DNA of 64,000 nt from Sphingomonas sp. JUb134 (GTDB lineage: Bacteria > Pseudomonadota > Alphaproteobacteria > Sphingomonadales > Sphingomonadaceae). Made by a program: the position numbers and the translations under genes. The DNA is taken from NCBI RefSeq assembly GCF_004341505.2, contig NZ_SLYP02000002.1, forward strand, positions 347,324-411,323, in the 5' to 3' direction. Shown here piece by piece: positions 1 to 64,000 of this stretch (position 1 is the first letter of the stretch; each line of letters opens with the position of its first letter). Below the pieces are notes generated by a model, which saw nothing but the letters and a program-made list of their open reading frames with translations, did no database searches and had not been told where the DNA came from.

Positions 1-2
1 CG

Positions 3-797
3 ACTGGACCCTGGTTCGATGACGTGGCCGCGCGTGAGGAGCCCGTCGGCGAGATCTGGTTCGAGCTGCCGCCGGGAAGCGGGCTTGATGACCCCGAGCT
101 GCTGGTCAAGTACCTGTTCACGAGCAGACGGCTCTCGGTCCAGGTTCATCCTGACGACGCTACCGCGAAGGCGTATGGGCTCCCCCGGGGCAAGAGCGAA
201 GCCTGGCAGATCCTCGAGGCCGAGCCGGGGGCGAGCGTCGCGCTGGGACTGCGGACATGGGTTACCAGGGAGCGGTTGCGCGCCGCGGCCAGGGATGGCT
301 CGATCGTCGGCCTGCTCGACTGGAAGCCAGCGCGGGCGGGTGACTTCTGGTACGCGCCGGCAGGCACGATCCACGCCATAGGCGCCGGTCTCAGCCTGAT
401 CGAAATCCAGCAGAATGTGGACGTCACCTATCGGCTCTATGACTATGGTAGCAATCGCGAGCTCCATCTGGACGAGGCGGTGGAGGCTGCCCGCCCGGCG
501 CCCTACGAGGCTCCATTCGCCCCATTCGAGTTGGCGCGGGGCAGGCGGGTGCTTGCCGCCGGAGGGCCGTTCGTGGTGGAACGCTGGGCCGACGCTTTTA
601 CCGGCATTCTGGCGCCGCGGCGAGGCGAGCCGGTTTGGCTGATACCCCTCCGGGGCGAAGCGGTCGTGGGATCGGAGCCGATTGAGCCCGGCGGCGTGTG
701 GATCGTCGCTGGCGATGCCGGCGTCAACTTCACCGGCTCGTGCGATCTTCTCGTCGCCTATTCGGGCCGAGCGGTGCACGAGGCGCTCATCGGCTGA
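3..797 (+). CDS. manA: Class I mannose-6-phosphate isomerase, 5' partial
   Basis: The frame is open from the first bases, so the true start lies off the window; 264 residues remain. Type I phosphomannose isomerase interconverts mannose-6-phosphate and fructose-6-phosphate in the cytosol using one zinc ion. Seen: GEIWFE near the visible start, the zinc-site motif VQVHPDD, and GTIHAIGAG further on, all in family order. The length fits the short bacterial form of about 260-280 aa. It leads the stress island and shares sugar-phosphate chemistry with the 6-phosphogluconolactonase at 1546 and the phosphomannomutase-like phosphatase at 12550. An in-frame GTG at base 24 is unlikely as start because conserved sequence continues upstream of it. 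Confidence 0.85.
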   Translation, partial: TGPWFDDVAAREEPVGEIWFELPPGSGLDDPELLVKYLFTSRRLSVQVHPDDATAKAYGLPRGKSEAWQILEAEPGASVALGLRTWVTRERLRAAARDGSIVGLLDWKPARAGDFWYAPAGTIHAIGAGLSLIEIQQNVDVTYRLYDYGSNRELHLDEAVEAARPAPYEAPFAPFELARGRRVLAAGGPFVVERWADAFTGILAPRRGEPVWLIPLRGEAVVGSEPIEPGGVWIVAGDAGVNFTGSCDLLVAYSGRAVHEALIG

Positions 798-859
798 TCT
801 TGAAGTGGACCGGCAACCCTGAAGCGGGCTCCCGATCGAACCGAAAATGGCTTGTTGAA

Positions 860-873
860 GTGAGCTAGATCAG
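860..873. promoter_or_regulatory. Crp/Fnr-like palindrome, box 1
   Basis: GTGAGCTAGATCAG, TGA-N6-TCA symmetry with one mismatch in the outer C:G pair. It ends 75 bp before the glycine-zipper gene at 949. It is one of eight related boxes in the stress island. Confidence 0.45.
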
Positions 874-948
874 TGCCGGACGGAGGTGCTGCGCATAGCG
901 AAGCCGATGATCCCGCCTCGGTGGGTTTCTCCAAGGATGGGCCTTGAA

Positions 949-1545
949 ATGCCTGCTAGCCCGGTTCGCTGCACCACAATCCTGACATTGCTTCTGGCCT
1001 GCGGGAATCCCGCGATTGCGCAAACTTCCACCCCTTCGTCTTCAAGCCCAACCGAAGGCCGCAGCGAGCAGTACAACGTACCGCCGCCGCCTGGCTACAA
1101 GCCGCCTCCTGGCCGGTTCGTGCAGTCGGATCGCGAGCGCGAGGAGGATGATCGCTACAGCCGCGAAGCCGAACGGTGGGCGGCAGAAAATTGCATAGCG
1201 GACCGTCGGAGCAACATCGCTGCAGGCGCGGTGATCGGCGGGCTGATTGGAGCGCTTGCCGGTTCAGGGCTCGCCGGTCGCTACGATAGAGCCCCGGCCA
1301 CCGTCCTTGGCGCGGGTGCAGGCGCGGTCGCGGGCAGCGCCATCGCGAGGAACGCCAGCCCCGACTGTCCGCCCGGGTTCGTGGTCAAGGCAGCGCCCGA
1401 GCCTTTCTATCCGCCACCCGTCTATCCGCACGTCTATGTGGCGCCGCCGTGGTATGATCCCTGGGTATGGTACGGGGGCCACTGGATCTACAGGCCCTAT
1501 CCCTATCACCGATACTGGTACAAGCGCCACTGGCGACGCCGCTAA
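949..1545 (+). CDS. Exported glycine-zipper protein
   Basis: 198 aa. An N-terminal signal peptide (hydrophobic TILTLLLACG, probable cut after AIAQ) is followed by a proline-rich linker, then a glycine-zipper segment of alternating small residues (about residues 85-125, with GAVIGGLIGALAGSGLAG and GAGAGAVAGSAIA), and a C-terminus very rich in Tyr, Trp, Pro and His ending in a basic tail. Glycine-zipper 2TM proteins sit in or on the envelope. The ATG at 949 has AAGGA about 11 bp upstream; ATG 937 in the same frame is an alternative. Its stop abuts the next start (1546), so the two are probably cotranscribed. Exact function unknown. Confidence 0.7.
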   Translation: MPASPVRCTTILTLLLACGNPAIAQTSTPSSSSPTEGRSEQYNVPPPPGYKPPPGRFVQSDREREEDDRYSREAERWAAENCIADRRSNIAAGAVIGGLIGALAGSGLAGRYDRAPATVLGAGAGAVAGSAIARNASPDCPPGFVVKAAPEPFYPPPVYPHVYVAPPWYDPWVWYGGHWIYRPYPYHRYWYKRHWRRR

Positions 1546-2277
1546 GTGCCGGAGGAGCCGGAAGTCCTTGGTGTGCCCGAGCCGCTATGGCATGGGTTTG
1601 CCACTCCGGAGCATTTGGCCGAGAGCCTGGTCCGAGAGGTGTCGGGCATCATCACCGATCGTCTGGAAACGGAAGGCGCCGCCTTCGTCGCCTTTCCAGG
1701 TGGCCGGTCGCCTGTGCGCGCGTTCGAATTCCTTGCCCCGCGAGCGAGCGGGTGGCGTGGGGTCACGATCATCCCCACCGACGACCGCCTCGTGCCGCCG
1801 GGCGACCGGCTGTCCAACTATGGTCTGCTGGAGAGATGTTTCGCCGCGGGGCAAGCACAGCTCATCCCTCTCGCAAGACCACCATTCGATGATCCTGCCG
1901 CAGCGGCGGACGCAGCCGAGCTGAGGCTTTCGGACCTGGCTTGGCCGCTGGATCTGGTCTGGCTAGGGTTCGGTCTGGACGGGCATGTTGCCTCGCTCCT
2001 CCCGGGACCGGACCTTGCCGTTGCGATGCGTTATCCTGACTGGAGGCGCGTCGCCGGCATCAGGCCCGTGCCGCTTCCGGCCGAGGCGCCGGTGCCCAGA
2101 GTGACGTTGACGCTGAGCGCCATTCTCTCGGCAAAGCGACTGCTTATTTTCGGCAGCGGCCAGGACAAGCTGAAGGTCGTCGAACGGGCTCTGGAAGAGG
2201 GTGCGGAGTCGCAGATGCCGCTCGGCATCGTCTTAGCTAAAGCAAAGTGCCAGCCCGAACTATTCTGGAGCCGATAG
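1546..2277 (+). CDS. pgl: 6-phosphogluconolactonase
   Basis: 243 aa, the usual size. It hydrolyses 6-phosphogluconolactone in the oxidative pentose phosphate pathway (NADPH supply). Seen: AFVAFPGGRSPVRAFEFL matches the glycine-rich phosphate loop, IIPTDDRLVPPGDRLSNYG matches the DER-type motif and Asn of the family, and GFGLDGHVASLLPG matches the lactonase G-DGH-ASLFPG signature. The first GTG directly follows the upstream stop; GTG 1573 is an alternative start. An NADPH-producing enzyme beside peroxiredoxin and thioredoxin genes fits an oxidative-stress role (inference). Confidence 0.8.
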   Translation: MPEEPEVLGVPEPLWHGFATPEHLAESLVREVSGIITDRLETEGAAFVAFPGGRSPVRAFEFLAPRASGWRGVTIIPTDDRLVPPGDRLSNYGLLERCFAAGQAQLIPLARPPFDDPAAAADAAELRLSDLAWPLDLVWLGFGLDGHVASLLPGPDLAVAMRYPDWRRVAGIRPVPLPAEAPVPRVTLTLSAILSAKRLLIFGSGQDKLKVVERALEEGAESQMPLGIVLAKAKCQPELFWSR

Positions 2278-2419
2278 CTTCGAACTTTGTCGCTGGATCG
2301 GCTCGCTTCGCGACGTCTCTCGGGCAGGGCCGACGCAGCAAGCTCTTTGCGAAGGGGCATGGGAGCGAAGGCTGGCAAACGCGTAGAAGATGCAGGAGCG
2401 AGCCCGCTCCTTCAGAGCA

Positions 2420-2433
2420 CTGACAAAGATCAG
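2420..2433. promoter_or_regulatory. Crp/Fnr-like palindrome, box 2
   Basis: CTGACAAAGATCAG, a CTGA-N6-TCAG box in the 250-bp gap between pgl and the broken degP/clpB unit. It ends 95 bp before the degP start at 2529. Nothing else was recognised in this gap. Confidence 0.45.
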
Positions 2434-2528
2434 CGTTTCGCCGAGCCGCCACGCTTAGCTTGCCCAGGTCTTTGGTGCTCGATCGGCTCGCCGGAAGGCT
2501 GGTCGAGCTGAACGACGGGAGATCCTGG

Positions 2529-3169
2529 ATGCTGAGGCTCGTTTTCGTTCCCGCGTTGCTGCTGGCAGTCGCTTGCGATACGCGTAGTCACGCCCGACGG
2601 CACCGCTGAATGCGGACGGTTCCGGTCGCCTGGAGTCGGCCCGTGGCGCGCCCCCGAGCTTCGCCGATCTTGCCGCCCGTCTCTCCCCGGCTGTGGTGAA
2701 CAGCTCGACAACGTCGCGTGTAAAGGTGCGGAGAATGCCCGACTTTCCGGGCGGCCTTCCGTTCGGCGGCCTGTTTCCCTTTCCGGAACTGGGCCGGCCG
2801 CCCGCTCCCCTTAATGCCACGTCGCGCGGATCCGGATTCCTCATTTCGACAGATGGCTACGTCGTCGCGAACAACCACGTCGTCGCGGGTCGCGGCTCGG
2901 GCGTGCAGGTCCAAGCGATCAAGGTCACGCTGACCGGCGGGAAGGAATATCCAGCTCGCGTGGTCGGGCGTGACGAAGCCTCAGACCTTGCTGTCCTCAA
3001 AGTCGAGGCTAATAACTTGCCCTTTGTGCGCTTTGGTAACTCGCCGGGCGCGCGCACCGGCGACTGGGTCCTCGCAATCGGGAATCCCTATGGCCTTGGC
3101 GGCACGGTGACGGCCGGGATCGGCCGCCACTTGTCGACTCCGGCTGTTGAACGAGAGGAATTCGAATGA
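2529..3169 (+). pseudogene. degP: Truncated, frameshifted HtrA/DegP-type serine protease
   Basis: HtrA proteases degrade misfolded envelope proteins using a His-Asp-Ser triad. From ATG 2529 a signal peptide (MLRLVFVPALLLAVACDTRS) runs into a stop at about 2607; the protein continues in another frame (from about 2588) with NADGSGRLESARGAPPSF and LSPAVVNSS. The His (YVVANNHVV) and Asp (ASDLAVLKV) of the triad are present. The frame leaves HtrA homology just after GNPYGLGGTVTAGI and stops 15 codons later, before the GNSGGP serine motif, and both PDZ domains are missing. It is therefore doubly broken: an N-terminal frameshift and loss of the C-terminal two thirds. Its stop overlaps the clpB start by 4 bp, so it may still act as leader of the clpB transcript. 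Confidence 0.8.
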
Positions 3170-5775
3170 ACCTTGAGAAATATACGGACCGCGCAAAGGG
3201 CTTTCTTCAGGCCGCGCAGACCGTGGCGATAAGACTTAATCATCAGCGCATCACGACGGAGCATATTCTCAAAGCCCTGCTCGAGGACGAGCAGGGCATG
3301 GCAGCCGGCCTGATTCGCGCTGCCGGCGGCAATCCGGATCTGGCGGCTAGCGAAGTGGACGCTGCGCTTGCCAAGCTGCCTTCAGTCACCGGAAGCGGGG
3401 CGTCTCAGCCTCCCGGACTCGACAACGATGCCGTCCGGCTCCTCGATCAAGCCGAGCAGATCGCCCAGAAGTCCGGGGACAGCTATGTGACGGTCGAACG
3501 GCTACTGCTGGCGCTCACCCTCGCGACAGGCGCGGCGGCTGGCAAGGCTCTGGCGCGAGCGGGCGTGAAGCCCGAGGCGCTGAACGAAGCGATCAACCAG
3601 CTTCGCGGCGGGCGCGCCGCGGACACGGCAAGCGCCGAGGATCGCTACGATGCGCTGAAGAAATTCGCCCGCGACCTCACCCAGGCCGCGAGGGACGGGA
3701 AGCTCGATCCGGTGATCGGCCGGGACGAGGAGATCCGACGCACGGTTCAGATTCTGGCGCGTCGGACCAAGAACAATCCCGTGCTCATCGGCGATCCCGG
3801 CGTTGGTAAGACCGCGATCGTGGAAGGGTTGGCGCTCCGCATCGCCAATGGCGACGTTCCCGACACGCTCAAGGATCGCAAGCTGATGGCGCTCGACATG
3901 GGGGCGCTCATCGCCGGCGCGAAATATCGCGGCGAGTTCGAGGAGCGTCTCAAGGGCGTGCTCGACGAAGTGAAGGGGGCCGAGGGCAACATCATCCTCT
4001 TCATAGACGAGATGCACACGCTGATCGGCGCAGGTAAGACGGAAGGCGCGATGGATGCGGGCAACCTCTTGAAGCCCGCGCTTGCCCGCGGCGAGCTGCA
4101 CTGTATCGGCGCGACCACGCTCGACGAATACCGTAAGTATGTCGAGAAAGACGCGGCGCTCCAGCGCCGGTTCCAGCCAGTGTTCGTCGGCGAGCCGACG
4201 GTGGAGGACACGATCTCCATCCTCCGGGGTCTCAAGGAAAAGTACGAGCTGCACCACGGCGTGCGGATCACGGATGGGGCGATCGTCGCGGCGGCGACGC
4301 TCTCCAACCGCTACATCACCGACCGGTTCCTGCCCGACAAGGCGATCGACCTGATGGATGAGGCGGCAAGCCGGATCCGCATGGAGGTCGAATCCAAGCC
4401 GGAAGAGATCGAGACGCTTGACCGGCGCATCATCCAGCTGAAGATCGAGCGGGAAGCGCTCAGAAAGGAGTCGGATGCCGCATCCAGGGATCGCCTGACG
4501 CACCTCGAGCATGATCTCGCGCAGCTTGAGCAGCAGTCGGCGGAACTTACACAGCGCTGGCAGGCGGAGCGGGAGAAGATCCAGGCCGAGGCCAAGCTCA
4601 AGGAGCAGCTCGACCAGGCTCGCCTCGAGCTTGACCAGGCGCAGCGACGCGGCGACCTCGCCCGCGCTGGCGAGCTGAGCTATGGCGTCATACCGGGTTT
4701 GGAGAAGCAGCTGGCCGACGCTCAGACGGCGAGCCAGGGCGCGATGCTGCGCGAGGAGGTCACCGCCCAGGACATCGCGGCGGTCGTCTCGCGCTGGACG
4801 GGCATCCCGGTGGACAAGATGCTCGAAGGCGAGCGCGAAAAGTTGCTCCATATGGAGGAGGCGCTCGGAAAGCGGGTCATCGGCCAGCGGCAGGCGGTCA
4901 CGGCGGTCAGCCGCGCCATCCGCCGTGCCCGCGCGGGCCTGCAGGATCCGGACCGGCCGATGGGCTCGTTCCTGTTCCTCGGCCCGACCGGCGTCGGCAA
5001 GACCGAGCTCACCAAGGCGCTCGCGGGCTTCCTGTTCGACGACGACAGCGCGATGGTCCGAATCGACATGTCGGAGTTCATGGAGAAGCACTCGGTCGCG
5101 CGGCTTATCGGCGCCCCGCCGGGCTATGTCGGCTATGAGGAAGGCGGCGTGCTGACTGAGGCGGTGCGGCGGCGGCCCTATCAGGTGATCCTCTTCGACG
5201 AGGTGGAAAAGGCGCACAACGACGTCTTCAACGTGCTCCTGCAGGTGCTCGACGACGGCCGGCTGACGGACGGACAGGGCCGCACGGTCGATTTCAAGAA
5301 CACGCTGATCATCCTCACGTCCAATCTCGGTAGCCAGTACCTATCCAACCTGGCGGAAGGGGAGACGGTCGAGAGCGTCGAGCCGCAGGTGATGGAGGTG
5401 GTGCGCGCGCATTTCCGGCCGGAATTCCTCAACCGGCTCGATGAGATCATTCTGTTCCACCGCCTCGGCCAGGCCGACATGGGTCCGATCGTCGACATTC
5501 AGGTCTCGCGCGTCCAGAACCTCCTCCAGGATCGGAAGATCATCCTTGACCTCACCGAGCGCGCGCGTGCCTGGCTCGGCCGCGTGGGGTATGACCCGGT
5601 CTACGGCGCACGTCCGCTTAAGCGCGCAATACAGCGGTATCTTCAGGATCCTTTGGCGGACCTCCTCCTGCGGGGCGAGGTCCCGGATGGCTCCACTGTC
5701 ACCATTGATGAAGGGGACGGCGAACTGGCATTCACGATCCGGATGAAGGGGCCCGCCGAAGGGCAGGCTGATTGA
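3166..5775 (+). CDS. clpB: ClpB disaggregase
   Basis: 869 aa, full length for ClpB. This Hsp100 ring ATPase pulls proteins out of aggregates and hands them to DnaK-DnaJ-GrpE, all three of which are encoded downstream in this island. Domains in order: Clp N domain (about 1-145), AAA+ 1 with Walker A GDPGVGKT at 209-216 and Walker B LFIDEMHT, the coiled-coil M domain (about 400-530, rich in Glu/Lys/Arg/Gln), and AAA+ 2 with GPTGVGKT at 606-613 and [10 protein letters not shown]. The M domain marks it as ClpB rather than ClpA or ClpC. ATG 3166 has GAGAGGAA about 10 bp upstream. It is likely a second, accessory copy (inference from context). Confidence 0.95.
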
Positions 5776-5835
5776 AAGGCACTTCGCGGCGGCGATCCGC
5801 TGCCGCGAGGACCTGCAGCGAACGAGGATTTATCG

Positions 5836-6273
5836 ATGGCTGAAAAGCGAGGGGTCGTCTGCCCCCACTGCGATGCCACGAACGCGGTGCCGACCGACCG
5901 TGAGCCGCTGGTCGCCAGATGCGGTCGTTGTCATCAGAAGCTGTTCGAGGGCGTCCCTGCCGCTCTCGACGCTGCGCGAGCGCGCAAGCATATCCGCAAT
6001 TCGGATCTGCCGGTGATCGTCGATTTCTGGGCGAGCTGGTGCGGCCCGTGCCGGACGATGGCGCCGATCTTCGAACAGGCAGCGCGCTCGATCGAGCCGA
6101 AAGCGCGCTTCATCAAGGTCGATGTCGACGCAAATCCCGACATCGCATCCGAGTACGGCGTCCAGGGGATCCCCGCGTTGCTTGCCTTCAAGAATGGCAA
6201 TGTCGTCGCGCGCCAGGCTGGCGTCACTGATCTAGGCACGCTGAGAGGGTGGGCCGAGCGGTTCGGTGCTTGA
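5836..6273 (+). CDS. trxC: Thioredoxin 2 with N-terminal zinc finger
   Basis: 145 aa. Cytosolic dithiol reductase of the TrxC type. Seen: four cysteines as two CxxC pairs (C9/C12 and C29/C32) that form the small zinc ribbon of thioredoxin 2, then a thioredoxin fold with WCGPC at 68-72 and the cis-proline segment VQGIPALLAF. It lies 60 bp after clpB on the same strand and is probably in the same transcript. TrxC is an oxidative-stress thioredoxin in other proteobacteria, consistent with the peroxiredoxin and glutaredoxin nearby. Confidence 0.92.
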   Translation: MAEKRGVVCPHCDATNAVPTDREPLVARCGRCHQKLFEGVPAALDAARARKHIRNSDLPVIVDFWASWCGPCRTMAPIFEQAARSIEPKARFIKVDVDANPDIASEYGVQGIPALLAFKNGNVVARQAGVTDLGTLRGWAERFGA

Positions 6274-6320
6274 ATACCGGCATCGCAGCTTGATCGGTGC
6301 CTCGGGTGTGGCAATGTTAG

Positions 6321-6345
6321 CGGCCGGCGCATCGAATGCCGGCCG
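6321..6345. terminator. GC-rich hairpin between convergent genes
   Basis: Eight-bp perfect stem CGGCCGGC / GCCGGCCG with a 9-nt loop, 48 bp after trxC and just before the 3' end of the convergent minus-strand gene. There is no T-run, so it would be a weak or Rho-assisted terminator for either side. Confidence 0.4.
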
Positions 6346-6353
6346 ACCCCATG

Positions 6354-6791
6354 TCACGAGCCTTTCTGTCCCGAGGCGTCGCCTGGCCAACCCCGGATAG
6401 GAGCATCGTCGAATTGAAAACGCTGCTTGTTAAGGGGTGCAGCCCTTTCCCGGGGCGGCTCGTGTACCTCATACGGCAAGTCAATCCGCTCGCAATAACG
6501 CACCGCAGCATCACGACTGTCGAAGCGAAGATCGATCTGAAGCAGGGGATCTTCTCCGCCGGTCCAACCTGTTAGCCAGTCGACAAAAGGCCTTTTTCTC
6601 GGCTCAAACCTGAGCCTCCACTCATTCTTATGCGCGCGGCCGCCTCGCCCATGGTTGGAGGCGCTGGGATAAGGCTCGATGATTGCACGAGCATCATCAG
6701 GCAGCGAAGTTAGGTAGCGGCGCCACCATCGCCCATCCTGCGCGACGCGACAGATTGTGGCATGCCTATGATCGAGCTTCTGCTGTCGCAT
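6354..6791 (-). CDS. NDUFS4-like (ETC complex I accessory subunit) protein
   Basis: 145 aa from ATG 6791 (the frame is open to 6872). The middle matches the ETC_C1_NDUFS4 family: KNEWRLRFEPRKRPFVDWL, GWTGGEDPLLQIDLRFDSRD, then ERIDLPYEVHEPP, which corresponds to the family pattern of a W-x-L-x-F segment, MGWTSS-D-L-QV-L-F and GL-YEV. In alphaproteobacteria this family supplies an 18-kDa accessory subunit of NADH dehydrogenase. No other complex I gene is nearby, and the N-terminal 45 residues are basic and not typical, so a stress-specific paralogue is likely (inference). Start uncertain. Confidence 0.65.
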   Translation of the reverse strand: MRQQKLDHRHATICRVAQDGRWWRRYLTSLPDDARAIIEPYPSASNHGRGGRAHKNEWRLRFEPRKRPFVDWLTGWTGGEDPLLQIDLRFDSRDAAVRYCERIDLPYEVHEPPRERAAPLNKQRFQFDDAPIRGWPGDASGQKGS

Positions 6792-6926
6792 GTTGCGCAA
6801 GCGAATGCGACGCAGGCGGCTCCGGATATAACCGGCCGAGCATGATCGTTTTTTATAGAGACGCGAGCCCATATTGACATCTGTCCTTGCCGATGCGGAG
6901 CTTGCGGTATTTCATCGGCGATAGGA

Positions 6927-6940
6927 CTGAGCTATGTCAG
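6927..6940. promoter_or_regulatory. Crp/Fnr-like palindrome, box 3
   Basis: CTGAGCTATGTCAG. It sits between the divergent NDUFS4-like gene and the 6986 gene, ending 45 bp before ATG 6986, and could serve both. Confidence 0.5.
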
Positions 6941-6985
6941 GATGCTGCTTCTTGAATTGCGGATATTCTGTTCGTCCAGCCCTTG

Positions 6986-7636
6986 ATGGAGATCAACGTG
7001 CCAGAAAAATTCGAGCAGAACGTCCTTGAGCAGGTACGAGTGAGGGAGGTTGTCGGCACCGTGCACAACCTCGAAATGCTCGAGGAATTGGTTGTTGCGC
7101 TCGGAGCGGCAGGAGTCGACAAGGGCGACATCGACTTGATGGCGAGCCGCGAGGCGGTACTTGCGGAACTTCCCGCAATCTATGGCGACCCGATAAATCT
7201 TGCGGAAATTCCCGACCTGCCGCGGCGCGAGCTGGTTACCCGAGATGAAGGGGCGACGGTCACCGGGGTTGTTTTCGGAACGCTAATCTCGGTGGCTGCG
7301 CTTGGCGCAGCCCTGCCCGTCGTGGCATCAGGTGGCGCCTTGGCAGCGGTACTCGCCGCAACTGCGGCAGGCGGAACGATTGGAGCGGGTATCGCGAAGG
7401 TCGTGCGCAGGGCCATCCTGGGTGGCGTCGGGGCCGATACTCTTGAGAGCGATATTCGTTCCGGTGGATTAGTCGTCTTTGTTCGAGTGCGGGATGACAC
7501 CCCCGAATCCCAGATTCAGGACATCATGCGAAAATCCGGCGCGCTGAACGTGCACGTGCACGAAATCGAGCTGAAGAAGACGCTGGACGAGTTGCCGCTT
7601 GCCACAATCCAACCTGATCCATGGCTCGCCACCTGA
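6986..7636 (+). CDS. Glycine-zipper stress protein, function unknown
   Basis: 216 aa. The N-terminal part (about 15-60) reads like the general-stress 17M / DUF1269-type ferredoxin-like fold: VVGTVHNLEMLEELVVAL followed by GVDKGDIDLMAS. The centre (about 90-150) is a hydrophobic stretch of small residues with glycine-zipper spacing (ALGAALPVVASGGALAAVLA), and the C-terminal part returns to an alpha/beta segment (GGLVVFVRVRDDTPESQIQ). This arrangement suggests a membrane-inserting envelope protein. A TTG lies 3 bp upstream, but ATG 6986 is the natural start. Box 3 lies just upstream. Confidence 0.65.
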   Translation: MEINVPEKFEQNVLEQVRVREVVGTVHNLEMLEELVVALGAAGVDKGDIDLMASREAVLAELPAIYGDPINLAEIPDLPRRELVTRDEGATVTGVVFGTLISVAALGAALPVVASGGALAAVLAATAAGGTIGAGIAKVVRRAILGGVGADTLESDIRSGGLVVFVRVRDDTPESQIQDIMRKSGALNVHVHEIELKKTLDELPLATIQPDPWLAT

Positions 7637-7812
7637 TCAGCGCGGGCTTGGCGGCCCGGCACGCCGAGAAGTTAGAACAGGTCGCGATCTAACCCTGATC
7701 CCATTGCGTGGCTTCTCGGGCGTTTTGCAATAAACATTCGCGTGTCGGCCGCGGCATCATGCTCAATCGCGTGTGAGATACCGGTACACCGTAGATTCGT
7801 TGGTAGGTAAGG

Positions 7813-7861
7813 GCACCGGACAGCGTGACGGGCGGAGTAATAGTATCACGCTGCCCGGTGC
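7813..7861. terminator. Long hairpin between convergent genes
   Basis: GCACCGGACAGCGTGA at 7813-7828 pairs with TCACGCTGCCCGGTGC at 7846-7861 (15 of 16 pairs, 17-nt loop). It lies in the 278-bp gap between the 6986 gene and the convergent glutaredoxin gene and is a plausible bidirectional terminator without a T-run. Nothing else was recognised in this gap. Confidence 0.45.
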
Positions 7862-7914
7862 AACGGCTCGGCGGCCGGGGGGGCGAGTGGTCCGTCCGAG
7901 CCGTATTCCTAAAG

Positions 7915-8211
7915 CTAACGGTATCCGGCGCGGGCCAGCGCCCATTCGAGTTCGCGCATCGAGGGCTGCACGAGAACCTGTCCCCCGAGCTTGATCGTCG
8001 GACTGGCTAGCCTGCCTCCGGCCAGCCATTCGAGCTCCGACCGCACTTCCGGATGGGCTTCCCAGTCGACGAAGCGATACGGGATGCCGGCTCGATCGAG
8101 ATACCGCCGGACCATCATAGTGATGCCGCACCACGGCTTCCATAGATGACGATCGGAGCGGCAGCCGAGCCGCGTGCTCGATATGCGGACGCCATTATTC
8201 GCGTCCCCCAT
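7915..8211 (-). CDS. Glutaredoxin-like protein, monothiol type
   Basis: 98 aa from ATG 8211. The core reads as a glutaredoxin fold: KPWCGITMMVRRYLDRAGIP, then YRFVDWEAHPEVRSELEWL and GRLASPTIKLGGQVLVQPS, the last holding the cis-proline TVP-like segment (here SPT). The active site is C28-G-I-T31, a single cysteine with no second cysteine at the CxxC position, so monothiol chemistry or iron-sulfur handling is expected. The start overlaps the end of the upstream peroxiredoxin gene by 17 bp, so the pair is translationally coupled and probably functionally linked as peroxidase and reductant. The first 20 residues have no clear homology and the start is not certain. Confidence 0.7.
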   Translation of the reverse strand: MGDANNGVRISSTRLGCRSDRHLWKPWCGITMMVRRYLDRAGIPYRFVDWEAHPEVRSELEWLAGGRLASPTIKLGGQVLVQPSMRELEWALARAGYR

Positions 8212-8941
8212 TTGCTGGCGTTCCAACAATCTCGTCGAGCTTGGCGAAGAGCTCATAGATGTCGGGAACATGCTGGAGCTTCGGCGAGACGTGGGCGTAA
8301 CGGATGACGCCCTCTCCATCGATAATGTAGAGCGCGCGCTCGGAAAAGCCATCAGCGTCGCGCCATACGTTATAGCGGCGCGCGACTTCTCCCTTGGGAT
8401 TGAAATCCGCGAGGAGAGGCATCGAGAGTCCGCGGGCGGCGGCCCAGGCGCCGTGGCTGTAAAGGCTATCTACGGAAATCCCGACGATCTCCACCTCGCG
8501 CTTCTCGAACTCGCACCATTCCTGCTGATAAAGGTCCAACTGCTTGCTGCAGCCCGGGCTCCAGTCGAGCGGATAGAAGACGAGGACGATCGGCCGTCCC
8601 GCATAGGATGAGAGGGTGACTTCCCGGCCGCTAGCGTCCAGCAGGGCGAACTCTGGCGCTTTCGCTCCCACGCTGAGAGGAGAATTGATCGCATCTCCCT
8701 CCATCGCAGGCGCATGCTCGTGGAGGCTTTTCAGATCATCCAGAGTCGCGCCGGCCGGTGCCTCGAAGGCAGGGCGGGCCGAGCCGGCGGAGCGCCACAA
8801 TTCCTGAATCAGGCCGTGGAGCAGCGATAGAGCCTGCTTTTCCGGGCCGTCCGGAAGCTTGGGCGCCAGCGCCGCAAAGTCGGTGCTGAGCTGTTCCAAT
8901 CGACTTGGCTGGGGGGCCAGTGTGCCTGCGTTTCTATCCAA
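8195..8941 (-). CDS. Peroxiredoxin (AhpC/TSA family) with N-terminal extension
   Basis: 248 aa. Reduces peroxides through a peroxidatic cysteine. Seen: about 85 residues of N-terminal helical extension, then SVGAKAPEFALLDASGREVT, FYPLDWSPGCSKQ with the peroxidatic C131 in a PxxxSxxC context (Ser replaces the usual Thr, a known conservative variant), VGISVDSLYSHGAWA, and GVIRYAHVSP. The extension resembles a carboxymuconolactone-like or helical dimerisation segment but was not identified. Downstream it overlaps the glutaredoxin gene. Box 4 lies about 100 bp upstream in the divergent promoter region. Confidence 0.85.
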   Translation of the reverse strand: MDRNAGTLAPQPSRLEQLSTDFAALAPKLPDGPEKQALSLLHGLIQELWRSAGSARPAFEAPAGATLDDLKSLHEHAPAMEGDAINSPLSVGAKAPEFALLDASGREVTLSSYAGRPIVLVFYPLDWSPGCSKQLDLYQQEWCEFEKREVEIVGISVDSLYSHGAWAAARGLSMPLLADFNPKGEVARRYNVWRDADGFSERALYIIDGEGVIRYAHVSPKLQHVPDIYELFAKLDEIVGTPANGGRE

Positions 8942-9042
8942 GTTGGGACTCCTTGCTGCACGTGGTCCGCCTTCGCGAGGAATGGCGCGACGAACCTTCC
9001 TGATGTCGCCGACCCAACCTAATCGGGTTGCTTGGCGGCGGG

Positions 9043-9056
9043 CTGAGATAGATCAG
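9043..9056. promoter_or_regulatory. Crp/Fnr-like palindrome, box 4
   Basis: CTGAGATAGATCAG, between the divergent peroxiredoxin (start 8941) and lipoprotein (start 9174) genes: 101 bp from the first and 117 bp from the second. Confidence 0.5.
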
Positions 9057-9173
9057 AGCTTGGCTCGGCTCTGCGACTAACCCGAGACCGCCGCTCAAGG
9101 TGCCCCGGCCGCAGGAGGTCGGGGCACCATCGACGAAGGAGCAACGATCAAAACCGTGGAGGCTTAGGTTGAG

Positions 9174-9650
9174 ATGAAGAAAATGGGATTCAGTTTTGCT
9201 CTCCTGCCGGCAATGCTTCTTGGCATAGCCGGGTGCACCACTACGGGGTCCAGCATCGGCGTTGCGAGGAGCGGGACGACGACAGCGACGTTCGTGTGGA
9301 AATCGAGCGGTGCCCGATCGGGCATTATGACCGCAAAGCTTAGCACGGGCGTCACCTATGCAGGCCCGTTCTTCCAGATCACGAGCGAGACAACCATCGA
9401 GGAGCTTACTCCGCTATGGACCGGGTGGGGCGATCGGTGGAGGTGGCGTGGTTGGACGTATTGGGGACCAAGCCAGAGCACGCTCACCCATTACAGCGGG
9501 AGGGTGCTCGCCAACCTTACCGGCGCAGACGGGCAGATGCGGTGCCATTTCCGGCTGATGCGGTCGAGTGCAGGGATGGCTGGCGGTGGGCAGGGACGCT
9601 GCCAATTGCCGGGCGGGACGATCATCGACGCGACCTTTCCGCCGACCTGA
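9174..9650 (+). CDS. Small lipoprotein, function unknown
   Basis: 158 aa. The N-terminus is a lipoprotein signal: basic MKKMG, hydrophobic core, lipobox LGIAGC with acylated Cys21. The mature part has a threonine/serine-rich start, then a Trp-rich stretch (LWTGWGDRWRWRGWTYWGPS) and a C-terminal half with two cysteines (MRCHFRL and GRCQLPGG) that could form a disulfide. It likely resides in the outer-membrane periplasmic leaflet. No family recognised. Confidence 0.65.
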   Translation: MKKMGFSFALLPAMLLGIAGCTTTGSSIGVARSGTTTATFVWKSSGARSGIMTAKLSTGVTYAGPFFQITSETTIEELTPLWTGWGDRWRWRGWTYWGPSQSTLTHYSGRVLANLTGADGQMRCHFRLMRSSAGMAGGGQGRCQLPGGTIIDATFPPT

Positions 9651-9765
9651 CGGCTCTTGCTCAATTCGGTCGGCAAGGTTACGCCGGCCGGCGATGGGTT
9701 CGTGCGGGTGGATGTTGTGCAGCCGGCGAAGGCGGGGATAGCCATCGCCATCCCCGCCGATCGCA

Positions 9766-10428
9766 TCAGGGCAGGATCCTGATTTGATTGTCAACGCTCG
9801 TCACGCCAGGTGCGGCCCATGCCGATCTTTCGGCCTCCTGACGTTCGGCCCAGCTCCTGACCGTACCCTTGAGCGTGACCTTGCCGCCGTCGACTATGAC
9901 CTCGACGCGTTGCGCGTCGACCTGGGCGCTGCGGACGAGGGCGTCCTCGATCTTCTTCTTGACGTCGCCAGGGTTGACCCTGGGCTCTACCGTGATCAAA
10001 TTGGTGACGCCCTTTACGCCGCTGATCGACCGGACGGCGCGTTCGGCCCATTCCTTCTGAAAATTCCATTCGACATGGCCCTCGAGCGTAAGCCAGCCAT
10101 TTTTGACGACGACCTTGACCTTTTCGGCGCTGCTGGGCAGTTCGCGCTTCAGCGATTTTACCGCGTCTTCGGCAATCTCGGGATCAAGGCGCTCGGTCGA
10201 CAGCTTGACCTGGATCTCGTTGGCGACCGCCTTAACCCCCGAGACGCGTTTCGCCGCCTTCTCGGCATAATAAGAGTCCAAATAGCTCTTGGTCACGCCA
10301 CTCAGCGTCACGATCCCGTCCTTCACGGCGACGGCGATCGTCTCGTCATGCTGGATCGACGGGTCGTATTTGATCTCGTCCTCGACGTCCCTCTTGATGG
10401 TGGAATCGGTGCGAAAAAGGGAAACCAT
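9766..10428 (-). CDS. Three-BON-domain protein (OsmY-like)
   Basis: 220 aa made of three BON domains (about 10-72, 78-145, 150-218). Each has the pattern of a helix, then V-V-DG-VTL-G-V, then helix and V-N-I: VAVKDGIVTLSGVT, VVVKNGWLTLEGHVEW and VIVDGGKVTLKGTVRSW. BON domains bind phospholipid membranes, and OsmY-type proteins protect the envelope in stress. No signal peptide is evident, unlike periplasmic OsmY, so it may be cytoplasmic-face. It is divergent from dps; box 5 lies 85 bp upstream. Confidence 0.88.
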   Translation of the reverse strand: MVSLFRTDSTIKRDVEDEIKYDPSIQHDETIAVAVKDGIVTLSGVTKSYLDSYYAEKAAKRVSGVKAVANEIQVKLSTERLDPEIAEDAVKSLKRELPSSAEKVKVVVKNGWLTLEGHVEWNFQKEWAERAVRSISGVKGVTNLITVEPRVNPGDVKKKIEDALVRSAQVDAQRVEVIVDGGKVTLKGTVRSWAERQEAERSAWAAPGVTSVDNQIRILP

Positions 10429-10513
10429 GGTGGATCCTCCTAGTCATTGCGGGCCAGCAGCCCAGGTTGGCACTCCGCCGCAGCTTTCCTATTCAGCGAG
10501 TCGCCGATGCGCG

Positions 10514-10527
10514 CTGACTTAGGTCAG
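10514..10527. promoter_or_regulatory. Crp/Fnr-like palindrome, box 5
   Basis: CTGACTTAGGTCAG, 85 bp upstream of the BON gene start (10428, minus strand) in the divergent BON/dps region. Confidence 0.5.
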
Positions 10528-10586
10528 GCGAAAACCGGTGGGACCGTTCCCGGCCCGGTCGCGGTCTGCGACCGTTACATTGCCGT

Positions 10587-10600
10587 CTGATGTGGGTCAG
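10587..10600. promoter_or_regulatory. Crp/Fnr-like palindrome, box 6
   Basis: CTGATGTGGGTCAG, 120 bp upstream of the dps start at 10721. Its centre is 73 bp from that of box 5, almost exactly seven helical turns, so regulators on the two would face the same side of the DNA. Confidence 0.5.
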
Positions 10601-10720
10601 TTCATCGCCGCGGTGCCGCGCTATCCTCCGCAGTGCTTCACCAACCGCGCTTGCGGCCGAGGCGCAACCCGCGACCAGACCTCCGCCCGCCTAGCGCGGC
10701 GGATTAACAGGATGACAGGA

Positions 10721-11194
10721 ATGGCCATCGAGATCGGAATTGACGATACCAAGAGGAAAGAAATAGCCGAGGGTCTGTCGCGCCTGTTGGCCGACACCTA
10801 CACGCTATATCTGACGACCCATAATTTCCACTGGAACGTCACTGGGCGGATGTTCAACAGCCTCCATGCGATGTTCATGGTCCAGTATACTGAATTGTGG
10901 AATGCGGTTGATCCGATCGCCGAAAGAATTCGCTCGCTCGCTGAGCCAGCACCTGGTTCATATGCGCAGTTTGCGAAGCTGAGCTCGCTCGCTGACGCGC
11001 CCGAAACTCCCCCCAGAGCCGAGGCGATGATCCAGATTCTGGTCGACGGACACCAGGCGACTGCCCGATCGGCTCGCAGCCTCTTTCCTGTGGCCGATGA
11101 AGCGGGCGACCAGGCGACCGCCGATCTCGCGACGCAACGCGTGGCGGTTCACGAAAAGGCGGCCTGGATGCTCCGCGCGCTCCTCGACGAGTGA
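10721..11194 (+). CDS. dps: Dps-type DNA-protecting ferritin-like protein
   Basis: 157 aa, normal Dps length. A dodecamer that oxidises and stores iron with hydrogen peroxide and coats DNA in stress. Seen: TLYLTTHNFHWNVTGRMFNSLHAMF contains the ferroxidase His/His pair and the HWNV signature, followed by E and D ligands in QYTELWNAVDPIAERIRSL; four helices follow. ATG 10721 has AGGA (10709-10712) 8 bp upstream; ATG 10712 would add three residues and lacks a well-spaced SD. Confidence 0.92.
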   Translation: MAIEIGIDDTKRKEIAEGLSRLLADTYTLYLTTHNFHWNVTGRMFNSLHAMFMVQYTELWNAVDPIAERIRSLAEPAPGSYAQFAKLSSLADAPETPPRAEAMIQILVDGHQATARSARSLFPVADEAGDQATADLATQRVAVHEKAAWMLRALLDE

Positions 11195-11246
11195 GCTTAC
11201 CTCCACAGCCCACGCTTTCGGCGGCAATGATCGGCGGGCGCCGCGT

Positions 11247-11260
11247 CTGACCTATGTCAG
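11247..11260. promoter_or_regulatory. Crp/Fnr-like palindrome, box 7
   Basis: CTGACCTATGTCAG, 82 bp upstream of the universal stress gene at 11343. Confidence 0.5.
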
Positions 11261-11342
11261 CGTCCGCGATCCTTCCGCTGCTTACCCTTCTGCTGTTGCG
11301 GGCATTGCCTTCGGCCGACCACCCAATCGAAAGGATCGGTAG

Positions 11343-12156
11343 ATGAAAACAGGATTGCTCCACGTGGCCGAGGACAGGGGCGGAGACGCGCGGCTTGACG
11401 CGGCAGTCCAGCTTGCCCGGGCATTCGACCTTCATCTGACGGGCGCGCAGGCTGCGCCGCTGTCGGCCTACGCAATGGCCGACCCCTTCGGCGGGGTTTA
11501 CCCATCGGTGAAGCTCTTCACGGAGCATGAGAAACGACAGGATGCCACGCGCGCGGCCGTGGAGGCCAGACTGCGCGACGAGGGCGTGGCGTTCGACTGG
11601 CTCCGCGGAGTTGGTTCTCCCGCGACGGTGCTTCTCGATCAATCGCGGCTGAGCGACGTGATCATCCTCAGTCATCTCGAAAGCGACGAAGGCGGCTGGG
11701 ACGCGGAACTCGACCTCGTCGGCGATGTCCGCAGTCCATTCGCGTGCTCCGATCCTCTCGGTGCCTTATGACAACGGAACCCTTGACCTCGAGGGCGCTG
11801 CGCTCGTCGCGTGGAACGCTTCGTTCGAGGCCGCGCAGGCGCTGCGTTTCGCGGTTCCGCTCCTGAGCCGGGCGGCGCGCGTCCAGATCGTGACGATCGG
11901 GGAGGACGCTCCCGAGTTTCCCGCCGCCGGCGCTGCCGCCTATCTCTCGCATCATGGCATCCAATCGGAGTTGCTCTCGGTGCCCCGCGGTGAGCTCAGC
12001 GTGGGAGAGGAACTGCTGAACGTCATCATCGACTCGCGGTCGAGCTTCGCGGTTCTCGGCGCCTATGGGCATTCGCGCATTCGCGAACGTATCCTCGGTG
12101 GGGTCACGCGCGAGATGTTGCTGCGGTGCCCGAAGCCGCTGCTGCTGGCCCATTGA
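11343..12156 (+). pseudogene. Tandem universal stress protein (UspA), frameshifted
   Basis: Reads as one two-domain UspA protein of about 270 aa broken by a single-base shift near 11725-11735. Frame 1 (11343-11771) encodes the first Usp fold, starting MKTGLLHVAEDRGGD and ending at DLVGDV; the second fold continues one frame over with VHSRAPILSVPYDNG, ALVAWNASFEAAQALRFAV and GAYGHSRIRERILGGVT, the last being the nucleotide-binding G-x2-G-x9-G(S/T) region. Dropping one C from the run at about 11729 restores a continuous protein (DLVGDVAVHSRAP). Either a real inactivating frameshift or a sequence error. Box 7 is upstream, typical of a stress-regulated usp gene. Confidence 0.75.
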
Positions 12157-12171
12157 GGAAGGAGTTCGATC

Positions 12172-12503
12172 GATGCGCGGCATCATCGCAGCAGTGCTGT
12201 GCGTCGCTCTAGCTGGATGTGGGACGCAGAAGGCGGAGCAGCCTAGCGGCGATCACCGCGCATAGCGCCTCGATCAACAACTACCAACAGGCGGTGATCA
12301 ACCTGAACGACGCATCTAGGCGGTCTGCGCTCTTCCGCGCGATCCGAGATGCCGGTCTGGCGTGCCAGAATGTCATTCAGGCTGAGCGGCTGCCGGACGA
12401 GAAGGAAGGACCGCTTTGGCGGGCGCAGTGCGAAGACAAGTCCTATCATCTCGTCATCGTTCAAGCCGATGGCACGGCCAATGTGGTCAGCCGAACTCGG
12501 TGA
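12172..12503 (+). pseudogene. Small lipoprotein gene, frameshifted
   Basis: ATG 12172 (SD AAGGAG 9 bp upstream) starts a lipoprotein signal, MRGIIAAVLCVALAGCG with lipobox LAGC, then stops at 12264. The remaining reading is in another frame: SASINNYQQAVINLNDASRR to LACQNVIQAERLPD, LWRAQCEDKSYHLVI and VVSRTR, ending at 12503. The two parts together give a normal small lipoprotein of about 110 aa with two cysteines; the shift lies near 12245-12265. A stand-alone GTG start at 12219 for the second part is possible but would encode an odd Arg-rich N-terminus. Confidence 0.55.
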
Positions 12504-12549
12504 TCCCTTCTTATAACTCTTGTGTCGACCCAAAGCCAACGGTGACGGT

Positions 12550-13296
12550 GTGAAGCAGCTGATCGCTTTCGATCTCGACGGCACCTTGGCCGAAAGCAAA
12601 GCCCCGCTCGACGACGAGATCGCCGGGCTGCTGGCAACGCTCCTCACCTTTGCCCAGGTGGCAGTGATTTCCGGGGGTGACTGGCCCCAACTGAAGAAGC
12701 AGGTGATTGATCGCCTGCCAAGCAATGCAGAGCTGGCCATGCTCTGGATATTGCCCACTGCCGGCGCGAAGCTGTTCCGCTTCACCAAAGACTGGCAGCT
12801 GGTCTACTCGCAGGCAATCACGCCGGATGAGAAGTCGCATATCCTGGGCGCACTGGAACGGGCGATACCGGCGGCGGGCCTCAATGACGATCCTGCGTGG
12901 GGACCACGGGTCGAGGATCGCGGAACGCAGATAACCTATTCAGGCATCGGGCAGAAAGCGCCGCTGGATGCCAAGCGGGCCTGGGACCCGGATCGTCGCA
13001 AGCGGCTGCAGTTGCAAGCCATGCTAGAACAATCCTTGCCTGGCTGGTCGATTAACATCGGAGGAACCACATCGGTCGACATTACGCGGGAAGGGATCGA
13101 CAAGGGATTTGGACTGCGCAAGCTGGCAGAGGTTAGCGGCGTCGCCTTGAAGGACATGATGTTCCTCGGCGACGCAGTATTCCCTGGTGGCAACGACTAC
13201 CCTGCGGTTACGACCGGCGTCGACACAGTCGCTGTTCGCGACGTGCAGGAAACAAAGAGCATCCTGCATGCTCTCACCCTATGGTTTGGTGCATGA
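12550..13296 (+). CDS. HAD-IIB phosphatase, phosphomannomutase-like
   Basis: 248 aa from GTG 12550, where the HAD motif begins almost at once (LIAFDLDGTLAES, nucleophile Asp in DLDGT). Motif II is in AVISGGDW, and motif IV is MFLGDAVFPGGNDYPAV, which closely resembles the GDKT-PGGNDY-E loop of eukaryotic-type phosphomannomutases. The cap segment between is of the IIB type. It may interconvert mannose phosphates or dephosphorylate sugar phosphates; the mannose-6-phosphate isomerase at the island start makes the first attractive (inference). An open frame extends upstream to 12520, but the added residues are not conserved-looking. Confidence 0.75.
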   Translation: MKQLIAFDLDGTLAESKAPLDDEIAGLLATLLTFAQVAVISGGDWPQLKKQVIDRLPSNAELAMLWILPTAGAKLFRFTKDWQLVYSQAITPDEKSHILGALERAIPAAGLNDDPAWGPRVEDRGTQITYSGIGQKAPLDAKRAWDPDRRKRLQLQAMLEQSLPGWSINIGGTTSVDITREGIDKGFGLRKLAEVSGVALKDMMFLGDAVFPGGNDYPAVTTGVDTVAVRDVQETKSILHALTLWFGA

Positions 13297-13446
13297 TCTC
13301 GCTGGAACGCGCCGTGGAGCGGGATGCCGATGGGGAGTTCGGAGTCGCGCACCTTGCAAGATGCTTCCGGTAATAGGATTGGTTATCTCATTTTCGCCGA
13401 GGCGTAACGGCAGATAATGAACAACCGACATAGGGACTAAAACAGA

Positions 13447-14391
13447 ATGGCCGATCCATACCAGGCCTTGAACGTGCCGCGCGATGCTGACGACGTCACG
13501 ATCAAGAAGGCCTATCGAAAGCTCGCCAAGGAATATCATCCGGACCGCAACGCGGATAAGCCGGGAGCGGCGGAACGCTTTTCTGCGATTACAGCCGCCT
13601 ATGACCTCCTTACCGACAAGGAAAAGCGCGCGCGCTATGATCGCGGTGAAATCGATGAGAATGGCAATCCGAAGGCTCCCTATGGTTTTTCCGACTTCGA
13701 TGGTGCCGGACCCTTTGCCCGCCGTGGCGGCTTTCGTGCCGGTACCGATGGTGGCGGGACGACATTTGAATTCAGCGGGGACGAAGCCGATTTCGCGAGC
13801 ATATTTGGCGATATGTTCGGCCGCGCGGAGACCGCCGGGGGCGGTCAGCGCCGATCATATCGCTCTCGGGGAGCTGATGTCGCCTATCGCCAGAACGTCA
13901 GCTTCGAAGATGCAGCGGCGCTGCGTCCGCAACATGTCGAGCTCAGAAGGGGGAAGGCGGTCGACCTGAAGCTGCCGGCTGGCTTCGAGTCGGGGACGCA
14001 AGTGCGCCTGCGTGGCCAGGGGGAGGAAGGCCCTGGCGGACCCGGCGATGCCATCGTGATTCTCGAGATAGAGCCGCACCGCTTCTTCACGAGGGATGGA
14101 GACGATGTCCGTTTGGAGTTGCCGGTGCGCTGGGACGAAGCCGTGCTCGGCGCCAAAGTGCGGGTTCCGACCGTCGACGGGCCGGTGTTGCTGACGATCC
14201 CTAAGGGATCGAGCTCGGGGCGCACGCTGCGGATCAAGGGCAAGGGATTCCACCGGCGGGACGGTTCACGCGGCAATCAGTTGGTCCGCCTGATGGTGCA
14301 TCTGCCTTCCGGCGACGCTGAGCTTGAGGAGTTCGCCCGGACCTGGGCTCAGCGTCATGACGAAAATCCGCGTGCCTCCTTGGGAGTCTGA
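13447..14391 (+). CDS. DnaJ-family co-chaperone (CbpA type, no zinc finger)
   Basis: 314 aa. J domain at 1-68 with the HPD motif in KEYHPDRNADKP, then a Gly/Phe-rich linker (about 75-140), then two beta-sandwich client-binding domains (LKLPAGFESGTQVRLRGQGE; LTIPKGSSSGRTLRIKGKGF). The CxxCxGxG zinc repeats of class I DnaJ are absent, so this is a class II, CbpA-like protein. It stimulates the ATPase of a DnaK, most likely that encoded 92 bp downstream. Confidence 0.92.
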   Translation: MADPYQALNVPRDADDVTIKKAYRKLAKEYHPDRNADKPGAAERFSAITAAYDLLTDKEKRARYDRGEIDENGNPKAPYGFSDFDGAGPFARRGGFRAGTDGGGTTFEFSGDEADFASIFGDMFGRAETAGGGQRRSYRSRGADVAYRQNVSFEDAAALRPQHVELRRGKAVDLKLPAGFESGTQVRLRGQGEEGPGGPGDAIVILEIEPHRFFTRDGDDVRLELPVRWDEAVLGAKVRVPTVDGPVLLTIPKGSSSGRTLRIKGKGFHRRDGSRGNQLVRLMVHLPSGDAELEEFARTWAQRHDENPRASLGV

Positions 14392-14409
14392 GGCGGCCTT
14401 ACGCGACAA

Positions 14410-14423
14410 CTGATCCAGGTCAG
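14410..14423. promoter_or_regulatory. Crp/Fnr-like palindrome, box 8
   Basis: CTGATCCAGGTCAG, 59 bp before the dnaK start, in the 91-bp gap after dnaJ. It suggests dnaK-grpE have a promoter of their own within the chaperone cluster. Confidence 0.5.
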
Positions 14424-14482
14424 GACTCACGAGCGCGAGACCCTTCATCGTCGTTGTTCGATTTTCTAATTCGGAGGCTAGC

Positions 14483-16357
14483 ATGGCGAAAGCAATCGGC
14501 ATCGATCTCGGCACCACCAATTCCTGCGTCGCGGTGATGGAGGGCAAAGAGCCCAAGGTCATCGAGAATGCCGAAGGTGCCCGGACCACCCCATCCATGG
14601 TGGCCTTCCGCCCCGATGGCGAGGTACTGGTGGGAGCCGCCGCGAAGCGTCAGGCCATTACCAATCCCGAGCAGACGCTCTTTGCGATCAAGCGCCTGAT
14701 CGGACGCCGCTACGATGACCCCATCGTTCAGAAGGACAAGGGCATGGTGCCCTACAAGATCGTGCCCGGTGCCAATGGTGACGCCTGGGTAGAGGTAAAC
14801 GGGAAGAAGTCGAGCCCCAGCGAGATCTCCGCGCACATCCTGCGCAAAATGAAGGAGACTGCCGAGAAATATCTGGGCGAGCCGGTCACCGAAGCCGTCA
14901 TCACCGTTCCGGCCTATTTCAACGACGCCCAGCGGCAGGCGACCAAGGATGCAGGGACCATCGCCGGTCTCGAGGTTCTGCGCATCATCAATGAGCCAAC
15001 GGCTGCCGCCCTTGCCTATGGGCTGGAAAAGAAGAAGGCAGGCACGATCGCGGTTTATGACCTTGGCGGCGGCACGTTCGACGTATCCATTCTCGAACTC
15101 GGCGATGGCGTGTTCGAAGTGAAGTCGACCAACGGCGACACCTTTCTCGGCGGCGAGGATTTCGACAAGCGGATCATCGACTTTCTCGCGGACGAGTTCC
15201 GCAAGGAGCAGGGGATCGATCTGCGCCAGGACCGGCTCGCGCTCCAGCGCCTGAAAGAGGCGGCCGAGAAAGCGAAGATCGAACTCAGTTCGGCATCGCA
15301 GACGAGTGTCAACCTGCCTTTCATTACCGCGGATCAATCCGGTCCGAAGCATCTCGACATCAGCCTCACGCGCGCCAAGCTCGAGGCGCTGGTCGATGAT
15401 CTCATCTCCCGCACCATGGGGCCGTGCAAGGCAGCGCTGGAGGATGCAGGGCTTAATGCCGATCAGCTCGACGAAGTTGTGCTGGTCGGCGGGATGACCC
15501 GCATGCCGAAGGTCGTCGAGGCGGTGAAGACTATCTTCGGGCGCGAGCCGCACCAGGGCGTCAACCCTGACGAGGTCGTGGCACTTGGCGCAGCGATCCA
15601 GGCGGGCGTGCTGAAGGGCCAGGTCGAAGACGTGCTGCTTCTCGACGTCACGCCATTGTCGTTGGGCATCGAGACGCTCGGCGGCGTGATGACCAAGCTC
15701 ATCGACCGGAACACGACGATACCTACCAAGAAGAGCCAGACCTTCTCGACGGCGGAGGACAACCAGCCCGCTGTTACCATCAGGGTCTTCCAGGGCGAGC
15801 GGGAAATGGCCGAGGACAACAAGCTCCTCGGCCAGTTCAATCTTGAGAACATCGCACCGGCGACCCGAGGCGTGCCACAGATCGAGGTGACGTTCGATAT
15901 CGATGCAAACGGCATCGTGAACGTTTCCGCGACAGACAAGGGGACCGGGCGCGAGCAGAAGATCACCATCCAGTCGTCGGGCGGACTGAGCGAAGAGGAA
16001 ATCAAGCGTGCGGTCAGGGACGCCGAAGAGCATGCCAGCGAGGACAGGAAGCGGCGCGAACTGGCGGAAGCGAAGAACCAGTCCGACGCTTTGATCTTCC
16101 TCTCCGAAAAGACGCTTGCGGATGCAGGGGATCGCGTTGCGGCCGCGGATCGGCAAGCCGTCGAAGACGCGGTTTCGAACCTGAAGACGGCCATGCAGGG
16201 CGACCAGATCGAGGACATTCGCGCGCGCGGCGAGGATCTTCAGTCTGCGACCCAGAAGGTCGCCAGCGCCCAGCGCGCCGAGCCGGGCAGCACATCGTCG
16301 GCTGATGACGGGATCGTGGACGCCGAGTTCGAGGAGGCGGACGACGCGAAGAAGTGA
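14483..16357 (+). CDS. dnaK: Hsp70 chaperone DnaK
   Basis: 624 aa, full length. ATP-driven holding and folding chaperone. Seen: phosphate-binding [14 protein letters not shown] at the start, second phosphate motif [18 protein letters not shown], adenosine motif [13 protein letters not shown], substrate-binding domain from about 385 ([16 protein letters not shown]) and a lid ending in acidic residues, although the classic EEV-like tail is replaced by FEEADDAKK. The start has GGAGG 9 bp upstream. Dnak, DnaJ and GrpE together with ClpB give a complete disaggregation machine in one island. Confidence 0.96.
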
Positions 16358-16431
16358 TCCGGTCCGTTCCGCTGATCACAATTTGGTGAAGTGGCGCCGC
16401 CGCTTGCACGGATGAATGAAGGCTCGGTCAA

Positions 16432-16971
16432 ATGAACCAGGACGACATCGCTGAAGGAGGACAGTCTCCGGCGCCGCAGGAGCAGGAGGTGGAGAAGCCC
16501 GAGTCCAAGCAGGCGGCCGCATCGGAAGCCGACGAGCTGCGGGAGCGGCTCCTGCGTGCCCTGGCCGATGCCGAGAATGCCAGGAAGCGAGCCGATCGCG
16601 CGCGTGCCGAGGGGCGCGAGAGCGGGATTGCAGACCTGGTCTCGAAAATCGTTCCCGCTCTCGATAGCCTCGATCTCGCCATCGAGGCGGCCGGCCGAAC
16701 CGAGGAAGGAACCCAGCCGAGTGTCGATGCCCTGCTAAACGGGCTGCGGGCGACCAGTCGCGCGTTTCTCGATGCGCTGATCAAGGTGGGCGTCGAGCGA
16801 ATATGCCCCGGCACGGGCGAGGCGTTCGACCCGAACATCCATGATGCGATCGCATCGCGATCTGATGACGAGACAGGTGACGGGCTGGTCCTGGAGACCC
16901 TCCAGCCCGGATACAGGGTTGCAAGCCGACTTGTGCGGCCCGCGCGCGTCGTGATTGCAAGGGCGAGCTGA
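16432..16971 (+). CDS. grpE: Nucleotide exchange factor GrpE
   Basis: 179 aa. Releases ADP from DnaK. An acidic, Gln/Glu-rich N-terminus, long helix (ADELRERLLRALADAENARK, about 35-75), then the beta-wing region with GVERICPGTGEAFDPNIHDA and a C-terminal LQPGYRVASRLVRPARVVIA, the typical GrpE ending. It lies 74 bp downstream of dnaK on the same strand. Confidence 0.92.
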   Translation: MNQDDIAEGGQSPAPQEQEVEKPESKQAAASEADELRERLLRALADAENARKRADRARAEGRESGIADLVSKIVPALDSLDLAIEAAGRTEEGTQPSVDALLNGLRATSRAFLDALIKVGVERICPGTGEAFDPNIHDAIASRSDDETGDGLVLETLQPGYRVASRLVRPARVVIARAS

Positions 16972-16979
16972 GCGGGGAG

Positions 16980-17594
16980 ATGGATCCGATGGTACAGTTC
17001 GCCTCCGCCGCTGACGCCTTCGGACCACGGCAATGCTCGGCCCGGTCCACAAGGGGCTACTGGTGGTGCGGCGTGCTCGCCCTAGTCTCGGCCGCGCATG
17101 CCGACTCGGCGCCTGCGCAGAGCGGGCCCCAGCTCCCAACTTACGAAGTCCACGAGGTCGGGAGCGGCGATCCGCCGAGCTATGAAATCGCAATCCTCGC
17201 CCCGACACGCTGGCCTGACCGGTCGGTGCGGACGGGGTTGTTGAGGAAAGCGGCGCAAGTCGCTGCAGGCCGTGGGGCGCGCTGCTTTGCGATCGAACGC
17301 GCACAGTTAAGCCGCGATGTGTCGTATGTGCCGCTCCGATCCGGTCATATGACCATTTCGATGAGTGGAAGCGTGGCTGAATGGCGCCGCTACTGGCGGC
17401 TTTATCAGCATGTGTTCGATAAGCCCGGCGTTCATATTGGCCTCGGATCCGCACCTCGAATAGGAAGCAAGGTAATCGAGGGGCGAATGATCATTCGCCT
17501 CTGCGGACCTGGTGTGGAGACGTCGGGCGATCTCTTCGAAGTGGAGCAGATTTTGTCAGGCATTCGCACTTCCGACCCAGCCGGAAGCCGTTGA
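16980..17594 (+). CDS. Exported protein, function unknown
   Basis: 204 aa, ATG 16980 only 8 bp after grpE, so probably in its transcript. A hydrophobic segment at about 28-42 (WCGVLALVSAAHADSAPAQ) fits a signal peptide with an unusually long N-terminal region; a later start may be used. The mature part contains two cysteines (RGARCFAIER; IRLCGPGVE) and alternates beta-type segments. No family recognised. Confidence 0.5.
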   Translation: MDPMVQFASAADAFGPRQCSARSTRGYWWCGVLALVSAAHADSAPAQSGPQLPTYEVHEVGSGDPPSYEIAILAPTRWPDRSVRTGLLRKAAQVAAGRGARCFAIERAQLSRDVSYVPLRSGHMTISMSGSVAEWRRYWRLYQHVFDKPGVHIGLGSAPRIGSKVIEGRMIIRLCGPGVETSGDLFEVEQILSGIRTSDPAGSR

Positions 17595-17664
17595 TGGTCT
17601 GATCCTCTCTCCGCGACCTCGTCTTTGCAGATGTTCTCGCGAGGCAAGGTGGCGGAGTAGGCGT

Positions 17665-17817
17665 ATGTCCGTTGTCGTCCTGATGATCGAGCACCTCGGA
17701 AAGGTCTTCCTTTCGACGCATCCGAATCATGCAATCGCCTGGTCCACGCTTTTGTCCTACGTGAACGGCACCTGGGCTGAACGTTTCCCCGACCGGCCGC
17801 CTCCAGAAAACGGGTAG
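17665..17817 (+). CDS. Possible 50-residue protein
   Basis: ATG 17665 is preceded by GGAG with 7-bp spacing; 50 codons follow (MSVVVLMIEHLGKVF to PDRPPPENG). No homology recognised. It may be a decayed fragment next to the insertion sequence rather than a gene. Confidence 0.3.
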   Translation: MSVVVLMIEHLGKVFLSTHPNHAIAWSTLLSYVNGTWAERFPDRPPPENG

Positions 17818-17862
17818 CGTCCGCGGTCGTGGTGTAATTTCCCGGTGTAGATGACGGTGTAT

Positions 17863-17892
17863 GCCGGGGTGGGGCCGAGGCCCCACCCCGGC
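17863..17892. terminator. Perfect 14-bp GC-rich hairpin
   Basis: GCCGGGGTGGGGCC at 17863-17876 and its exact complement at 17879-17892, separated by 2 nt. It is a very stable stem after the stress island, but without a T-run. Confidence 0.45.
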
Positions 17893-17991
17893 GTCGGCGT
17901 CTCGGTGGCCACCGGGCTCATCGGTTAAGGTGGAAGTGTCGAGCTTCACCAACACCCGAGGAGTTTTTCCCGATGACCGACGACAGACTAC
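17893..17991. other. Short non-coding flank left of the IS, possible old IS start
   Basis: This segment ends with an SD-like GAGGAG and ATG 17973 opening MTDDRLPRLL, cut by the IS1182 end. An MTDD-type start is common in IS256/mutator transposases, so an interrupted older element is possible; only 7 codons remain before the insertion, so this is weak. Confidence 0.2.
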
Positions 17992-19487
17992 CGAGGCTGT
18001 TGAAAAAGGCCTGTGTGTGATCGGCCTAACGGATGGCTGTTGGGGCCGCGGTCGCGCTTCCTATCAGGCGGGCGTTGCCTGCCGCACGAGCAGCTGGAGG
18101 TTATAGGCCGTAGCCGCCATGGTGAACTCTTCGGCAGCTCCGGCGAGGCCCCGTAGCTTGAGCGTTCGTAGCCCGAGGTTGCGTTTCAAGTGGCCGAAGA
18201 CGCGCTCGATCCGTTTTCGGCGACGATGAGCCCGCACGTAAGCATCGGTGCCGGCAAGGGCGCGGACGCCGTCGCGAGCATCCTCGCTCACGAGGCGGGT
18301 AACGCCGCGTTTCCTGCCGATCGTGCATTGCGGCTTCAGTTCGCAGGCGGCGCAATCGGCCGGCCGGCTTCGATAGACGCGGACCTGGCTTGCCCGGTTG
18401 GTGCCGCAGTAGCTGAGGGGCTTGTCTGCCGGGCAGCGATAGGTGTCGCCCTCCCGGTCATAGCTGAAGGCATCGCGGGTGAAGAAGGCGTCGCGCTGGC
18501 GGCCGCGGTCGATGACCGGGATATACGGCGTGATGTTCCGCTCGACCAGCCAGCCAAGCAGCGGACCACTGCCATATGCCTTGTCGGCCGAGAGGCTCGC
18601 AGGCGCGATGCCCAGCTTGGTTCCGGCGCGTGACACCAGCGTCCGGGTCGCCGCCACTTCGGCCGCGAAGCGTGCCGGTGTCGCCTCAACGTCGAGGATG
18701 CAGTCGGTATCGAGATCGAGCAGCGGATTGATGGCGTAGGCATAGCGTGCGGGACCGTGCTTGCAGGTGAGTGCCGCCTGCGGGTCGGTCGGCGAAATGC
18801 TGGCGGGCTCGACGGGTGCTGGTTCGTCGGGACCTGGCGGCAGTGCGGCATCGAGCGCTGCCAAATATTCGGCGACAGGCCGCGACACGGTGTCCCTACT
18901 ACGAAGCTCATCCGCGGCGCCGGCGCCCTTCAGTCTCTTCTCGCGACTGGCGTCAGCCATGATCGTACTGCCGTCCACTGCCACATCGCGCCCCGCCACC
19001 AGTCCGGCCGCCGCGCACTGTGCGACCACCTGCTCAAACAGCAGGCGATGCAGGTCGCAGACGCGGAACCGGCCGTGGCGGTTCTTGGAGAAGGTGGAGT
19101 GGTCGGGCACCCGGTCCGCCAGATCGAGCCGACAGAACCAGCGATAGGCGAGATTGAGATGCACCTCATCGCAAAGGCGCCGTTCCGACCGGATGCCGAA
19201 CAGGTAGCCGACCAGCAGCATCCTGAGCATCAGTTCCGGATCGATCGAAGGGCGCCCGCTCGCACTATAGCTCGCCGCCAGCGCCTCGCGCACGAAGCCG
19301 AGGTCCAGCACGGCGTCGATACGTCGGAGCAGATGGTCGGGAGGCACATGGTCGTCGAGCCGGAAGCCGTAGAACAACGCGCCCTGCGCGACCTGTCGAC
19401 CCATCATGCCCATCATCCCCCGCTGCTATGCCGCAGTGAATCACGCCTTCATCGTCCTCGCAAGCAGCCGTTTTTCAACAGTCTCGA
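17992..19487. mobile_element. IS1182-family insertion sequence
   Basis: About 1.5 kb bounded by imperfect 16-bp inverted repeats CGAG(G/A)CTGTTGAAAAA at 17992-18007 and, reversed, at 19472-19487 (15 of 16 match). One transposase gene on the minus strand fills it. No convincing target duplication was seen. It separates the stress island from the resolvase and transfer region. Confidence 0.8.
18064..19416 (-). CDS. IS1182-family DDE transposase
   Basis: 450 aa and intact. N-terminal DUF772-type region (VPPDHLLRRIDAVLDLGFVR, SGRPSIDPELMLRMLLVGYL, YRWFCRLDLADRVPDHSTFS), the first catalytic Asp in GRDVAVDGSTIMADAS, the second in PASLSADKAYGSGPLL, and a C-terminal zinc-ribbon-like segment CAACELKPQC with IERVFGHLKRNLGLRTLKLRG holding the Glu. 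This order is that of the IS1182 group. The transposase fills the element between the two terminal repeats. Confidence 0.9.
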   Translation of the reverse strand: MMGMMGRQVAQGALFYGFRLDDHVPPDHLLRRIDAVLDLGFVREALAASYSASGRPSIDPELMLRMLLVGYLFGIRSERRLCDEVHLNLAYRWFCRLDLADRVPDHSTFSKNRHGRFRVCDLHRLLFEQVVAQCAAAGLVAGRDVAVDGSTIMADASREKRLKGAGAADELRSRDTVSRPVAEYLAALDAALPPGPDEPAPVEPASISPTDPQAALTCKHGPARYAYAINPLLDLDTDCILDVEATPARFAAEVAATRTLVSRAGTKLGIAPASLSADKAYGSGPLLGWLVERNITPYIPVIDRGRQRDAFFTRDAFSYDREGDTYRCPADKPLSYCGTNRASQVRVYRSRPADCAACELKPQCTIGRKRGVTRLVSEDARDGVRALAGTDAYVRAHRRRKRIERVFGHLKRNLGLRTLKLRGLAGAAEEFTMAATAYNLQLLVRQATPA

Positions 19488-19621
19488 CCTGATTTGCGAC
19501 GCCCTCATGGGAATACCGCCGCTCGTGACCGCGATCGGCCGATCCCGTTGGAAGTTGTCAACAAAGCGCACTTCTCAAAACCCATTTCCGTTAGTAACTC
19601 AGTGGCAGGGCCGTTGTCGAT

Positions 19622-19637
19622 GAGTTTCGGGAAAATT
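19622..19637 (+). repeat. TTTCGGGAAAA motif in front of the resolvase
   Basis: GAGTTTCGGGAAAATT lies immediately before the resolvase start (19640). Near-identical motifs recur at 45571-45640, one of them inverted. It may be a binding site for the resolvase or part of its promoter/RBS. Confidence 0.4.
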
Positions 19638-19639
19638 GC

Positions 19640-20188
19640 ATGTTGATCGGTTATGCGCGGGTGTCGACGGCCGACCAGGATCTGACGCCCCAGATCGAGG
19701 CATTGAAGCAAGCCGGCTGCGAGCGGCTCTATTCCGACAAGGCCAGCGGCGCGAAAGTGAATCGTCCTGGCCTCGCCGAAGCGATTGCCTATGCGCGATC
19801 GGGTGACGTGCTGGTCGTGTGGAAGCTGGACCGCCTCGGCCGCACCATGAAGGGGCTGGTCGATTTGTCGGCCGACCTCGACGAGAAGGGGATCGGGCTG
19901 CGTTCGATCACCGATGGAATCGACACTTCGGGAACGGCGGGGCGGCTCGTCTTCAACATCCTGGCGGCGATGGCCCAGATGGAACGCGAGCTGGTCCGCG
20001 AGCGGACCACTGCTGCGCTGGCCGTCGCACGGCGCAAGGGCCGGTTCGGCGGGCGAAAGACGATGATGACCGAAGAGCGCCGGAACGCGGCCACCAAGCT
20101 GCTCAAGACGGAGATGTCGTCGCGCGAGATCGCGCGCGCGATCGGCGTCTCGATCTCGACCTTTTACAGGCATTTTCCCGCGCGATAG
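19640..20188 (+). CDS. Serine resolvase (TnpR/Hin-type recombinase)
   Basis: 182 aa. Catalytic domain with GYARVSTADQDLTPQIEAL (nucleophile Ser9), KLDRLGRTMKGLVDL, GRLVFNILAAMAQMERELVRER, then a C-terminal helix-turn-helix (SSREIARAIGVSISTFYRHF). This is the small resolvase/invertase architecture used to resolve cointegrates or plasmid dimers. No matching transposase of the Tn3 class is present. A 153-bp gap separates it from the IS; the TTTCGGGAAAA motif lies there. Confidence 0.9.
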   Translation: MLIGYARVSTADQDLTPQIEALKQAGCERLYSDKASGAKVNRPGLAEAIAYARSGDVLVVWKLDRLGRTMKGLVDLSADLDEKGIGLRSITDGIDTSGTAGRLVFNILAAMAQMERELVRERTTAALAVARRKGRFGGRKTMMTEERRNAATKLLKTEMSSREIARAIGVSISTFYRHFPAR

Positions 20189-20213
20189 CTGCGGTGCCGA
20201 CGCGTGCGGCGTA

Positions 20214-21188
20214 TCACGGGAATGGGCGCGCAGCTGGCTGCTCAAGAATAACCCGGTTGCCCAAGCCATTCGAAGCCCGTGCCAGCGCATCGGCTGCGTC
20301 TGCAATCAGATCCTCGGAGACAGCGTTGGGGGCGAGTACGAGACCCGCCGAGCATGTCACCTCGCCGATCGGCGTCTCATTCTCGACGCGCTGCAGCTTT
20401 CGCCTCGAGAATGCCTTGCGGGCTGCGTTCAGCATATCGCGGGCGGCTTCGGGGTCGCAGTTGTCGAACACGATGGCGATCCGCTTTGCCTCCCAGCGGC
20501 CGACCCGGTGCGGCATGCAATGATCCCGCAATGTCTGGCCCAGCGCGCGCAGGACCCGCTCGACGACGCCGATCCCATGAGCCGCCCCGATCGAGGTGAC
20601 CTGATCGAGCGCAACCAGCGCAAGAAGGGTAGGGCCTTCCCGCTCGAGTGCGGCGGTGAGCACCGAGTCGATCGCGATGCGGTTGAGGAGCGAGGTAGCA
20701 GGATCGATGTCGGTATCGACGCCCAGCGAGCGTAGGCGCTCGCGGACTAGCGCCGTCTGAAGGCTCATCTGCTTCAACCGCTCTTCGGCGCGCTCGGCCT
20801 GGGCAGTCATCCGAGCGACCGCGCTGTGAATGTTGCCGTCTGTCGAGACCAGTTCGGCCGCGGTGAGCGTGAGCGATTTGACGAAGGCATTGGCTTCCTG
20901 GGCGGTTGCCCCGATGATGTGCATGACCTCCGTGGAAAGCTCACCGATCGTCGTCGCGGTGCCATGGAGATCCGCTGGTGCCGAAATCGCTCGCACGTCT
21001 TCCTGTCTGAGGCGATAACCGCCGTCGATCAGATTGGCGACGGCCATGAAATGGGCCTCGTCAGCACCTTCGAAATAGGTGTGAGCGAAGCCGTAATTCT
21101 CGGGGCTGTGCGGCAGTCGATGCTCGTCGAGAAAATCGACAATGGCATGACCCGATTCGTCGGCTGGCGGACTGGTGCGCAGATCCAT
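20214..21188 (-). CDS. Degenerate GGDEF-domain protein
   Basis: 324 aa, soluble. The C-terminal half (about 158-320) follows the GGDEF fold: DPATSLLNRIAIDSVL matches the D-LTGL-NR entry motif and VVERVLRALGQTLRDH the helix before the active site. The signature loop, however, reads GRWEAKRIAIVF (230-241) where GGDEF or GGEEF would be, so cyclase activity is very unlikely; a c-di-GMP-independent regulatory or scaffold role is possible. The N-terminal half has a helical region of unknown type. Start ATG 21188. Confidence 0.75.
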   Translation of the reverse strand: MDLRTSPPADESGHAIVDFLDEHRLPHSPENYGFAHTYFEGADEAHFMAVANLIDGGYRLRQEDVRAISAPADLHGTATTIGELSTEVMHIIGATAQEANAFVKSLTLTAAELVSTDGNIHSAVARMTAQAERAEERLKQMSLQTALVRERLRSLGVDTDIDPATSLLNRIAIDSVLTAALEREGPTLLALVALDQVTSIGAAHGIGVVERVLRALGQTLRDHCMPHRVGRWEAKRIAIVFDNCDPEAARDMLNAARKAFSRRKLQRVENETPIGEVTCSAGLVLAPNAVSEDLIADAADALARASNGLGNRVILEQPAARPFP

Positions 21189-21197
21189 CAGAGGCCT

Positions 21198-21440
21198 CTA
21201 TCGCCGTTCCGACACAAGGATGTCGTGCCACAGGAACAGATCGCGGTCGATGAGTTCGAGAAGTGCGTTGATAGCGGCCTCGCGGGAGCCAAGTTGATAG
21301 CGACGCTGGATCTCGTCCGCGACTCGCAGCGATGCAGGGGAGAGCGCATAGGTGGACCGCTTGTAACCCGCAGCATCCTCGCGTTCTTTTTTGCGGCGCA
21401 TCGACAGGGTCGACCGCGCGGGTTTCGGCTGAGAGTCCAT
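21198..21440 (-). CDS. Small basic protein, possible ribbon-helix-helix regulator
   Basis: 80 aa, ending 9 bp before the start of the degenerate GGDEF gene, so they are likely cotranscribed. A basic N-terminus (RRKKEREDAAGYKRSTY) leads into STYALSPASLRVADEIQRRY and SREAAINALLELI, a beta strand plus two helices as in RHH proteins. The DNA-binding role is inferred from this pattern only. Confidence 0.5.
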   Translation of the reverse strand: MDSQPKPARSTLSMRRKKEREDAAGYKRSTYALSPASLRVADEIQRRYQLGSREAAINALLELIDRDLFLWHDILVSERR

Positions 21441-21515
21441 ATCGCCCTCTAAGCGAAACAGGTGTCACTCTCCAAAGCTCGTTTGATGGGAACGGAGTTC
21501 ACCACCGGAATTGGT

Positions 21516-21971
21516 TCAGTTTGCTCCGGTCCGGGGCGGGGGAACCGAATTGAGCATGTTCATCAGGATGGATTGCAAAACCCGCTCGATCGCTTCGGGA
21601 GCAAGCCCATCGCCTTTCACCTGCTCGGCGAGCGACAGTAACTGGGGGCAGGAAGCTTCGACGAAGCGGCACGCGACGAGGTAGATCTTGTCGAAGCTGT
21701 CATCGAAATAGGCGAGGGGCGTCTTCATCCAGACTGCGGCAAGAAACGCACGTTGCCGGTCGATCTCCAGGATCTCCATGACCCTTATCTGCATCGCGGC
21801 CGTAAAGCTGGCGCGACCGGATTTGACCTTTCCGATGAGACTGACGCTTTTCCCGAGTCTCCGGGCCATTTCGACATTGGTTACGCCACGGCGATTCCAC
21901 TGCTCGATGATAAGCGGATAGTAGAAGTCTGTCTCGGTCTGTCGGCTTGCTGCATCCCTCTGGTCAGTCAT
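21516..21971 (-). CDS. XRE-like helix-turn-helix regulator
   Basis: 151 aa. Helix-turn-helix near residues 28-60: RRGVTNVEMARRLGKSVSLI with GKVKSGRASFTAAMQIRV, the pattern of the lambda-repressor family (the SGR after the recognition helix is typical). The C-terminal 80 residues are helical and unassigned. A near-palindrome lies 16-39 bp upstream of its start, a likely autoregulatory operator. Divergent control of the transfer operon is plausible given its position. Confidence 0.65.
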   Translation of the reverse strand: MTDQRDAASRQTETDFYYPLIIEQWNRRGVTNVEMARRLGKSVSLIGKVKSGRASFTAAMQIRVMEILEIDRQRAFLAAVWMKTPLAYFDDSFDKIYLVACRFVEASCPQLLSLAEQVKGDGLAPEAIERVLQSILMNMLNSVPPPRTGAN

Positions 21972-21986
21972 GACGACCCCCCTTCT

Positions 21987-22010
21987 GGGCGCTATATACG
22001 GTTATAGCCC
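21987..22010. promoter_or_regulatory. Near-palindrome upstream of the XRE gene
   Basis: GGGCGCTATA and TATAGCCC halves around TACGGT, 24 bp in all, directly upstream of the XRE gene (start 21971, minus strand). The TATA-rich centre suggests an operator overlapping a -10 element. Confidence 0.4.
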
Positions 22011-22030
22011 GAGAGGCTGTCAATATTTTT

Positions 22031-22402
22031 TTAAGCGTTAGTCGGAACTTTTCGACGAATTGCACAATCGAAGACGCACAGCATCGACACGGTGAGCAGG
22101 AAACGCGCTGTGGCAGGGGTGGTGGGGTCGGTAGTGGCCCTGTCCCGCGCGGCCTGGAAAAGCGCCTTCTGATCGATCTGAATGCGGAAACCGACCCGGT
22201 TTTCACCATTGTCCTCGATCGTCGAGGCGCGTTCGAGCATCAGTTCGAAATCCGGCATATCCAGGAATTTCTCCAGTCCATACAGGGCGGTAGAGGAAAC
22301 GGTCTCAAACCGTCGCGTTGCCAGCGACCGGGTTCTGATCGCTTCTGTTGTGAGACGGAACAGCTCATCGCTGACCCGGAAGGCGTAGATCACATTCGAC
22401 AT
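22031..22402 (-). CDS. Small protein, possible DNA-binding, function unknown
   Basis: 123 aa from ATG 22402, with start chosen at MSNVIYAFRVSDEL; the frame is open 13 codons further. The beginning looks like a beta strand followed by helix (YAFRVSDELFRLTTEAIRT), as in RHH-type proteins of plasmids, but no family was identified. The end is hydrophobic (FLLTVSMLCVFDCA). It is divergent from the transfer operon and last before its promoter region. Confidence 0.5.
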   Translation of the reverse strand: MSNVIYAFRVSDELFRLTTEAIRTRSLATRRFETVSSTALYGLEKFLDMPDFELMLERASTIEDNGENRVGFRIQIDQKALFQAARDRATTDPTTPATARFLLTVSMLCVFDCAIRRKVPTNA

Positions 22403-22444
22403 GGGGAACGGATAACCCGAGTGCGGACGAGCGCATACCATCTG

Positions 22445-22468
22445 GATTGATAGTTTCTCGAATCAATC
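22445..22468. promoter_or_regulatory. 7-bp inverted repeat in the tra promoter region
   Basis: GATTGAT at 22445-22451 and ATCAATC at 22462-22468, a perfect 7-bp inverted repeat with 10-bp spacer, 43 bp upstream of the divergent 22402 gene. Possible operator. Confidence 0.4.
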
Positions 22469-22514
22469 ATTGCCGCACGACCGGGGATGGTCATTCCAGT
22501 TTCGCAACGAAGGC

Positions 22515-22647
22515 GGTAAAAAAATTCCGCAGGTGGTAAAAGAATTACCTGCTCTATGTTTGTCTGCAGACCCATCGCGTCAGTTTTTTGGCGGAAATGC
22601 GTAGTCGGGCTTTCCCGCAGTCAAAGTCGATACGGTAATTTTTTTCC
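22515..22647. promoter_or_regulatory. Three GGTAA-N5-TT(A)CC motifs upstream of the tra operon
   Basis: Copies start at 22515 (GGTAA-N5-TTCC), 22535 (GGTAA-N5-TTACC, a perfect palindrome) and 22634 (GGTAA-N5-TTCC). The first two are exactly 20 bp apart, about two helical turns. The region 22403-22724 has no gene and is A/T-rich compared with its neighbours, as expected of a control region for the conjugation operon or of an origin-like site. Confidence 0.5.
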
Positions 22648-22724
22648 GTCTTGTCGAGGGTCAATACTTGCGAGATCCTTAGGGAGACGACGCGCTTGTG
22701 CTTCGTCTTCCAAGGGGAAAGAGC

Positions 22725-23048
22725 ATGTCTGCACTTTCAATGCCGAAGGGTGGCCAGATCAATGGTGTCCTTCTCGGCCTGGCGATCATCGCGATGTTGA
22801 TGGTCCTGGGCGCGTCGGCGGCGTTCGCCGGCACCGACACGACGTTCAATACCGCGCTGACGAAGTTCACGGACTTCCTCGAGGGCTCGGGCGGCAAGAT
22901 CATCACCGTCATGAGCCTCGCGGGCGGCATCGTCGCGCTGGCGTCGGGCCGCTTCAGCCTGGGCCAGGTGGCCGTTCCCGTCGCCGTCGGCGTCGGCGCG
23001 GGCACGGGTATCCCGATCGTCACCTCGACCGTCACCGCGACGATCTGA
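22725..23048 (+). CDS. Conjugative pilin precursor (TraA-like)
   Basis: 107 aa. First gene of the F-type operon. ATG 22725 is preceded by AAGGGGAAAG. A leader of about 37 residues with a hydrophobic core (GVLLGLAIIAMLMVLGASA) ends at AFA, then a mature part of about 70 residues with two more hydrophobic stretches (KIITVMSLAGGIVALASG; VAVPVAVGVGAGTGIPIV), matching the size and two-TM topology of F-type pilins. It is identified by position and topology rather than by sequence. Confidence 0.75.
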   Translation: MSALSMPKGGQINGVLLGLAIIAMLMVLGASAAFAGTDTTFNTALTKFTDFLEGSGGKIITVMSLAGGIVALASGRFSLGQVAVPVAVGVGAGTGIPIVTSTVTATI

Positions 23049-23088
23049 GGCGTCGGCTGGATCAACCGCTGGGAGGGCGGCTTAGCTT

Positions 23089-23373
23089 ATGGACCGGTAC
23101 ACCATCCCTTCGCATCTCGACGACCCGGAGCTGATCGGCTTCTGGACGCTGGACGAGTTCCTCGCGATGGCGATCCCCTTCATCTGGGGGATCCTGTCGC
23201 AGCACGTCGTGATCGGACTGATGGTCTCGTTGCTCGGCTGGTGGGGTTTTCGGAAACTCAAAGCCGGCAAGGCCACGTCGTGGATTCTCCACATGGCCTA
23301 CTGGCACCTGCCGTCGAGTTTTACCGGGCTGAAGGCGACACCGCCCTCCCACCTTCGCGTGATGGTGGGCTAA
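23089..23373 (+). CDS. traL: T4SS assembly protein TraL
   Basis: 94 aa. TraL is a small inner-membrane protein needed for pilus assembly. Seen: YTIPSHLDDPELIGFWTLDE, the family N-terminus, then two hydrophobic segments (LAMAIPFIWGIL; HVVIGLMVSLLGWWGF). ATG 23089 follows GGAGGG. It lies between the pilin and TraE as in F. Confidence 0.85.
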   Translation: MDRYTIPSHLDDPELIGFWTLDEFLAMAIPFIWGILSQHVVIGLMVSLLGWWGFRKLKAGKATSWILHMAYWHLPSSFTGLKATPPSHLRVMVG

Positions 23374-23961
23374 ATGGATTATTCTGTCGGTCTCGCGCAG
23401 TCGCAGCGCGTCCTCAAGCAGCGCAACATGCTCGGCATCGTCGCGCTGGTCCTCGCGGGCCTCGTGGTGCTGCTGTTCCTGGTCGGCGCGACCCGTGACC
23501 GGGAGATCGTCCTGCAGCCGATCGTCCGCTCCCCGCTGACGCTGTCGTCGAGCGGGGTCAGCGAGCAGTATCTGGAGATGGTCACGCGCGACACCGCGCT
23601 GATGACGCTCAACCGCTCGCCCGAAAATCTCGAATACTGGATGGACTCGATCCTGGCGATCGCCACGCCGGAAGCACATGGTTCGCTCAAGCGCGACCTG
23701 ATGAAGATCCTCAACGAGCAGCGCGGATCGAGCATCAGCCAGTATTTCACGCTCGCCGGCATGAAGGTCGACACCGAGAAACTGACCTCGGAAGTGACCG
23801 GCACGCTGCACACCGTCGTCGGCTCGAAGTCGGTCACCGCCGAGCCGAAGACCTTCCGCTTCTATTGGGCGTATCGCGGCCTGACCCTCCAGCTCAAGGG
23901 CTTCGGGATGGTCACCAAGGCCGACAAGGACGCCGCGGCAACCATCGGAGACGACGCATGA
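23374..23961 (+). CDS. traE: T4SS core protein TraE (VirB5/8-like)
   Basis: 195 aa. One N-terminal transmembrane helix (about 20-40, MLGIVALVLAGLVVLLFLVG) and a periplasmic domain with YLEMVTRDTALMTLNRSPEN, a TraE family signature. It starts directly at the base after the traL stop. It probably bridges inner-membrane and periplasmic parts of the transfer channel. Confidence 0.9.
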   Translation: MDYSVGLAQSQRVLKQRNMLGIVALVLAGLVVLLFLVGATRDREIVLQPIVRSPLTLSSSGVSEQYLEMVTRDTALMTLNRSPENLEYWMDSILAIATPEAHGSLKRDLMKILNEQRGSSISQYFTLAGMKVDTEKLTSEVTGTLHTVVGSKSVTAEPKTFRFYWAYRGLTLQLKGFGMVTKADKDAAATIGDDA

Positions 23962-24770
23962 CCGCCTGGGTCGCAGTCGGGCTGATCGGGGGCGGGACCG
24001 CCTTCGCATCGCGCCTGTGTTCGCTATCGCGCCTGATCGGGGCGGGGATGATCGTGGCGGGCGGCGTGGTCCTCGCCGCGCCGGCCTTCGCCGACGAGCA
24101 TGTGCTGGCAAAGGACAACAGCGAGGTCGCCTGCACGATGTCGAAGTCGGGGCTGACCCGCGTCAGCCTCAAGGACGATCGCTTCGCCAGCGTCTCGAAG
24201 CTGACCACCGGGGTCGATACCGACGATTTCACCGTGGTCAATGAACCGACCCGGGGCGACATCTATGTGTCGGTCCCGGAAGCCTATTCGCGGCCGAACG
24301 TGTCGTTCTTCGGCACGACGTCGAAGGGTTATGTGTACAAATTCTCGTGCCGGCTCGCCGGCGACGACGCGCAGCAGGTGTTCGTCGAGAACAAGGATAT
24401 CGGTGGCGCCGCGGAAACGCAGGTCGCGGCCGTCGCGGCATCGCCGCAGGAGGCGTCCGCCACGCTGGTCCAGGCGATGTTCCAGTCCGCGCCGCTCGAA
24501 GGGTTCGAGGTCAGGCCCGCGGTCACCGACCCGGTGATGATTGGCTCGCTCAAGGTCCAGATGGTCGCCGAGTATCGCGGCGCCAGCCTCGCAGGCCGCA
24601 CGCTCAGGATCGAGAACCGGGGCAAGGTTCCGGTCGCGCTGGGCGAGGGAACGATCGCACCGTCGAACGCGATCGCGGTCTCGGTCGCCAACCCCAACCT
24701 CAAGCCCGGTGAAGCCACCACCGCCTATATCGTCACGCCTTCGGGCCTCGCCAACGGAGTGCGGCCATGA
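23958..24770 (+). CDS. traK: T4SS outer-membrane core protein TraK
   Basis: 270 aa. Starts in an ATGA overlap with traE. The long N-terminus ends in a signal peptide (about 30-45, MIVAGGVVLAAPAFA) suggesting a signal with an extended n-region. The periplasmic part has the beta-rich TraK domain (EVACTMSKSGLTRVSLKDDR, VYKFSCRLAGDD). TraK is the VirB9-like secretin component that joins TraV and TraB across the outer membrane. Confidence 0.85.
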   Translation: MTAWVAVGLIGGGTAFASRLCSLSRLIGAGMIVAGGVVLAAPAFADEHVLAKDNSEVACTMSKSGLTRVSLKDDRFASVSKLTTGVDTDDFTVVNEPTRGDIYVSVPEAYSRPNVSFFGTTSKGYVYKFSCRLAGDDAQQVFVENKDIGGAAETQVAAVAASPQEASATLVQAMFQSAPLEGFEVRPAVTDPVMIGSLKVQMVAEYRGASLAGRTLRIENRGKVPVALGEGTIAPSNAIAVSVANPNLKPGEATTAYIVTPSGLANGVRP

Positions 24771-26089
24771 GCCTCAAGGACATCTTCCAGCGTAACCGTG
24801 CCAAGCAGCTCGATACCGAGCCGGAGGAGGGCGGGGACAGCGAGCTGATGGCCGGCAACGATGCCGTCCGCAAGAAGCAGCTGCTCTACCTCGGCTGTGG
24901 TGGCGCCGTCGCGCTGGTGCTGGGCTCCTGGTACGTCATGGGCGACGATGCCAAGCTGAAGCCGGTCGGCACCGACGGGAAGGAGGTGAAGATCACCACC
25001 GACGACATGGTCAACCGGAACATGTCGCAGCGTGAATGGCAGGCCGCATCCGAAGCGCAGATGCAGTCGATCAACAATCAGCTGAAGGGCGTCGACGGCC
25101 AGCGCGCGCAGATGGAGCAGTTGCAGGCGCAGATCGCCGCGCTCCAGGGCGAGAAGCAGTCGATGGCGAGCGATGGCCAGCGGGTCATGAGCGCCTATCA
25201 GCAGGAGAACGACCAGCTTCGCCAGCAGATCGCGCAGCGTAACGCCGCGCCGGCCGCGCCGGCTCCGACGCAGATGTATGGCCCCGGCCAGCCCAATTAC
25301 CGCACTCCCGGCGCGCCGATGACGGCGGGCGAGGCGGCAGCGGCTGCGGTGTCGCAGTCGCGCTCGATCAAGCTGGTGTCGTTCGAGGGCGGCCCCTCGG
25401 GCACCGCGACTCGGATCTCGGGTGGCACGACCAGCTACACCGACAGCCCCAATTACCTGCCGCCCAACTCGATCGCGAAGGCGAAGGTCATCGTCGGCGT
25501 CGACGCCTCGGCGGGGGTGCAGTCGCAGACCGATCCGCTGCCGGTGATCCTGCGCATCACCGGCCCGGCGCGCTCGGTCTACCAGAACGGCAAGCTGCTC
25601 ACGACGCGGATCGAAGGCTGCGTCATCAACGGCGCGGCGCGCGGCGATCTCTCTTCCGAGAAGGTCTATGTGAAGCTGCAGCGGATGACCTGTCCGCAGG
25701 CCAATGGCCGGTTCGCGGTGTCGGACGTGAAGGGCTTCATCAGCTTCGCCGGCAAGACCGGCGTGCGCGGCCGTGTCGTCAGTCGCGAGGGCTCCTTGGC
25801 GATGCAAGCTTTCTTTGCCGGGCTTGTAGGTGGTGCAGGCAATGCGCTGAACACTGCCTTCAACCAGCCACTCGCAACCTTCGAGACAGACGGCAAAGGA
25901 GGGATCAATCGCACCCCGAGCATCGGCAACGTCGGTTTGCGCGCTTTGGGCGGCGGCGCCGACGAGAGCGGTCGAACAGTTTCCAAATACCTGATCGAGC
26001 GCGCCGAACAGTACCAGCCCATCATCGAGATGCCGACCGGCATCGATGTCGAGATCGTCTTCCTCGAAGGCGTCTTCATCCAGAACTGA
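24767..26089 (+). CDS. traB: T4SS channel protein TraB (VirB10-like)
   Basis: 440 aa, ATGA overlap with traK. Order: cytoplasmic N-terminus, one TM helix (about 42-60, LLYLGCGGAVALVLGSWYVM), Gln-rich coiled coil (about 88-135), proline-rich linker (about 155-185), then the VirB10/TraB beta-barrel domain (YLPPNSIAKAKVIVGVDAS, VYQNGKLLTTRIEGCVINGA). It spans from inner to outer membrane. Confidence 0.92.
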   Translation: MSLKDIFQRNRAKQLDTEPEEGGDSELMAGNDAVRKKQLLYLGCGGAVALVLGSWYVMGDDAKLKPVGTDGKEVKITTDDMVNRNMSQREWQAASEAQMQSINNQLKGVDGQRAQMEQLQAQIAALQGEKQSMASDGQRVMSAYQQENDQLRQQIAQRNAAPAAPAPTQMYGPGQPNYRTPGAPMTAGEAAAAAVSQSRSIKLVSFEGGPSGTATRISGGTTSYTDSPNYLPPNSIAKAKVIVGVDASAGVQSQTDPLPVILRITGPARSVYQNGKLLTTRIEGCVINGAARGDLSSEKVYVKLQRMTCPQANGRFAVSDVKGFISFAGKTGVRGRVVSREGSLAMQAFFAGLVGGAGNALNTAFNQPLATFETDGKGGINRTPSIGNVGLRALGGGADESGRTVSKYLIERAEQYQPIIEMPTGIDVEIVFLEGVFIQN

Positions 26090-26109
26090 GCCCGGAAGGA
26101 GGCGGTCAC

Positions 26110-26922
26110 ATGGCAAATACTATCATGATCGGCGCGATGGCGGGGGCGGCGATGCTGCTGACCGGCTCGGCCGAAGCGCCGATCGGCGCGCAGGTCCAGG
26201 TCGCGCTGCAGAAGCGGCTTCCCAAGACCAAGGTCGATGCGATCGACTGCTCCAAGGTCGACGGGCTGTGCGAGGTCGTGGCGGGTGCGAACTTGTTCTA
26301 CGTCGACAAGTCGGCGCGCTATCTCGTCATCGGCCGCGTCTATGACATGGAGACGCGGCAGGATCTGACCGCCGCCAAGCTGCTCGCGCTCAATCCCGAT
26401 ATGCTGGTGGGCGGCGCGGCGAAGGCCAATGCCACGCCCGATGCGCCCGAGGCCGGCGCGGCGCGGGCGGGTGCGCGAGTCACGACCCAGCCCGCCGTCG
26501 CCCGCACGCTCGATGTGACGCGGCTGTCGAGCAAGGGTGCGATCGTGTGGGGTTCGGGCACGCAGACGGTCACCGTCTTCTCCGATTTCCACTGCGGCTA
26601 CTGCCGCGCGCTCAGTCAGGCGCTCGAGACGATGAACGTGCGCGTCATCGAGCGCCCGATCTCGGTGCTGGGAAGCCGCGAGATCGCCGAGCAGGTGCTG
26701 TGCGCCCGCGATCGTCATGCGGCGGTCCGCGCGGCCTATGCGCAGAACCCGGTCCCGGCAGGCCCGAAGTGCGACACCAGCGGTCTCGATGAGAACGAGG
26801 CGTTCGCCAAGGCGCACGGCATCAACGGGACGCCCGTCATCGTCCGCTCCGACGGGGCGGTGATCGAGGGTTTCAGGCCCAAGGCCCAGCTCGTCGAATG
26901 GTTGAAGGGAGCCAAGTCGTGA
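26110..26922 (+). CDS. DsbC-type disulfide isomerase of the transfer operon
   Basis: 270 aa. Short signal-like N-terminus (MANTIMIGAMAGAAMLLTGSAEA), DsbC N-terminal dimerisation-like region, an Ala-rich linker (about 105-135), then a thioredoxin fold with CGYC at 162-165 in VFSDFHCGYCRAL and cis-Pro in INGTPVIV. It probably forms or corrects disulfides in Cys-rich TraN, TraU and TraV. The unusual Ala/Pro linker is longer than in DsbC of E. coli. Confidence 0.85.
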   Translation: MANTIMIGAMAGAAMLLTGSAEAPIGAQVQVALQKRLPKTKVDAIDCSKVDGLCEVVAGANLFYVDKSARYLVIGRVYDMETRQDLTAAKLLALNPDMLVGGAAKANATPDAPEAGAARAGARVTTQPAVARTLDVTRLSSKGAIVWGSGTQTVTVFSDFHCGYCRALSQALETMNVRVIERPISVLGSREIAEQVLCARDRHAAVRAAYAQNPVPAGPKCDTSGLDENEAFAKAHGINGTPVIVRSDGAVIEGFRPKAQLVEWLKGAKS

Positions 26923-27704
26923 CCCGATCCGTGATCCGCCTGCCGGCCTGCCCGGTTTCCGACTATCGCCCGCACGCCCGCGCGAAGCGTATTGCGGCGC
27001 TGGCGACGACCGCGAGCCTGGGACTGCTCGCCAGCTGCACCACGCTGGGGACCAACATCTCGGGCAAGTTCGCGTGCGGCGCGCCCGAGGGCGGCAGCTG
27101 CTCGCCGGCGACCGTCATCGATGACAAGGCGCTGGCCGAGATCACCGGCGACAGCGGCTATCATCCGGCAGGCCCGTACCAGGCACCCGCGCGCAACAGC
27201 GGGGGAACGCAGCGGATCGCCTATGCCTCGACGCCGGTGCCGGCGCAGGCGGCGGGGGTCGGGCCGCAGAAGGTGTTGCGGATCGTGTTCCCCTCGCATG
27301 TCGACGCGGCTGGGCGCTTCCACGAGACCGCGGTCGTGCAGGCGGTGGTCGACAACGGCCAGTGGCTGGCGGCGACCGACGGCCACGGTTCGGCGCTTGC
27401 CGCGACGCAGACGCTCAACGTCAGCCCCGAGATCCTCTCGCAGCTCGGCGCGCCGATCGCCGCGCTTCCCCCGGTGCCCGCCGAGGTCGCGCAGGTCGCC
27501 GCCCCGGCAGCGGCCGCAGGTGCGGCGAGCGCGGTCGGCGCACCAAGTGCGGCAGCGGTCGCGGCCGCGCGGGCCAGGGCGCGCGACGCGGCTGCTGGCA
27601 AGGGTGTGCCGATCGCCGCGACGCAGAAGCCGGCTTCGCCCGAACTCGCGTCGAGCACGCCGGGTAACCGCCCAGCGACCTTCTCGCCGCGCGTGGAGGA
27701 CTGA
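26919..27704 (+). CDS. traV: T4SS lipoprotein TraV
   Basis: 261 aa from GTG 26919, overlapping the dsbC stop. Lipobox LLASC at about residue 40, followed by the TraV signature NISGKFACGAPEGGSCSPATV with two conserved cysteines. The C-terminus (about 180-240) is Ala-rich. TraV anchors the TraK/TraB outer-membrane complex. The distance from start to lipobox is long, so an internal start is possible. Confidence 0.85.
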   Translation: MTRSVIRLPACPVSDYRPHARAKRIAALATTASLGLLASCTTLGTNISGKFACGAPEGGSCSPATVIDDKALAEITGDSGYHPAGPYQAPARNSGGTQRIAYASTPVPAQAAGVGPQKVLRIVFPSHVDAAGRFHETAVVQAVVDNGQWLAATDGHGSALAATQTLNVSPEILSQLGAPIAALPPVPAEVAQVAAPAAAAGAASAVGAPSAAAVAAARARARDAAAGKGVPIAATQKPASPELASSTPGNRPATFSPRVED

Positions 27705-27709
27705 TCGTC

Positions 27710-30274
27710 ATGGCGAAGACCGGCTTCATAGCCCGCCTGCTCGGCGATACGCGCGCACCCGACCAGGGAACACCCTCGCATGGCGCGCCGATGCTGTCGC
27801 AGTGGCTGCCGTATCGCAGCTACGACGCGCGGCACGACCTGTTCTACCAGACCGACAGCATCGCGTTCGCGCTGGAACTCGCGCCGCTCATGGGTGCGGA
27901 CGAGCGCACCGGGGAGATCATCGCGCAGATGCTGTCCGAGAGCGTCCCGCCCAGCGCGCGGGTCCAGCTGCTCGCATTCCAGAGCCCGCGTGTGGGCGCG
28001 CTGATCGCGCAATATGCGCTGCCGCGCTACAAGGCGGGCGGCATCCATCGCAAGATCGCCGAGCGGCGGTCGGCGTTCCTGCGTCACGGCGCATGGGTAT
28101 CGATGTCGAAGGACGGACCGTTCCACGTCCGCAACCATCGCATCTTCCTGTCGGTCTCGATCCGTAGCGGGAAGGCGACACCGGAGGAGCTGACCGGCGT
28201 CCGCGACAGCATCGTCTCGACGCTGCAGTCGATCGACATGCCGGCAACCCGGCTGAAGCCGGTCGATCTGATCGCGCTGATCGACGACATCACCGCGCCG
28301 GCGTTCGACGTCTCCGACCACGTCTCGGAATATTCAGAACTCGATCCGATCGCCGACCAATGCGTGCGGCGCGACGTCCAGACCGTCGTCCAGGCCGACC
28401 GCCTGCTGGTATCGGCCGAGCCGCTGCGCGCGGTGACGAACCTGTCGGGCGAGACGCAGTATCAGGAGATCCGGCCCGACACGTTCGACTATCGCTTCTT
28501 CTCGGTCAGGAACCTGCCGAACCGCTGGGCGCCGTGGGACGTGCAGAAGCTGATCGGCGACATGTTCTCCGACAAGCTGCGCCCGGGGTGCCCGACTCTC
28601 ACGTCGCTATGCCTGTGCTACCAGGACGAACAGGCCGCCTCGTCTAAGGCCGGTTACAAGTTCATGCGTACGTCGAGCCTGGCGGACTCGAAGTCGGCGC
28701 GGCTGCTCCCGCAGCTGAAGGACCAGAGCCGCGAATGGGAGCATGTCACCCAGGAGCTGCGTCTCGGCAAGAAGCTGGTGCAGGCCTATTATGCGGTAGG
28801 CATCATCAGCCCGAAGGGGCAGGGGGACGCTAACGAGCGCACCGTCAAGTCGATGTACAAGGCGGCCGGGTGGGACCTGCTCGACGAGCGGTTCCTCCAG
28901 ATCATGGCGTTCATGTCGTGTCTGCCGATGACGCTCGGCAACGGGCTCGACAGCGACCTGAAGCGCATGAAGCGGCTGCGCACGATGCTGACCTCGACCG
29001 CGGCGAATATGCTGCCGATCCAGGGCGAGTATCTCGGCGGGCATCTGCCGCACCTGATGTTCATCGGGCGGCGCGGCCAGCCCTTCTTCTGGTCGCCGTT
29101 CGAGAACAAGGCCGGCAACCACAATGTCGCGGTGTTCGGCAAGTCCGGCTCGGGCAAGTCGGTCGCGCTGCAAGAGCTGTGCGCGGCGTTCGCCGGCGTG
29201 GGCGCCAAGATCATCGTGATCGATGACGGCCGCTCGTTCGAGCATATGGCCAAGAGCCTGGGCGGCAACTTCGTCGAGTTTCGCCTGCGCGACGGGTTCA
29301 GCCTCAATCCGTTCTCGATGATCGACGAGACGCTGGTGGCGCAGGACGAGGATTATCTCGTCGACGCGCTGGCGATGCTCAAGTCGATCATCGGGCAGAT
29401 GGGCCGTCACATCGACAAGCTCAACGACACCGAGCGCGGTCTGATCGATCGTGCGGTCAACCAGGTGTGGGAGGCCAAGGGCAGGGGAGGGTGCGTCGAC
29501 GACGTGATCGAGGCGCTCGGCTCCGACGGCTCTGTGCAGGGGACGGATCTCGCGATCGCGATGTTCCCGTTCTCGGGAAAGGGCACCTACGGCAGCTTCT
29601 TCACCGGTGAGGCGTCGGTGGACATGTCGAACGCGCTAACGGTGTTCGAACTCTCGGACCTGTCGAGCCGCGAGGAACTGCGCTCGGTCGTGCTGACCGC
29701 GATCATGTTCATGTCGTCGCAGACGATGCGCCGGATGGACCGCCAGATCCCCAAGGCGCTGCTGATCGACGAGGCGTGGCAGATGCTGCGCGGTGGGTCG
29801 ATGGCCGATTTCGTCGAGACCTACAGCCGAACCTGCCGCAAATATGGCGCCTCGCTCATCACCGCGACGCAGAGCCTCAACGACTATTACAAGTCGGAAG
29901 GGAGCCTCGCGGCGCTGGAGAACTCCGACTGGTCGGTCATCCTGATGCAGAAGCCCGACACGATCTCGGACTTCCAGAAGCACGGCCGCTTCGACATGGA
30001 CCCCTACACCGAAAGCCTGCTGCGTTCGCTGAAGCGCAACGGCGCGGAATATTCCGACATCCTCATCAAGGGGCCGGAATCGATGGCGGTCGGGCGGCTC
30101 GTCCTCGATAAATATTCGGCGACGCTCTATTCCTCCAGCCCGCAGACCTTCGCCGATATCGAGCATCTGATCGACCTCGGCTGTTCGATGGACGAGGCGA
30201 TCGAACGCGTCGCCTTCCCCGAGGAATATCGCGACAATCCTCCGGGCGAGCCCTGGGTGGAGGCGGCGGAATGA
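27710..30274 (+). CDS. traC: T4SS ATPase TraC (VirB4-like)
   Basis: 854 aa. Cytoplasmic ATPase that powers pilus assembly and is essential for transfer. Walker A GKSGSGKS at 477-484 in NVAVFGKSGSGKSVALQEL, Walker B KALLIDEAWQML (about 683-692), and ITATQSLNDYY of the sensor region after it. The N-terminal half (about 30-330) is the TraC-F domain. ATG 27710 follows the traV stop by 5 bp; the end overlaps the next gene by 4 bp. Confidence 0.95.
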   Translation: MAKTGFIARLLGDTRAPDQGTPSHGAPMLSQWLPYRSYDARHDLFYQTDSIAFALELAPLMGADERTGEIIAQMLSESVPPSARVQLLAFQSPRVGALIAQYALPRYKAGGIHRKIAERRSAFLRHGAWVSMSKDGPFHVRNHRIFLSVSIRSGKATPEELTGVRDSIVSTLQSIDMPATRLKPVDLIALIDDITAPAFDVSDHVSEYSELDPIADQCVRRDVQTVVQADRLLVSAEPLRAVTNLSGETQYQEIRPDTFDYRFFSVRNLPNRWAPWDVQKLIGDMFSDKLRPGCPTLTSLCLCYQDEQAASSKAGYKFMRTSSLADSKSARLLPQLKDQSREWEHVTQELRLGKKLVQAYYAVGIISPKGQGDANERTVKSMYKAAGWDLLDERFLQIMAFMSCLPMTLGNGLDSDLKRMKRLRTMLTSTAANMLPIQGEYLGGHLPHLMFIGRRGQPFFWSPFENKAGNHNVAVFGKSGSGKSVALQELCAAFAGVGAKIIVIDDGRSFEHMAKSLGGNFVEFRLRDGFSLNPFSMIDETLVAQDEDYLVDALAMLKSIIGQMGRHIDKLNDTERGLIDRAVNQVWEAKGRGGCVDDVIEALGSDGSVQGTDLAIAMFPFSGKGTYGSFFTGEASVDMSNALTVFELSDLSSREELRSVVLTAIMFMSSQTMRRMDRQIPKALLIDEAWQMLRGGSMADFVETYSRTCRKYGASLITATQSLNDYYKSEGSLAALENSDWSVILMQKPDTISDFQKHGRFDMDPYTESLLRSLKRNGAEYSDILIKGPESMAVGRLVLDKYSATLYSSSPQTFADIEHLIDLGCSMDEAIERVAFPEEYRDNPPGEPWVEAAE

Positions 30275-30645
30275 ACGCCTTCACGCACGAGCGCGACTGG
30301 CGTACGCCGACCGCGACCGACTGGAAACGCACGGGCACGCGCGCGATCGGCGACGCCTGCTACATCCTGTTGCGGGTGTCGGGCTGGATGGCGATGACGC
30401 TGCTCGCGACCTTCGGCGTCGCGATCCTGTTCTTCCTGATGCTAGGCGACTTCACCGCGCTCGGCTTCTTCTCGCAGGTCGCCAACCTCGGCACGCGCTT
30501 CGTCGCGGCCGACCAGGCACGCCGCGCGGCGTTCGGCGACCAGCTGTTCGTCGTGTGGCTGGTCGCGTTCGGCATCGTCGCCGTGACCCGCGTGCGCCTG
30601 CTCGGCGCGATCATCACTTCCACGAAAGGCCCCCGTCATGGTTGA
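30271..30645 (+). CDS. Small inner-membrane protein of the tra operon, unknown
   Basis: 124 aa. ATGA overlap with traC and 8-bp overlap with the trbI-like gene, so it belongs to the operon. Two hydrophobic segments (about 34-58 MAMTLLATFGVAILFFLML; about 90-110) with short polar ends. No F-plasmid counterpart recognised; at this position F has trbI directly. Confidence 0.7.
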   Translation: MNAFTHERDWRTPTATDWKRTGTRAIGDACYILLRVSGWMAMTLLATFGVAILFFLMLGDFTALGFFSQVANLGTRFVAADQARRAAFGDQLFVVWLVAFGIVAVTRVRLLGAIITSTKGPRHG

Positions 30646-31318
30646 TGTTCTCGATCGTCCCGAGGTCGCGTCCGCGGCGGTGCAACCGTCCGCTCCGGCC
30701 CCGGCACCCCGTGATGACGCTGCCGGTGCGGCACCGCGCCGTCCGGTCGCGGACAAGGTGGATCGCCGCAAGCCGCAGGGCCTGCCCGTCATCGCCTATG
30801 TCGCGGTCGCGCTGGCGGTCGCGGTACTGCTCTGGGGGGCGTGGGTGACCAAGCATCTCCTTGCCCCGCCCGCGACCGTGCCGATGGCGAGCGTCCGGCT
30901 CGAAGGCATCGTCTCGGAATATGTCCAGGCGCAGAGCCACAGTAACGGCCAGCCCCAACAGGTGGCCGCGCAGACCCAGGCCTTCATGTCCGCGCTCGAC
31001 GACGAGATGAAGAAGGTCGGCGCGAGCGGCACCACCGTCCTCGTCGGCGAGGCGGTCCTCTCGAAGAACGTCCCCGATATCACCGACCAGATCCGCCGCG
31101 CGGTCTTCGCGCGCGTGCCGCTCCCCGCGGCCGCGCCGAACACCCCGGCCGGTCCCGCGGTCGGTGCGATGCTTCCCCAAGCCTCCGGGAACGTCGCGCC
31201 GGCCGCGCCAGGGGCGGCGGTCCCGACCGCTTCGCCGTTCGGGCCTGCGCCGGTCTCGCCGGTCGAGGCGACGGTCACCCAGTCCGCGCCGGGAGGGGTC
31301 GATGGCAGCGGCAACTGA
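30638..31318 (+). CDS. trbI: TrbI-like T4SS protein (F type)
   Basis: 226 aa. Pro/Ala-rich cytoplasmic start, one TM helix at about 48-68 (GLPVIAYVAVALAVAVLLWG), then a periplasmic segment with MASVRLEGIVSEYVQA and TTVLVGEAVLSKNVPDITDQ, matching F-type TrbI (motif AV--G--DIT). The C-terminal 55 residues are a low-complexity Ala/Pro tail not typical of F TrbI. TrbI affects pilus retraction in F. Confidence 0.75.
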   Translation: MVDVLDRPEVASAAVQPSAPAPAPRDDAAGAAPRRPVADKVDRRKPQGLPVIAYVAVALAVAVLLWGAWVTKHLLAPPATVPMASVRLEGIVSEYVQAQSHSNGQPQQVAAQTQAFMSALDDEMKKVGASGTTVLVGEAVLSKNVPDITDQIRRAVFARVPLPAAAPNTPAGPAVGAMLPQASGNVAPAAPGAAVPTASPFGPAPVSPVEATVTQSAPGGVDGSGN

Positions 31319-31895
31319 GGCGCTGGCGCGGGTCGGTCATGCGGCTCCCACGGCGGTTGACGTCGCCGGGGACCGCGCGGCCCGCAAGGCGCTGATCGTC
31401 AAGCGGGTCCGCCAGTGGAGCGCGGTCGCGCTGCTCGGGATCGTGTGGGGCGGCTACAACTCGATCGCCGCGTGGCGCGAGACGCACGCCTTCATGATAA
31501 ACGCGAGCGAGAGCCTCCCCAACTGGGCGTTCTTCATCCAGCGCGGCCGCGTGCCCGCCAAGGGCGACTATGTGTTCTTCGCGCCGCCCGAGGGCGAGCT
31601 GGTGCGCCGCCACTTCGGACCGGATTCGGGACCGTTCGGCAAGCGCGTGATCGGCGAGGCCGGGGCGCTGGTCGAGCATCGCGGGAAATGGGTCTATGTC
31701 GACGGCGTCCGCGTCGCGCACATGAAGCCGCGCTCGCGCTTCGGCGAGGTGCTGACGCCGGGACCGGTCGGGCGCGTTCCCGAGGGCTGCTATTATGTCG
31801 GCACCGCACACCCCGACGGGTTCGACAGCCGCTACGGCGAGATCGGCTTTGCCTGCGCGAAGCAGATCATCGGCACCGGGACGCCGATCCTGTGA
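31302..31895 (+). CDS. S26-family signal peptidase (TraF/LepB type)
   Basis: 197 aa from ATG 31302 with GGGAGGGG upstream and a 17-bp overlap with trbI. N-terminal TM helix (about 35-52), then catalytic Ser in INASESLPNWAFF, and the lysine-bearing FGKRVIGEAGALVEHRGKWV followed by VPEGCYYVGTAHPDGFDSRY, an S26 pattern. It probably matures the pilin. Conjugative TraF-type peptidases of P-type systems look like this; F plasmid itself has none, since its pilin is cut by host LepB. Confidence 0.85.
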   Translation: MAAATEALARVGHAAPTAVDVAGDRAARKALIVKRVRQWSAVALLGIVWGGYNSIAAWRETHAFMINASESLPNWAFFIQRGRVPAKGDYVFFAPPEGELVRRHFGPDSGPFGKRVIGEAGALVEHRGKWVYVDGVRVAHMKPRSRFGEVLTPGPVGRVPEGCYYVGTAHPDGFDSRYGEIGFACAKQIIGTGTPIL

Positions 31896-32551
31896 TCCGG
31901 CGCGCGGGCCTTTTCGGCGGAACCCTGGGCGTGGCGCTGGTCGCCTCGTCGTCCTGGCCGATCGTGCAGGGCGCGCTCGCAAAGGATCACGGCGTGATGG
32001 GCCAGACCTGGGCGATCGCCGAGCCGGATCTGCTGGCGACGATCGATACCCGGCTGAAGACGCTGCAGGCCAATGGCGGCATCGAGCGCATGCAGACGGC
32101 GCTGCGTGAAAAAACCGAGGAACGTGTCCGCAACCCGATCCCCGTCGCCGGCATCGGCGCGGTGCGCGAGAGCCGCAGCTGGACGTTCGACCCGACGATC
32201 GTGCTCGATCAGGACATCCAGGACCAGAAGGGCCGGCTCGTCGCGCGCGCCGGGCAGCGGGTCAATCCGCTGTCGTTCGTCGCGATGAAGACCGACCTCG
32301 TGTTTATCGACGGCCGCGACGATGCGCAGGTCGACTGGGCGCTGAAGCGGTGGACCGCGCAGAATGCCAAGATCATCTTCGTCGCCGGCTCGCCGTTCAA
32401 CCGCATGGGCGAGAAGAAGCGCCGCTTCTTCTTCGACCAGCAGGGCAAGCTCACCAGCCATTTCGGGATCGCGCGCGTCCCCGCCGTGGTCGAACCGGCG
32501 GGCCAGGTGCTCAAGATCAGCGAGATCGAGATGTCGGGAGCGGGCGCATGA
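31892..32551 (+). CDS. traW: T4SS periplasmic protein TraW
   Basis: 219 aa from GTG 31892, overlapping the peptidase stop. Signal peptide (about 1-30), then TWAIAEPDLLATIDTRLKTL, NPIPVAGIGAVRESRSWTFD with the TraW P-P-G-A-RSW signature, and WALKRWTAQNAKIIFVAGSP. TraW works with TrbC and TraU in pilus assembly. Confidence 0.9.
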   Translation: MIRRAGLFGGTLGVALVASSSWPIVQGALAKDHGVMGQTWAIAEPDLLATIDTRLKTLQANGGIERMQTALREKTEERVRNPIPVAGIGAVRESRSWTFDPTIVLDQDIQDQKGRLVARAGQRVNPLSFVAMKTDLVFIDGRDDAQVDWALKRWTAQNAKIIFVAGSPFNRMGEKKRRFFFDQQGKLTSHFGIARVPAVVEPAGQVLKISEIEMSGAGA

Positions 32552-32835
32552 TGTGGCTCGATATTCTCAGGACGCCGATGGCCGCGCCCGAGACGCCGGC
32601 CCTCAAGGCGATGCGGCTCGCGATCCTGTGGTCGGCGATCGGGCTGGCGATCGCCATCTGCGCGTTGCAGCCGCTGCGCGCGGTGCTCGGCGCCGGGGCA
32701 GGGGGCGCGCTTGCCGGACTGGTGCTGGCGCTGGTCGTGCTGGTGCCGGTGTATGTGATCGCCAAGAACCGGGCCGATAACGCTTTCCTTGACGCAAGCC
32801 TCGCGGCGCAGCCGGACGGGGAGGGCAGGGCATGA
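32548..32835 (+). CDS. Small inner-membrane protein of the tra operon, unknown
   Basis: 95 aa. ATGATG at the traW stop offers two adjacent starts. Two hydrophobic helices at about 25-43 (LAILWSAIGLAIAICALQP) and 48-70 (GAGGALAGLVLALVVLVPVYV). It overlaps the next gene by 4 bp. No family recognised; probably specific to sphingomonad-type F systems. Confidence 0.7.
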   Translation: MMWLDILRTPMAAPETPALKAMRLAILWSAIGLAIAICALQPLRAVLGAGAGGALAGLVLALVVLVPVYVIAKNRADNAFLDASLAAQPDGEGRA

Positions 32836-33278
32836 CGACTGAGCGCATCAGCCTGATCGCGCGCTACGCGCTTCTGTGTGTCGCGGCAGTCGGCTTCGGG
32901 TGGACATATGTTCTCGCCATATTCGCGCTGTTCCCGGCCTGGATGTTCTTTCCCGTCGTCGCCTTGTCGATGGTCGTATCGATCGCGACCGTGGCGTTGC
33001 TCTCGAGCGTCCCTGCGCTGCTGTTCCTGTCCCGCGTGCATTGCGAGATCGAGTCCCTCGTACGAAGGCTTCTCGGGGGCCGTGCCGATCCGGTGACCGC
33101 CGCGTCGATCGGAAACGAAATCGATGTCGTCCTTGCCGAAAGCGGGCGGACGATATCGGTTGGCAAACGCCGTGCGCTGGTGCGCGCGCTGGCCGATCAG
33201 TCGATAAGCTTCGATGGACGCGACCGCGCCCGGATGGTGCCCCTGGTCATCGCTTTCTCCGAGGAGCCCGGCGCATGA
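32832..33278 (+). CDS. Inner-membrane protein of the tra operon, unknown
   Basis: 148 aa. Two TM helices in the first 70 residues (YALLCVAAVGFGWTYVLAIF; VVALSMVVSIATVALLSSVP) and a soluble C-terminal half of about 75 residues containing DPVTAASIGNEIDVVLAES. It overlaps both neighbours (4 bp each), so it is translationally coupled. Not recognised in F. Confidence 0.7.
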   Translation: MTTERISLIARYALLCVAAVGFGWTYVLAIFALFPAWMFFPVVALSMVVSIATVALLSSVPALLFLSRVHCEIESLVRRLLGGRADPVTAASIGNEIDVVLAESGRTISVGKRRALVRALADQSISFDGRDRARMVPLVIAFSEEPGA

Positions 33279-34288
33279 TCCGCCGCCTGCTCACCCTGCT
33301 CGGCATGATCGCCGCGTTCGCGCTGCTGCCGGCGCCGGCGAGCGCGCTCCCGGCCAACTGCACCGGCAAGTTCGTCAACCCGATCACCGACGTCTGCTGG
33401 TCTTGCCTGTTCCCGCTGTCGGTGGGCGGCGCGCATATCTGGCCGGGAAGCCGACCCGACACCAAGAACCCGAGCCTGCCGGTCTGTGCGTGCGGTTCAC
33501 CGATCCCGCGCATCGGCATCTCGATCGGCTTCTGGGAGCCGGCGCGGCTCGTCGATGTGACCACCAAGCCGTGGTGCTTCCCGAACCTGGGCGGGCTTCG
33601 CCTCAATCCGGGGCTCGATATCGGGCAGGGGCAGTATACCGGCCCGCTCATCAAGGGCGGTTCGACCCAGGCCAGCGCGAACTGGCAGGCGCATTACTAC
33701 GTCTATCCCTTGCTCTACTGGATGGAGATCCTGACCGACTTCCTGTGCTTCGAGCAGGCCTCGTTCGACGTAGCCTACATGACCGAGATCGATCCGCTCT
33801 GGAACGATGACGTGCTGACCACGCTCATCAATCCCGAGGTCGCCTTGTTCAACAATCCGATCGCGGTCGCCGCCTGCGCGGCTGACTGCGTCGCGGCGAG
33901 CGCGAAGCTGCCGATCGACCCGATGTTCTGGTGCTCAGGCTGCAACGGCTCGATGTTTCCGATGAACGGCAACATCGCGGCGCACAATTCGCCGGTCCAG
34001 TCGTCGCGTCTCGCGGCCGAGCGACTCCTGTTCAAGATGCACCGGCAAGGGCTGGCCTGGGGCACCGCTGGATCGAAGGCGCTCTGCAACAAGTACGTCA
34101 TGCCGATCCTGAAGAAGTCGCAATACCGCATCCAGATGACCAATCCGACGCCCACGGTGAGCGGCAAATATGCCTGCTCGCCGATCGGCGCGACGACGCT
34201 CCCGCCCGACGCGGGCCGGGCCTTCCCCGTCAAGGGCGAGGACTTCGGCTACCTGCTCTGGCGCAAGCGCAACTGCTGCATGCTGTGA
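33275..34288 (+). CDS. traU: T4SS periplasmic protein TraU
   Basis: 337 aa, usual size. Signal peptide ending at ASA-LP (about residue 25), then NCTGKFVNPITDVCWSCLFP, the TraU signature, and many paired cysteines (CACGSPIPRIGISIGFWEPA; FWCSGCNGSMFP). TraU is required for DNA transfer and is disulfide-rich, which fits the operon DsbC and TraF. Confidence 0.93.
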   Translation: MIRRLLTLLGMIAAFALLPAPASALPANCTGKFVNPITDVCWSCLFPLSVGGAHIWPGSRPDTKNPSLPVCACGSPIPRIGISIGFWEPARLVDVTTKPWCFPNLGGLRLNPGLDIGQGQYTGPLIKGGSTQASANWQAHYYVYPLLYWMEILTDFLCFEQASFDVAYMTEIDPLWNDDVLTTLINPEVALFNNPIAVAACAADCVAASAKLPIDPMFWCSGCNGSMFPMNGNIAAHNSPVQSSRLAAERLLFKMHRQGLAWGTAGSKALCNKYVMPILKKSQYRIQMTNPTPTVSGKYACSPIGATTLPPDAGRAFPVKGEDFGYLLWRKRNCCML

Positions 34289-34297
34289 GGACCTGAC

Positions 34298-35041
34298 ATG
34301 AAGAAGTTCCTCCTTTCCGCGCTCGCTATCGCCTCGGTCGGCACCGGCTGCGCGGTTCTCGCGCAGACCGTCGAGGGGCTCGACCTCGACGCGATCCGCG
34401 CGCGATCGGCGAAGTCCGAACAGGACGCGACCGCGCTCGTGAACGAGGTCGAGCGGCGCGGCGACGCGTTCCGCAAGGATGCGCAGACCGTGCAGGCGGT
34501 CGCGCTGGAGCAGATGCGCACGATCGACAAGGCGAGCCTGCCCAGGGGACCGGCGGGCGCGATCGACTTCGACGAGATGATCCAGGCCGCCTCGGCCAAC
34601 CTCAAGGAGAACCAGGGCACCGCGCCGCAGTTCATGGTGTTCGTGTCCACCTCGATGCCCGAACAGGCGCTGAAGCGGATCATTGCCGATACCTCGGCCG
34701 CTGGCGGCGTCGTGGTGTTCCGGGGCTTCCCCGGCAATTCGGGGAAGGCGTTCATCGCCGCGCTCTCCAAGGTGGTCGAGAAGGACCAGCAGTTCGCCTC
34801 GATCGGGATCGACCCGCGCCTGTTCCGCGCGTTCGATGTGACCGCGGTTCCGACGATGGTGGTCTCGTCGAGCGACTTCACGCCGTGCGACGGCCTCACC
34901 TGCAAGACGACGCCGCCTCCGTTCGATCGCATCGAGGGCAACGTCACGGTGCGCTACGCGCTGGAGACGTTCGCGGGCGAGAATGGCCCTGGCGCGCTGG
35001 TCGCACGGACCGCGCTCGCCAACCTCGGCCGGAATCCCTGA
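34298..35041 (+). CDS. trbC: T4SS protein TrbC (F type)
   Basis: 247 aa. Signal peptide (MKKFLLSALAIASVGTGCAV, cut near LAQ), a helical region, then PQFMVFVSTSMPEQALKRII, VVFRGFPGNSGKAFIAA and the thioredoxin-like VTAVPTMVVS, all typical of TrbC-F. It interacts with TraW. SD-bearing gap of 9 bp after traU. Confidence 0.9.
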   Translation: MKKFLLSALAIASVGTGCAVLAQTVEGLDLDAIRARSAKSEQDATALVNEVERRGDAFRKDAQTVQAVALEQMRTIDKASLPRGPAGAIDFDEMIQAASANLKENQGTAPQFMVFVSTSMPEQALKRIIADTSAAGGVVVFRGFPGNSGKAFIAALSKVVEKDQQFASIGIDPRLFRAFDVTAVPTMVVSSSDFTPCDGLTCKTTPPPFDRIEGNVTVRYALETFAGENGPGALVARTALANLGRNP

Positions 35042-35044
35042 ACC

Positions 35045-37180
35045 ATGCGGGGGGGCCGTATCCTGATCGGTCTTCTGGCGCCGGTCCTGGCAGCGCAGGC
35101 GCTCGCCCAGGTCCAGTCGACCCAGCAGGGCCAGCAGGGCGTCGGCGATTTCTACGGCCTGGGCGATTACACCTACTTCAGCGACACGACCCCCAAACCC
35201 ACCCCGACCCCCACACCCTCATCCGCGCCGGTCGCAAAGACGACGGTGACCAGCGTCGCCGAGCCGAGCGCGGCTCCCGCGCGGACCACCGCCAGCATGG
35301 CCCGCACGGTTCAGCCTGCGGCAGCGAGTAATGCGGTCGCGGCCGAGCCGAGCGCGCAGTCGAGCAGTTCGACCTACACCTATCCCAAAGGGGACATGGC
35401 GGCGGCACGCGCCGCGGCGAAGGCACTGGCGACCCCGGCACGCCAGGCTTCGGGCGGCATCATCTCCTCGACCGATCTGCCCTCGACCATCCCGGGCTTC
35501 AGCAGCGGCACCCAGCCCGGCGAAGCCTATGCCGACGATCCCGACGCGCTGATCGCGGCGGGCGGGTCTGCCGCTGGCGCGAACGAGGCGTGGCAGCTCG
35601 TCACCGATCCGGGCCGCAAGGTCGTGACCGTGCCTGCCGGCGATCTCACGCGCGCGCAGGACGTCGAGAAGGACCCGAACAGCTATCTCGCCGGTCAGTC
35701 GGTGGGCGGCGCCGACGGTAGCTGCAAGCCGCTGCCTCCCAATGGCACCACCGATTATTACGAGGCGACCTGCAACAAGGGCGCGAAGCTCGAGGAAACC
35801 CCGGCGACCTGCACCGGCAGGATGGACCCGGTAATCGTCGATACGCTCAGGTACTTCTATTATGGCGTGCGCGACCAGAACGAAGGCGGCGGGTTCGCGC
35901 GCAACAGCGTGATGCAGGCCAAGGTCGGCGCCGGTCTGTGCCGGGTCGAGGCGGGCACGCCGCATATCTGCGATGCGCAGATCGAACTGGGGGCGGGCGG
36001 CGGCAACGTCGAGGCCTATCGCAAGTGGTGCAAGAAGCAGTCGTCGATGAATACCACGGCGCAGCTTTACTCCTGCTCGGCCGAAATCCCCCAGGCCGAG
36101 ATCCCGGCGCACCAGAATTACGCGACCGGCACGGTGTACCTCAGGAAGGAGGGCACGCGCGAGGTCACGCTGACGCGCAATGAGGGAAGCTGTCCGGCGC
36201 TGGTGTCCGACACCGCCTGCATCGCGACCGGCCCGGAGGTCTGCACCGAGGGGCCTGAGACGCGGATCATCGACGGTGTGTCGGTCACGGCATCGTGCTG
36301 GGCGTGGTCGCGCCCGTTCACCTGTCAGCGCATCACCCAGGCGTCCGATTGCAGCGATCTGGAGAACGGCGGGAAATGCACCTTCCTGCGTGACGAGTGC
36401 CTCGACGATCCGCAGTCCGGTCCGTGCCAGGTCACGACGAAGGTCTACAAATGCCCGGTCCCGACGCCGCCTTCGACCGATCCCAAGCAATATATCTGCG
36501 GTGATGACGTCTATTGCATCGACGGCGAATGCGAACCGGTCGAGCGCGAGGCGTCGACCGAGTTCAAGGACGCCGTGGTCGGGCTGCACGCGCTGGGCCA
36601 GGCCAATGCCGAGTTCGATCCCGATACGCTTACCCTGTTCTCGGGCAAGCGGCAGACCTGCCACAAGCCGGTGTTCGGACTGGTCAACTGCTGCGCGGGC
36701 AAGGCCTCGGGCCTCATCACGACCGCTGCCGGCGCGGCCGCGATCGCGGGCGGGCCGGTGGCGATCGCCGCGCTCGCGACGCCGTTCCTCACGATGTTCA
36801 TGTGCTCGAACGACGAGAAGCTGCTCGACGTGCAGGACCGGATGGGGATGTGCCACAAGTTGGGCGAATATTGCTCGGACAAGGTGCTGGGCATCTGCAC
36901 CTCCAAGAAGACGGCCTATTGCTGCTTCGAGAGCAAGCTGTCGCGCATCCTGCAGGAACAGGGCCGCCCGCAGATCAACAAGCCGTGGGGCAGCGCCAAG
37001 AAGGAAACCTGCAAGGGGTTCACGCTCGATGAATTCTCGCGCCTCGACCTGTCGGTGATGGATTTCACAGAGGTCTATGCCGAGTTCGTCGACGCCGCGA
37101 AGCTGCCCGACGAGATCGAAACCTCGCGCCAGATCCAGGAACGGATCAAGGCCTATTACGAGGCGAAGAAAAGCCAATGA
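35045..37180 (+). CDS. traN: Mating-pair stabilisation adhesin TraN
   Basis: 711 aa. Large outer-membrane protein that holds donor and recipient together. Signal peptide MRGGRILIGLLAPVLAAQ to ALAQ, a Pro/Thr/Ser-rich segment (about 45-120), then a long Cys-rich body with more than 35 cysteines (for example NCCAGKASGLI; ICTSKKTAYCCFESKLSRIL), and the TraN end KETCKGFTLDEFSRLDLSVM. It overlaps the next gene by 4 bp. Confidence 0.92.
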   Translation: MRGGRILIGLLAPVLAAQALAQVQSTQQGQQGVGDFYGLGDYTYFSDTTPKPTPTPTPSSAPVAKTTVTSVAEPSAAPARTTASMARTVQPAAASNAVAAEPSAQSSSSTYTYPKGDMAAARAAAKALATPARQASGGIISSTDLPSTIPGFSSGTQPGEAYADDPDALIAAGGSAAGANEAWQLVTDPGRKVVTVPAGDLTRAQDVEKDPNSYLAGQSVGGADGSCKPLPPNGTTDYYEATCNKGAKLEETPATCTGRMDPVIVDTLRYFYYGVRDQNEGGGFARNSVMQAKVGAGLCRVEAGTPHICDAQIELGAGGGNVEAYRKWCKKQSSMNTTAQLYSCSAEIPQAEIPAHQNYATGTVYLRKEGTREVTLTRNEGSCPALVSDTACIATGPEVCTEGPETRIIDGVSVTASCWAWSRPFTCQRITQASDCSDLENGGKCTFLRDECLDDPQSGPCQVTTKVYKCPVPTPPSTDPKQYICGDDVYCIDGECEPVEREASTEFKDAVVGLHALGQANAEFDPDTLTLFSGKRQTCHKPVFGLVNCCAGKASGLITTAAGAAAIAGGPVAIAALATPFLTMFMCSNDEKLLDVQDRMGMCHKLGEYCSDKVLGICTSKKTAYCCFESKLSRILQEQGRPQINKPWGSAKKETCKGFTLDEFSRLDLSVMDFTEVYAEFVDAAKLPDEIETSRQIQERIKAYYEAKKSQ

Positions 37181-37584
37181 CCGGCGTGACGCAACTGTCG
37201 GACCATCGTCCGTTTCCCGACCTCTCGGTCGCGGAATTCGCGGTGCTGATCGCGCTCCTGCGCGCCGGACCGCACCCGGCCGGGTTCCTCATCCCGACGC
37301 TCGACAGCTGGTTCGATACGAAGCTCTGCGTCGCCGACCTCGAACCGACGATCGCGCGGCTGATCCGCGCCAACCTCATCCTGCGCCGGGGCGAGACGCT
37401 GTATCCCCGCCGGCACGCCCGCAACCTCATCATCGGGGTGTACGGCAACCTGTTCCGCATCCTCGCAGACGACATGGCGCAGCTCGTGTCGCTTCAGGAG
37501 CCGTCGCTCCTCGGGACGCTCAAATCCTACCTCACCCGCCGCGAACAGGAAGATCGCGAAAAGCAGAAACAGAAGGACGACTGA
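37177..37584 (+). CDS. Soluble protein of the tra operon, unknown
   Basis: 135 aa, ATGA overlap with traN. Helical, without signal or TM: SVAEFAVLIALLRAGPHPAG, ARLIRANLILRRGETLYPRR, and a charged C-terminus (REQEDREKQKQKDD). The succession of helices with a short hairpin near residues 60-80 would suit a winged-helix fold, but this is a guess. No F counterpart at this position. Confidence 0.65.
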   Translation: MTGVTQLSDHRPFPDLSVAEFAVLIALLRAGPHPAGFLIPTLDSWFDTKLCVADLEPTIARLIRANLILRRGETLYPRRHARNLIIGVYGNLFRILADDMAQLVSLQEPSLLGTLKSYLTRREQEDREKQKQKDD

Positions 37585-37585
37585 C

Positions 37586-38494
37586 ATGCGCAAGGCCCTG
37601 ACCCTCGCTCTCATCCTCTCGGTCGCGTCGCCCGTGCTGACGCCGGCGACGGCGCAGGACCTGACGCCGCTGCCGGATTCGGTGTCCTCCACCCGCGATG
37701 CCGGTGACGACGGCCGCGATGGCGGTCAGGACAGCTATGGCAGCGCGGACGATCTGGGATCGGCCGACCGCGTCGCGGCGCAGACCGGGGACGACTTCTA
37801 CTGCCGCGAGCGGCGGCTCGGCACCTGGTTCTATTGCGACAAGCCGAAGGCCAAGCCCGCCGAGCAGCGATCGGCGCAGCCCGCGCGGTCCTCGGCCGAG
37901 CAGCTTGCGGCGATCTCGAAGCAGCTGGAGGAACTGAAGGCGCGGGCGATCCTCGAGCCGACGCCCGAGAACATCAGCCATTATATCGCTTTCCAGCGCG
38001 AGCAGCTTGATCGTGCCTCCTCTTTCGCGGACATGTGGCAGCGTACGATCTGGCAGAACCCGGACCTCGACTACACGCTCCAGCGCCCGGTCAACCAGCT
38101 GGGCAAGCGGACCTGGCTCGATAGCCGTAATGCGGATCGAGAGCGCGTGCTGTCGCAGATCTCGAAGCGGTACGGCGTGTTCTATTTCTACTCGTCGGCC
38201 TGTGCTGCGTGCGAAACCTTCGGGCCGATCATGCGCAGTGTGTCGGATCGCTTCGGCCTGACCGTCATGGCAATCTCGCTCGATGGCGGGCCGACCCGCG
38301 CCTTCCCGAACTATACGGTCGACACCGGCCAGTACAAGGCGATGGGCATGCGCGGCCAGCAGGTGCCCGCGCTTGTGCTGTTCGACACTGTCACCAAGCA
38401 GCCCATGCCGATCGGCTACGGCGTGATGGCGGCCGACGAAGTGATGAACCGCATCTTCACACTGACCAGCGTCAAGCCCGGGAGTGACTTCTGA
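37586..38494 (+). CDS. traF: T4SS thioredoxin-like protein TraF
   Basis: 302 aa. Signal peptide ending TATA-QD (about 24), a CRERRLGTWFYCDKP segment typical of TraF, and a thioredoxin fold with FYSSACAACETFGPI: CAAC at 206-209, unlike F TraF where the active cysteines are lost, so it may be an active oxidoreductase like TrbB. Cis-Pro in GQQVPALVLF. One base overlap with traH. Confidence 0.9.
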   Translation: MRKALTLALILSVASPVLTPATAQDLTPLPDSVSSTRDAGDDGRDGGQDSYGSADDLGSADRVAAQTGDDFYCRERRLGTWFYCDKPKAKPAEQRSAQPARSSAEQLAAISKQLEELKARAILEPTPENISHYIAFQREQLDRASSFADMWQRTIWQNPDLDYTLQRPVNQLGKRTWLDSRNADRERVLSQISKRYGVFYFYSSACAACETFGPIMRSVSDRFGLTVMAISLDGGPTRAFPNYTVDTGQYKAMGMRGQQVPALVLFDTVTKQPMPIGYGVMAADEVMNRIFTLTSVKPGSDF

Positions 38495-39936
38495 TGGTCC
38501 GCTCGATCGTCCGCTTCTGCGCCGCGGTTCTCGCGCAGGCCAGCATGATCCTCGCGATTGGAGGTCTCGTCGCTACGCCGGCGATGGCCGACGTCCAGGG
38601 CGAGATGAACAGCTATTTCAACAAGTCGGGCGCGGCCGCGAACGTGACCGGCCCGACCGCTTTCCAGGGTCAGTCGGCGGGCTATTATTCGGGTGGTTCG
38701 CTGTGGAGCCGCTTTCCGCAGAAGTCGATCAACCCGGTCAGAGTCGCGCTTCCCAGCGCGCGTGGCGGCTGTGGCGGCATCGACCTGTTCGCGGGGTCGT
38801 TCTCGTTCATCAACGCCGATGAGATCGTGGCGATGCTGAAGGCGACCGCCAACAACGCGATCGGCTTCGCGTTCCAGCTCGCGATCGACAGCATCTCCGC
38901 GCAGATCGGCGGGGTGATGAAGGACATGAGCCAGCGCGTGCAGCAGCTGAACGCGTTCAACATGTCCTCTTGCGAGGCGGCGCAGCAGGCGATCGGCTCG
39001 CTGTGGCCGGCGATGGACGGGGCGTCCTCGACGATCTGTCAGCAGGTCGGCGGGGCGAAGGGCTTCTTCTCCGACGCGGCCGCGGCGCGTCACGGCTGCA
39101 CCAACAAGGGCGAGCGGGAGTCGACGATCGCCAAGGCCGGTGACGATGCCGAGCTGGTCCAGTCGAAGAACTACACCTGGTATGCGCTGAACGCCAAGAG
39201 CGCGACCAAGCCGTCCCGCGAATATGCCGAGTTCCTCATGACGATGGTCGGTACGATCATCTACGATGCGACCAAGGCCAAGGACAGCATGGGCGCGTTC
39301 CAGTTCATCGCGCCGGCCAGCTGGGACACCTATCAGGCGCTGCTCGACGGCACCGCCTCGGCGCCGACTGACGTGTGGCAGTGCGACACCACTGACGACA
39401 AGGGGTGTCTGAAGCCCACGCCTACCAAGCTGAGCATCTCGACCAACGAGGCGCTGCGTACGCGCGTCCTCAAGGCGATGGACAGCATGTCGGGCAAGAT
39501 CCGGTCAAATGCCGCGCTGTCGGGCGATGAGATCGCCCTGCTCGGAATGACCTCGATCCCGCTCTACAAGATCCTTGTCGTCAACGAGGCGGCGCACATG
39601 GGCCTGTCGGGCGGCGATCGCGCGACGCTCGCCGAGATGGTCGCGATCGACATGCTGATGTCGATGCTCGACCGGATGCTGGACACGATCTCGCAGGCGC
39701 AGGCGGGCGCGAAGTTCGTCTCGACCGACGAATTCAAGGCGTGGCGCGCCCAGGTCGACAGCGTGAAGACCGAGCTGTCGCGGCGCAGCGAGAAGATGGC
39801 CGGGCAGATCTCCAATACCTACCGGGTGATCCAATACACCCAGTTCATGGAATCCACCCTCAAGAACACGATGAGCCCGCAGCTGTCGGCATCGCTCCGG
39901 TTCGGACGCGGGCTCAGCGCTCAGGGCTTGCGGTAA
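38494..39936 (+). CDS. traH: T4SS assembly protein TraH
   Basis: 480 aa. Signal peptide (cut near AMA-DV, residue 31), then YFNKSGAAANVTGPTAFQGQ, the conserved TraH entry, GGCGGIDLFAGSFSFINADE, and coiled-coil helices towards the end (LMSMLDRMLDTISQAQAGA; WRAQVDSVKTELSRRSEKM). Periplasmic, part of the pilus assembly group with TraF, TraU, TraW and TrbC. Confidence 0.93.
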   Translation: MVRSIVRFCAAVLAQASMILAIGGLVATPAMADVQGEMNSYFNKSGAAANVTGPTAFQGQSAGYYSGGSLWSRFPQKSINPVRVALPSARGGCGGIDLFAGSFSFINADEIVAMLKATANNAIGFAFQLAIDSISAQIGGVMKDMSQRVQQLNAFNMSSCEAAQQAIGSLWPAMDGASSTICQQVGGAKGFFSDAAAARHGCTNKGERESTIAKAGDDAELVQSKNYTWYALNAKSATKPSREYAEFLMTMVGTIIYDATKAKDSMGAFQFIAPASWDTYQALLDGTASAPTDVWQCDTTDDKGCLKPTPTKLSISTNEALRTRVLKAMDSMSGKIRSNAALSGDEIALLGMTSIPLYKILVVNEAAHMGLSGGDRATLAEMVAIDMLMSMLDRMLDTISQAQAGAKFVSTDEFKAWRAQVDSVKTELSRRSEKMAGQISNTYRVIQYTQFMESTLKNTMSPQLSASLRFGRGLSAQGLR

Positions 39937-39960
39937 CGCGGCGGCAAGGGAGCGACGGCG

Positions 39961-42900
39961 ATGCTCGAAGTCTTCACGATCGGCGGGGGCGAATATATCG
40001 TCAACGTCTTCAACGCGGTCGCGGCATGGACCGGGGGCGGGGGCTATCGCTCGATGCTCCAGGTTGTGATGGTGATGGGCTTCATCTACTCGCTGTTCGT
40101 CGTCGCCTTCTCGCTCGACTGGCGGGCGTGGTTCAACTGGTTCCTGCAGTCGACGCTCATCTACATGATGCTGATGGTCCCGACCGTCACGGTGAAGGTG
40201 ACCGACCGGATCAACCCCGCGCTCGCGCCGGCGGTGGTGGACAATGTGCCGCTGGGTCTGGGAGTGATGGCCTCCTTCACCAGCCAGGTCGGCGACTGGA
40301 TGACGCGCTCGGCCGAGACCGTGTTCGTCATGCCCAACGCGCTCGCGCTGACCAACAACGGCATGATCTACGGTGCGCGGCTGATGGACAAGGCGCGCAC
40401 GTTCCAGATCACCGACAGCGTCTTCCGCGCGAACCTCGACGAGCATCTCAAGCAATGCACCTTCTATGACGTGCTGCTCGGCTTCAAGGCGATGGACGAT
40501 CTCACCAAGACCGGCAATCTGTGGGAATCGATCGGGCCGGGGTCGCCGGCGCGCAGCCAGCGGTGGATCACCTCGACAGGCCCCGGCACCACCGAAAATT
40601 CGATCATCCCGTGCAACGAAGCCTATTCGCGGATGGATGGTCAGTGGCAGACGGCGTACGACAAGGATCTGATCCCGTTCGCCAGGAACGCCTATCCCGG
40701 CATCGCCGACACGATCGCGGCCCAGCGCATCCGCGATGACCTGCCGGTGGTCGCCGCCCAGATGCACGGCACCTCGACCGATGCCTATTCGTACCTCAAG
40801 CAGATTTCGATGATCGACGCGTTCCTGGCCGCGCGCGAGAGCTTCTCCGACGCCGGGTGGGACGCCTATGCGTCGCAGCGCGCGGACGCTCAGGCCAAGA
40901 ACACCTACACCTCGATCGCGACGCAGGCGATGACCTGGGTGCCGCTCCTCGGCATCGTCCTGACGGTCGTGTTCTACGCAATGTTCCCGGTGCTCTTCCC
41001 GCTGTTCCTGTTTCCCAGGACCGGCCTGCAGACGCTCAAGGGATATGCGACCGGGTTCTTCTATCTCGCCTCCTGGGGGCCGCTCTACGTCATCCTGCAC
41101 ATGTTCGTGATGAGCAGGGCGGCGAGCCTTTATCACGCGGCGGCGCCGATCGGGCCGACGCTGCTGGTCTCGGACGGCATGGCGAGCGTCAATGAATCGA
41201 TCTCGACTCTCGCCGGCTTCCTGATGATGAGCGTGCCGTTCATCGCGGGCGGAATGGCGCGCGGCGCGATGGCGATCGCGGGGCATGCGACCTCGATGCT
41301 GCAGCCGGCGCACAGCGCGGCCGAGCAGGCGGCGACCGAGCGCACCACCGGCAACTATTCGTATGGCAACACCTCGTTCCAGAACCTCACGTCGGGCATG
41401 ACCCAGGCGAACAAGTTCGACGATCAGCCCAAGTTCAATTCGGGCTATTCGGTCGGCACGTTCACCAACGCCGACGGTGGCGTGACGTACGGCTTCGCGG
41501 ACGGGACCAACGCGTTCGATACCCGCCAGGGCATCTCGAACCTCGCATTCACGCCGACGCGGACCGCCGGGTTCGACAGCAGCATGAGCCGGGCGCTCTC
41601 GGACGGGCAGACGCACACCCAGTCGCTCCGCAGCGCGGCATCGCAATCCTGGAACGCTACGGCGACGACGGCGACGGATCTGTTGACGGCCGCTGAGCAT
41701 CGGCGTGGTAGTTCGACCGAGACGGGGTCGGGGTTCAATAACAGCATCACCAGAATGACGGAGGCATCTCGGAGCCTTTCCACCGGACTGAGCAATCGCT
41801 TTGGTCTTAGTGAGTCCGATGCACAGCAAGTCGCCCGTGCTTCGCAGACCACAGGCGACGCGAACGCCGGCATAGAAGTTCTTAAGAAGTTGTGGGGCGT
41901 CACCGGAAGGGCTGGCCTCAGCGGTAAAATCGCATCGATCGCGACCGAAAATACGAACAGGACGCTGTCGGCCGATAACGCCTACGGGGAATTACAAGAC
42001 TACATTACAAAGGAAACTAACTCGACGCAGGCCCGGGCAGCACGCGACGAATTCATGCGTGAATCTAGCACGAGCGGAGATAGCGAGGTTCGGTCGCTGT
42101 CGCAGAAGCTGGGCGTCAGCGTCGGGGAATCGCGGTCGGCGTCGTTGGAAGCAACTCGAGCCGAAGAGACGTTCCAGCGGGTCAGCAACGATGTCAGGGA
42201 GGCCTCGGCGCGGGGCTGGTCGCTCAATCGGAACGAGAGCCAGGAGTTTGTCGTGTATGCCCAGGAGCGGCTTCTCGGCGACGACACGCTGTCGCAGTTC
42301 GGGTGGACGCCAGGCATGGTCATGCCGCGCACGCCGCAACAGGAACAGGTGCGCGATATCCTGCTTGGCGAATTCATGGAGCGCCGCGTCGCATCGGTCC
42401 GCGACGAACTGGGTGTAAGCGTGCCTGAGCGTCTGTCGGGGCAGTTGCATGGCCCCGCATCGGCGACCCCGGGTGCGGTAAACCAATGGGGCAACCAGCG
42501 CGCAGCCGGTGTCAGGGCACAAGGACCGGACGTGTCGATCCGCGAAAGTTCGCGCGATCTCGACTTGGCCGGCAATGTCGCAGACGCGATCCCGAATGCG
42601 TCAGCGCGCATCACCCGTGGTGCATTCGAGGTCGGCAACGGTGTCGACGAGGCGAGAGGGACGGCGGGTCAGCTAGGTGACCATGTCCAAGAGCGCAATG
42701 ATGCGTGGATCACGACGACACTTCCCGGTGTTGAGGGCGCGCGCAACTGGGTCCGTGACAATCTCGGGATCGGAGCTGGCACCAGCCATGTTTACGAAGT
42801 CCCGCGCGGTGAACGTGCGATGCTGCCGATTTCGGGGCGGCTGAGTTCGGGAATGGGTGGTCGGATCGACCCGGTCACTGGCGAGCCCGGACGGCATCAC

Positions 42901-43218
42901 CGAGGGGTGGATATTGCCGCGCCAGCAGGGACGGAGATCCGCGCACCTGCATCGGGCCAGGTCATCCGAAACGACTTCCAGGCCAACGGGGCCGGCAATT
43001 ATGTGGTCCTGCAGCACGGCGACGGGTCGCAGAGCAAATACTTCCACATGCAGGATCGGTCTGGCTTCCAGGTCGGCAGCACGGTCGAAGCTGGGGCGGT
43101 GATCGGGCGTGTTGGCAGCACCGGGAAATCGACCGGTTCGCACCTTCATTATGAATTATGGAAGGATGGCGCTCCGGTCGATCCGAGGCGGTTCCAGCTT
43201 AGGAATGGCCGGGAGTGA
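39961..43218 (+). CDS. traG: TraG with C-terminal LytM/M23 peptidase domain
   Basis: 1085 aa. The first 450 residues are TraG-N: several TM helices (for example VVMVMGFIYSLFVVAFSLDW; LLGIVLTVVFYAMFPVLFPL) and EVFTIGGGEYIVNVFNAVAA at the start. The middle (about 460-940) is the variable periplasmic part. From about 960 an M23 metallopeptidase follows: RLSSGMGGRIDPVTGEPGRH, zinc ligands H980-x3-D984 and H1061-L-H1063 in GSHLHYELWKDG, all present, so it is likely an active murein endopeptidase. In F, TraG has no such domain; transglycosylases such as orf169 do this job. The middle has a visibly lower GC content than the rest. Confidence 0.92.
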   Translation: MLEVFTIGGGEYIVNVFNAVAAWTGGGGYRSMLQVVMVMGFIYSLFVVAFSLDWRAWFNWFLQSTLIYMMLMVPTVTVKVTDRINPALAPAVVDNVPLGLGVMASFTSQVGDWMTRSAETVFVMPNALALTNNGMIYGARLMDKARTFQITDSVFRANLDEHLKQCTFYDVLLGFKAMDDLTKTGNLWESIGPGSPARSQRWITSTGPGTTENSIIPCNEAYSRMDGQWQTAYDKDLIPFARNAYPGIADTIAAQRIRDDLPVVAAQMHGTSTDAYSYLKQISMIDAFLAARESFSDAGWDAYASQRADAQAKNTYTSIATQAMTWVPLLGIVLTVVFYAMFPVLFPLFLFPRTGLQTLKGYATGFFYLASWGPLYVILHMFVMSRAASLYHAAAPIGPTLLVSDGMASVNESISTLAGFLMMSVPFIAGGMARGAMAIAGHATSMLQPAHSAAEQAATERTTGNYSYGNTSFQNLTSGMTQANKFDDQPKFNSGYSVGTFTNADGGVTYGFADGTNAFDTRQGISNLAFTPTRTAGFDSSMSRALSDGQTHTQSLRSAASQSWNATATTATDLLTAAEHRRGSSTETGSGFNNSITRMTEASRSLSTGLSNRFGLSESDAQQVARASQTTGDANAGIEVLKKLWGVTGRAGLSGKIASIATENTNRTLSADNAYGELQDYITKETNSTQARAARDEFMRESSTSGDSEVRSLSQKLGVSVGESRSASLEATRAEETFQRVSNDVREASARGWSLNRNESQEFVVYAQERLLGDDTLSQFGWTPGMVMPRTPQQEQVRDILLGEFMERRVASVRDELGVSVPERLSGQLHGPASATPGAVNQWGNQRAAGVRAQGPDVSIRESSRDLDLAGNVADAIPNASARITRGAFEVGNGVDEARGTAGQLGDHVQERNDAWITTTLPGVEGARNWVRDNLGIGAGTSHVYEVPRGERAMLPISGRLSSGMGGRIDPVTGEPGRHHRGVDIAAPAGTEIRAPASGQVIRNDFQANGAGNYVVLQHGDGSQSKYFHMQDRSGFQVGSTVEAGAVIGRVGSTGKSTGSHLHYELWKDGAPVDPRRFQLRNGRE

Positions 43219-43453
43219 AGATGAAGGCGAAAGCCATTACTATTGCAATAAACACAAAGAAAAGCTTTGCATGTGAGTTGTCGCTCACTTCGGGTGGCTC
43301 AAATTCATCGTGTCTAGTGGCTTCAGCCAATGCCTCCCGGCCTACATGCGTCATTTGATCGTACATGTTGCTAGGATTGATATATCCGTTTGAAGACGAG
43401 CCACCGATTGGGAACCGATCCCAGTCCATCTGGCCAGGTTCGTGGTTCAACAT
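43199..43453 (-). CDS. Small tail-anchored protein after traG, possible entry exclusion
   Basis: 84 aa on the strand opposite to the operon, overlapping the end of traG tail to tail by 20 bp. AAGGAG lies 6 bp before ATG 43453, strong support for a real gene. Polar N-terminal 60 residues (FPIGGSSSNGYINPSNMYDQ) and one C-terminal TM helix (about 61-78, KLFFVFIAIVMAFAFIF). Notably A/T-rich compared with neighbours. Entry exclusion genes lie next to traG in F, hence the idea; function unproven. Confidence 0.65.
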   Translation of the reverse strand: MLNHEPGQMDWDRFPIGGSSSNGYINPSNMYDQMTHVGREALAEATRHDEFEPPEVSDNSHAKLFFVFIAIVMAFAFIFTPGHS

Positions 43454-43569
43454 GGCCGCTCCTTCCTCAATCCGTGGCTGACCGTGCTGGTCAGAATTAG
43501 GCTTGCAAAGCCTAGCATATCGGATTGAGTTTGGCGAGGATTTTCACCCGTACTGACGGAGTGGGCACG

Positions 43570-43926
43570 GTGGAGCAGGACGGCGAAAACCCGCGCACGA
43601 TCGAACGCTACGAGGCGCTGCTGCGCGAGCATCTGCTGTTCTACGATGCGCTGCGTCTGCGCGAGCGCCGGCCGAGGAGCGCGGCGCAGCGCCAGTTCCA
43701 GGACGTGGCGTGGGGGAAGGCCGCGCCGGTCACCGATCACGAGTGCGCCTATGTCTGGCACCTGAAGGCGCGCGGGATCGCGCCGTTCAACACGCCGGCG
43801 CCGGCACCGCATATCGACGACGTGATGGCCGGATTCGACGTCGGCGCGCGGCCGGTGAGTGGCGACGTCGGCACGAAATGGGATAATGCCTGGCGCGAGT
43901 ATCGTGGTGGCCGGGAGTTCTTCTAA
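43570..43926 (+). CDS. Small protein, function unknown
   Basis: 118 aa from GTG 43570 (GGAG 8 bp upstream); the frame is open back to TTG 43525. Charged and helical (NPRTIERYEALLREHLLFYD; RERRPRSAAQRQFQDVAWGK), ending WREYRGGREFF. No family recognised. It directly precedes the SRAP gene with a 26-bp gap. Confidence 0.55.
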   Translation: MEQDGENPRTIERYEALLREHLLFYDALRLRERRPRSAAQRQFQDVAWGKAAPVTDHECAYVWHLKARGIAPFNTPAPAPHIDDVMAGFDVGARPVSGDVGTKWDNAWREYRGGREFF

Positions 43927-43952
43927 CCTGGGCACGATGAAGGAGCCGATCG

Positions 43953-44618
43953 ATCTGCAACCGATATCGCCTGAGCGCCAAACAGGCCGCGGTGATGCGG
44001 GCGGTCGGATTCGAGCCGCCTTATCCCGAGGACGAGACCTACCCGGTGCCGCGCGAGATCTTCCCGACGGGCAAGAAGACAGCGCGCTACGGACTGGTCG
44101 TCAGGCGGGCAGGGGAGGGTAACCGTCCGCTCGAACCGGTCGCGATGGAATGGGGCTTCCCGACCAAGGTAGCGAGCAAGCGCGACCCGGCGGTCAAGCT
44201 GGACAAGTTCGTCACCAATGCGCGGAATCTCGCATCGTCGATGTGGAAGCCGTCGATCGCGAATCCCGATCGGCGCTGCCTGGTCCCGTTCACGCACTTC
44301 GCCGAGCCGCATCCCGACGGCGGGACGGGCGACGATGGCAAACCCCGCCAGATGTGGTTTTCGCTGCCCGACCAGCCCATCGCCTTCTTCGCCGGTCTGT
44401 GGCGGCCGACCGAGCGCGGCGATGCCTATGCCTTCTGCACCACCTCTCCCAACGCCACCGTCGATCCCTGGCATCCCAAGGCAATGCCGGCGATCCTTCA
44501 CCCTCGCGATTTCACGGCATGGCTCGACGGCAGCTATGAAGACGCCCTGAAGCTCGTCCGCCCCTATGAGGGCGAGATGAGCGCGCAGGAGGCAACTCCC
44601 GATGGCGGCGCGACGTGA
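43953..44618 (+). CDS. SRAP-family protein (SOS-associated peptidase), apparent ATC start
   Basis: 221 aa if started at codon ATC 43953. SRAP proteins (YedK/HMCES) form a thiazolidine cross-link with abasic sites in single-stranded DNA through Cys2. Here the codons from 43953 read ATC TGC AAC CGA, that is (M)CNRYRLSAKQAAVM, an excellent SRAP N-terminus, and AAGGAG lies 7 bp upstream of the ATC. No ATG, GTG or TTG exists in frame between the stop at 43938 and the Cys codon. Other SRAP features: LVPFTHFAEP, NARNLASSMW, and the His of WHPKAMPAIL. From GTG 43992 the protein would lack Cys2. Possibly a noncanonical start, a mutation or a sequence error. Confidence 0.8.
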   Translation: MCNRYRLSAKQAAVMRAVGFEPPYPEDETYPVPREIFPTGKKTARYGLVVRRAGEGNRPLEPVAMEWGFPTKVASKRDPAVKLDKFVTNARNLASSMWKPSIANPDRRCLVPFTHFAEPHPDGGTGDDGKPRQMWFSLPDQPIAFFAGLWRPTERGDAYAFCTTSPNATVDPWHPKAMPAILHPRDFTAWLDGSYEDALKLVRPYEGEMSAQEATPDGGAT

Positions 44619-44662
44619 ACCGGGCTAAGGCCGGTCCAATCATTCACCACCGGGACGTGTTC

Positions 44663-44944
44663 ATGACGACGACATCCGATCTGGCCGAACAGCTCTCCAA
44701 TACCCATGGCCTCGCAAAGGCGGACGCCAGGAAGGTCATCGATGCGATCCTTGCGAACATCACCGCGGCTGTCGCGACCGGCGAGGAAGTCAGCCTCAAC
44801 GGGTTCGGCAAGTTCAAGCTGAAGGACACCCCAGAGCGCCAGGGGCGCAACCCGTCGACGGGCGAGGCGATCACGATCGCGGCGTCACGCAAGCTGACGT
44901 TCGCGCCGGCGAAGGCGGTCCGCGATCGGATGAACGGCAAGTGA
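44663..44944 (+). CDS. HU-family DNA-binding protein
   Basis: 93 aa from ATG 44663 (an open frame begins at 44615). Typical HU: SDLAEQLSNTHGLAKADARK, GEEVSLNGFGKFKLKDTPER, with QGRNPSTGEAI in the DNA-binding arm (RNP) and FAPAKAVRDRMNGK at the end. Nucleoid-type DNA bending, common on conjugative elements. Confidence 0.92.
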   Translation: MTTTSDLAEQLSNTHGLAKADARKVIDAILANITAAVATGEEVSLNGFGKFKLKDTPERQGRNPSTGEAITIAASRKLTFAPAKAVRDRMNGK

Positions 44945-44991
44945 TAAACGGGCCAGGGTTTTAGAACGCTGGCCTAAACTGAGGGGACTTC

Positions 44992-45144
44992 ATGGCCGAT
45001 ACCGCAGCCGACTACCGCGCGAGGGCAGCGGCCGACCTTGCCGAGGCCCAGCAGCTCGTTCTGCCCCATGCTAGGGACCGTATGCTGCATTCGGCCGATC
45101 GCTGGTCGAAGATGGCTGATGCGGCCGATCGCCGTGTCCGGTAA
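44992..45144 (+). CDS. 50-residue helical protein
   Basis: ATG 44992 with GAGGGGA 6 bp upstream. 50 aa, Ala-rich and amphipathic (ADYRARAAADLAEAQQLVLP; ADRWSKMADAADRRVR). It resembles the small helical proteins commonly annotated as hypothetical in sphingomonads. It overlaps the next small frame by 26 bp. Confidence 0.5.
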   Translation: MADTAADYRARAAADLAEAQQLVLPHARDRMLHSADRWSKMADAADRRVR

Positions 45145-45313
45145 CGAAAGCACGACGGTCGCGCTCGACGTGGCTAACTGGTCAGCGGTCCAGGCAATGG
45201 TCGAGCGTCTCGACGACAGGGCTGTGATAGCGATCTACGAGCTGGCCGAAGGCGCTGGTCCGGTCGCGGACCTCGCGGCCGCACAGATGGAAAAACGCAA
45301 CCTCGACTATTGA
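45119..45313 (+). CDS. Small acidic protein, function unknown
   Basis: 64 aa from ATG 45119 (GTG 45134 possible). Reads VALDVANWSAVQAMVERLDD and AIYELAEGAGPVADLAAAQM. Overlaps the previous small gene. No family recognised. Confidence 0.4.
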   Translation: MRPIAVSGNESTTVALDVANWSAVQAMVERLDDRAVIAIYELAEGAGPVADLAAAQMEKRNLDY

Positions 45314-45439
45314 GCCAAGTTAAGAGTTCGGCCGCTGGTTAAGCCGCTGTTGCCAAGCCGGCACAAGCCACGTTCCTGTTGTTCCTGTCAGTTAGAGAAG
45401 ACACGTTCTTCGCCAAGTAGACATGACACCGTCTGGTAG

Positions 45440-45489
45440 CAGCGGGGGCAGCGTGGAGCCATCCAAACAGCGCAGCGCTGCCCCCGCTG
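45440..45489. repeat. Perfect 14-bp inverted repeat
   Basis: AGCGGGGGCAGCG at 45441-45453 with its exact complement at 45476-45488, extended by one C:G pair on the outside; loop of 22 nt. It lies in the 516-bp gene-free stretch between 45314 and 45829. Possible terminator or recombination/replication site. Confidence 0.5.
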
Positions 45490-45520
45490 ATGCGATGAAC
45501 TTGCGGCTCCTGCCCCCGGA

Positions 45521-45540
45521 CCCGCTGCGCCAGCAGCGGG
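45521..45540. repeat. Perfect 8-bp hairpin
   Basis: CCCGCTGC-GCCA-GCAGCGGG, 4-nt loop, 32 bp after the larger inverted repeat. A second palindrome (CGAGCGCTCG) follows near 45559. Confidence 0.45.
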
Positions 45541-45570
45541 CTCGGTCACGCCAGTTTTCGAGCGCTCGAG

Positions 45571-45640
45571 CTTTCCCGAAACTCCGTCTCCGACGCCGCA
45601 TTTCGGGAAAAGGCAATCGGGAACATATTTCGGGAAAATC
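45571..45640. repeat. Three TTTCGGGAAA motifs, one inverted
   Basis: CTTTCCCGAAACTC (45571-45584, inverted), ATTTCGGGAAAAG (45600-45612) and ATTTCGGGAAAATC (45627-45640, 27 bp after the second). The same motif precedes the resolvase at 19622. Layout resembles repeated subsites of a recombinase or initiator; no coding sequence was found here. Confidence 0.5.
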
Positions 45641-45829
45641 AGCCCCGGACCCGCAAGGCGTAGCCGGTTTGCGACCCAGGATCTCGATCGCCGTTCGTTT
45701 GAGGGAAAGGAGATGACCACCAAGCGGGGGCGTGGTAGCCCTCAGCTATGCCAGCACCGAAGCGCGACGCGCTTCGCACTCTATGCGTGGGAACCGCTGA
45801 GCCTCCGCCAAAGCAGGCGCGGGACCGGC

Positions 45830-46210
45830 CTATCTTGGTTGAGCGGCTTCCAACTGGCGCAGCAGCCGGTGAGCATCGAACGGCTTGGGGAGGAAGGTGG
45901 TCTGAGGCGGTAGCTCGCTGTCCGGGATATGGAGATTGCCCGACACCACGAACAACACCGTCGGCGGAAACCGCTCGCGGACGTAGTGGGCGAGCTTCAC
46001 GCCATCCATCGAGCCCGGCATCTGCACGTCGGTCAGGACGGCGCGGACCTCCTTGTGGTGGTCGAGGATGCGGATCGCGTCGTCGGCGTTCTCGGCCTCG
46101 AACACCCGCCACCCGGCGGCCTCGAAGAAGTCCACCAGATCGAAGCGGATCAGGGCTTCGTCCTCCACGATCAGGATCGTCTTGGTGCCGATCGGCGTAC
46201 TCTGGCCCAC
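45830..46210 (-). CDS. Single-domain response regulator
   Basis: 126 aa, only a receiver domain. Acidic pocket in ILIVEDEAL, phospho-acceptor Asp61 in AVLTDVQMPGSMDG, and Lys109 in FLPKPFDAHRLLRQLE. No output domain, so it likely acts in a phosphorelay or by protein contact. It starts 2 bp after the kinase stop, so both form an operon. Confidence 0.92.
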   Translation of the reverse strand: MGQSTPIGTKTILIVEDEALIRFDLVDFFEAAGWRVFEAENADDAIRILDHHKEVRAVLTDVQMPGSMDGVKLAHYVRERFPPTVLFVVSGNLHIPDSELPPQTTFLPKPFDAHRLLRQLEAAQPR

Positions 46211-46212
46211 GC

Positions 46213-47994
46213 TTACTTCCCGGTCACGATTGCGGCGTCTCCGAGCCGCGCTTCCAACTGAAAAACCAAACCTTCCGGCCGGTAGTCGGTTGCGGCCTGC
46301 CCCCGGAAATATGATCGAAGCGACCGCTCGATGAGGGTGGACCCGAAACCCTTCCGTTTCGGTAACGATACTTCTGGCCCTCCCCGCTCCTCCCAGCGCA
46401 ACGCGAAGCGGGCGTCGGCATCATCGCCTTCGACGGTCCAGGTCAACGCGACCGTCCCGTTGTCGTTGGACAGCGCGCCATATTTGCTCGCGTTCGTCGC
46501 CAGTTCGTGAAGCGCGAGCGCGAAGGCCATCGTCACCTCCGGTTTGAGCGTCACCGAGGGTCCGTTGATCAGGATGCGCCGGCCGATCAGGCCATGGGGC
46601 GCGAGCGCGCGCTTCGTCAGTTCGCAAAGATCGGCTGACCGCCATGACTTGCCCGTCAGCACGTCCGTTGCCGCGCCGAGCGCCGCGAGGCGGGCGGACA
46701 GGTCATGGCTGGCCGTCTCGGTATCCGGCGCGTTGCGGAGCGTCTGCTGGGCGACGGACTGGATGACGGCCAGGACGTTCTTGAGGCGATGTGCCAGCTC
46801 GCCGTTCATGAGCTGCATGTCGTTCTCGACGCGCTTCCGCTCCCGGAAGTCTCGCGTCACCGTGCCGTAGCCAATCAGCGCGCCGTCCGCGTCGGTGATG
46901 GGGAACACCGAGTAGAGCGCGGGGATCGGCTCGCCCGTGCCGAAATGGCGGAAGTCGATCTCGCCCGCCCAATGACCATCGCGCGCGACGGCCGGCAGCA
47001 CCTCGTTCGCGACCTTCGCAGCCTCCTCCGGCATCAGGAAGTCCGCGATGGACAGCGAGCCGGCATCCGCCCCCCCCTCCAGGCCCACCATCCGCCGGGC
47101 GGCGTCGTTGATGTAGAAGACGGTCCCGTCCGTCCGCACCATCCCCACGAAGTCGTTGCTGTTCTCCACCAAGCGCACGAAACGGTCGCGCTCCTCCTCG
47201 CTGGCGCGAAGGTCGCTGATATCGCGCGAGACGGACAGGATGCGTGCGGGCCGACCGTCCGCGCCGGGGATCGGGCTGACCGCGACATGCCACCATTTGA
47301 CCGTGCCCCGCATGGTCGCGGCTTGACCGATGAAGCTGCGGCTTTGCCCGGCCTTGGCGGCGGCAATGGCCGCTCGCGCTTCGTCATTGCCCTTGTCCCG
47401 CCAGAAGTCGGGCCAGGGGCACCCGGCGATGGCGTTGAAGTCGCTCACCTCCATCACCTTCTGCCCGCCTTCCGACATGAAGGTGAGACGGGCATCGAGA
47501 TCGAGAATCTTGATGCAGTCGGTGGAGCTGGAAAGCACGCCCGAGAGGAAGGCTTCGCGTTCGGCGAACCGAGCCAACGCATCATCCTTCTCCACGGTGA
47601 GCCGGCGCGCGCGCGCGAACGCGGCGCGCAGTTCGGCTGCGAAGACGGCGATCCCGGCCGCTACCAGCACGAACAGGATGCTGCCGATCCATTGGGCGTC
47701 CGTCAGCCACAGGGGCTCGCGCGCGTTCCCGATCGATAGGCCGGCGACGACCCCGGCAAGGACGCCGGCATAGACCCCCGATCCCCTACCCAGCACGAGG
47801 CCGATCGCCAGCACGACCGGGATGAACAGCAGCCAGGGGACGATCGAGCTGATGACAAGCGCACGGAATAGTCCGACGACGACGATCAGGACCGTCGCGG
47901 CGGCGTAGCGGGCTGGGGTGGAGATCGGATGGCGGAACGACCACGACAGCAGGCGATCGACAAAGGGCAAGGTCTTGGTGTTCGGCATGTCCAA
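46213..47994 (-). CDS. HWE-family sensor histidine kinase with two PAS domains
   Basis: 593 aa. TM segment cluster at about 30-75 and 100-120 (MASE1-like or unclassified), PAS 1 about 145-265, PAS 2 about 275-395 (FVRLVENSNDFVGMVRTDGT; GYGTVTRDFRERKRVE), then the kinase core with H402 in ELAHRLKNVLAVIQSVAQQT, HELATNASKYGALS of the N box and the WEERGGP motif that defines the HWE group. HWE kinases often feed general stress signalling in alphaproteobacteria (family knowledge); the receiver protein downstream is the likely partner. ATG 47994 or 47988. Confidence 0.9.
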   Translation of the reverse strand: MDMPNTKTLPFVDRLLSWSFRHPISTPARYAAATVLIVVVGLFRALVISSIVPWLLFIPVVLAIGLVLGRGSGVYAGVLAGVVAGLSIGNAREPLWLTDAQWIGSILFVLVAAGIAVFAAELRAAFARARRLTVEKDDALARFAEREAFLSGVLSSSTDCIKILDLDARLTFMSEGGQKVMEVSDFNAIAGCPWPDFWRDKGNDEARAAIAAAKAGQSRSFIGQAATMRGTVKWWHVAVSPIPGADGRPARILSVSRDISDLRASEEERDRFVRLVENSNDFVGMVRTDGTVFYINDAARRMVGLEGGADAGSLSIADFLMPEEAAKVANEVLPAVARDGHWAGEIDFRHFGTGEPIPALYSVFPITDADGALIGYGTVTRDFRERKRVENDMQLMNGELAHRLKNVLAVIQSVAQQTLRNAPDTETASHDLSARLAALGAATDVLTGKSWRSADLCELTKRALAPHGLIGRRILINGPSVTLKPEVTMAFALALHELATNASKYGALSNDNGTVALTWTVEGDDADARFALRWEERGGPEVSLPKRKGFGSTLIERSLRSYFRGQAATDYRPEGLVFQLEARLGDAAIVTGK

Positions 47995-48147
47995 AGCTCA
48001 AATAGGGACATGAGCGCCCCCGCCCGCCCCCACACGCTGATAGCATGGTGCGAGCTGAGGGCGAGAGGTCCCGCAAGCCGGTAGGGTGTGGGGCTGCTTT
48101 TCCCGATCAACGATCGTTTTCGAGACGCTGGCGGGCACGCCATCCGG

Positions 48148-49611
48148 TCATCCCGTCTGCCGGCGGACATATTCGCCCAAGCCGCGGGCAACGAGCTCAT
48201 CATCGGAAAGGCGAGGGCCTCGCTTCAGGCGCTGATTGCCCAGTTTGCGGCGATCCAACTTTGGCCCAGGGGGGACGGGCGAGGGGGCCTTGAACATCCC
48301 GCCGGGCTGAGCGGTACGGGCGGGCTCGTTGTTGTTGCGCTTCGCGTGGTGCGGCTGCACCTGCTGGATGGCGTGGGCGAGCGCCAAGGCAGCGTCGAGA
48401 TGCTTGTTGTCGACCACCGGCGCCTGGTTCACCCGGCGCATCTTGTCGAAGACCCGATAGGGGAGCACCTCGCGCTCATGCTGGATCTCGAGCCGGCCAT
48501 CAGGATACTCGCACACATCCACCTTCTTGCGGGCGAGACCCTGTGTGACCGGGGTCGGCTCCAGGATGAACATCGCCTTATTGTAGTGGAGGGTGAGGGC
48601 ACCGGTGACGGTGCGCTGCTCGCGCCAGACCATCTCGGCTTCGAGGTTCTCGTGGATGGCCAGCGGTCGGTGTAGATCGCGCGGGTCGAAGGGCGCCTTG
48701 GCGAACCGTTGGTTGTGCTGCGCCATGTAGGAGGGGAGGAAGGCGTTGGCTTGGTCGATGGTGTCGATGCGGTGAAGCCGCATCGCCTTGACGAGTCGAT
48801 CCTGCAACGTGGCATTGGCGCGCTCCACGCGGCCCTTCGCCTGCGGCGAGTTCGCGCAGATCAGGTCGATATTCAGCCGTTCCAGCGCGCGTCCAAGATG
48901 GGTCATGCCGTCGCCGTTCGCCGAGGCCGTGTTGTTGCGGAACGCGCTGTGCTTGTCCGTATAGAAGGCGACCGGCTTACCGTGCCGTTCGAGGTACGTC
49001 CGCGTCGCGCGCATGTAGGAGAAGGTGCTTTCGCTCTCGACCATCTCGAGGTGCATCAGTTCGCTCGTGGCGTCGTCGATGAATACCAGGAGCGTGCATT
49101 GCGGGCCGCGGTCCTCGAACCACCAATGCTTCGAGCCGTCGACCTGGACCAGCTCGCCGCGACACTCGCGCCGATAGCGGGGTTGGTACGGGCGAGGGCG
49201 CCTGGCGGCGCGGTCTTTCCAAAGGCCGGCTTCCATCATGATCTGCCGCAGCGTCTCGCACGACAGGCCGAGGCCGTGGCGTTCGGCGAGATATTCGCGC
49301 GCGAGCGTCGGCCCGAAGTCGGCATAGTTTTCTCGCACCAGCGCGACCACCTCGGCGCGAAAGGCATCGCTGTAGCGCCGATTGCTTGGCCGCCCGCGCT
49401 TGCGCGACACGAGGCCCGCAGCGCCTTCCTGTCGAAGGCGATCGAGCAGCCGGTAGATTTGCCGCCGCTGGAGGCCCAGCAGCTCCATCGCGTCCGGGAT
49501 CCGGATTTCGCCACGGTCCAGCCGCATCAGCGTGTCGAACCGGCTCACCTCGGCAGCACTCATTGTCAGCACCGTCATCGCTTGCACATCCTCGCTGCCG
49601 AGGATGGCCAT
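48148..49611 (-). CDS. ISNCY-family (IS1202-like) transposase
   Basis: 487 aa and intact. N-terminal helix-turn-helix (AMELLGLQRRQIYRLLDRL), rve-type integrase core with the DDE Asps in ELVQVDGSKHWWFEDRG and VAFYTDKHSAF, Glu in NSPQAKGRVERANATLQDRL, and a beta-rich C-terminal domain. Subterminal repeats lie just to the right. It sits between the kinase and the SOS cassette. Confidence 0.88.
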   Translation of the reverse strand: MAILGSEDVQAMTVLTMSAAEVSRFDTLMRLDRGEIRIPDAMELLGLQRRQIYRLLDRLRQEGAAGLVSRKRGRPSNRRYSDAFRAEVVALVRENYADFGPTLAREYLAERHGLGLSCETLRQIMMEAGLWKDRAARRPRPYQPRYRRECRGELVQVDGSKHWWFEDRGPQCTLLVFIDDATSELMHLEMVESESTFSYMRATRTYLERHGKPVAFYTDKHSAFRNNTASANGDGMTHLGRALERLNIDLICANSPQAKGRVERANATLQDRLVKAMRLHRIDTIDQANAFLPSYMAQHNQRFAKAPFDPRDLHRPLAIHENLEAEMVWREQRTVTGALTLHYNKAMFILEPTPVTQGLARKKVDVCEYPDGRLEIQHEREVLPYRVFDKMRRVNQAPVVDNKHLDAALALAHAIQQVQPHHAKRNNNEPARTAQPGGMFKAPSPVPPGPKLDRRKLGNQRLKRGPRLSDDELVARGLGEYVRRQTG

Positions 49612-49644
49612 GACACCGGCGACCCGCTGGCACTCGTTGTGCCT

Positions 49645-49680
49645 TTTCTATCTAGCGGAGGAGTGTCATTTCTACTTAGC
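49645..49680. repeat. Subterminal repeats at the right end of the ISNCY element
   Basis: TTTCTATCTAGC at 49645-49656 and TTTCTACTTAGC at 49669-49680, 24 bp apart, as often seen at ISNCY ends. No matching left end was found, so the outer boundaries remain undefined. Confidence 0.4.
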
Positions 49681-49805
49681 ACCTACACCTGTTTTGTTCG
49701 ATAATAGTTCTTATGTTAAATCAATGGCTTAGCAGATTTCCGGCATCGTTCTTGCAGAGACTGACGTGGCTTTTTCGCAGCTAAGGCTTGCCAGTCAGTC
49801 GCGAG

Positions 49806-50255
49806 TTAGCCGCGCCGTCGTTCTCGCGCGCGAGCGTGTCGCGGATCTTCGTAAAGATCCTGCAGCGCGCGCAGCCGAAACGCATTCCACCAGCGTTGCC
49901 AGCGATGCTCCTCGGCATCGTGGAGCATGTGACATCGCTGGCATAGCGCGGCGAGATTGCGCGGCGCGCTATTGCCAGGATCATGATCCAGATGCGCGCA
50001 GGCCAGCACGACATAGGTGATCCGCACGACGTCGAGCGCGAAGAGGTCGCCGACCTTCACCCGTCGCCCCTCTCCCGATCGCCAGCATCGCGCTTCGCTA
50101 TCCCACCAGCGCCCATCGCCCAGATGCGCGACGTGCCGAAGATGCGGTCGCCGGCAGCGTTCGCAGCGCCCTCCTGCCCGCACGAACCGGATCTGGTCCG
50201 ACAGCAGCGGCCAGTCGATCGGGTACAGCCAGCGGTTTTCGGGGCGGATCGGCAT
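49806..50255 (-). CDS. HNH endonuclease domain protein
   Basis: 149 aa. Zinc-finger-like CERCRRPHLRHVAHLGD, then the HNH core ACAHLDHDPGNSAPRNLAAL with CQRCHMLHD at the end, giving two CxxC pairs and the His-Asn-His arrangement. It is read away from the SOS box and the umuDC genes, so it may be DNA-damage inducible. Its substrate is unknown; such proteins often sit in mobile elements. Confidence 0.8.
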   Translation of the reverse strand: MPIRPENRWLYPIDWPLLSDQIRFVRAGGRCERCRRPHLRHVAHLGDGRWWDSEARCWRSGEGRRVKVGDLFALDVVRITYVVLACAHLDHDPGNSAPRNLAALCQRCHMLHDAEEHRWQRWWNAFRLRALQDLYEDPRHARARERRRG

Positions 50256-50301
50256 CCATGACTCTATGAGTCATGCGAAATGAGAACAAAAGGAAAATCT
50301 C

Positions 50302-50316
50302 GTTCCCTTCATGTTC
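50302..50316. promoter_or_regulatory. LexA-type SOS box
   Basis: GTTCCCTTCATGTTC, which fits the alphaproteobacterial LexA consensus GTTC-N7-GTTC exactly. It lies 22 bp before the umuD start and 47 bp from the divergent HNH start. Confidence 0.8.
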
Positions 50317-50338
50317 TTATCCAGCATATCATGCGCGC

Positions 50339-50785
50339 ATGTCCGCGTGTGTGATTCCCCTGTCCCAACCGATGCCGATCGCCGATCTGCCGCCAGCGTT
50401 TCGCCTGAGGGTGGTGAGCGCGGCCGGCGCTGGCTTCCCCTCGCCTGCCCAGGACTGGGAGGAAACCGCGATCGATCTCGTGGCGCTGCTGCGCCTCGAC
50501 CGCGCCGCCAGCTTCGTGTTCCGGGTCAGCGGACAGTCCATGATCGACGCTGGAATCTATGATGACGACGTGGTGGTGGTCGATCGCGACGCCACGCCGG
50601 TTAGCGGCCGCATCGTCATCGCCGTGGTCGACGGGGGCTTCGTGATCCGCCAGTTGGTCTGGCGCGACGGCAAGCCGGTCCTCGAGGCCCGCAACGCGCG
50701 GATGCGCTACGACGCGGTGATCGCGGATGAGAGTGTCGAAGTGTGGGGCGTCGTCCGCGCCTCCGTGCGCAACCTGCAGGGCTGA
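50339..50785 (+). CDS. UmuD-like protein with Arg at the catalytic Lys position
   Basis: 148 aa. UmuD is cut after RecA contact to activate the UmuC polymerase. Seen: cleavage site A31-G32 in SAAGAGFPSPAQDWEE, nucleophile Ser67 in VSGQSMIDAGIYDDD, but the base position is R104 in GGFVIRQLVW where UmuD has Lys97 in FTVKKL. The protein could be cleavage-impaired. It lies 5 bp from umuC (cotranscribed). Confidence 0.88.
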   Translation: MSACVIPLSQPMPIADLPPAFRLRVVSAAGAGFPSPAQDWEETAIDLVALLRLDRAASFVFRVSGQSMIDAGIYDDDVVVVDRDATPVSGRIVIAVVDGGFVIRQLVWRDGKPVLEARNARMRYDAVIADESVEVWGVVRASVRNLQG

Positions 50786-50790
50786 CCGCC

Positions 50791-52050
50791 ATGTGGGCGA
50801 TCGCTGACGTCTCCAACTTCTATTGCTCGTCGGAGAGGGTATTCGACCCGTCGCTGCGCGATAAACCGCTCATCGTGCTGAGTAACGGGGACGGCTGCGC
50901 CATCGCGCGCTCCGAGGAGGCCAAGGCGCTGCACATCAAGATGGGTGCGCCGATGTTCAAGATTCGTGATATCGTCCGCGAGCATGGCATCCAATACCGC
51001 AGCAGTTCCTACGAATTGTATGCCGACATGAATCGTCGCTTCAATCAGGTCCTCGCCGAGCACAGTTGCACGGTCGAGGTGTACTCGATCGACGAATCGT
51101 TCTTTCGCCTGCCGGTGCTCCCGAACGGCCTGGGCGACGTGGCGGCCGCGCACCGCGTGATCGCGGCCGTCAAGCGTGCGACGGGCCTGCCGATCCGCAT
51201 CGGGCTTGGCCCGACCCGGACGCTGAGCAAGGTTGCCAACGCCCTCGCCAAGGCGTCGGAGAAGGTCTGGAAGGGCGTGGTCGACCTGCACGACATCGAG
51301 CTGCGGCGGCGCCTGTTCGCGCAATGGCCGGTCGAGGAGGTCTGGGGCATCGCGCGAGCGATGACCGAGCGGCTGCGACCGCTCGGCGTCAGGACGACGG
51401 CCGATCTTGCCGCCCTCCCCCCGGAGGTCGCGCGCGACGTGGGGACGGTGGTGCTGGAGCGGCTCGTGCGCGAGCTGAACGGCGTCGAATGCACCGATTT
51501 CGAGCCGGAGCCGCCCCCGTCCAAGGCGACCGCGGTGACCCGCTGCTTCGGTGAGCCGGTGCGCGAGGTCGCGGCGCTGCGCGAGGCGATGGTGCGCCGC
51601 GCGGTCCGCGCGGCCGAGAAGATCCGCGCGCAGGATCTCGCTGCCACCCGCCTGATCGCCTTTGCCCACGGAAGCCGGTTCAAGCCCAACGCGCCGTCCG
51701 CCTCGCGCATAGCGCGGCTGTCGCCGGCGACCAATGATCCGCGCGTGATCGGCGGTATGGCGGGCCGCATGGCGGATGTCATGTACGAAACTGGCGGCGT
51801 CTACACCAAGTGCGGCGTCATGCTCGAGGGGCTGGAGCCGATGACCGCGCACCAGGCCGACCTGTTCGCGGTGCCCGATCCGCGATCCCCTGCCCTGCTC
51901 GCCGCGATCGACGGGCTCAACGGGCGGTTCGGCCGCAACACGATGCGGCTTGCCTCCGAGGGCTTTGGCCAGAAGAGCTACGACACCAAGCGTGCTTTCA
52001 AGAGCCCGTCCTGGACCACGCGGATCGATCAGGTGCCGATCGCGCGGTGA
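50791..52050 (+). CDS. Y-family DNA polymerase UmuC
   Basis: 419 aa, full length. Error-prone lesion bypass polymerase subunit of Pol V. Catalytic acids in MWAIADVSNFYCSSERVFD and D101/E102 of EVYSIDESFFRL; palm and thumb follow (IRIGLGPTRTLSKVANALAK; VWGIARAMTERLRPLGVRT), then the little finger and the UmuC-specific C-terminus. ATG 50791 has no strong SD, as expected for coupling to umuD. Confidence 0.93.
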   Translation: MWAIADVSNFYCSSERVFDPSLRDKPLIVLSNGDGCAIARSEEAKALHIKMGAPMFKIRDIVREHGIQYRSSSYELYADMNRRFNQVLAEHSCTVEVYSIDESFFRLPVLPNGLGDVAAAHRVIAAVKRATGLPIRIGLGPTRTLSKVANALAKASEKVWKGVVDLHDIELRRRLFAQWPVEEVWGIARAMTERLRPLGVRTTADLAALPPEVARDVGTVVLERLVRELNGVECTDFEPEPPPSKATAVTRCFGEPVREVAALREAMVRRAVRAAEKIRAQDLAATRLIAFAHGSRFKPNAPSASRIARLSPATNDPRVIGGMAGRMADVMYETGGVYTKCGVMLEGLEPMTAHQADLFAVPDPRSPALLAAIDGLNGRFGRNTMRLASEGFGQKSYDTKRAFKSPSWTTRIDQVPIAR

Positions 52051-52052
52051 GA

Positions 52053-52361
52053 TCAATAGCGATAGCCTGCCTGCCGGCAGGCCGCTGCCAGCTTCATCAC
52101 TCGCCCATCCTTCGCGCCGTACTGGCGCAACCGTGCGGAATAGCTGTCGCAATAGCTTTTCGCGCGAGCGGACAGTGGCACCCCGTTCGGACCTCGCGCG
52201 GTCGCCGCCCCGCCCCGTTCGGCATAGCCACGAGCAGTCGCTGACTGAACCTGGGTGCGCGCTTGCGCGCCCAGATCGACTGCGCCGGGCATGTCCTGCG
52301 CGCCGGCAGGGGTCGCGATCGCGAATATCCCGACCGTGAACACAGCAACCAGGCTACGCAT
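52053..52361 (-). CDS. Small exported protein, function unknown
   Basis: 102 aa, tail to tail with umuC. Signal peptide MRSLVAVFTVGIFAIATPAG, cut near GAQ. The mature part is Ala/Arg-rich with two cysteines (YCDSYSARLRQYGAK; AACRQAGYRY) probably bonded in the periplasm. No family recognised. Confidence 0.6.
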   Translation of the reverse strand: MRSLVAVFTVGIFAIATPAGAQDMPGAVDLGAQARTQVQSATARGYAERGGAATARGPNGVPLSARAKSYCDSYSARLRQYGAKDGRVMKLAAACRQAGYRY

Positions 52362-52461
52362 TCGATGTTCTCCCTCGAATTTCCGTCAGGCCATCAACGA
52401 TTTGGCGGCAGCATCGTGCCGGTCGCGGGAGCGATTATGGATACAGGCGGTTGTAGAGGTG

Positions 52462-52755
52462 ATGAACACGTCGACCGTACCTTTCGCGCTCGCGGTCGAT
52501 GACGTCCCGATCATCCTGATGGACATGACGCTGATCCTGGAGGACGCCGGCTTTCGCTGTCATGAGGCGATGGACGGCGATACCGCGATCGTGCTGCTGG
52601 AGGAGCAGGCCGACAACACCATCCTGCTGTTCTCCGATGTCGAGATGCCGGGATCGATCAACGGCTTTGCGCTGGCGCGTCATGTCGCACAGCACTGGCC
52701 CTGGATCGAGATCGTGATCGCCAGCGGCAATATCTGTAGGCGCTTGCAATCATAA
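52462..52755 (+). pseudogene. Truncated response regulator receiver domain
   Basis: 97 aa. Start to beta-4 of a receiver: ALAVDDVPIILMDM, ILLFSDVEMPGSINGFALAR (phospho-Asp in SDVEMPG) and IEIVIASGN, after which homology ends and CRRLQS follows before the stop. The conserved Lys and helix 5 are missing. It ends at the repeat array starting 52763, the likely cause of the truncation. Full-length relatives are about 120 aa, like the regulator at 45830. Confidence 0.7.
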
Positions 52756-52762
52756 CGGCGCC

Positions 52763-52902
52763 TGCTCGCAAACAGCCAGATTTTCTGCTCACGCTATCTG
52801 CCACTGGCGCGTGGCAACCTGCTCAAATTATCTGCCAGTGTGCTCGCCATTATCCGGCGCTGCTTGCAAACGAGGCGTCATGCTCACGCTTTCTACCAGT
52901 GG
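52763..52902. repeat. Interleaved short direct repeats
   Basis: Three copies of a 22-bp unit (52786, 52820, 52881; TGCTCACGCTATCTGCCACT type) plus a weaker fourth at 52841, mixed with TGCT(C/T)GCAAAC at 52763 and 52861. They begin at the truncation point of the response regulator. They look like end or subsite repeats of a mobile element with no gene left. Confidence 0.5.
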
Positions 52903-53251
52903 GTTCTCCAAACCCGTCGCCGGCAGACGCTTTTGCGAAGCACGTTTTCAGAACAGTTCTGACAAGCGGCGGGCAGCAGAAATGCGGTGCGGTCATGGCC
53001 CGCCGGCAAGGTCGTCAGAAAGGAAGGCTTTTGCGAACAGCGGGTGGCGCATAGAGCGGGCACAGATATACGTTTACGACTGAACCAGTCGAAGCGCGCT
53101 GGCCGCGACCGTCCCGAATGGGATCAATGGTCGGGATAGGATTCTCTTCATGCCCCAGCCGGTATAAAGGAACCGCCCCGATCGTAGCGGCTGCGTCGTT
53201 ATCCCGCCTACCCAACCCGTGGGCTCGACCTTCGGCCCAGCCGGGCCCGCC

Positions 53252-53374
53252 TCAACGTGGCCCGTCGACTGCGATGACCGCGGCGTCGTCTAGCTGGAAC
53301 CGGCCAAAGTCGTCGTCGCCCCATAACGAACGCTCCAGCCGGCCGACAAGCCGGATCGGCTTCCCGGTCGGCAT
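53252..53374 (-). CDS. Possible 40-residue protein in a gene-poor stretch
   Basis: ATG 53374 opens MPTGKPIRLVGRLERSLWGD and ends AVIAVDGPR. It looks coding-like in composition but has no clear SD. The rest of 52903-53396 shows nothing recognisable. Confidence 0.3.
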   Translation of the reverse strand: MPTGKPIRLVGRLERSLWGDDDFGRFQLDDAAVIAVDGPR

Positions 53375-53396
53375 TGACCCATAAGGCAGCGAGTAT

Positions 53397-53876
53397 TCAT
53401 GGTTTTGCGTCGAGGGAGCCGATCATAGGCAGGAATACGGCACAACCCGTTTCCTTGCAGGAAAGATCAAGCACCAGGTTCTTCCCCGATCCGTCGTTCC
53501 GCCCAGCAAACGTCCACAGAAGGCTGCGGCGCTCGGGATAGTTCGGGTCGGCGACACGGTAGGAAGCTACGCCTGCGGGGCGGCCGTCGAGCGTGAGCTG
53601 ATCCGCTTTGTAGTTGGTCCCGGAGCTCGCGATCGGCAGCGCCGATCCTCGGCCTGTCACTGTGAACATGCCTTCGTAGCCCGGCCCGCGCAGCAGGAAC
53701 ACCGGATCGTCTACCGGGTCCTTTCCCGCCTTCAGAGTCGCATCTGATGGAATGGCGACCGTGCAGCACGAAGGGATCCCGACCGACTTCCAGCCGGCCG
53801 GGACCTCGGGTTGCGGTGCGTTCGGCGAGCAGGACACTAGCAGCAATCCCGCTACCGACCACACCGCGACCCTCAT
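53397..53876 (-). CDS. Lipoprotein, function unknown
   Basis: 159 aa from ATG 53876. Lipoprotein signal MRVAVWSVAGLLLVSC with Cys16 acylated; mature part with C-C pairs (GIPSCCTVAIPSD; LSCKETGCAVFLP) and an alternating strand pattern. It follows the metalloprotease fragment on the same strand by only 1 bp, so they were probably one unit. Confidence 0.6.
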   Translation of the reverse strand: MRVAVWSVAGLLLVSCSPNAPQPEVPAGWKSVGIPSCCTVAIPSDATLKAGKDPVDDPVFLLRGPGYEGMFTVTGRGSALPIASSGTNYKADQLTLDGRPAGVASYRVADPNYPERRSLLWTFAGRNDGSGKNLVLDLSCKETGCAVFLPMIGSLDAKP

Positions 53877-53877
53877 A

Positions 53878-54399
53878 TCACCGCACTCCGTAGGCGTTGC
53901 GAAGCGCTGTCGTCTCCGTCGAGCACGGGGTGCGACGCACCACGCCCGCCGGCTGACTATAGTGCATGACGCACGCCGTGTTGTTGGCTTCACCGAAGCC
54001 CAAAGCATGGCCGAGCTCATGCGTCATGGTCGACTCATAATCAAACGAGCCGGAAGGAGGGCTCGACCGAGTAGACGGGCAATGGAACCGCCCACCCGAC
54101 TCATCGCCATAATACCAGAGGTAATCGGCCTTCACGATCACGTCTGCCTGGGTGATGGTCGATCCGCTGGTCCACAGGTTGGTCGACGCGAGGGCGGTCG
54201 AGTTGGTGGGATAGCCGTCCTCCACGGTCACGATCTGAGCCGTGGTCTCGGTCCCTCGCGTGGTGGTCAGGTTATTCGCCGCGTCCCACTGATAGTAGAA
54301 GCGCGACCCTTGAGCGTTCCAGTTGCTGACCGCTCGCCCGAGGGCAGGGTCGCAGCCCGCCGGCATGGCGATGTGCAGGTACACCGACTTGGTAGGGAC
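53878..54399 (-). pseudogene. Matrixin-like metalloprotease, N-terminally truncated
   Basis: About 170 residues of a secreted zinc metalloprotease. It has HELGHALGFGEANNTACVM, the HExxHxxGxx motif, but Glu replaces the third His ligand usual in matrixins; a Met-turn-like CVMHYSQPAG follows. Homology begins abruptly near 54399, where the sequence on the other strand becomes relaxase; no signal peptide or start is seen. The gene was cut at this rearrangement junction. Confidence 0.6.
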
Positions 54400-55017
54400 A
54401 TGTTCGCGGGCTTCCGGCCCAAGCCTGCCGCCACGCCGGAGAAGGCACCTACCCCGGATCGTGCTGGCGCGGCGAGCGGCGGCAAGCCGGATCAGGCCAG
54501 GGCGATCGAACGCTATGCGCGGGCGTCGGCCGACATAGGCCGGATGCGCGCGCAGGAGCTGCCGGTGCTGCCGCATCAGGAGAGCGCGTTGCGCCGCGCC
54601 GGCGAGGCGCTGGACCAGGTGCGGCCCGATGCTGCGCGCGACCTCGCTTCCGCGTTCCGTCGCGATCCTGGGCTGATCGGGCAGGCGGCGGAGGGCAAGA
54701 CCGGCGGCGCGGTGCGCGCGATGGCCGAGGAGCGCCGGGTGCGGCTCGACTCCGACGCGCGCGCCGACCGGTTTGTGGAGAGTTGGCGGGGACTGGCGCG
54801 CGAGCGGGCAGGCGGCGACCAGGTCCGGGCCGAGAAGGCTACCACGCGCATGGGCGCGATGGCCGAGGGCCTGCGCCGGGACCCTGAGCTGGCGAAGGCG
54901 CTGGAGCGCCGCGCGCCCGAGCTGGAGCTGAAACTGGAGCGCGGCCGGAGCATCGAGAAATCGCTGGAGCAGTCGATCGGGATCGGCCGCGAGCGCGACA
55001 GGGGCATGAGCCTATAA
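54400..55017 (+). pseudogene. traA: C-terminal fragment of Ti-type TraA relaxase
   Basis: 205 residues remain from ATG 54400, reading MFAGFRPKPAATPEKAPTPD, long charged helices (ALRRAGEALDQVRPDAARDL; AKALERRAPELELKLERGRS) and the ending SIGIGRERDRGMSL, as at the C-terminus of MobQ-type TraA relaxases. The nuclease and helicase domains are missing to the left, where a metalloprotease fragment in the reverse orientation abuts. It could be expressed from its SD-like GGTAGGG but cannot nick DNA. Confidence 0.7.
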
Positions 55018-55028
55018 GGGGATGACGT

Positions 55029-55736
55029 GTGACGGATGAAGAAGGGCCGAATGAAGCCGCACAGGCGTTCGAAGAGCTGCGCGCCGAGGTGACGCTGATG
55101 CGCCGTGCCGTCGAGCGGCTGACGGCCGAGCGCATGGAGGTGCCGGAACCGCCCGACTATTCCGAGACGTTAGGCGTGATCGCCAACAACATCACCGCCA
55201 CCGCGCAGCGCGTCGATATGCTGGTCAAAAGCCCGATGCTGGCGATGACGCCCGAGCTATTGGCGGGACGGATCACCGCGGCGGCAAGCACGGCGCGCCA
55301 GGAAGACCGGCAGACGATCGCTACGGCGCGCACCGGCCTGGAGGACGTGACGCGCCAGCTTCACAGCTATGTCGTGTCGGCGCGGCGTGGCGATGAGCAG
55401 AACCGCTGGCTGATGTGGAGCGCGATCGGCGGGATTGTGGTCGGCATGATCCTGTGGGCGGTGTTCGCCGGCATTGTCGCGCGCGCCGTGCCCGCGAGCT
55501 GGCAATGGCCGGAGAAGATGGCGGCACGCTCGCTCGACCTGCCGATGTGGGAAGGCGGCCAGCGCCTCATGCGGGCAAGCGCGCCCGACGCTTTCGCCAA
55601 CATCGCCGCGGGTGATCGAATTGTGACCGCCAATCGTGAGGTGCTGGAGGCGTGTCAGAAGCGCGCCAACAAGACAGGAAAATCGGTGCAGTGCACCGGC
55701 ACGGTCGAGCCAGTAGGCAAAGAGGCTCGTAAGTGA
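55029..55736 (+). CDS. DUF6118 membrane protein
   Basis: 235 aa from GTG 55029 with GGGGA upstream, 11 bp after the traA fragment. Coiled-coil start (AAQAFEELRAEVTLMRRAVE), one TM helix (about 128-150, SAIGGIVVGMILWAVFAGIV), and a periplasmic tail with one Cys pair. DUF6118 genes regularly follow Ti-type traA in alphaproteobacteria, so this gene marks a former mobilisation locus. Function unknown. Confidence 0.75.
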   Translation: MTDEEGPNEAAQAFEELRAEVTLMRRAVERLTAERMEVPEPPDYSETLGVIANNITATAQRVDMLVKSPMLAMTPELLAGRITAAASTARQEDRQTIATARTGLEDVTRQLHSYVVSARRGDEQNRWLMWSAIGGIVVGMILWAVFAGIVARAVPASWQWPEKMAARSLDLPMWEGGQRLMRASAPDAFANIAAGDRIVTANREVLEACQKRANKTGKSVQCTGTVEPVGKEARK

Positions 55737-55803
55737 GGGTAATCGTCTTGCAATCCGTATTACAAGGCAATACCAGAACATACATGGTACGCCGGAGAGG
55801 CAT

Positions 55804-55971
55804 ATGGCAGACGATATCGTTGTAACAGTGCGGGTGCCGAAGAAGCTCGCGCAAAAGGCACGGCAAGTTGCTGATAGTCGTGACGAAACAGTGAGTCAGG
55901 TCATCCGGCGAGGCTTGCGTGGCTATGTGGGTCGCGCGCCAAAATCGATTAAGAATGAGGACGCAGCCTAA
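55804..55971 (+). CDS. RHH-type small DNA-binding protein
   Basis: 55 aa. MADDIVVTVRVPKKLAQKAR then QVADSRDETVSQVIRRGLRG: a strand and two helices of a CopG/Arc-like ribbon-helix-helix fold. Its TAATG stop/start overlap with the methyltransferase gene indicates translational coupling; a controller role for the restriction-modification genes is possible. Confidence 0.65.
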   Translation: MADDIVVTVRVPKKLAQKARQVADSRDETVSQVIRRGLRGYVGRAPKSIKNEDAA

Positions 55972-56657
55972 TGTCAGAATCCAAGCGCAAGGCGTCCAAG
56001 AAGTCACCGGATTATAGTCCGGCAGCTATGGATCTGTTGAACGTCGCAGGGGGCGGCAATTTCAGAACAGTACTGGCGGATCCGCCGTGGCAGTTTCAAA
56101 ACCGTACCGGGAAGGTGGCACCCGAGCACCGCCGCCTAAACCGCTACGGGACAATGACGCTGGACGAGATTTGCGAGCTACCGGTGCAGGAGTGCGTTGC
56201 GCCAACCGCCCACCTCTACCTGTGGGTGCCTAATGCGCTCTTGCCGGACGGCTTGCGTGTAATGCGGGAATGGGGCTTTGAGTATAAATCCAACATCGTA
56301 TGGCGGAAGATCCGCAAGGATGGCGGATCTGATGGTCGGGGCGTGGGATTCTATTTCCGCAACGTTACAGAACTGATCCTATTTGGCGTCCGGGGCAAGA
56401 ACGCCCGCACGCTTGATCCGGGTCGGACACAGGTGAACTATCTTGAGAGCCGCAAGCGGGAGCACAGCCGTAAGCCTGACGAGCAATATCCGCTGATTGA
56501 GGAATGCAGCCCCGGCCCGTTCTTGGAGATGTTCTCGCGTGGAACGCGGCCGGATTGGACCGTATGGGGCAACCAGGCGGACGAGGAATATACCCCTTCC
56601 TGGCCGACGTATGCCCATCACTCTAGGGCTGGGCTGGTGGCGGAAGCGGCTGAATAG
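55971..56657 (+). CDS. MT-A70-family adenine methyltransferase
   Basis: 228 aa. DPPW at 37-40 in FRTVLADPPWQFQNRTGK, then YGTMTLDEICELPVQ, LYLWVPNALLPDGLRVMREW and RNVTELILFGVRGKN, the MT-A70 (METTL3/M.MunI-like) order, so DNA N6-adenine methylation is expected. Coupled to the RHH gene upstream; it converges with a BglII-like endonuclease, overlapping it tail to tail by 35 bp, which suggests a restriction-modification pair. Confidence 0.88.
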   Translation: MSESKRKASKKSPDYSPAAMDLLNVAGGGNFRTVLADPPWQFQNRTGKVAPEHRRLNRYGTMTLDEICELPVQECVAPTAHLYLWVPNALLPDGLRVMREWGFEYKSNIVWRKIRKDGGSDGRGVGFYFRNVTELILFGVRGKNARTLDPGRTQVNYLESRKREHSRKPDEQYPLIEECSPGPFLEMFSRGTRPDWTVWGNQADEEYTPSWPTYAHHSRAGLVAEAAE

Positions 56658-57492
56658 GCTCAGCAAGGATCTCCTGCTCCTCCTCGCCCTCGGCGATGGC
56701 GCCCACGTCGAGATGCTCATCGAAAGTGACGATTGAGCTGGGTAGTCCAATGAGGAGGAGCGGGCATGGATTGCCGACGCCGCGGTGCACGCGATCTTCT
56801 AGCTTTCGCCAATGGGTCGTGGCGGCCCCATATTTATCCTTCACGAAACTAAGCGACCAAGCGTCTGCAAAGGTCGCGCCGCCTGCTCGCATACGCCGAG
56901 CAACATCGGCCTTCTGCCGGGGGGTGGGCGTCAGTCCCAAAGATCCAAGGTCATCACTCGACTCCAGACCCCGCTCGGTTGCAAACCGGCGGACGAGCTG
57001 CACCATGTCGTCCTGTAGGCTCGATCCCCGCGTGACAATCACGCCAACGCTGATCGCCCCCTCCGCGTGCAGCCGCTTAAAGTTCTCCAGGTCGCGGTCG
57101 AAGAATGGATCCTTGTTGTTCCACTCGATTTCGAGCGCGATGACGCGGCCATCGGCGAAGGTACGGACATGATCGACCTCATGGGAGATCGACTCCCTTT
57201 GGACGCCGTTGATGCGCTTTTCGATCGTGAAATTGACCTTGTGCCAGCCCAGCTCGGCCAAGGCGCGCCGGAGACGCTGAGTGCCCTTTGTCTCGCCTCC
57301 ACCCGAGCCGATGATCTCCTCAATTGGGATGGATAGCGCGCCGAGCGCCGCTTCCAACTCCCCGATCGCGTCGGGAAAATCGACGCTCAGGATGGCCGTG
57401 GCATGGCTGTGAAACTCAATTTGGAAGCCGCGAGCGGCCAGATCTTCAAACATGCTCGTCCAAGAGTCGCTTCTGATGCGCCCAGGTGCCAT
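56623..57492 (-). CDS. BglII/BstYI-like type II restriction endonuclease
   Basis: 289 aa from ATG 57492 (ATG 57453 or 57558 possible). Reads FHSHATAILSVDFPDAIGEL, GSGGGETKGTQRLRRALAEL, EVDHVRTFADGRVIALEIEW and NNKDPFFDRDLENFKRLH, the pattern of the BglII/BstYI endonuclease family; D107, E121 and E123 are probable metal ligands. GATC-containing targets are cut by known members. Convergent with the methyltransferase gene. Confidence 0.75.
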   Translation of the reverse strand: MAPGRIRSDSWTSMFEDLAARGFQIEFHSHATAILSVDFPDAIGELEAALGALSIPIEEIIGSGGGETKGTQRLRRALAELGWHKVNFTIEKRINGVQRESISHEVDHVRTFADGRVIALEIEWNNKDPFFDRDLENFKRLHAEGAISVGVIVTRGSSLQDDMVQLVRRFATERGLESSDDLGSLGLTPTPRQKADVARRMRAGGATFADAWSLSFVKDKYGAATTHWRKLEDRVHRGVGNPCPLLLIGLPSSIVTFDEHLDVGAIAEGEEEQEILAEPIQPLPPPAQP

Positions 57493-57519
57493 AGATTGCC
57501 GGGCTAGGGCGAGGCCCCT

Positions 57520-58011
57520 ATGCTCACCGAGGCGATTGCGCACGAGAGGATTGGCCACCTATCCGACTTTGCCGGCAAGCGGGTAGAGCGGTGGTGGGTG
57601 GATGCCCTGTTTCTCGCACTAGATCGTCTCATTGAGGATAGGGAGCTGGACGGAGAGCGCGTCAGCCCTGAGCGCTACGGCTCCCTATTGGGGCGATCGA
57701 GCTTCGCCCAAATTGCGGGTGCCCGCAGCTTGGAGAAGGATCTTGCGACCAAGCACCTAGTCGCCCTCTACACCGCTTGTGGCGGTAGAGAGCGCTTTTC
57801 CGATCAGCACGTCCGTGAGCGGACGGAACTGACCATACCCGATGTTCAATGGTTTGCCGCTAACGACAATCGACCCCAGGGAGCTGTGCATCCCTCAAAT
57901 CCACGGTTCACTACCCGCTCTGCTGAGGCCTTGGCGGGCGATTTTACATTGGAGGATCTGGGCTTCATCTTCGTTCCTTCGTCACTACGACGAAGCCCAG
58001 ATCCTCCTTAA
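57520..58011 (+). CDS. Protein next to the restriction locus, unknown
   Basis: 163 aa, divergent from the endonuclease with 27 bp between starts. Helical: HERIGHLSDFAGKRVERWWV, ALFLALDRLIEDRELDGERV, then IPDVQWFAANDNRPQGAVHP. The C-terminal 18 residues are encoded inside a 16-bp inverted repeat, so the natural end may have been altered. A role in the restriction system is only suggested by position. Confidence 0.5.
   Translation: MLTEAIAHERIGHLSDFAGKRVERWWVDALFLALDRLIEDRELDGERVSPERYGSLLGRSSFAQIAGARSLEKDLATKHLVALYTACGGRERFSDQHVRERTELTIPDVQWFAANDNRPQGAVHPSNPRFTTRSAEALAGDFTLEDLGFIFVPSSLRRSPDPP
57951..58007. repeat. Perfect 16-bp inverted repeat
   Basis: GGAGGATCTGGGCTTC at 57951-57966 and its exact complement at 57992-58007 around a 25-nt loop. 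It covers the last codons of the 57520 gene, followed by TTAAATC. Terminator or recombination scar. Confidence 0.55.
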
Positions 58012-58020
58012 ATCACAACC

Positions 58021-58167
58021 TCAAATCTGTGCCATTGGTGCTGACGGCGGACACGCGACCTTGGTGAGCTTCGAATCCGTGCCCGCGGACTTGAACGCGA
58101 ACGCGGCCCCGGCTGCCGCGGTGCTGGCGACGGCCGCTCCAACGAGCACCTTCTGCTTCGTGTCCAT
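58021..58167 (-). CDS. 48-residue membrane/exported peptide
   Basis: ATG 58167 overlaps the stop of the ABM gene (TGATG) and has GAGAGGGA 8 bp upstream. Reads MDTKQKVLVGAAVASTAAAG to FKSAGTDSKL, a single hydrophobic helix, then a Cys-Pro-rich end. Possibly a small membrane partner of the ABM protein. Confidence 0.5.
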   Translation of the reverse strand: MDTKQKVLVGAAVASTAAAGAAFAFKSAGTDSKLTKVACPPSAPMAQI

Positions 58168-58841
58168 CAGACTGTCCCTCTCTCAAGGGGCCGCGCGACC
58201 GACGTGTTCCTGCTCGTCCTCTCCTCATCACCAGCGGATGCAATCTTGAACGCCAAGATTTGTGCGCGGTGGATCTGGGGAGGCTCGGCGAACAGCGAAG
58301 CAGCGCTTCCGGATAGCGCCGTGCCGATTTCGCCCGACAGATGCGTCTCGCGCCCTGCCTCGTCGGCGAAGGTATCGAGGATGGCGAACCGAGTCTTTCC
58401 GAGACGCAGAGCGTACCACGACAGGGTGCCAGGCTCCCGCTCCACGGCCGATCGGGCTCCTTGGAGGAAGCGGGCAACCTCTTCCTCCGCACCGTCCCGT
58501 GCTTCAAGCGGAACATGCAGGGCCAAGCGCGGCAGGGCGTCCGCCGCCGGCACCTTGAGGGCGAGGATGTCGGCCGGCTCGATCTCCGGCAATCCGTTGA
58601 GGATGGTGAAGGTCTTCACGACCAGCGCCCGGCCGACCGTGCCGAACAGATGCTTCAGCCGGCCGGCATTGCCGGGGAAGGTATCGAAGATGGCGAAGTC
58701 GGCGGGGCCAAAGCGCAGCGCGTACCAGTGCCGCGTGTCCTGCTCATGCTCGACCGGCTCCAGCGCACCCCGGAGGAATTCAGCGGCATCTTCCTGGTGG
58801 GTCGGCCCGGCTTCAATGCCTACGAACAGTGCCTTGTGCAT
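58167..58841 (-). CDS. Tandem antibiotic-biosynthesis-monooxygenase-like protein
   Basis: 224 aa with two repeated ABM-type dimeric alpha/beta-barrel halves (about 1-105 and 108-205). The parallel sequences HWYALRFGPADFAIFDTFPG and SWYALRLGKTRFAILDTFAD show the duplication. Such proteins are cofactor-free monooxygenases or quinol/small-molecule binders; substrate unknown. It is next to a remnant aldo-keto reductase and a formaldehyde-dehydrogenase-like gene. Confidence 0.8.
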   Translation of the reverse strand: MHKALFVGIEAGPTHQEDAAEFLRGALEPVEHEQDTRHWYALRFGPADFAIFDTFPGNAGRLKHLFGTVGRALVVKTFTILNGLPEIEPADILALKVPAADALPRLALHVPLEARDGAEEEVARFLQGARSAVEREPGTLSWYALRLGKTRFAILDTFADEAGRETHLSGEIGTALSGSAASLFAEPPQIHRAQILAFKIASAGDEERTSRNTSVARPLERGTV

Positions 58842-58929
58842 CTTTTCTCTCCTTGTTCCGATGGTAGCGCCTCGAGCTCCACGGAAGGCGTCCTGGGCCT
58901 AAATCATGGGAAGTTCGCGCGGCCGGGCG

Positions 58930-59090
58930 CCGACAGCCCGTTCGGCCAGGGCGACTTCCCCGGCCCGCGCACCCCTGGCGGGCGCGTGCTGGAGGAGATC
59001 GCGGCCAGCCACGGCGCGACCGCACGCCAAGTGGCGCTTCGCTTCCTGGTGCGTCGGCCATCGCTGTTCGCTATGGTCAACGAGTCCTGA
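58930..59090 (+). pseudogene. Aldo/keto reductase 3' fragment
   Basis: About 53 codons remain: SPFGQGDFPGPRTPGGRVLE, EIAASHGATARQVALRFLVR, RPSLFAMVNES. This matches the C-terminal end of aldo/keto reductases (YSPLG, GVT-AQVAL-W). The rest of the gene is missing; upstream is the start of the ABM gene on the other strand. Confidence 0.6.
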
Positions 59091-59206
59091 CCCTAGGTCT
59101 GCCGACATACTTGGTCGCAAGCTGATCGACACCGCCGCTACACGTGCTCCAAAGCGGCGGTGTCGATCGGCATCGATAAGCGTCCTGTTCCCGGTTATTC
59201 CGCCAA

Positions 59207-60382
59207 TCAACCGTGCGGGCGCATAACAACCTTGATCACACCTTCTTCCTTGTCGCGGAATTTAGCGTACATTTCTGGCGCGTCTTCAAGACTGGCCGGG
59301 TGGGTGATCACGAAGCTGGGGTCGATCGCGCCCGCGACGATTTTTTCCAGCAACGGTCTAGTATAGCGCTGCACGTGGGTTTGGCCGAGCTTGATCGTTA
59401 GTCCTTTGTTCATCGCTGCACCGATCGGAAGCTTGTCACCCATCCCGACGTAGACGCCGGGCACGGAGACCGTGCCGCCCTTGCGGCAGCTCATGATCGC
59501 CTGCCGCAGGACGTGGACGCGATCAGTGGCGAGCATCATGCTTGCCTTCACCTTGTCCATGACCGCGTCCGCCGCCCCGTGCGCGGCCGCCTCGCAGCCG
59601 ACAGCATCGATGCAGCTGTCGGGGCCCCGGCCCTTGGTTCGCGCCTGCAGCTCGTCGTAGACATCGGTTTCGGCGAAGTTAATCGTCTCAGCGCCACCGG
59701 CCTCCGCCATGGCGAGTCGCTCGGGCACCTCGTCGATCGCGATCACGCGGCCGGCGCCCATCATCAGCGCGGAGCGGATGGCGAACTGGCCGACCGGACC
59801 GCAGCCCCAGATCGCGACGGTGTCGCCATGCTCGATCTGCGCATTCTCGGCGGCCATGTAGCCGGTCGGGAAGATATCCGATAGGAAGAGGGCCTGCTCG
59901 TCGGTAACGTTGTCGGGAATCTTGATCGGACCGACATCCGCCATCGGCACGCGGAGATACTCCGCCTGACCGCCGCAGTAGCCGCCCAGCATGTGGCTGA
60001 AGCCGAACAGCCCGGCGGGCGAATGGCCCATCGCCTTGGCGGCCATCTCGGCGTTCGGATTGGTCCGATCGCAGGCCGCAAACAGACCCTTCTTGCAGAA
60101 CCAGCAATCGCCGCAGCTGATCGTGAACGGCACCACCACCCGGTCCCCGATCTTGAGGTTGGTGACCTCGGACCCGAGCGCCACGACCTCGCCCATGTTC
60201 TCGTGGCCGAGGATGTCGCCGGCCTCCATGGTGGGCTGGTAGCCATCCAGCAGGTGAAGGTCCGACCCGCAGATCGCGCAGGCGGTTACTTTGATGATCG
60301 CATCGCGCGGGTGCTTGATCTCGGGATCCGCAACGGTGTCGACGCGGACATCGCCTTTACCGTGCCAGCATAGTGCGCGCAT
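59207..60382 (-). CDS. Zinc-dependent alcohol dehydrogenase (formaldehyde dehydrogenase-like)
   Basis: 391 aa, medium-chain dehydrogenase. Catalytic zinc in [17 protein letters not shown] and [15 protein letters not shown]; structural zinc cysteines in [20 protein letters not shown]-binding glycine motif [16 protein letters not shown]. The long insertion and the [20 protein letters not shown] segment fit glutathione-independent formaldehyde dehydrogenase relatives. Aldehyde detoxification is likely. Confidence 0.85.
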
Positions 60383-60481
60383 GTCGTTTCCTCATCTGAG
60401 TGCATGTCCCTGTCGTCAGGGCCATGTCTATGACGCTCAACGCCTTGAGCCGCGGCATGGGTCCCTGTCCATTTGATTCGT

Positions 60482-60781
60482 TTACATCAACGAGCGGCCG
60501 TAAAACGGCCGTACGGCCAGCGGGTTGAACGCAGACGGCATGCCCGGCTTGAAAGCCAGCAAGATAATGAAGTGGGTCGCCCAGGCCGTGCAGCCGGCCG
60601 ACACGATGGTGATAGGTTCTCACAGGCTGCGCGTCTTCCGCCCTGAGCGTATGGCATGGTCGGCCAGGGCAAAGGACGCATAGATTCCGCAGAGGCAAAC
60701 CAGGCCGGCGAGCAGCACCAACCACAGATCGTGGTCGTGCCGGACGCAGTCGAAAACCTGTACGACCTGGGAGTACATCAT
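60482..60781 (-). pseudogene. MHYT-domain sensor fragment with in-frame stop
   Basis: Reading from ATG 60781: MMYSQVVQVFDCVRHDHDLW, LVLLAGLVCLCGIYASFALA, then TGA at 60622-60620, and in the same frame TIVSAGCTAWATHFIILLAF and KPGMPSAFNPL before TAA 60482. This is the start of an MHYT membrane sensor (usual pattern W-THFIAMLA); only two TM segments remain and a stop replaces a probable Trp codon. The downstream GGDEF/EAL part is absent. Confidence 0.65.
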
Positions 60782-61055
60782 GCTCGGCTAACGGCAAGGC
60801 GTTAAGACATCTCCAACCGGCTCATATCGGCTTTCCCTGGCTGTGATCCAGGACCAAGGAAGCCGCAGTCGGGTTCTGCGCAGCCATGAACACTTACGTT
60901 GCCGAGCCCGCGCCTGTCGTCCGAACCGGCGACCATGCTCGACTGACATAACTTGATTTCGGTCCTCCGGGTCGGTTCCCAGTCGCTACAAAGATTTATG
61001 CCTCGCATCGCCGTGGCGCTGGTGGCATTAAGGGCATGATCGGAGGATTACGTCC

Positions 61056-63224
61056 ATGGCACGCAAGAGCATCAAAAGCGACGCGGTGAAACTCAAGGGC
61101 GAGACGGCCAAGAAGGCACCGCCGCTGCCGGCGGGTGCCGACCAGCCGACGAACTATGCCGAGCAGCAGGGCCATGGCGGCGAAACCCGCCAGACGACCT
61201 CGGACGCGGCACTTACCATGACCACGCAGCAGGGCATCCCGATCGCGGACGCCCAGAACAGTCTCAAGGCGGGTCTGCGGGGCCCCACGCTGCTCGAGGA
61301 CTTCATCCTCCGCGAAAAGATCTTCCATTTCGATCACGAGCGCATCCCGGAGCGCGTCGTCCACGCACGCGGCTATGGCGCGCACGGCGTGTTCGAGCTG
61401 ACCGACAGTCTGGCCGACTACACCCGCGCCGACGTGCTGAGCACGGTCGGGCAGCAGACGGAGGTGTTCGTCCGCTTCTCAACGGTAGCGGGCAACAAGG
61501 GCTCGCGCGATCTGGCGCGCGACGTGCGCGGCTTCGCCGTCAAGATGTACACGAAGCAGGGCAACTGGGACATCGTCGGCAACAACATCCCGGTGTTCTT
61601 CATCCAGGATGCCATCAAGTTCCCCGATCTGGTCCATGCGGCTAAGCAGGAGCCCGACCGGGCGTTCCCCCAGGCGCAAACCGCACACGACAATTTCTGG
61701 GATTTCGCCAGCCTCACCCCGGAAGCCTGGCACATGATCATGTGGATCATGTCCGATCGCACGATCCCCCGCTCCTTCCGCACGATGGAGGGCTTCGGCG
61801 TCCACAGCTTCCGCCTGGTGAACGCGGAAGGCAGGTCGACCTTCGTCAAGTTCCACTGGAAGCCGCGCCAGGGGCTCCAGTCGGTGCTGTGGAACGAAGC
61901 GGTCAAGATCAGCGGCGCCGATCCCGACTATCATCGCCGCGATCTCTGGGAGGCGATCGAGAGCGGTGACTTCCCGCAATGGGATCTCGGCGTCCAGCTG
62001 TTCGATCAGGAAACCGCCGACAAGCTTCCCTTCGACCATCTCGACTCGACCAAGCTCATCCCCGAGGAGGACGTGCCGGTCCGCATCGTCGGTACGCTCA
62101 CGCTTAATCGCAACGTCGACAACTTCTTCGCCGAAACCGAGCAGGTCGCCTACTGCACGCAGAACATCGTGCCGGGCATCGACTTCAGTGACGACCCGCT
62201 GCTGCACGGCCGCAACTTCTCCTATCTCGATACCCAGCTGAAGCGGCTCGGCAGCCCGAACTTCACCCACCTGCCGATCAATGCCCCGCGCTGTCCGGTG
62301 ATGAACTTCCAGCAGGACGGCCACATGGCGATGCGCAATCCGAAGGGGCGCGTGAACTATGAGCCGAACAGCTGGGGCGCGGAAGGCGGTCCGCGCGAGA
62401 ACGCGGAGATCGGCTTCACCAGCTTCCCCGCCGAGGTTCAGGGGACTAAGCAGCGGGTTCGGTCCGAAACCTTTGCCGATCATTACAGCCAGGCGCGGCA
62501 GTTCTATCTCAGCCAGCAGCCGATCGAGCAGAAGCACATCGGCGACGCGCTGGTGTTCGAGCTGTCGAAGGTAGATCGTGTCGACATCCGGGCCCGGGCG
62601 GTCAGCCACCTGCGCAACATCGACGAGGATCTCGCCGCTACCGTTGCGGACGGGCTCGGCCTTGACCTGCCGGACGCCGCCAAGGCGGCCAAGCCGACGC
62701 TAGACCTGCCGACATCGTCGGCGCTCTCGATCGTCGCCAACGGCCCGGCGAATTTCGCCGGGCGAAAGATGGGCCTGCTGCTGACCGATGGGTCGAGCGC
62801 CGAGCTGTTCAATGCGCTGACGAAGGCGCTGGAAGCCGAAGGCGCGGTCTGGGAGGTGGTCGCGCCGAAGATCGGCGGGGTCACGCTCGACGACGGCACC
62901 AAGGTCGCGGCCAAGCAGAAGATCGACGGCGGACCTTCGGTCCTGTTCGATGCCGTCGCGGTGCTCCCGTCCGAGGAGGGGGTTGCGATGCTCGCCAAGG
63001 ATGCGGCCTCCAAGGACTTCGTGGCGGACGCGTTCGGCCACTGCAAGTTCATCGGCTACACCGATGCAGCCGCCACGTTGTTCGACGCTTCTCGGGTGCC
63101 GGAGCTTGACGATGGCTTCGTAGCCCTAAGCAAGAGCAAGGACGTCAAGGCGTTCGTCACGACCTGTCGTGACCTCAGGTTCTGGGCTCGGGAGATGAAG
63201 GTCGATCTCGACGCGGCGGCCTGA
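61056..63224 (+). CDS. katE: Large-subunit catalase KatE (HPII type)
   Basis: 722 aa. Monofunctional heme catalase. Catalytic His103 in [12 protein letters not shown], Asn in [17 protein letters not shown], heme-ligand Tyr390 in [14 protein letters not shown]. The C-terminal 150 residues (about 565-715, [40 protein letters not shown]) form the DJ-1/PfpI-like domain that distinguishes clade 2 catalases. GGAGG lies about 10 bp before ATG 61056. It completes the oxidative-defence set at this end of the window. Confidence 0.95.
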
Positions 63225-63319
63225 CGACCCTGGCGGGAGCGGCAGGTGGACGTCCTGCCGCTCCACTTAACGGCAAGCCTCATATCGCACGGACGTGGGA
63301 CGTGCTGCCTCGCTCGCGT

Positions 63320-63913
63320 TCAACGGGATCGGGTCATACCATCGCGGGCCGCGGTAACGACCCAGCGGCCGGTGCGGCCCGCGGTGCGAACCGTCCAACA
63401 ACGCCCGGTCTCTGCGAGGAACCGGGCGTGGATCCCTGCCGCATGCTGGACGAAATCGTAGAAATCAATCCTGTGGTGCGCGAGCACGATGATGCCGCCT
63501 GGGCGCAGGCGAGCGGCCATCTCACGCGCAACCCGGGCCATCTCTCGCGCTGAGAGGTAATACAGGATCTCGGCGATCACGATCACGTCATAGACGAGAC
63601 GTGGCGGTCGACCGGGGAGCACGAGCAGCGATGCGCACGCACGAGGCCAGGCGGCAACGGCGCGTGCCGTCAGGTCGACCCCCTCCCTCGTGCCCTCGGT
63701 CGCATCGAGGCGCAACGCCATCCTCGCGATCGCGGCACTGTTGGATCCGTTGCCGCTGGCCAGCTCCAGCACCCGTCCGACCGGTCGGTGACCTATCGCG
63801 TGCAGGATCGCGGCACGCTTCACCGCCTCGTCACGGGCGGTGAAGGTGCGCCAGGGATCGTCGTCGCCGGCGAACTTGGCGGCGAACCCGGCAAGATCGA
63901 TCGGGCTCGTCAC
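63320..63913 (-). CDS. SAM-dependent methyltransferase
   Basis: 197 aa, class I fold. GRVLELASGNGSNSAAIARM is the SAM-binding motif I, ATEGTREGVDLTARAVA the acidic loop, DVIVIAEILYYLSAREMARV motif II-like and RLRPGGIIVLAHHRIDFYDF motif III. It resembles NodS-like methyltransferases of exopolysaccharide-related clusters. ATGA overlap with the upstream gene. Confidence 0.8.
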   Translation of the reverse strand: MTSPIDLAGFAAKFAGDDDPWRTFTARDEAVKRAAILHAIGHRPVGRVLELASGNGSNSAAIARMALRLDATEGTREGVDLTARAVAAWPRACASLLVLPGRPPRLVYDVIVIAEILYYLSAREMARVAREMAARLRPGGIIVLAHHRIDFYDFVQHAAGIHARFLAETGRCWTVRTAGRTGRWVVTAARDGMTRSR

Positions 63914-64000
63914 TTCGAACCCGGCCGGTAGCGCTCGACCGGACGAGCAAAGGCCGCAAGCTCGTGTCTCGCGATCGTGAAGCCTGCTGGATCATCGGAA
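63910..64000 (-). CDS. 3' end of a gene running off the window
   Basis: The last 29 codons, reading GFTIARHELAAFARPVERYR and ending PGSK, with the stop overlapping the methyltransferase start. The gene begins outside. Too little remains to identify it; the NodS-like neighbour suggests a modification or polysaccharide cluster. Confidence 0.5.
   Translation of the reverse strand, partial: SDDPAGFTIARHELAAFARPVERYRPGSK

Follow-up and report, generated by a model that had tools for sequence, protein, structure and literature searches.

CTGA-N6-TCAG palindromes and a FixK/FNR-like regulator with an altered recognition helix in a sphingomonad stress island

Genes and palindromes of the island

The window analysed here, a 64-kb stretch of Sphingomonas sp. 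JUb134, carries within its first 17 kb genes of a stress island. On the plus strand lie a gene for a glycine-zipper 2TM protein (886..1545; Pfam PF05433 just under the cut-off, the annotated start in relatives being further in), a DegP-like gene of short form (2693..3169), clpB (3166..5775, annotated as ClpB), trxC (5836..6273) and a gene for a hypothetical protein without Pfam match (6983..7636). The DegP-like protein is short in L041 and L115, too, while its counterpart in L036, L037 and L038 is a full-length Do endopeptidase. An AhpC/TSA-type redoxin (8195..8941, minus strand; PF00578) is followed by a lipoprotein-like protein without Pfam match (9174..9650, plus strand), a BON-domain protein (9766..10428, minus strand; PF04972 with three matched stretches), a Dps/ferritin-like protein (10724..11194, plus strand; PF00210) and a universal stress protein (11343..12156, plus strand), the frame of which is interrupted in this assembly and intact in L041. 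A DnaJ-type gene (13447..14391), dnaK (14483..16357) and grpE (16432..16971) follow on the plus strand. The island further encodes a FixK/FNR-like regulator, here called B (C2:338699-339445), about 7.9 kb ahead of the window.

A sequence-only reading had placed eight copies of a CTGA-N6-TCAG palindrome before these genes. All eight positions proved correct, seven of them being exact and the eighth, box 1 (GTGAGCTAGATCAG, 860..873), a one-base variant. Box 1 precedes the glycine-zipper gene, with a TA at 896-897, and the first base of its orthologue is C in L037 and L038 and A in L036. Box 2 (CTGACAAAGATCAG, 2420..2433; TA at 2456-2457), which is identical in L036, L037 and L038, precedes degP(short)-clpB-trxC, and box 3 (CTGAGCTATGTCAG, 6927..6940; TA 24 nt off) lies ahead of a hypothetical gene whose start is near 6983-6989; its counterpart in the relatives has a different centre, and the flanks failed to align. 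Box 4 (CTGAGATAGATCAG, 9043..9056) is located between the divergent peroxiredoxin and lipoprotein genes, has a TA 22 nt off on both sides and is identical in three relatives. Boxes 5 (CTGACTTAGGTCAG, 10514..10527; TA 23 nt off) and 6 (CTGATGTGGGTCAG, 10587..10600; TA 22 nt off) face the minus-strand BON gene and dps, respectively, and a box pair between BON and dps is found again in G441, a genome of another genus. Box 7 (CTGACCTATGTCAG, 11247..11260; TA 23 nt off) precedes usp and box 8 (CTGATCCAGGTCAG, 14410..14423; no TA at 22 or 23 nt) precedes dnaK-grpE, and both are identical in three relatives. The series does not begin at 860, as had been read, since three further boxes precede the window (C2:336720, 337836 and 345158). 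Similarly, the spacing of 45-120 bp to the start codons was too narrow: taking annotated starts in four relatives where the gene faces the box, box centre and start are about 30-390 bp apart, with one outlying distance of 854 in L041, whose gene table omits the redoxin gene.

Enrichment, placement and conservation of the box

Nine exact CTGA-N6-TCAG matches occur in the 64-kb window compared to 0.75 expected, a number reached by none of 100 shuffles; the two matches in addition to the seven exact boxes (24153 and 56650) lie inside coding ORFs or at an ORF end. If one mismatch is allowed, the excess is only slight (34 matches versus 23.2 expected, equalled by 2 of 100 shuffles), and thus the signal is carried by the exact form. 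The whole 4.1-Mb genome has 60 exact sites, ten of which fall within 25 kb (C2:336720-361733; Poisson P about 8e-12), and the same 25 kb hold 9 of the 20 genome sites of the tighter pattern CTGANNYRNNTCAG.

In four related plasmid islands all 45 boxes are intergenic (11/11 in L036, 12/12 in L037, 12/12 in L038 and 10/10 in L041), although intergenic DNA accounts for only 14-21% there (14.1%, 13.6%, 15.6% and 21.0%, respectively, by the PLSDB gene table). The next-best among all 256 four-base-N6 palindromes reaches at most 4 intergenic copies. At sites aligned to those of L037, identical bases fill 246 of 248 half-site cells as opposed to 2187 of 2457 flank cells, the present genome falling below the score threshold at 5 of the 12 sites, which therefore count L036 and L038 only. 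Hence, at orthologous sphingomonad islands the boxes are present and intergenic and their half-sites conserved, and we conclude that the CTGA-N6-TCAG box is a real regulatory element. None of six alternative spellings of the box occurs in the literature searched.

The sequence-only reading had named frequent occurrence in coding sequence or unrelated promoters, or a lack of conservation upstream of orthologous genes, as evidence against a regulon. Neither test refutes it: the island boxes are intergenic and conserved, although about 50 background copies exist elsewhere in the genome, which lie in coding sequence at the places inspected. Five of the seven C1 matches of the YR type were inspected; C1:51041 lies within a lepA-like ORF, L003, L005 and L013 overlap long ORFs, and no ORF was found near L009. 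The site C1:1945110, which is not of the YR type, overlaps with the end of an ORF. We claim no chromosomal regulon targets. On the same replicon, one distant candidate box (C2:130283) precedes a YfdX gene.

The box count of a whole genome was rejected as a marker, as the YR-type count varies among 396 genomes of the order and is high in some without a B match. Between 23 and 33 YR-type matches were counted in several genomes lacking a B match (G210 33, G046 33, G213 31, G275 23, G313 23), so that such counts by themselves are not diagnostic. In G210 the matches listed are at scattered places; for G275, 11 of the 23 places were listed, and clustering in G213 is not fully judgeable because that assembly consists of 190 contigs.

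The island-encoded regulator B

A Crp/Fnr gene with a plausibly fitting recognition helix, for which the earlier reading had called, is found in B. The protein matches Crp-type helix-turn-helix families above cut-off (PF13545, HTH_Crp_2, 4.4e-15; PF00325, 3.9e-9); its match to the N-terminal cNMP-binding-like beta-roll is below cut-off (PF00027, E 1.7e-4), while the domain aligns to FixK2, which is also the best match among solved structures (4i2o, 9e-21). Against the NCBIfam FixK equivalog B scores 103 bits, under the cut-off of 300. The N-terminal cysteine cluster of FNR was not found by eye in the B sequences, while the chromosomal L016 does carry one. In its recognition helix, GLTSETVTR stands in place of GLTxETVSR, and both helix and box thus depart from the FixK/FNR combination of E-T-V/I-S-R with TTGA-N6-TCAA. 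In the present genome, IS elements lie between B and its upstream box. A cysteine in an ALC motif, present in all four B lineages, was dismissed as a redox sensor; it is not specific, as 6 of 24 other aligned loci share the position (L084, L085, L086, L088, L089 and L114). Oxygen or redox state as the signal of the regulon, as had been suggested, is not supported.

Among loci collected as relatives of B, all four SETVTR lineages have at least three CTGA boxes, compared to 1 of 20 other (Ser-type) lineages, the searched stretches being unequal (4-44 kb). The exception, L114, lacks the YR-centred form on its contig. L107, L108 and L039 were dropped from this table for low alignment scores, and it leaves out L115, a plasmid carrying the B variant of this genome, and seven short order-level loci (L043-L049), in five of which the helix was seen, each time ETVSR. 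As the four SETVTR lineages share ancestry, this is not an independent replication, and a single joint change of helix and box may account for all of them. In G441, B is 53% identical and has the SETVTR helix, one YR-centred box is located directly upstream of it, and 7 of the 23 YR-centred boxes of the genome lie in 22 kb; a 16-kb Novosphingobium MAG contig (L082) encodes a B with 56% identity and the same helix and has three boxes in all, with one each at B, at a YfdX-type gene and at usp (genes named by eye).

Sequence comparison thus leads us to propose that B reads CTGA-N6-TCAG, and not TTGA-N6-TCAA, because its helix has both Ser and Thr (GLT-S-E-T-V-T-R). At these positions FixK/FNR proteins mostly have Ile, Leu, Val or Thr, and Ser, respectively, while the Glu and Arg with which FNR-type proteins read the TGA core are retained in B. 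In FNR, the Glu, Ser and Arg in question are E209, S212 and R213. Ser180 as the sole specificity switch was ruled out: HcpR1 proteins whose position 180 is Ser or Pro pair with TTGAC, according to excerpts of PMC1274295, and therefore Thr would have to matter for the outer C. The earlier assignment of the box to the Crp/Fnr type, with C:G replacing the outer T:A pair, is supported by helix, conservation and geometry.

A proposed stress regulon and its relation to known systems

Most probably, B is a class II activator that acts on an altered FNR box and would thereby control a stress regulon that spans the island and is insulated from the FNR of the host. The palindromes would be the operators of this single regulon, bound by dimeric B, and its likely targets, switched on by B, are the chaperones, Dps, Usp, BON, redoxin and the gene of B itself. 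The multi-gene regulon that had been suggested earlier is supported by the intergenic, conserved boxes at the island genes. In class II promoters of FNR and CRP the box is centred at -41.5. Of 42 oriented flanks, 17 have a TA at 22 or 23 nt past the box, and such a TA is found at 15 of the 21 sites; no pair of adjacent distances gave more than 10 in any of 5000 rotations. Six of the seven boxes clustered in G441 entered this analysis, the remaining one being outside the stretch, and the TA is missing at 6 of the 21 sites, among them the dnaK box. This peak places the box centre at -40.5/-41.5, the position of a class II activator with a downstream -10, the latter assigned by sequence only, and B at about -41 would most likely activate sigma-70 promoters. 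Some CRP/FNR proteins repress, and with the variable distances to annotated starts in mind B might instead bind the boxes mainly to repress or block a default promoter that is relieved by stress; we regard this as unlikely, as the TA peak does not place the centre over the -10 or the start.

That the boxes are ordinary targets of a chromosomal FNR/FixK of the host tolerating an outer C:G is very improbable. Occasional outer variants do appear in excerpts of FixK2 and FnrL lists (CTGATCTAAATCAA, PMC9104804; ATGACgcagATCAA, PMC2908626), but these are altered on one side only. In addition, TTGA-N6-TCAA is absent from L036-L038 and occurs once in L041, against 45 symmetric CTGA boxes, and the CTGA clusters track B. 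In the present genome 6 of 15 TTGA boxes lie near two chromosomal Crp/Fnr genes: three are up to 1.2 kb from the HTH match at C1:2404243, and the other three no more than about 0.9 kb from the match at C1:2583548, whose helix is IETVSR. A single one of the 15, at an ORF start, is in the island; part of the total is background, as 15 is not far above the 9 of a reversed-pattern control. Little credence is also given to binding by a second Crp/Fnr protein, A (WP_007406257, helix GLSETHVSR): A adjoins B in the plasmid relatives L036, L037, L038 and L041, but by eye was not seen beside B in ORF lists or gene tables of the present island, L115, L082 and the inspected part of the G441 stretch, all of which keep the boxes. 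In an alignment by eye, A is without the Glu at position 181 that FNR/FixK proteins use for the TGA core. Chance palindromes of GC-rich promoters, despite the background copies elsewhere in the genome, have a negligible probability in view of the shuffle, clustering, intergenic and conservation tests.

Since the helix changed in step with the box, the island appears to run a private version of a known control system, and a different box would separate the circuit of the mobile island from the FNR circuit of the host. We lean, with some reserve, towards the broader view that a family of mobile stress islands evolved an orthogonal FNR-type circuit. In this view the helix acquired Ser180 and Thr184 (CRP numbering) together with a symmetric replacement of T by C in every operator, so that a ten-promoter chaperone and oxidative-stress programme might function in any sphingomonad host without cross-talk with a host FNR/FixK that uses TTGA boxes in the same cell. 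If true, C at the outer position would be a new entry in the CRP/FNR specificity code, and the island a naturally occurring example in which one regulator and some ten operators shifted specificity jointly on a mobile element. It would allow that code to be tested cleanly and put a name to the regulator and the targets behind horizontally moving stress tolerance in sphingomonads. B would, in addition, be available as an FNR-like part, expected to be orthogonal to the FNR of the host.

Stress genes also adjoin a Crp/Fnr gene in a plasmid cluster of Phenylobacterium zucineum HLK1. Unlike the present island, this cluster uses the standard TTGA-N6-TCAA box, intergenic in 4 of 4 cases in a 42.5-kb stretch (two of them between usp and yfdX, a third ahead of dnaK and the fourth ahead of a small ORF that precedes glk), and its regulator is distant from B (helix GLTPETTSR). 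The tLST, among whose genes are also YfdX, PsiE and KefB types, is likewise mobile. It shares a protein-quality-control set of small Hsp, disaggregase, DegP and Trx, and excerpts of PMC8290217 attribute its expression to a promoter ahead of a Mer-like gene and to multiple predicted promoters; Fnr is not mentioned in the main text. A ClpG-type disaggregase and a MerR-like first gene characterise the tLST; the disaggregase of the island is annotated as ClpB. The low-oxygen-activated (lxa) locus of Burkholderia cenocepacia similarly clusters Usp, BON and heat-shock genes, for which a FixK/Crp-type regulator was suggested, but belongs to a different bacterial class, and its box is not described in the excerpts of PMC6127331. 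In a sphingomonad, Sphingopyxis granuli TFA, FnrN/FixK use an Fnr-type box (TTGAc/t-N4-g/aTCAA), and the excerpted text (PMC7713065) stresses conserved Glu, Ser and Arg in the second helix and reports anaerobically induced stress genes as not Fnr-regulated; B, in contrast, has Thr at the Ser position and is without FNR's N-terminal cysteine cluster. A parallel in stress targets, regulator family and 14-bp palindrome is the FixK2 regulon of Bradyrhizobium diazoefficiens (box TTGA/C-N6-T/GCAA), which, according to excerpts of PMC9104804, includes Hsp20, GroEL5, DnaJ and Usp genes behind TTGA-N6-TCAA-type boxes. That a link between low oxygen and protein quality control would be new, as had been supposed, is not supported: regulators of the FixK2 type have been described before as controlling chaperone and Usp genes, and the variant here is the altered box, with C for T at the outer base, and helix, SETVTR as opposed to LETVSR.

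Occurrence and conservation of the palindrome on a mobile stress island

The sequence-only reading had placed eight copies of a 14-bp palindrome, CTGA-N6-TCAG, between positions 860 and 14410 of the window, and all eight lie where it put them, seven exact and one with G as the first base. The 64-kb window holds nine exact matches against 0.75 expected; permitting one mismatch dilutes the signal (34 against 23.2 expected). Further boxes are located upstream of the window at C2:336720, C2:337836 and C2:345158. With a pyrimidine-purine centre, the box (CTGANNYRNNTCAG) occurs 20 times in the whole genome, nine times within 25 kb of the island, and its reversed-pattern control twice. The window forms the final 64 kb of contig C2 (411 kb; genome, 4.1 Mb), which is probably a megaplasmid because ORFs at about 24-43 kb of the window resemble F-type conjugation genes. 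A box of the same type precedes a second YfdX gene at C2:130283 (position 8284 of locus L031), about 217 kb from the window start, and is likely a distant member of the regulon.

Megablast with window positions 1-16500 against plasmids matched 39 records, six of which span 80% or more of the query at a single locus: S. koreensis, Sphingobium sp. WTD-1 and S. paucimobilis FDAARGOS_881 at about 99.2%, and Sphingobium cloacae, S. paucimobilis FDAARGOS_908 and S. sanxanigenens at 88-90%. Their annotation shows a stress-protection island with genes for cardiolipin synthase, an ATP-binding (HATPase) protein, Hsp20 (a second one in some), one or two Crp/Fnr regulators, DUF5335, YfdX, DegP, ClpB, TrxC, redoxin, BON, Dps, Usp, DnaJ-type, DnaK and GrpE proteins. 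In the present assembly the usp (window 11343-12156) and hsp20 (C2:338044-338586) frames are interrupted; usp is annotated intact in the plasmid island L041, hsp20 in L041 and the plasmid island L115, and degP is short in this genome and in both of these. Two related stress islands, on the Novosphingobium MAG contig L082 (3859-7009) and at L039 (35380-38941), carry an ATPase and a histidine kinase side by side, the former KaiC-like by eye in L082; the pair is a possible signal input.

Four plasmid islands of 40-44 kb contain 11, 12, 12 and 10 boxes, all of them intergenic in the sense that the incomplete PLSDB gene table lists no gene there, although only 14-21% of these stretches is intergenic. 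None of the other four-base palindromes with six-base spacing (256 are possible in all) has more than four intergenic copies. As L041 hardly differs from the present island and the remaining three resemble one another closely, the four represent about two groups rather than four independent cases. Relative to L037, whose reference sites were picked as exact matches so that the comparison bears on the other islands only, 246 of 248 half-site cells are identical compared to 2187 of 2457 flank cells, the present island being left out at the five of 12 sites where it is unaligned. The sole half-site change affects base 1 of the glycine-zipper box (C in L037 and L038, A in L036, G in the window). 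The box is thus kept at orthologous islands, and its placement and conservation mark it as a regulatory element. One conserved copy (L036 11308, L037 11314, L038 11310) sits between convergent genes and faces no annotated gene, perhaps marking an unannotated small gene or RNA.

A FixK/FNR-like regulator with an altered recognition helix

A search of the genome with HTH_Crp_2 yielded 13 matches, five above the cut-off, one of which is located in the island (C2:338699-339445; hereafter B). Among solved structures B aligns best with FixK2, and it scores 103 bits against NCBIfam FixK, under the cut-off of 300. Its recognition helix is MSRADIGDHLGLTSETVTRTF, that of FixK2 MSRRDIGDYLGLTLETVSRAL. Rodionov and colleagues report that CRP positions 180 and 181 correlate with half-site bases 3 and 6 (PMC1274295); position 180 of B is Ser, and the altered box base is half-site base 3. 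As the same source assigns a TTGAC motif to HcpR1 proteins with Ser or Pro at 180, the second helix change, Ser to Thr one residue ahead of the Arg, probably contributes to specificity. A study of Sphingopyxis granuli describes Glu, Ser and Arg, conserved in the helix, as important residues for recognizing the Fnr box, TTGAc/t-N4-g/aTCAA (PMC7713065). The sequence-only reading had tied the boxes to oxygen and redox state; unlike FNR, B has no N-terminal cysteine cluster and is therefore unlikely to sense oxygen directly through Fe-S in the FNR manner.

This genome and L115 share one B variant, which has 65% identity to the other plasmid B. A second Crp/Fnr gene (helix GLSETHVSR, N-terminal CxxC) adjoins B in L036, L037 (6678-7412), L038 and L041; none is found beside B in the present island or L115. 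In this genome, an IS21-type istA/istB pair and a second transposase (C2:339615-344667) part B from its upstream box, an arrangement absent from L115.

Relatives of B were collected from GTDB genomes (29 matches), plasmids and two genome samples (order sample, eight of 396 genomes at E <=1e-20; family sample, four of 397 at E <=1e-25); in the order sample, only the present genome exceeded 39% identity. Clustering at 80% identity, without the low-scoring L107, L108 and L039, gave 24 lineages. All four lineages with the helix type SETVTR have at least three CTGA boxes; three of their regulators are only 53%, 56% and 65% identical to S. paucimobilis B. The others all carry Ser ahead of the Arg, and only one of these 20, L114, has at least three, its three sites lacking the pyrimidine-purine centre. 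Summed over the 25 non-SETVTR loci, there are nine CTGA and 39 TTGA palindromes. The searched stretches are of unequal length, and the Fisher value of 0.0005 overstates independence because the four SETVTR lineages share an ancestor.

In G441, a genome of another genus, the island lies on a 3.4-Mb contig with seven of 23 pyrimidine-purine-centred boxes within 22 kb, including, with genes named by eye, a pair of boxes between BON and dps, matching the window, and a further one upstream of B. The two boxes of this divergent region start 73 bp apart in the window (10514-10600) and 66 bp apart in G441 (C1:2788460-2788539). Of the three boxes of L082, one precedes a YfdX-type gene, one lies between B and its neighbour and one precedes usp. 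Genome G420, with 33 such matches (17 chromosomal, 16 on its C2), adds no lineage, as its B coordinates match the S. sanxanigenens plasmid.

Promoter geometry and a putative B circuit

Both flanks of 21 sites were compared (11 of this island including the variant at 860, six of G441, three of L082 and C2:130283). TA starts at nucleotide 22 or 23 past the box in 17 of 42 flanks, on one side or both at 15 of the 21 sites; in 5000 random rotations the best adjacent position pair reached 10. The dnaK box has no TA at 22/23, and that at 6927 has it at 24. With the T taken as -12, the box is centred on -40.5 or -41.5, where class II CRP/FNR activators bind. We propose that B would bind the box as a dimer, activate from this class II position and control its own gene, in a circuit that may be insulated from host FNR.

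Standard TTGA boxes and related systems

The standard TTGA-N6-TCAA box has 15 sites in the present genome (reversed-pattern control, nine). Two groups of three adjoin chromosomal HTH matches: one (C1:2405005-2405464) is no more than 1.2 kb from the match at C1:2404243, the other (C1:2583024-2584449) no more than about 0.9 kb from that at C1:2583548, which belongs to an IETVSR regulator. One further site is in the island, where the ORF at 6983 starts. As TTGA sites cluster near two chromosomal Crp/Fnr genes and CTGA boxes in the island, two FNR-type box systems appear to coexist in one cell.

A Phenylobacterium zucineum plasmid likewise combines stress genes with a Crp/Fnr gene, but there with the standard TTGA box: a 42.5-kb stretch has four, all of them intergenic. 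Two share the space separating usp from yfdX, the third precedes dnaK and the fourth a small ORF upstream of glk. The nearby regulator (helix PETTSR) is distant from B, and orthology is therefore not claimed. FixK2-type control of Hsp20, GroEL, DnaJ and Usp genes has been reported (PMC9104804), the core FNR regulon predicted for alphaproteobacteria includes uspA (PMC2908626), and Burkholderia has a low-oxygen locus of Usp and BON genes for which a FixK has been suggested (PMC6127331). Six spellings of the box are all absent from the literature searched, which excludes most subscription journals. What is new here is the pairing, on a mobile island, of the altered box and a matching altered helix.
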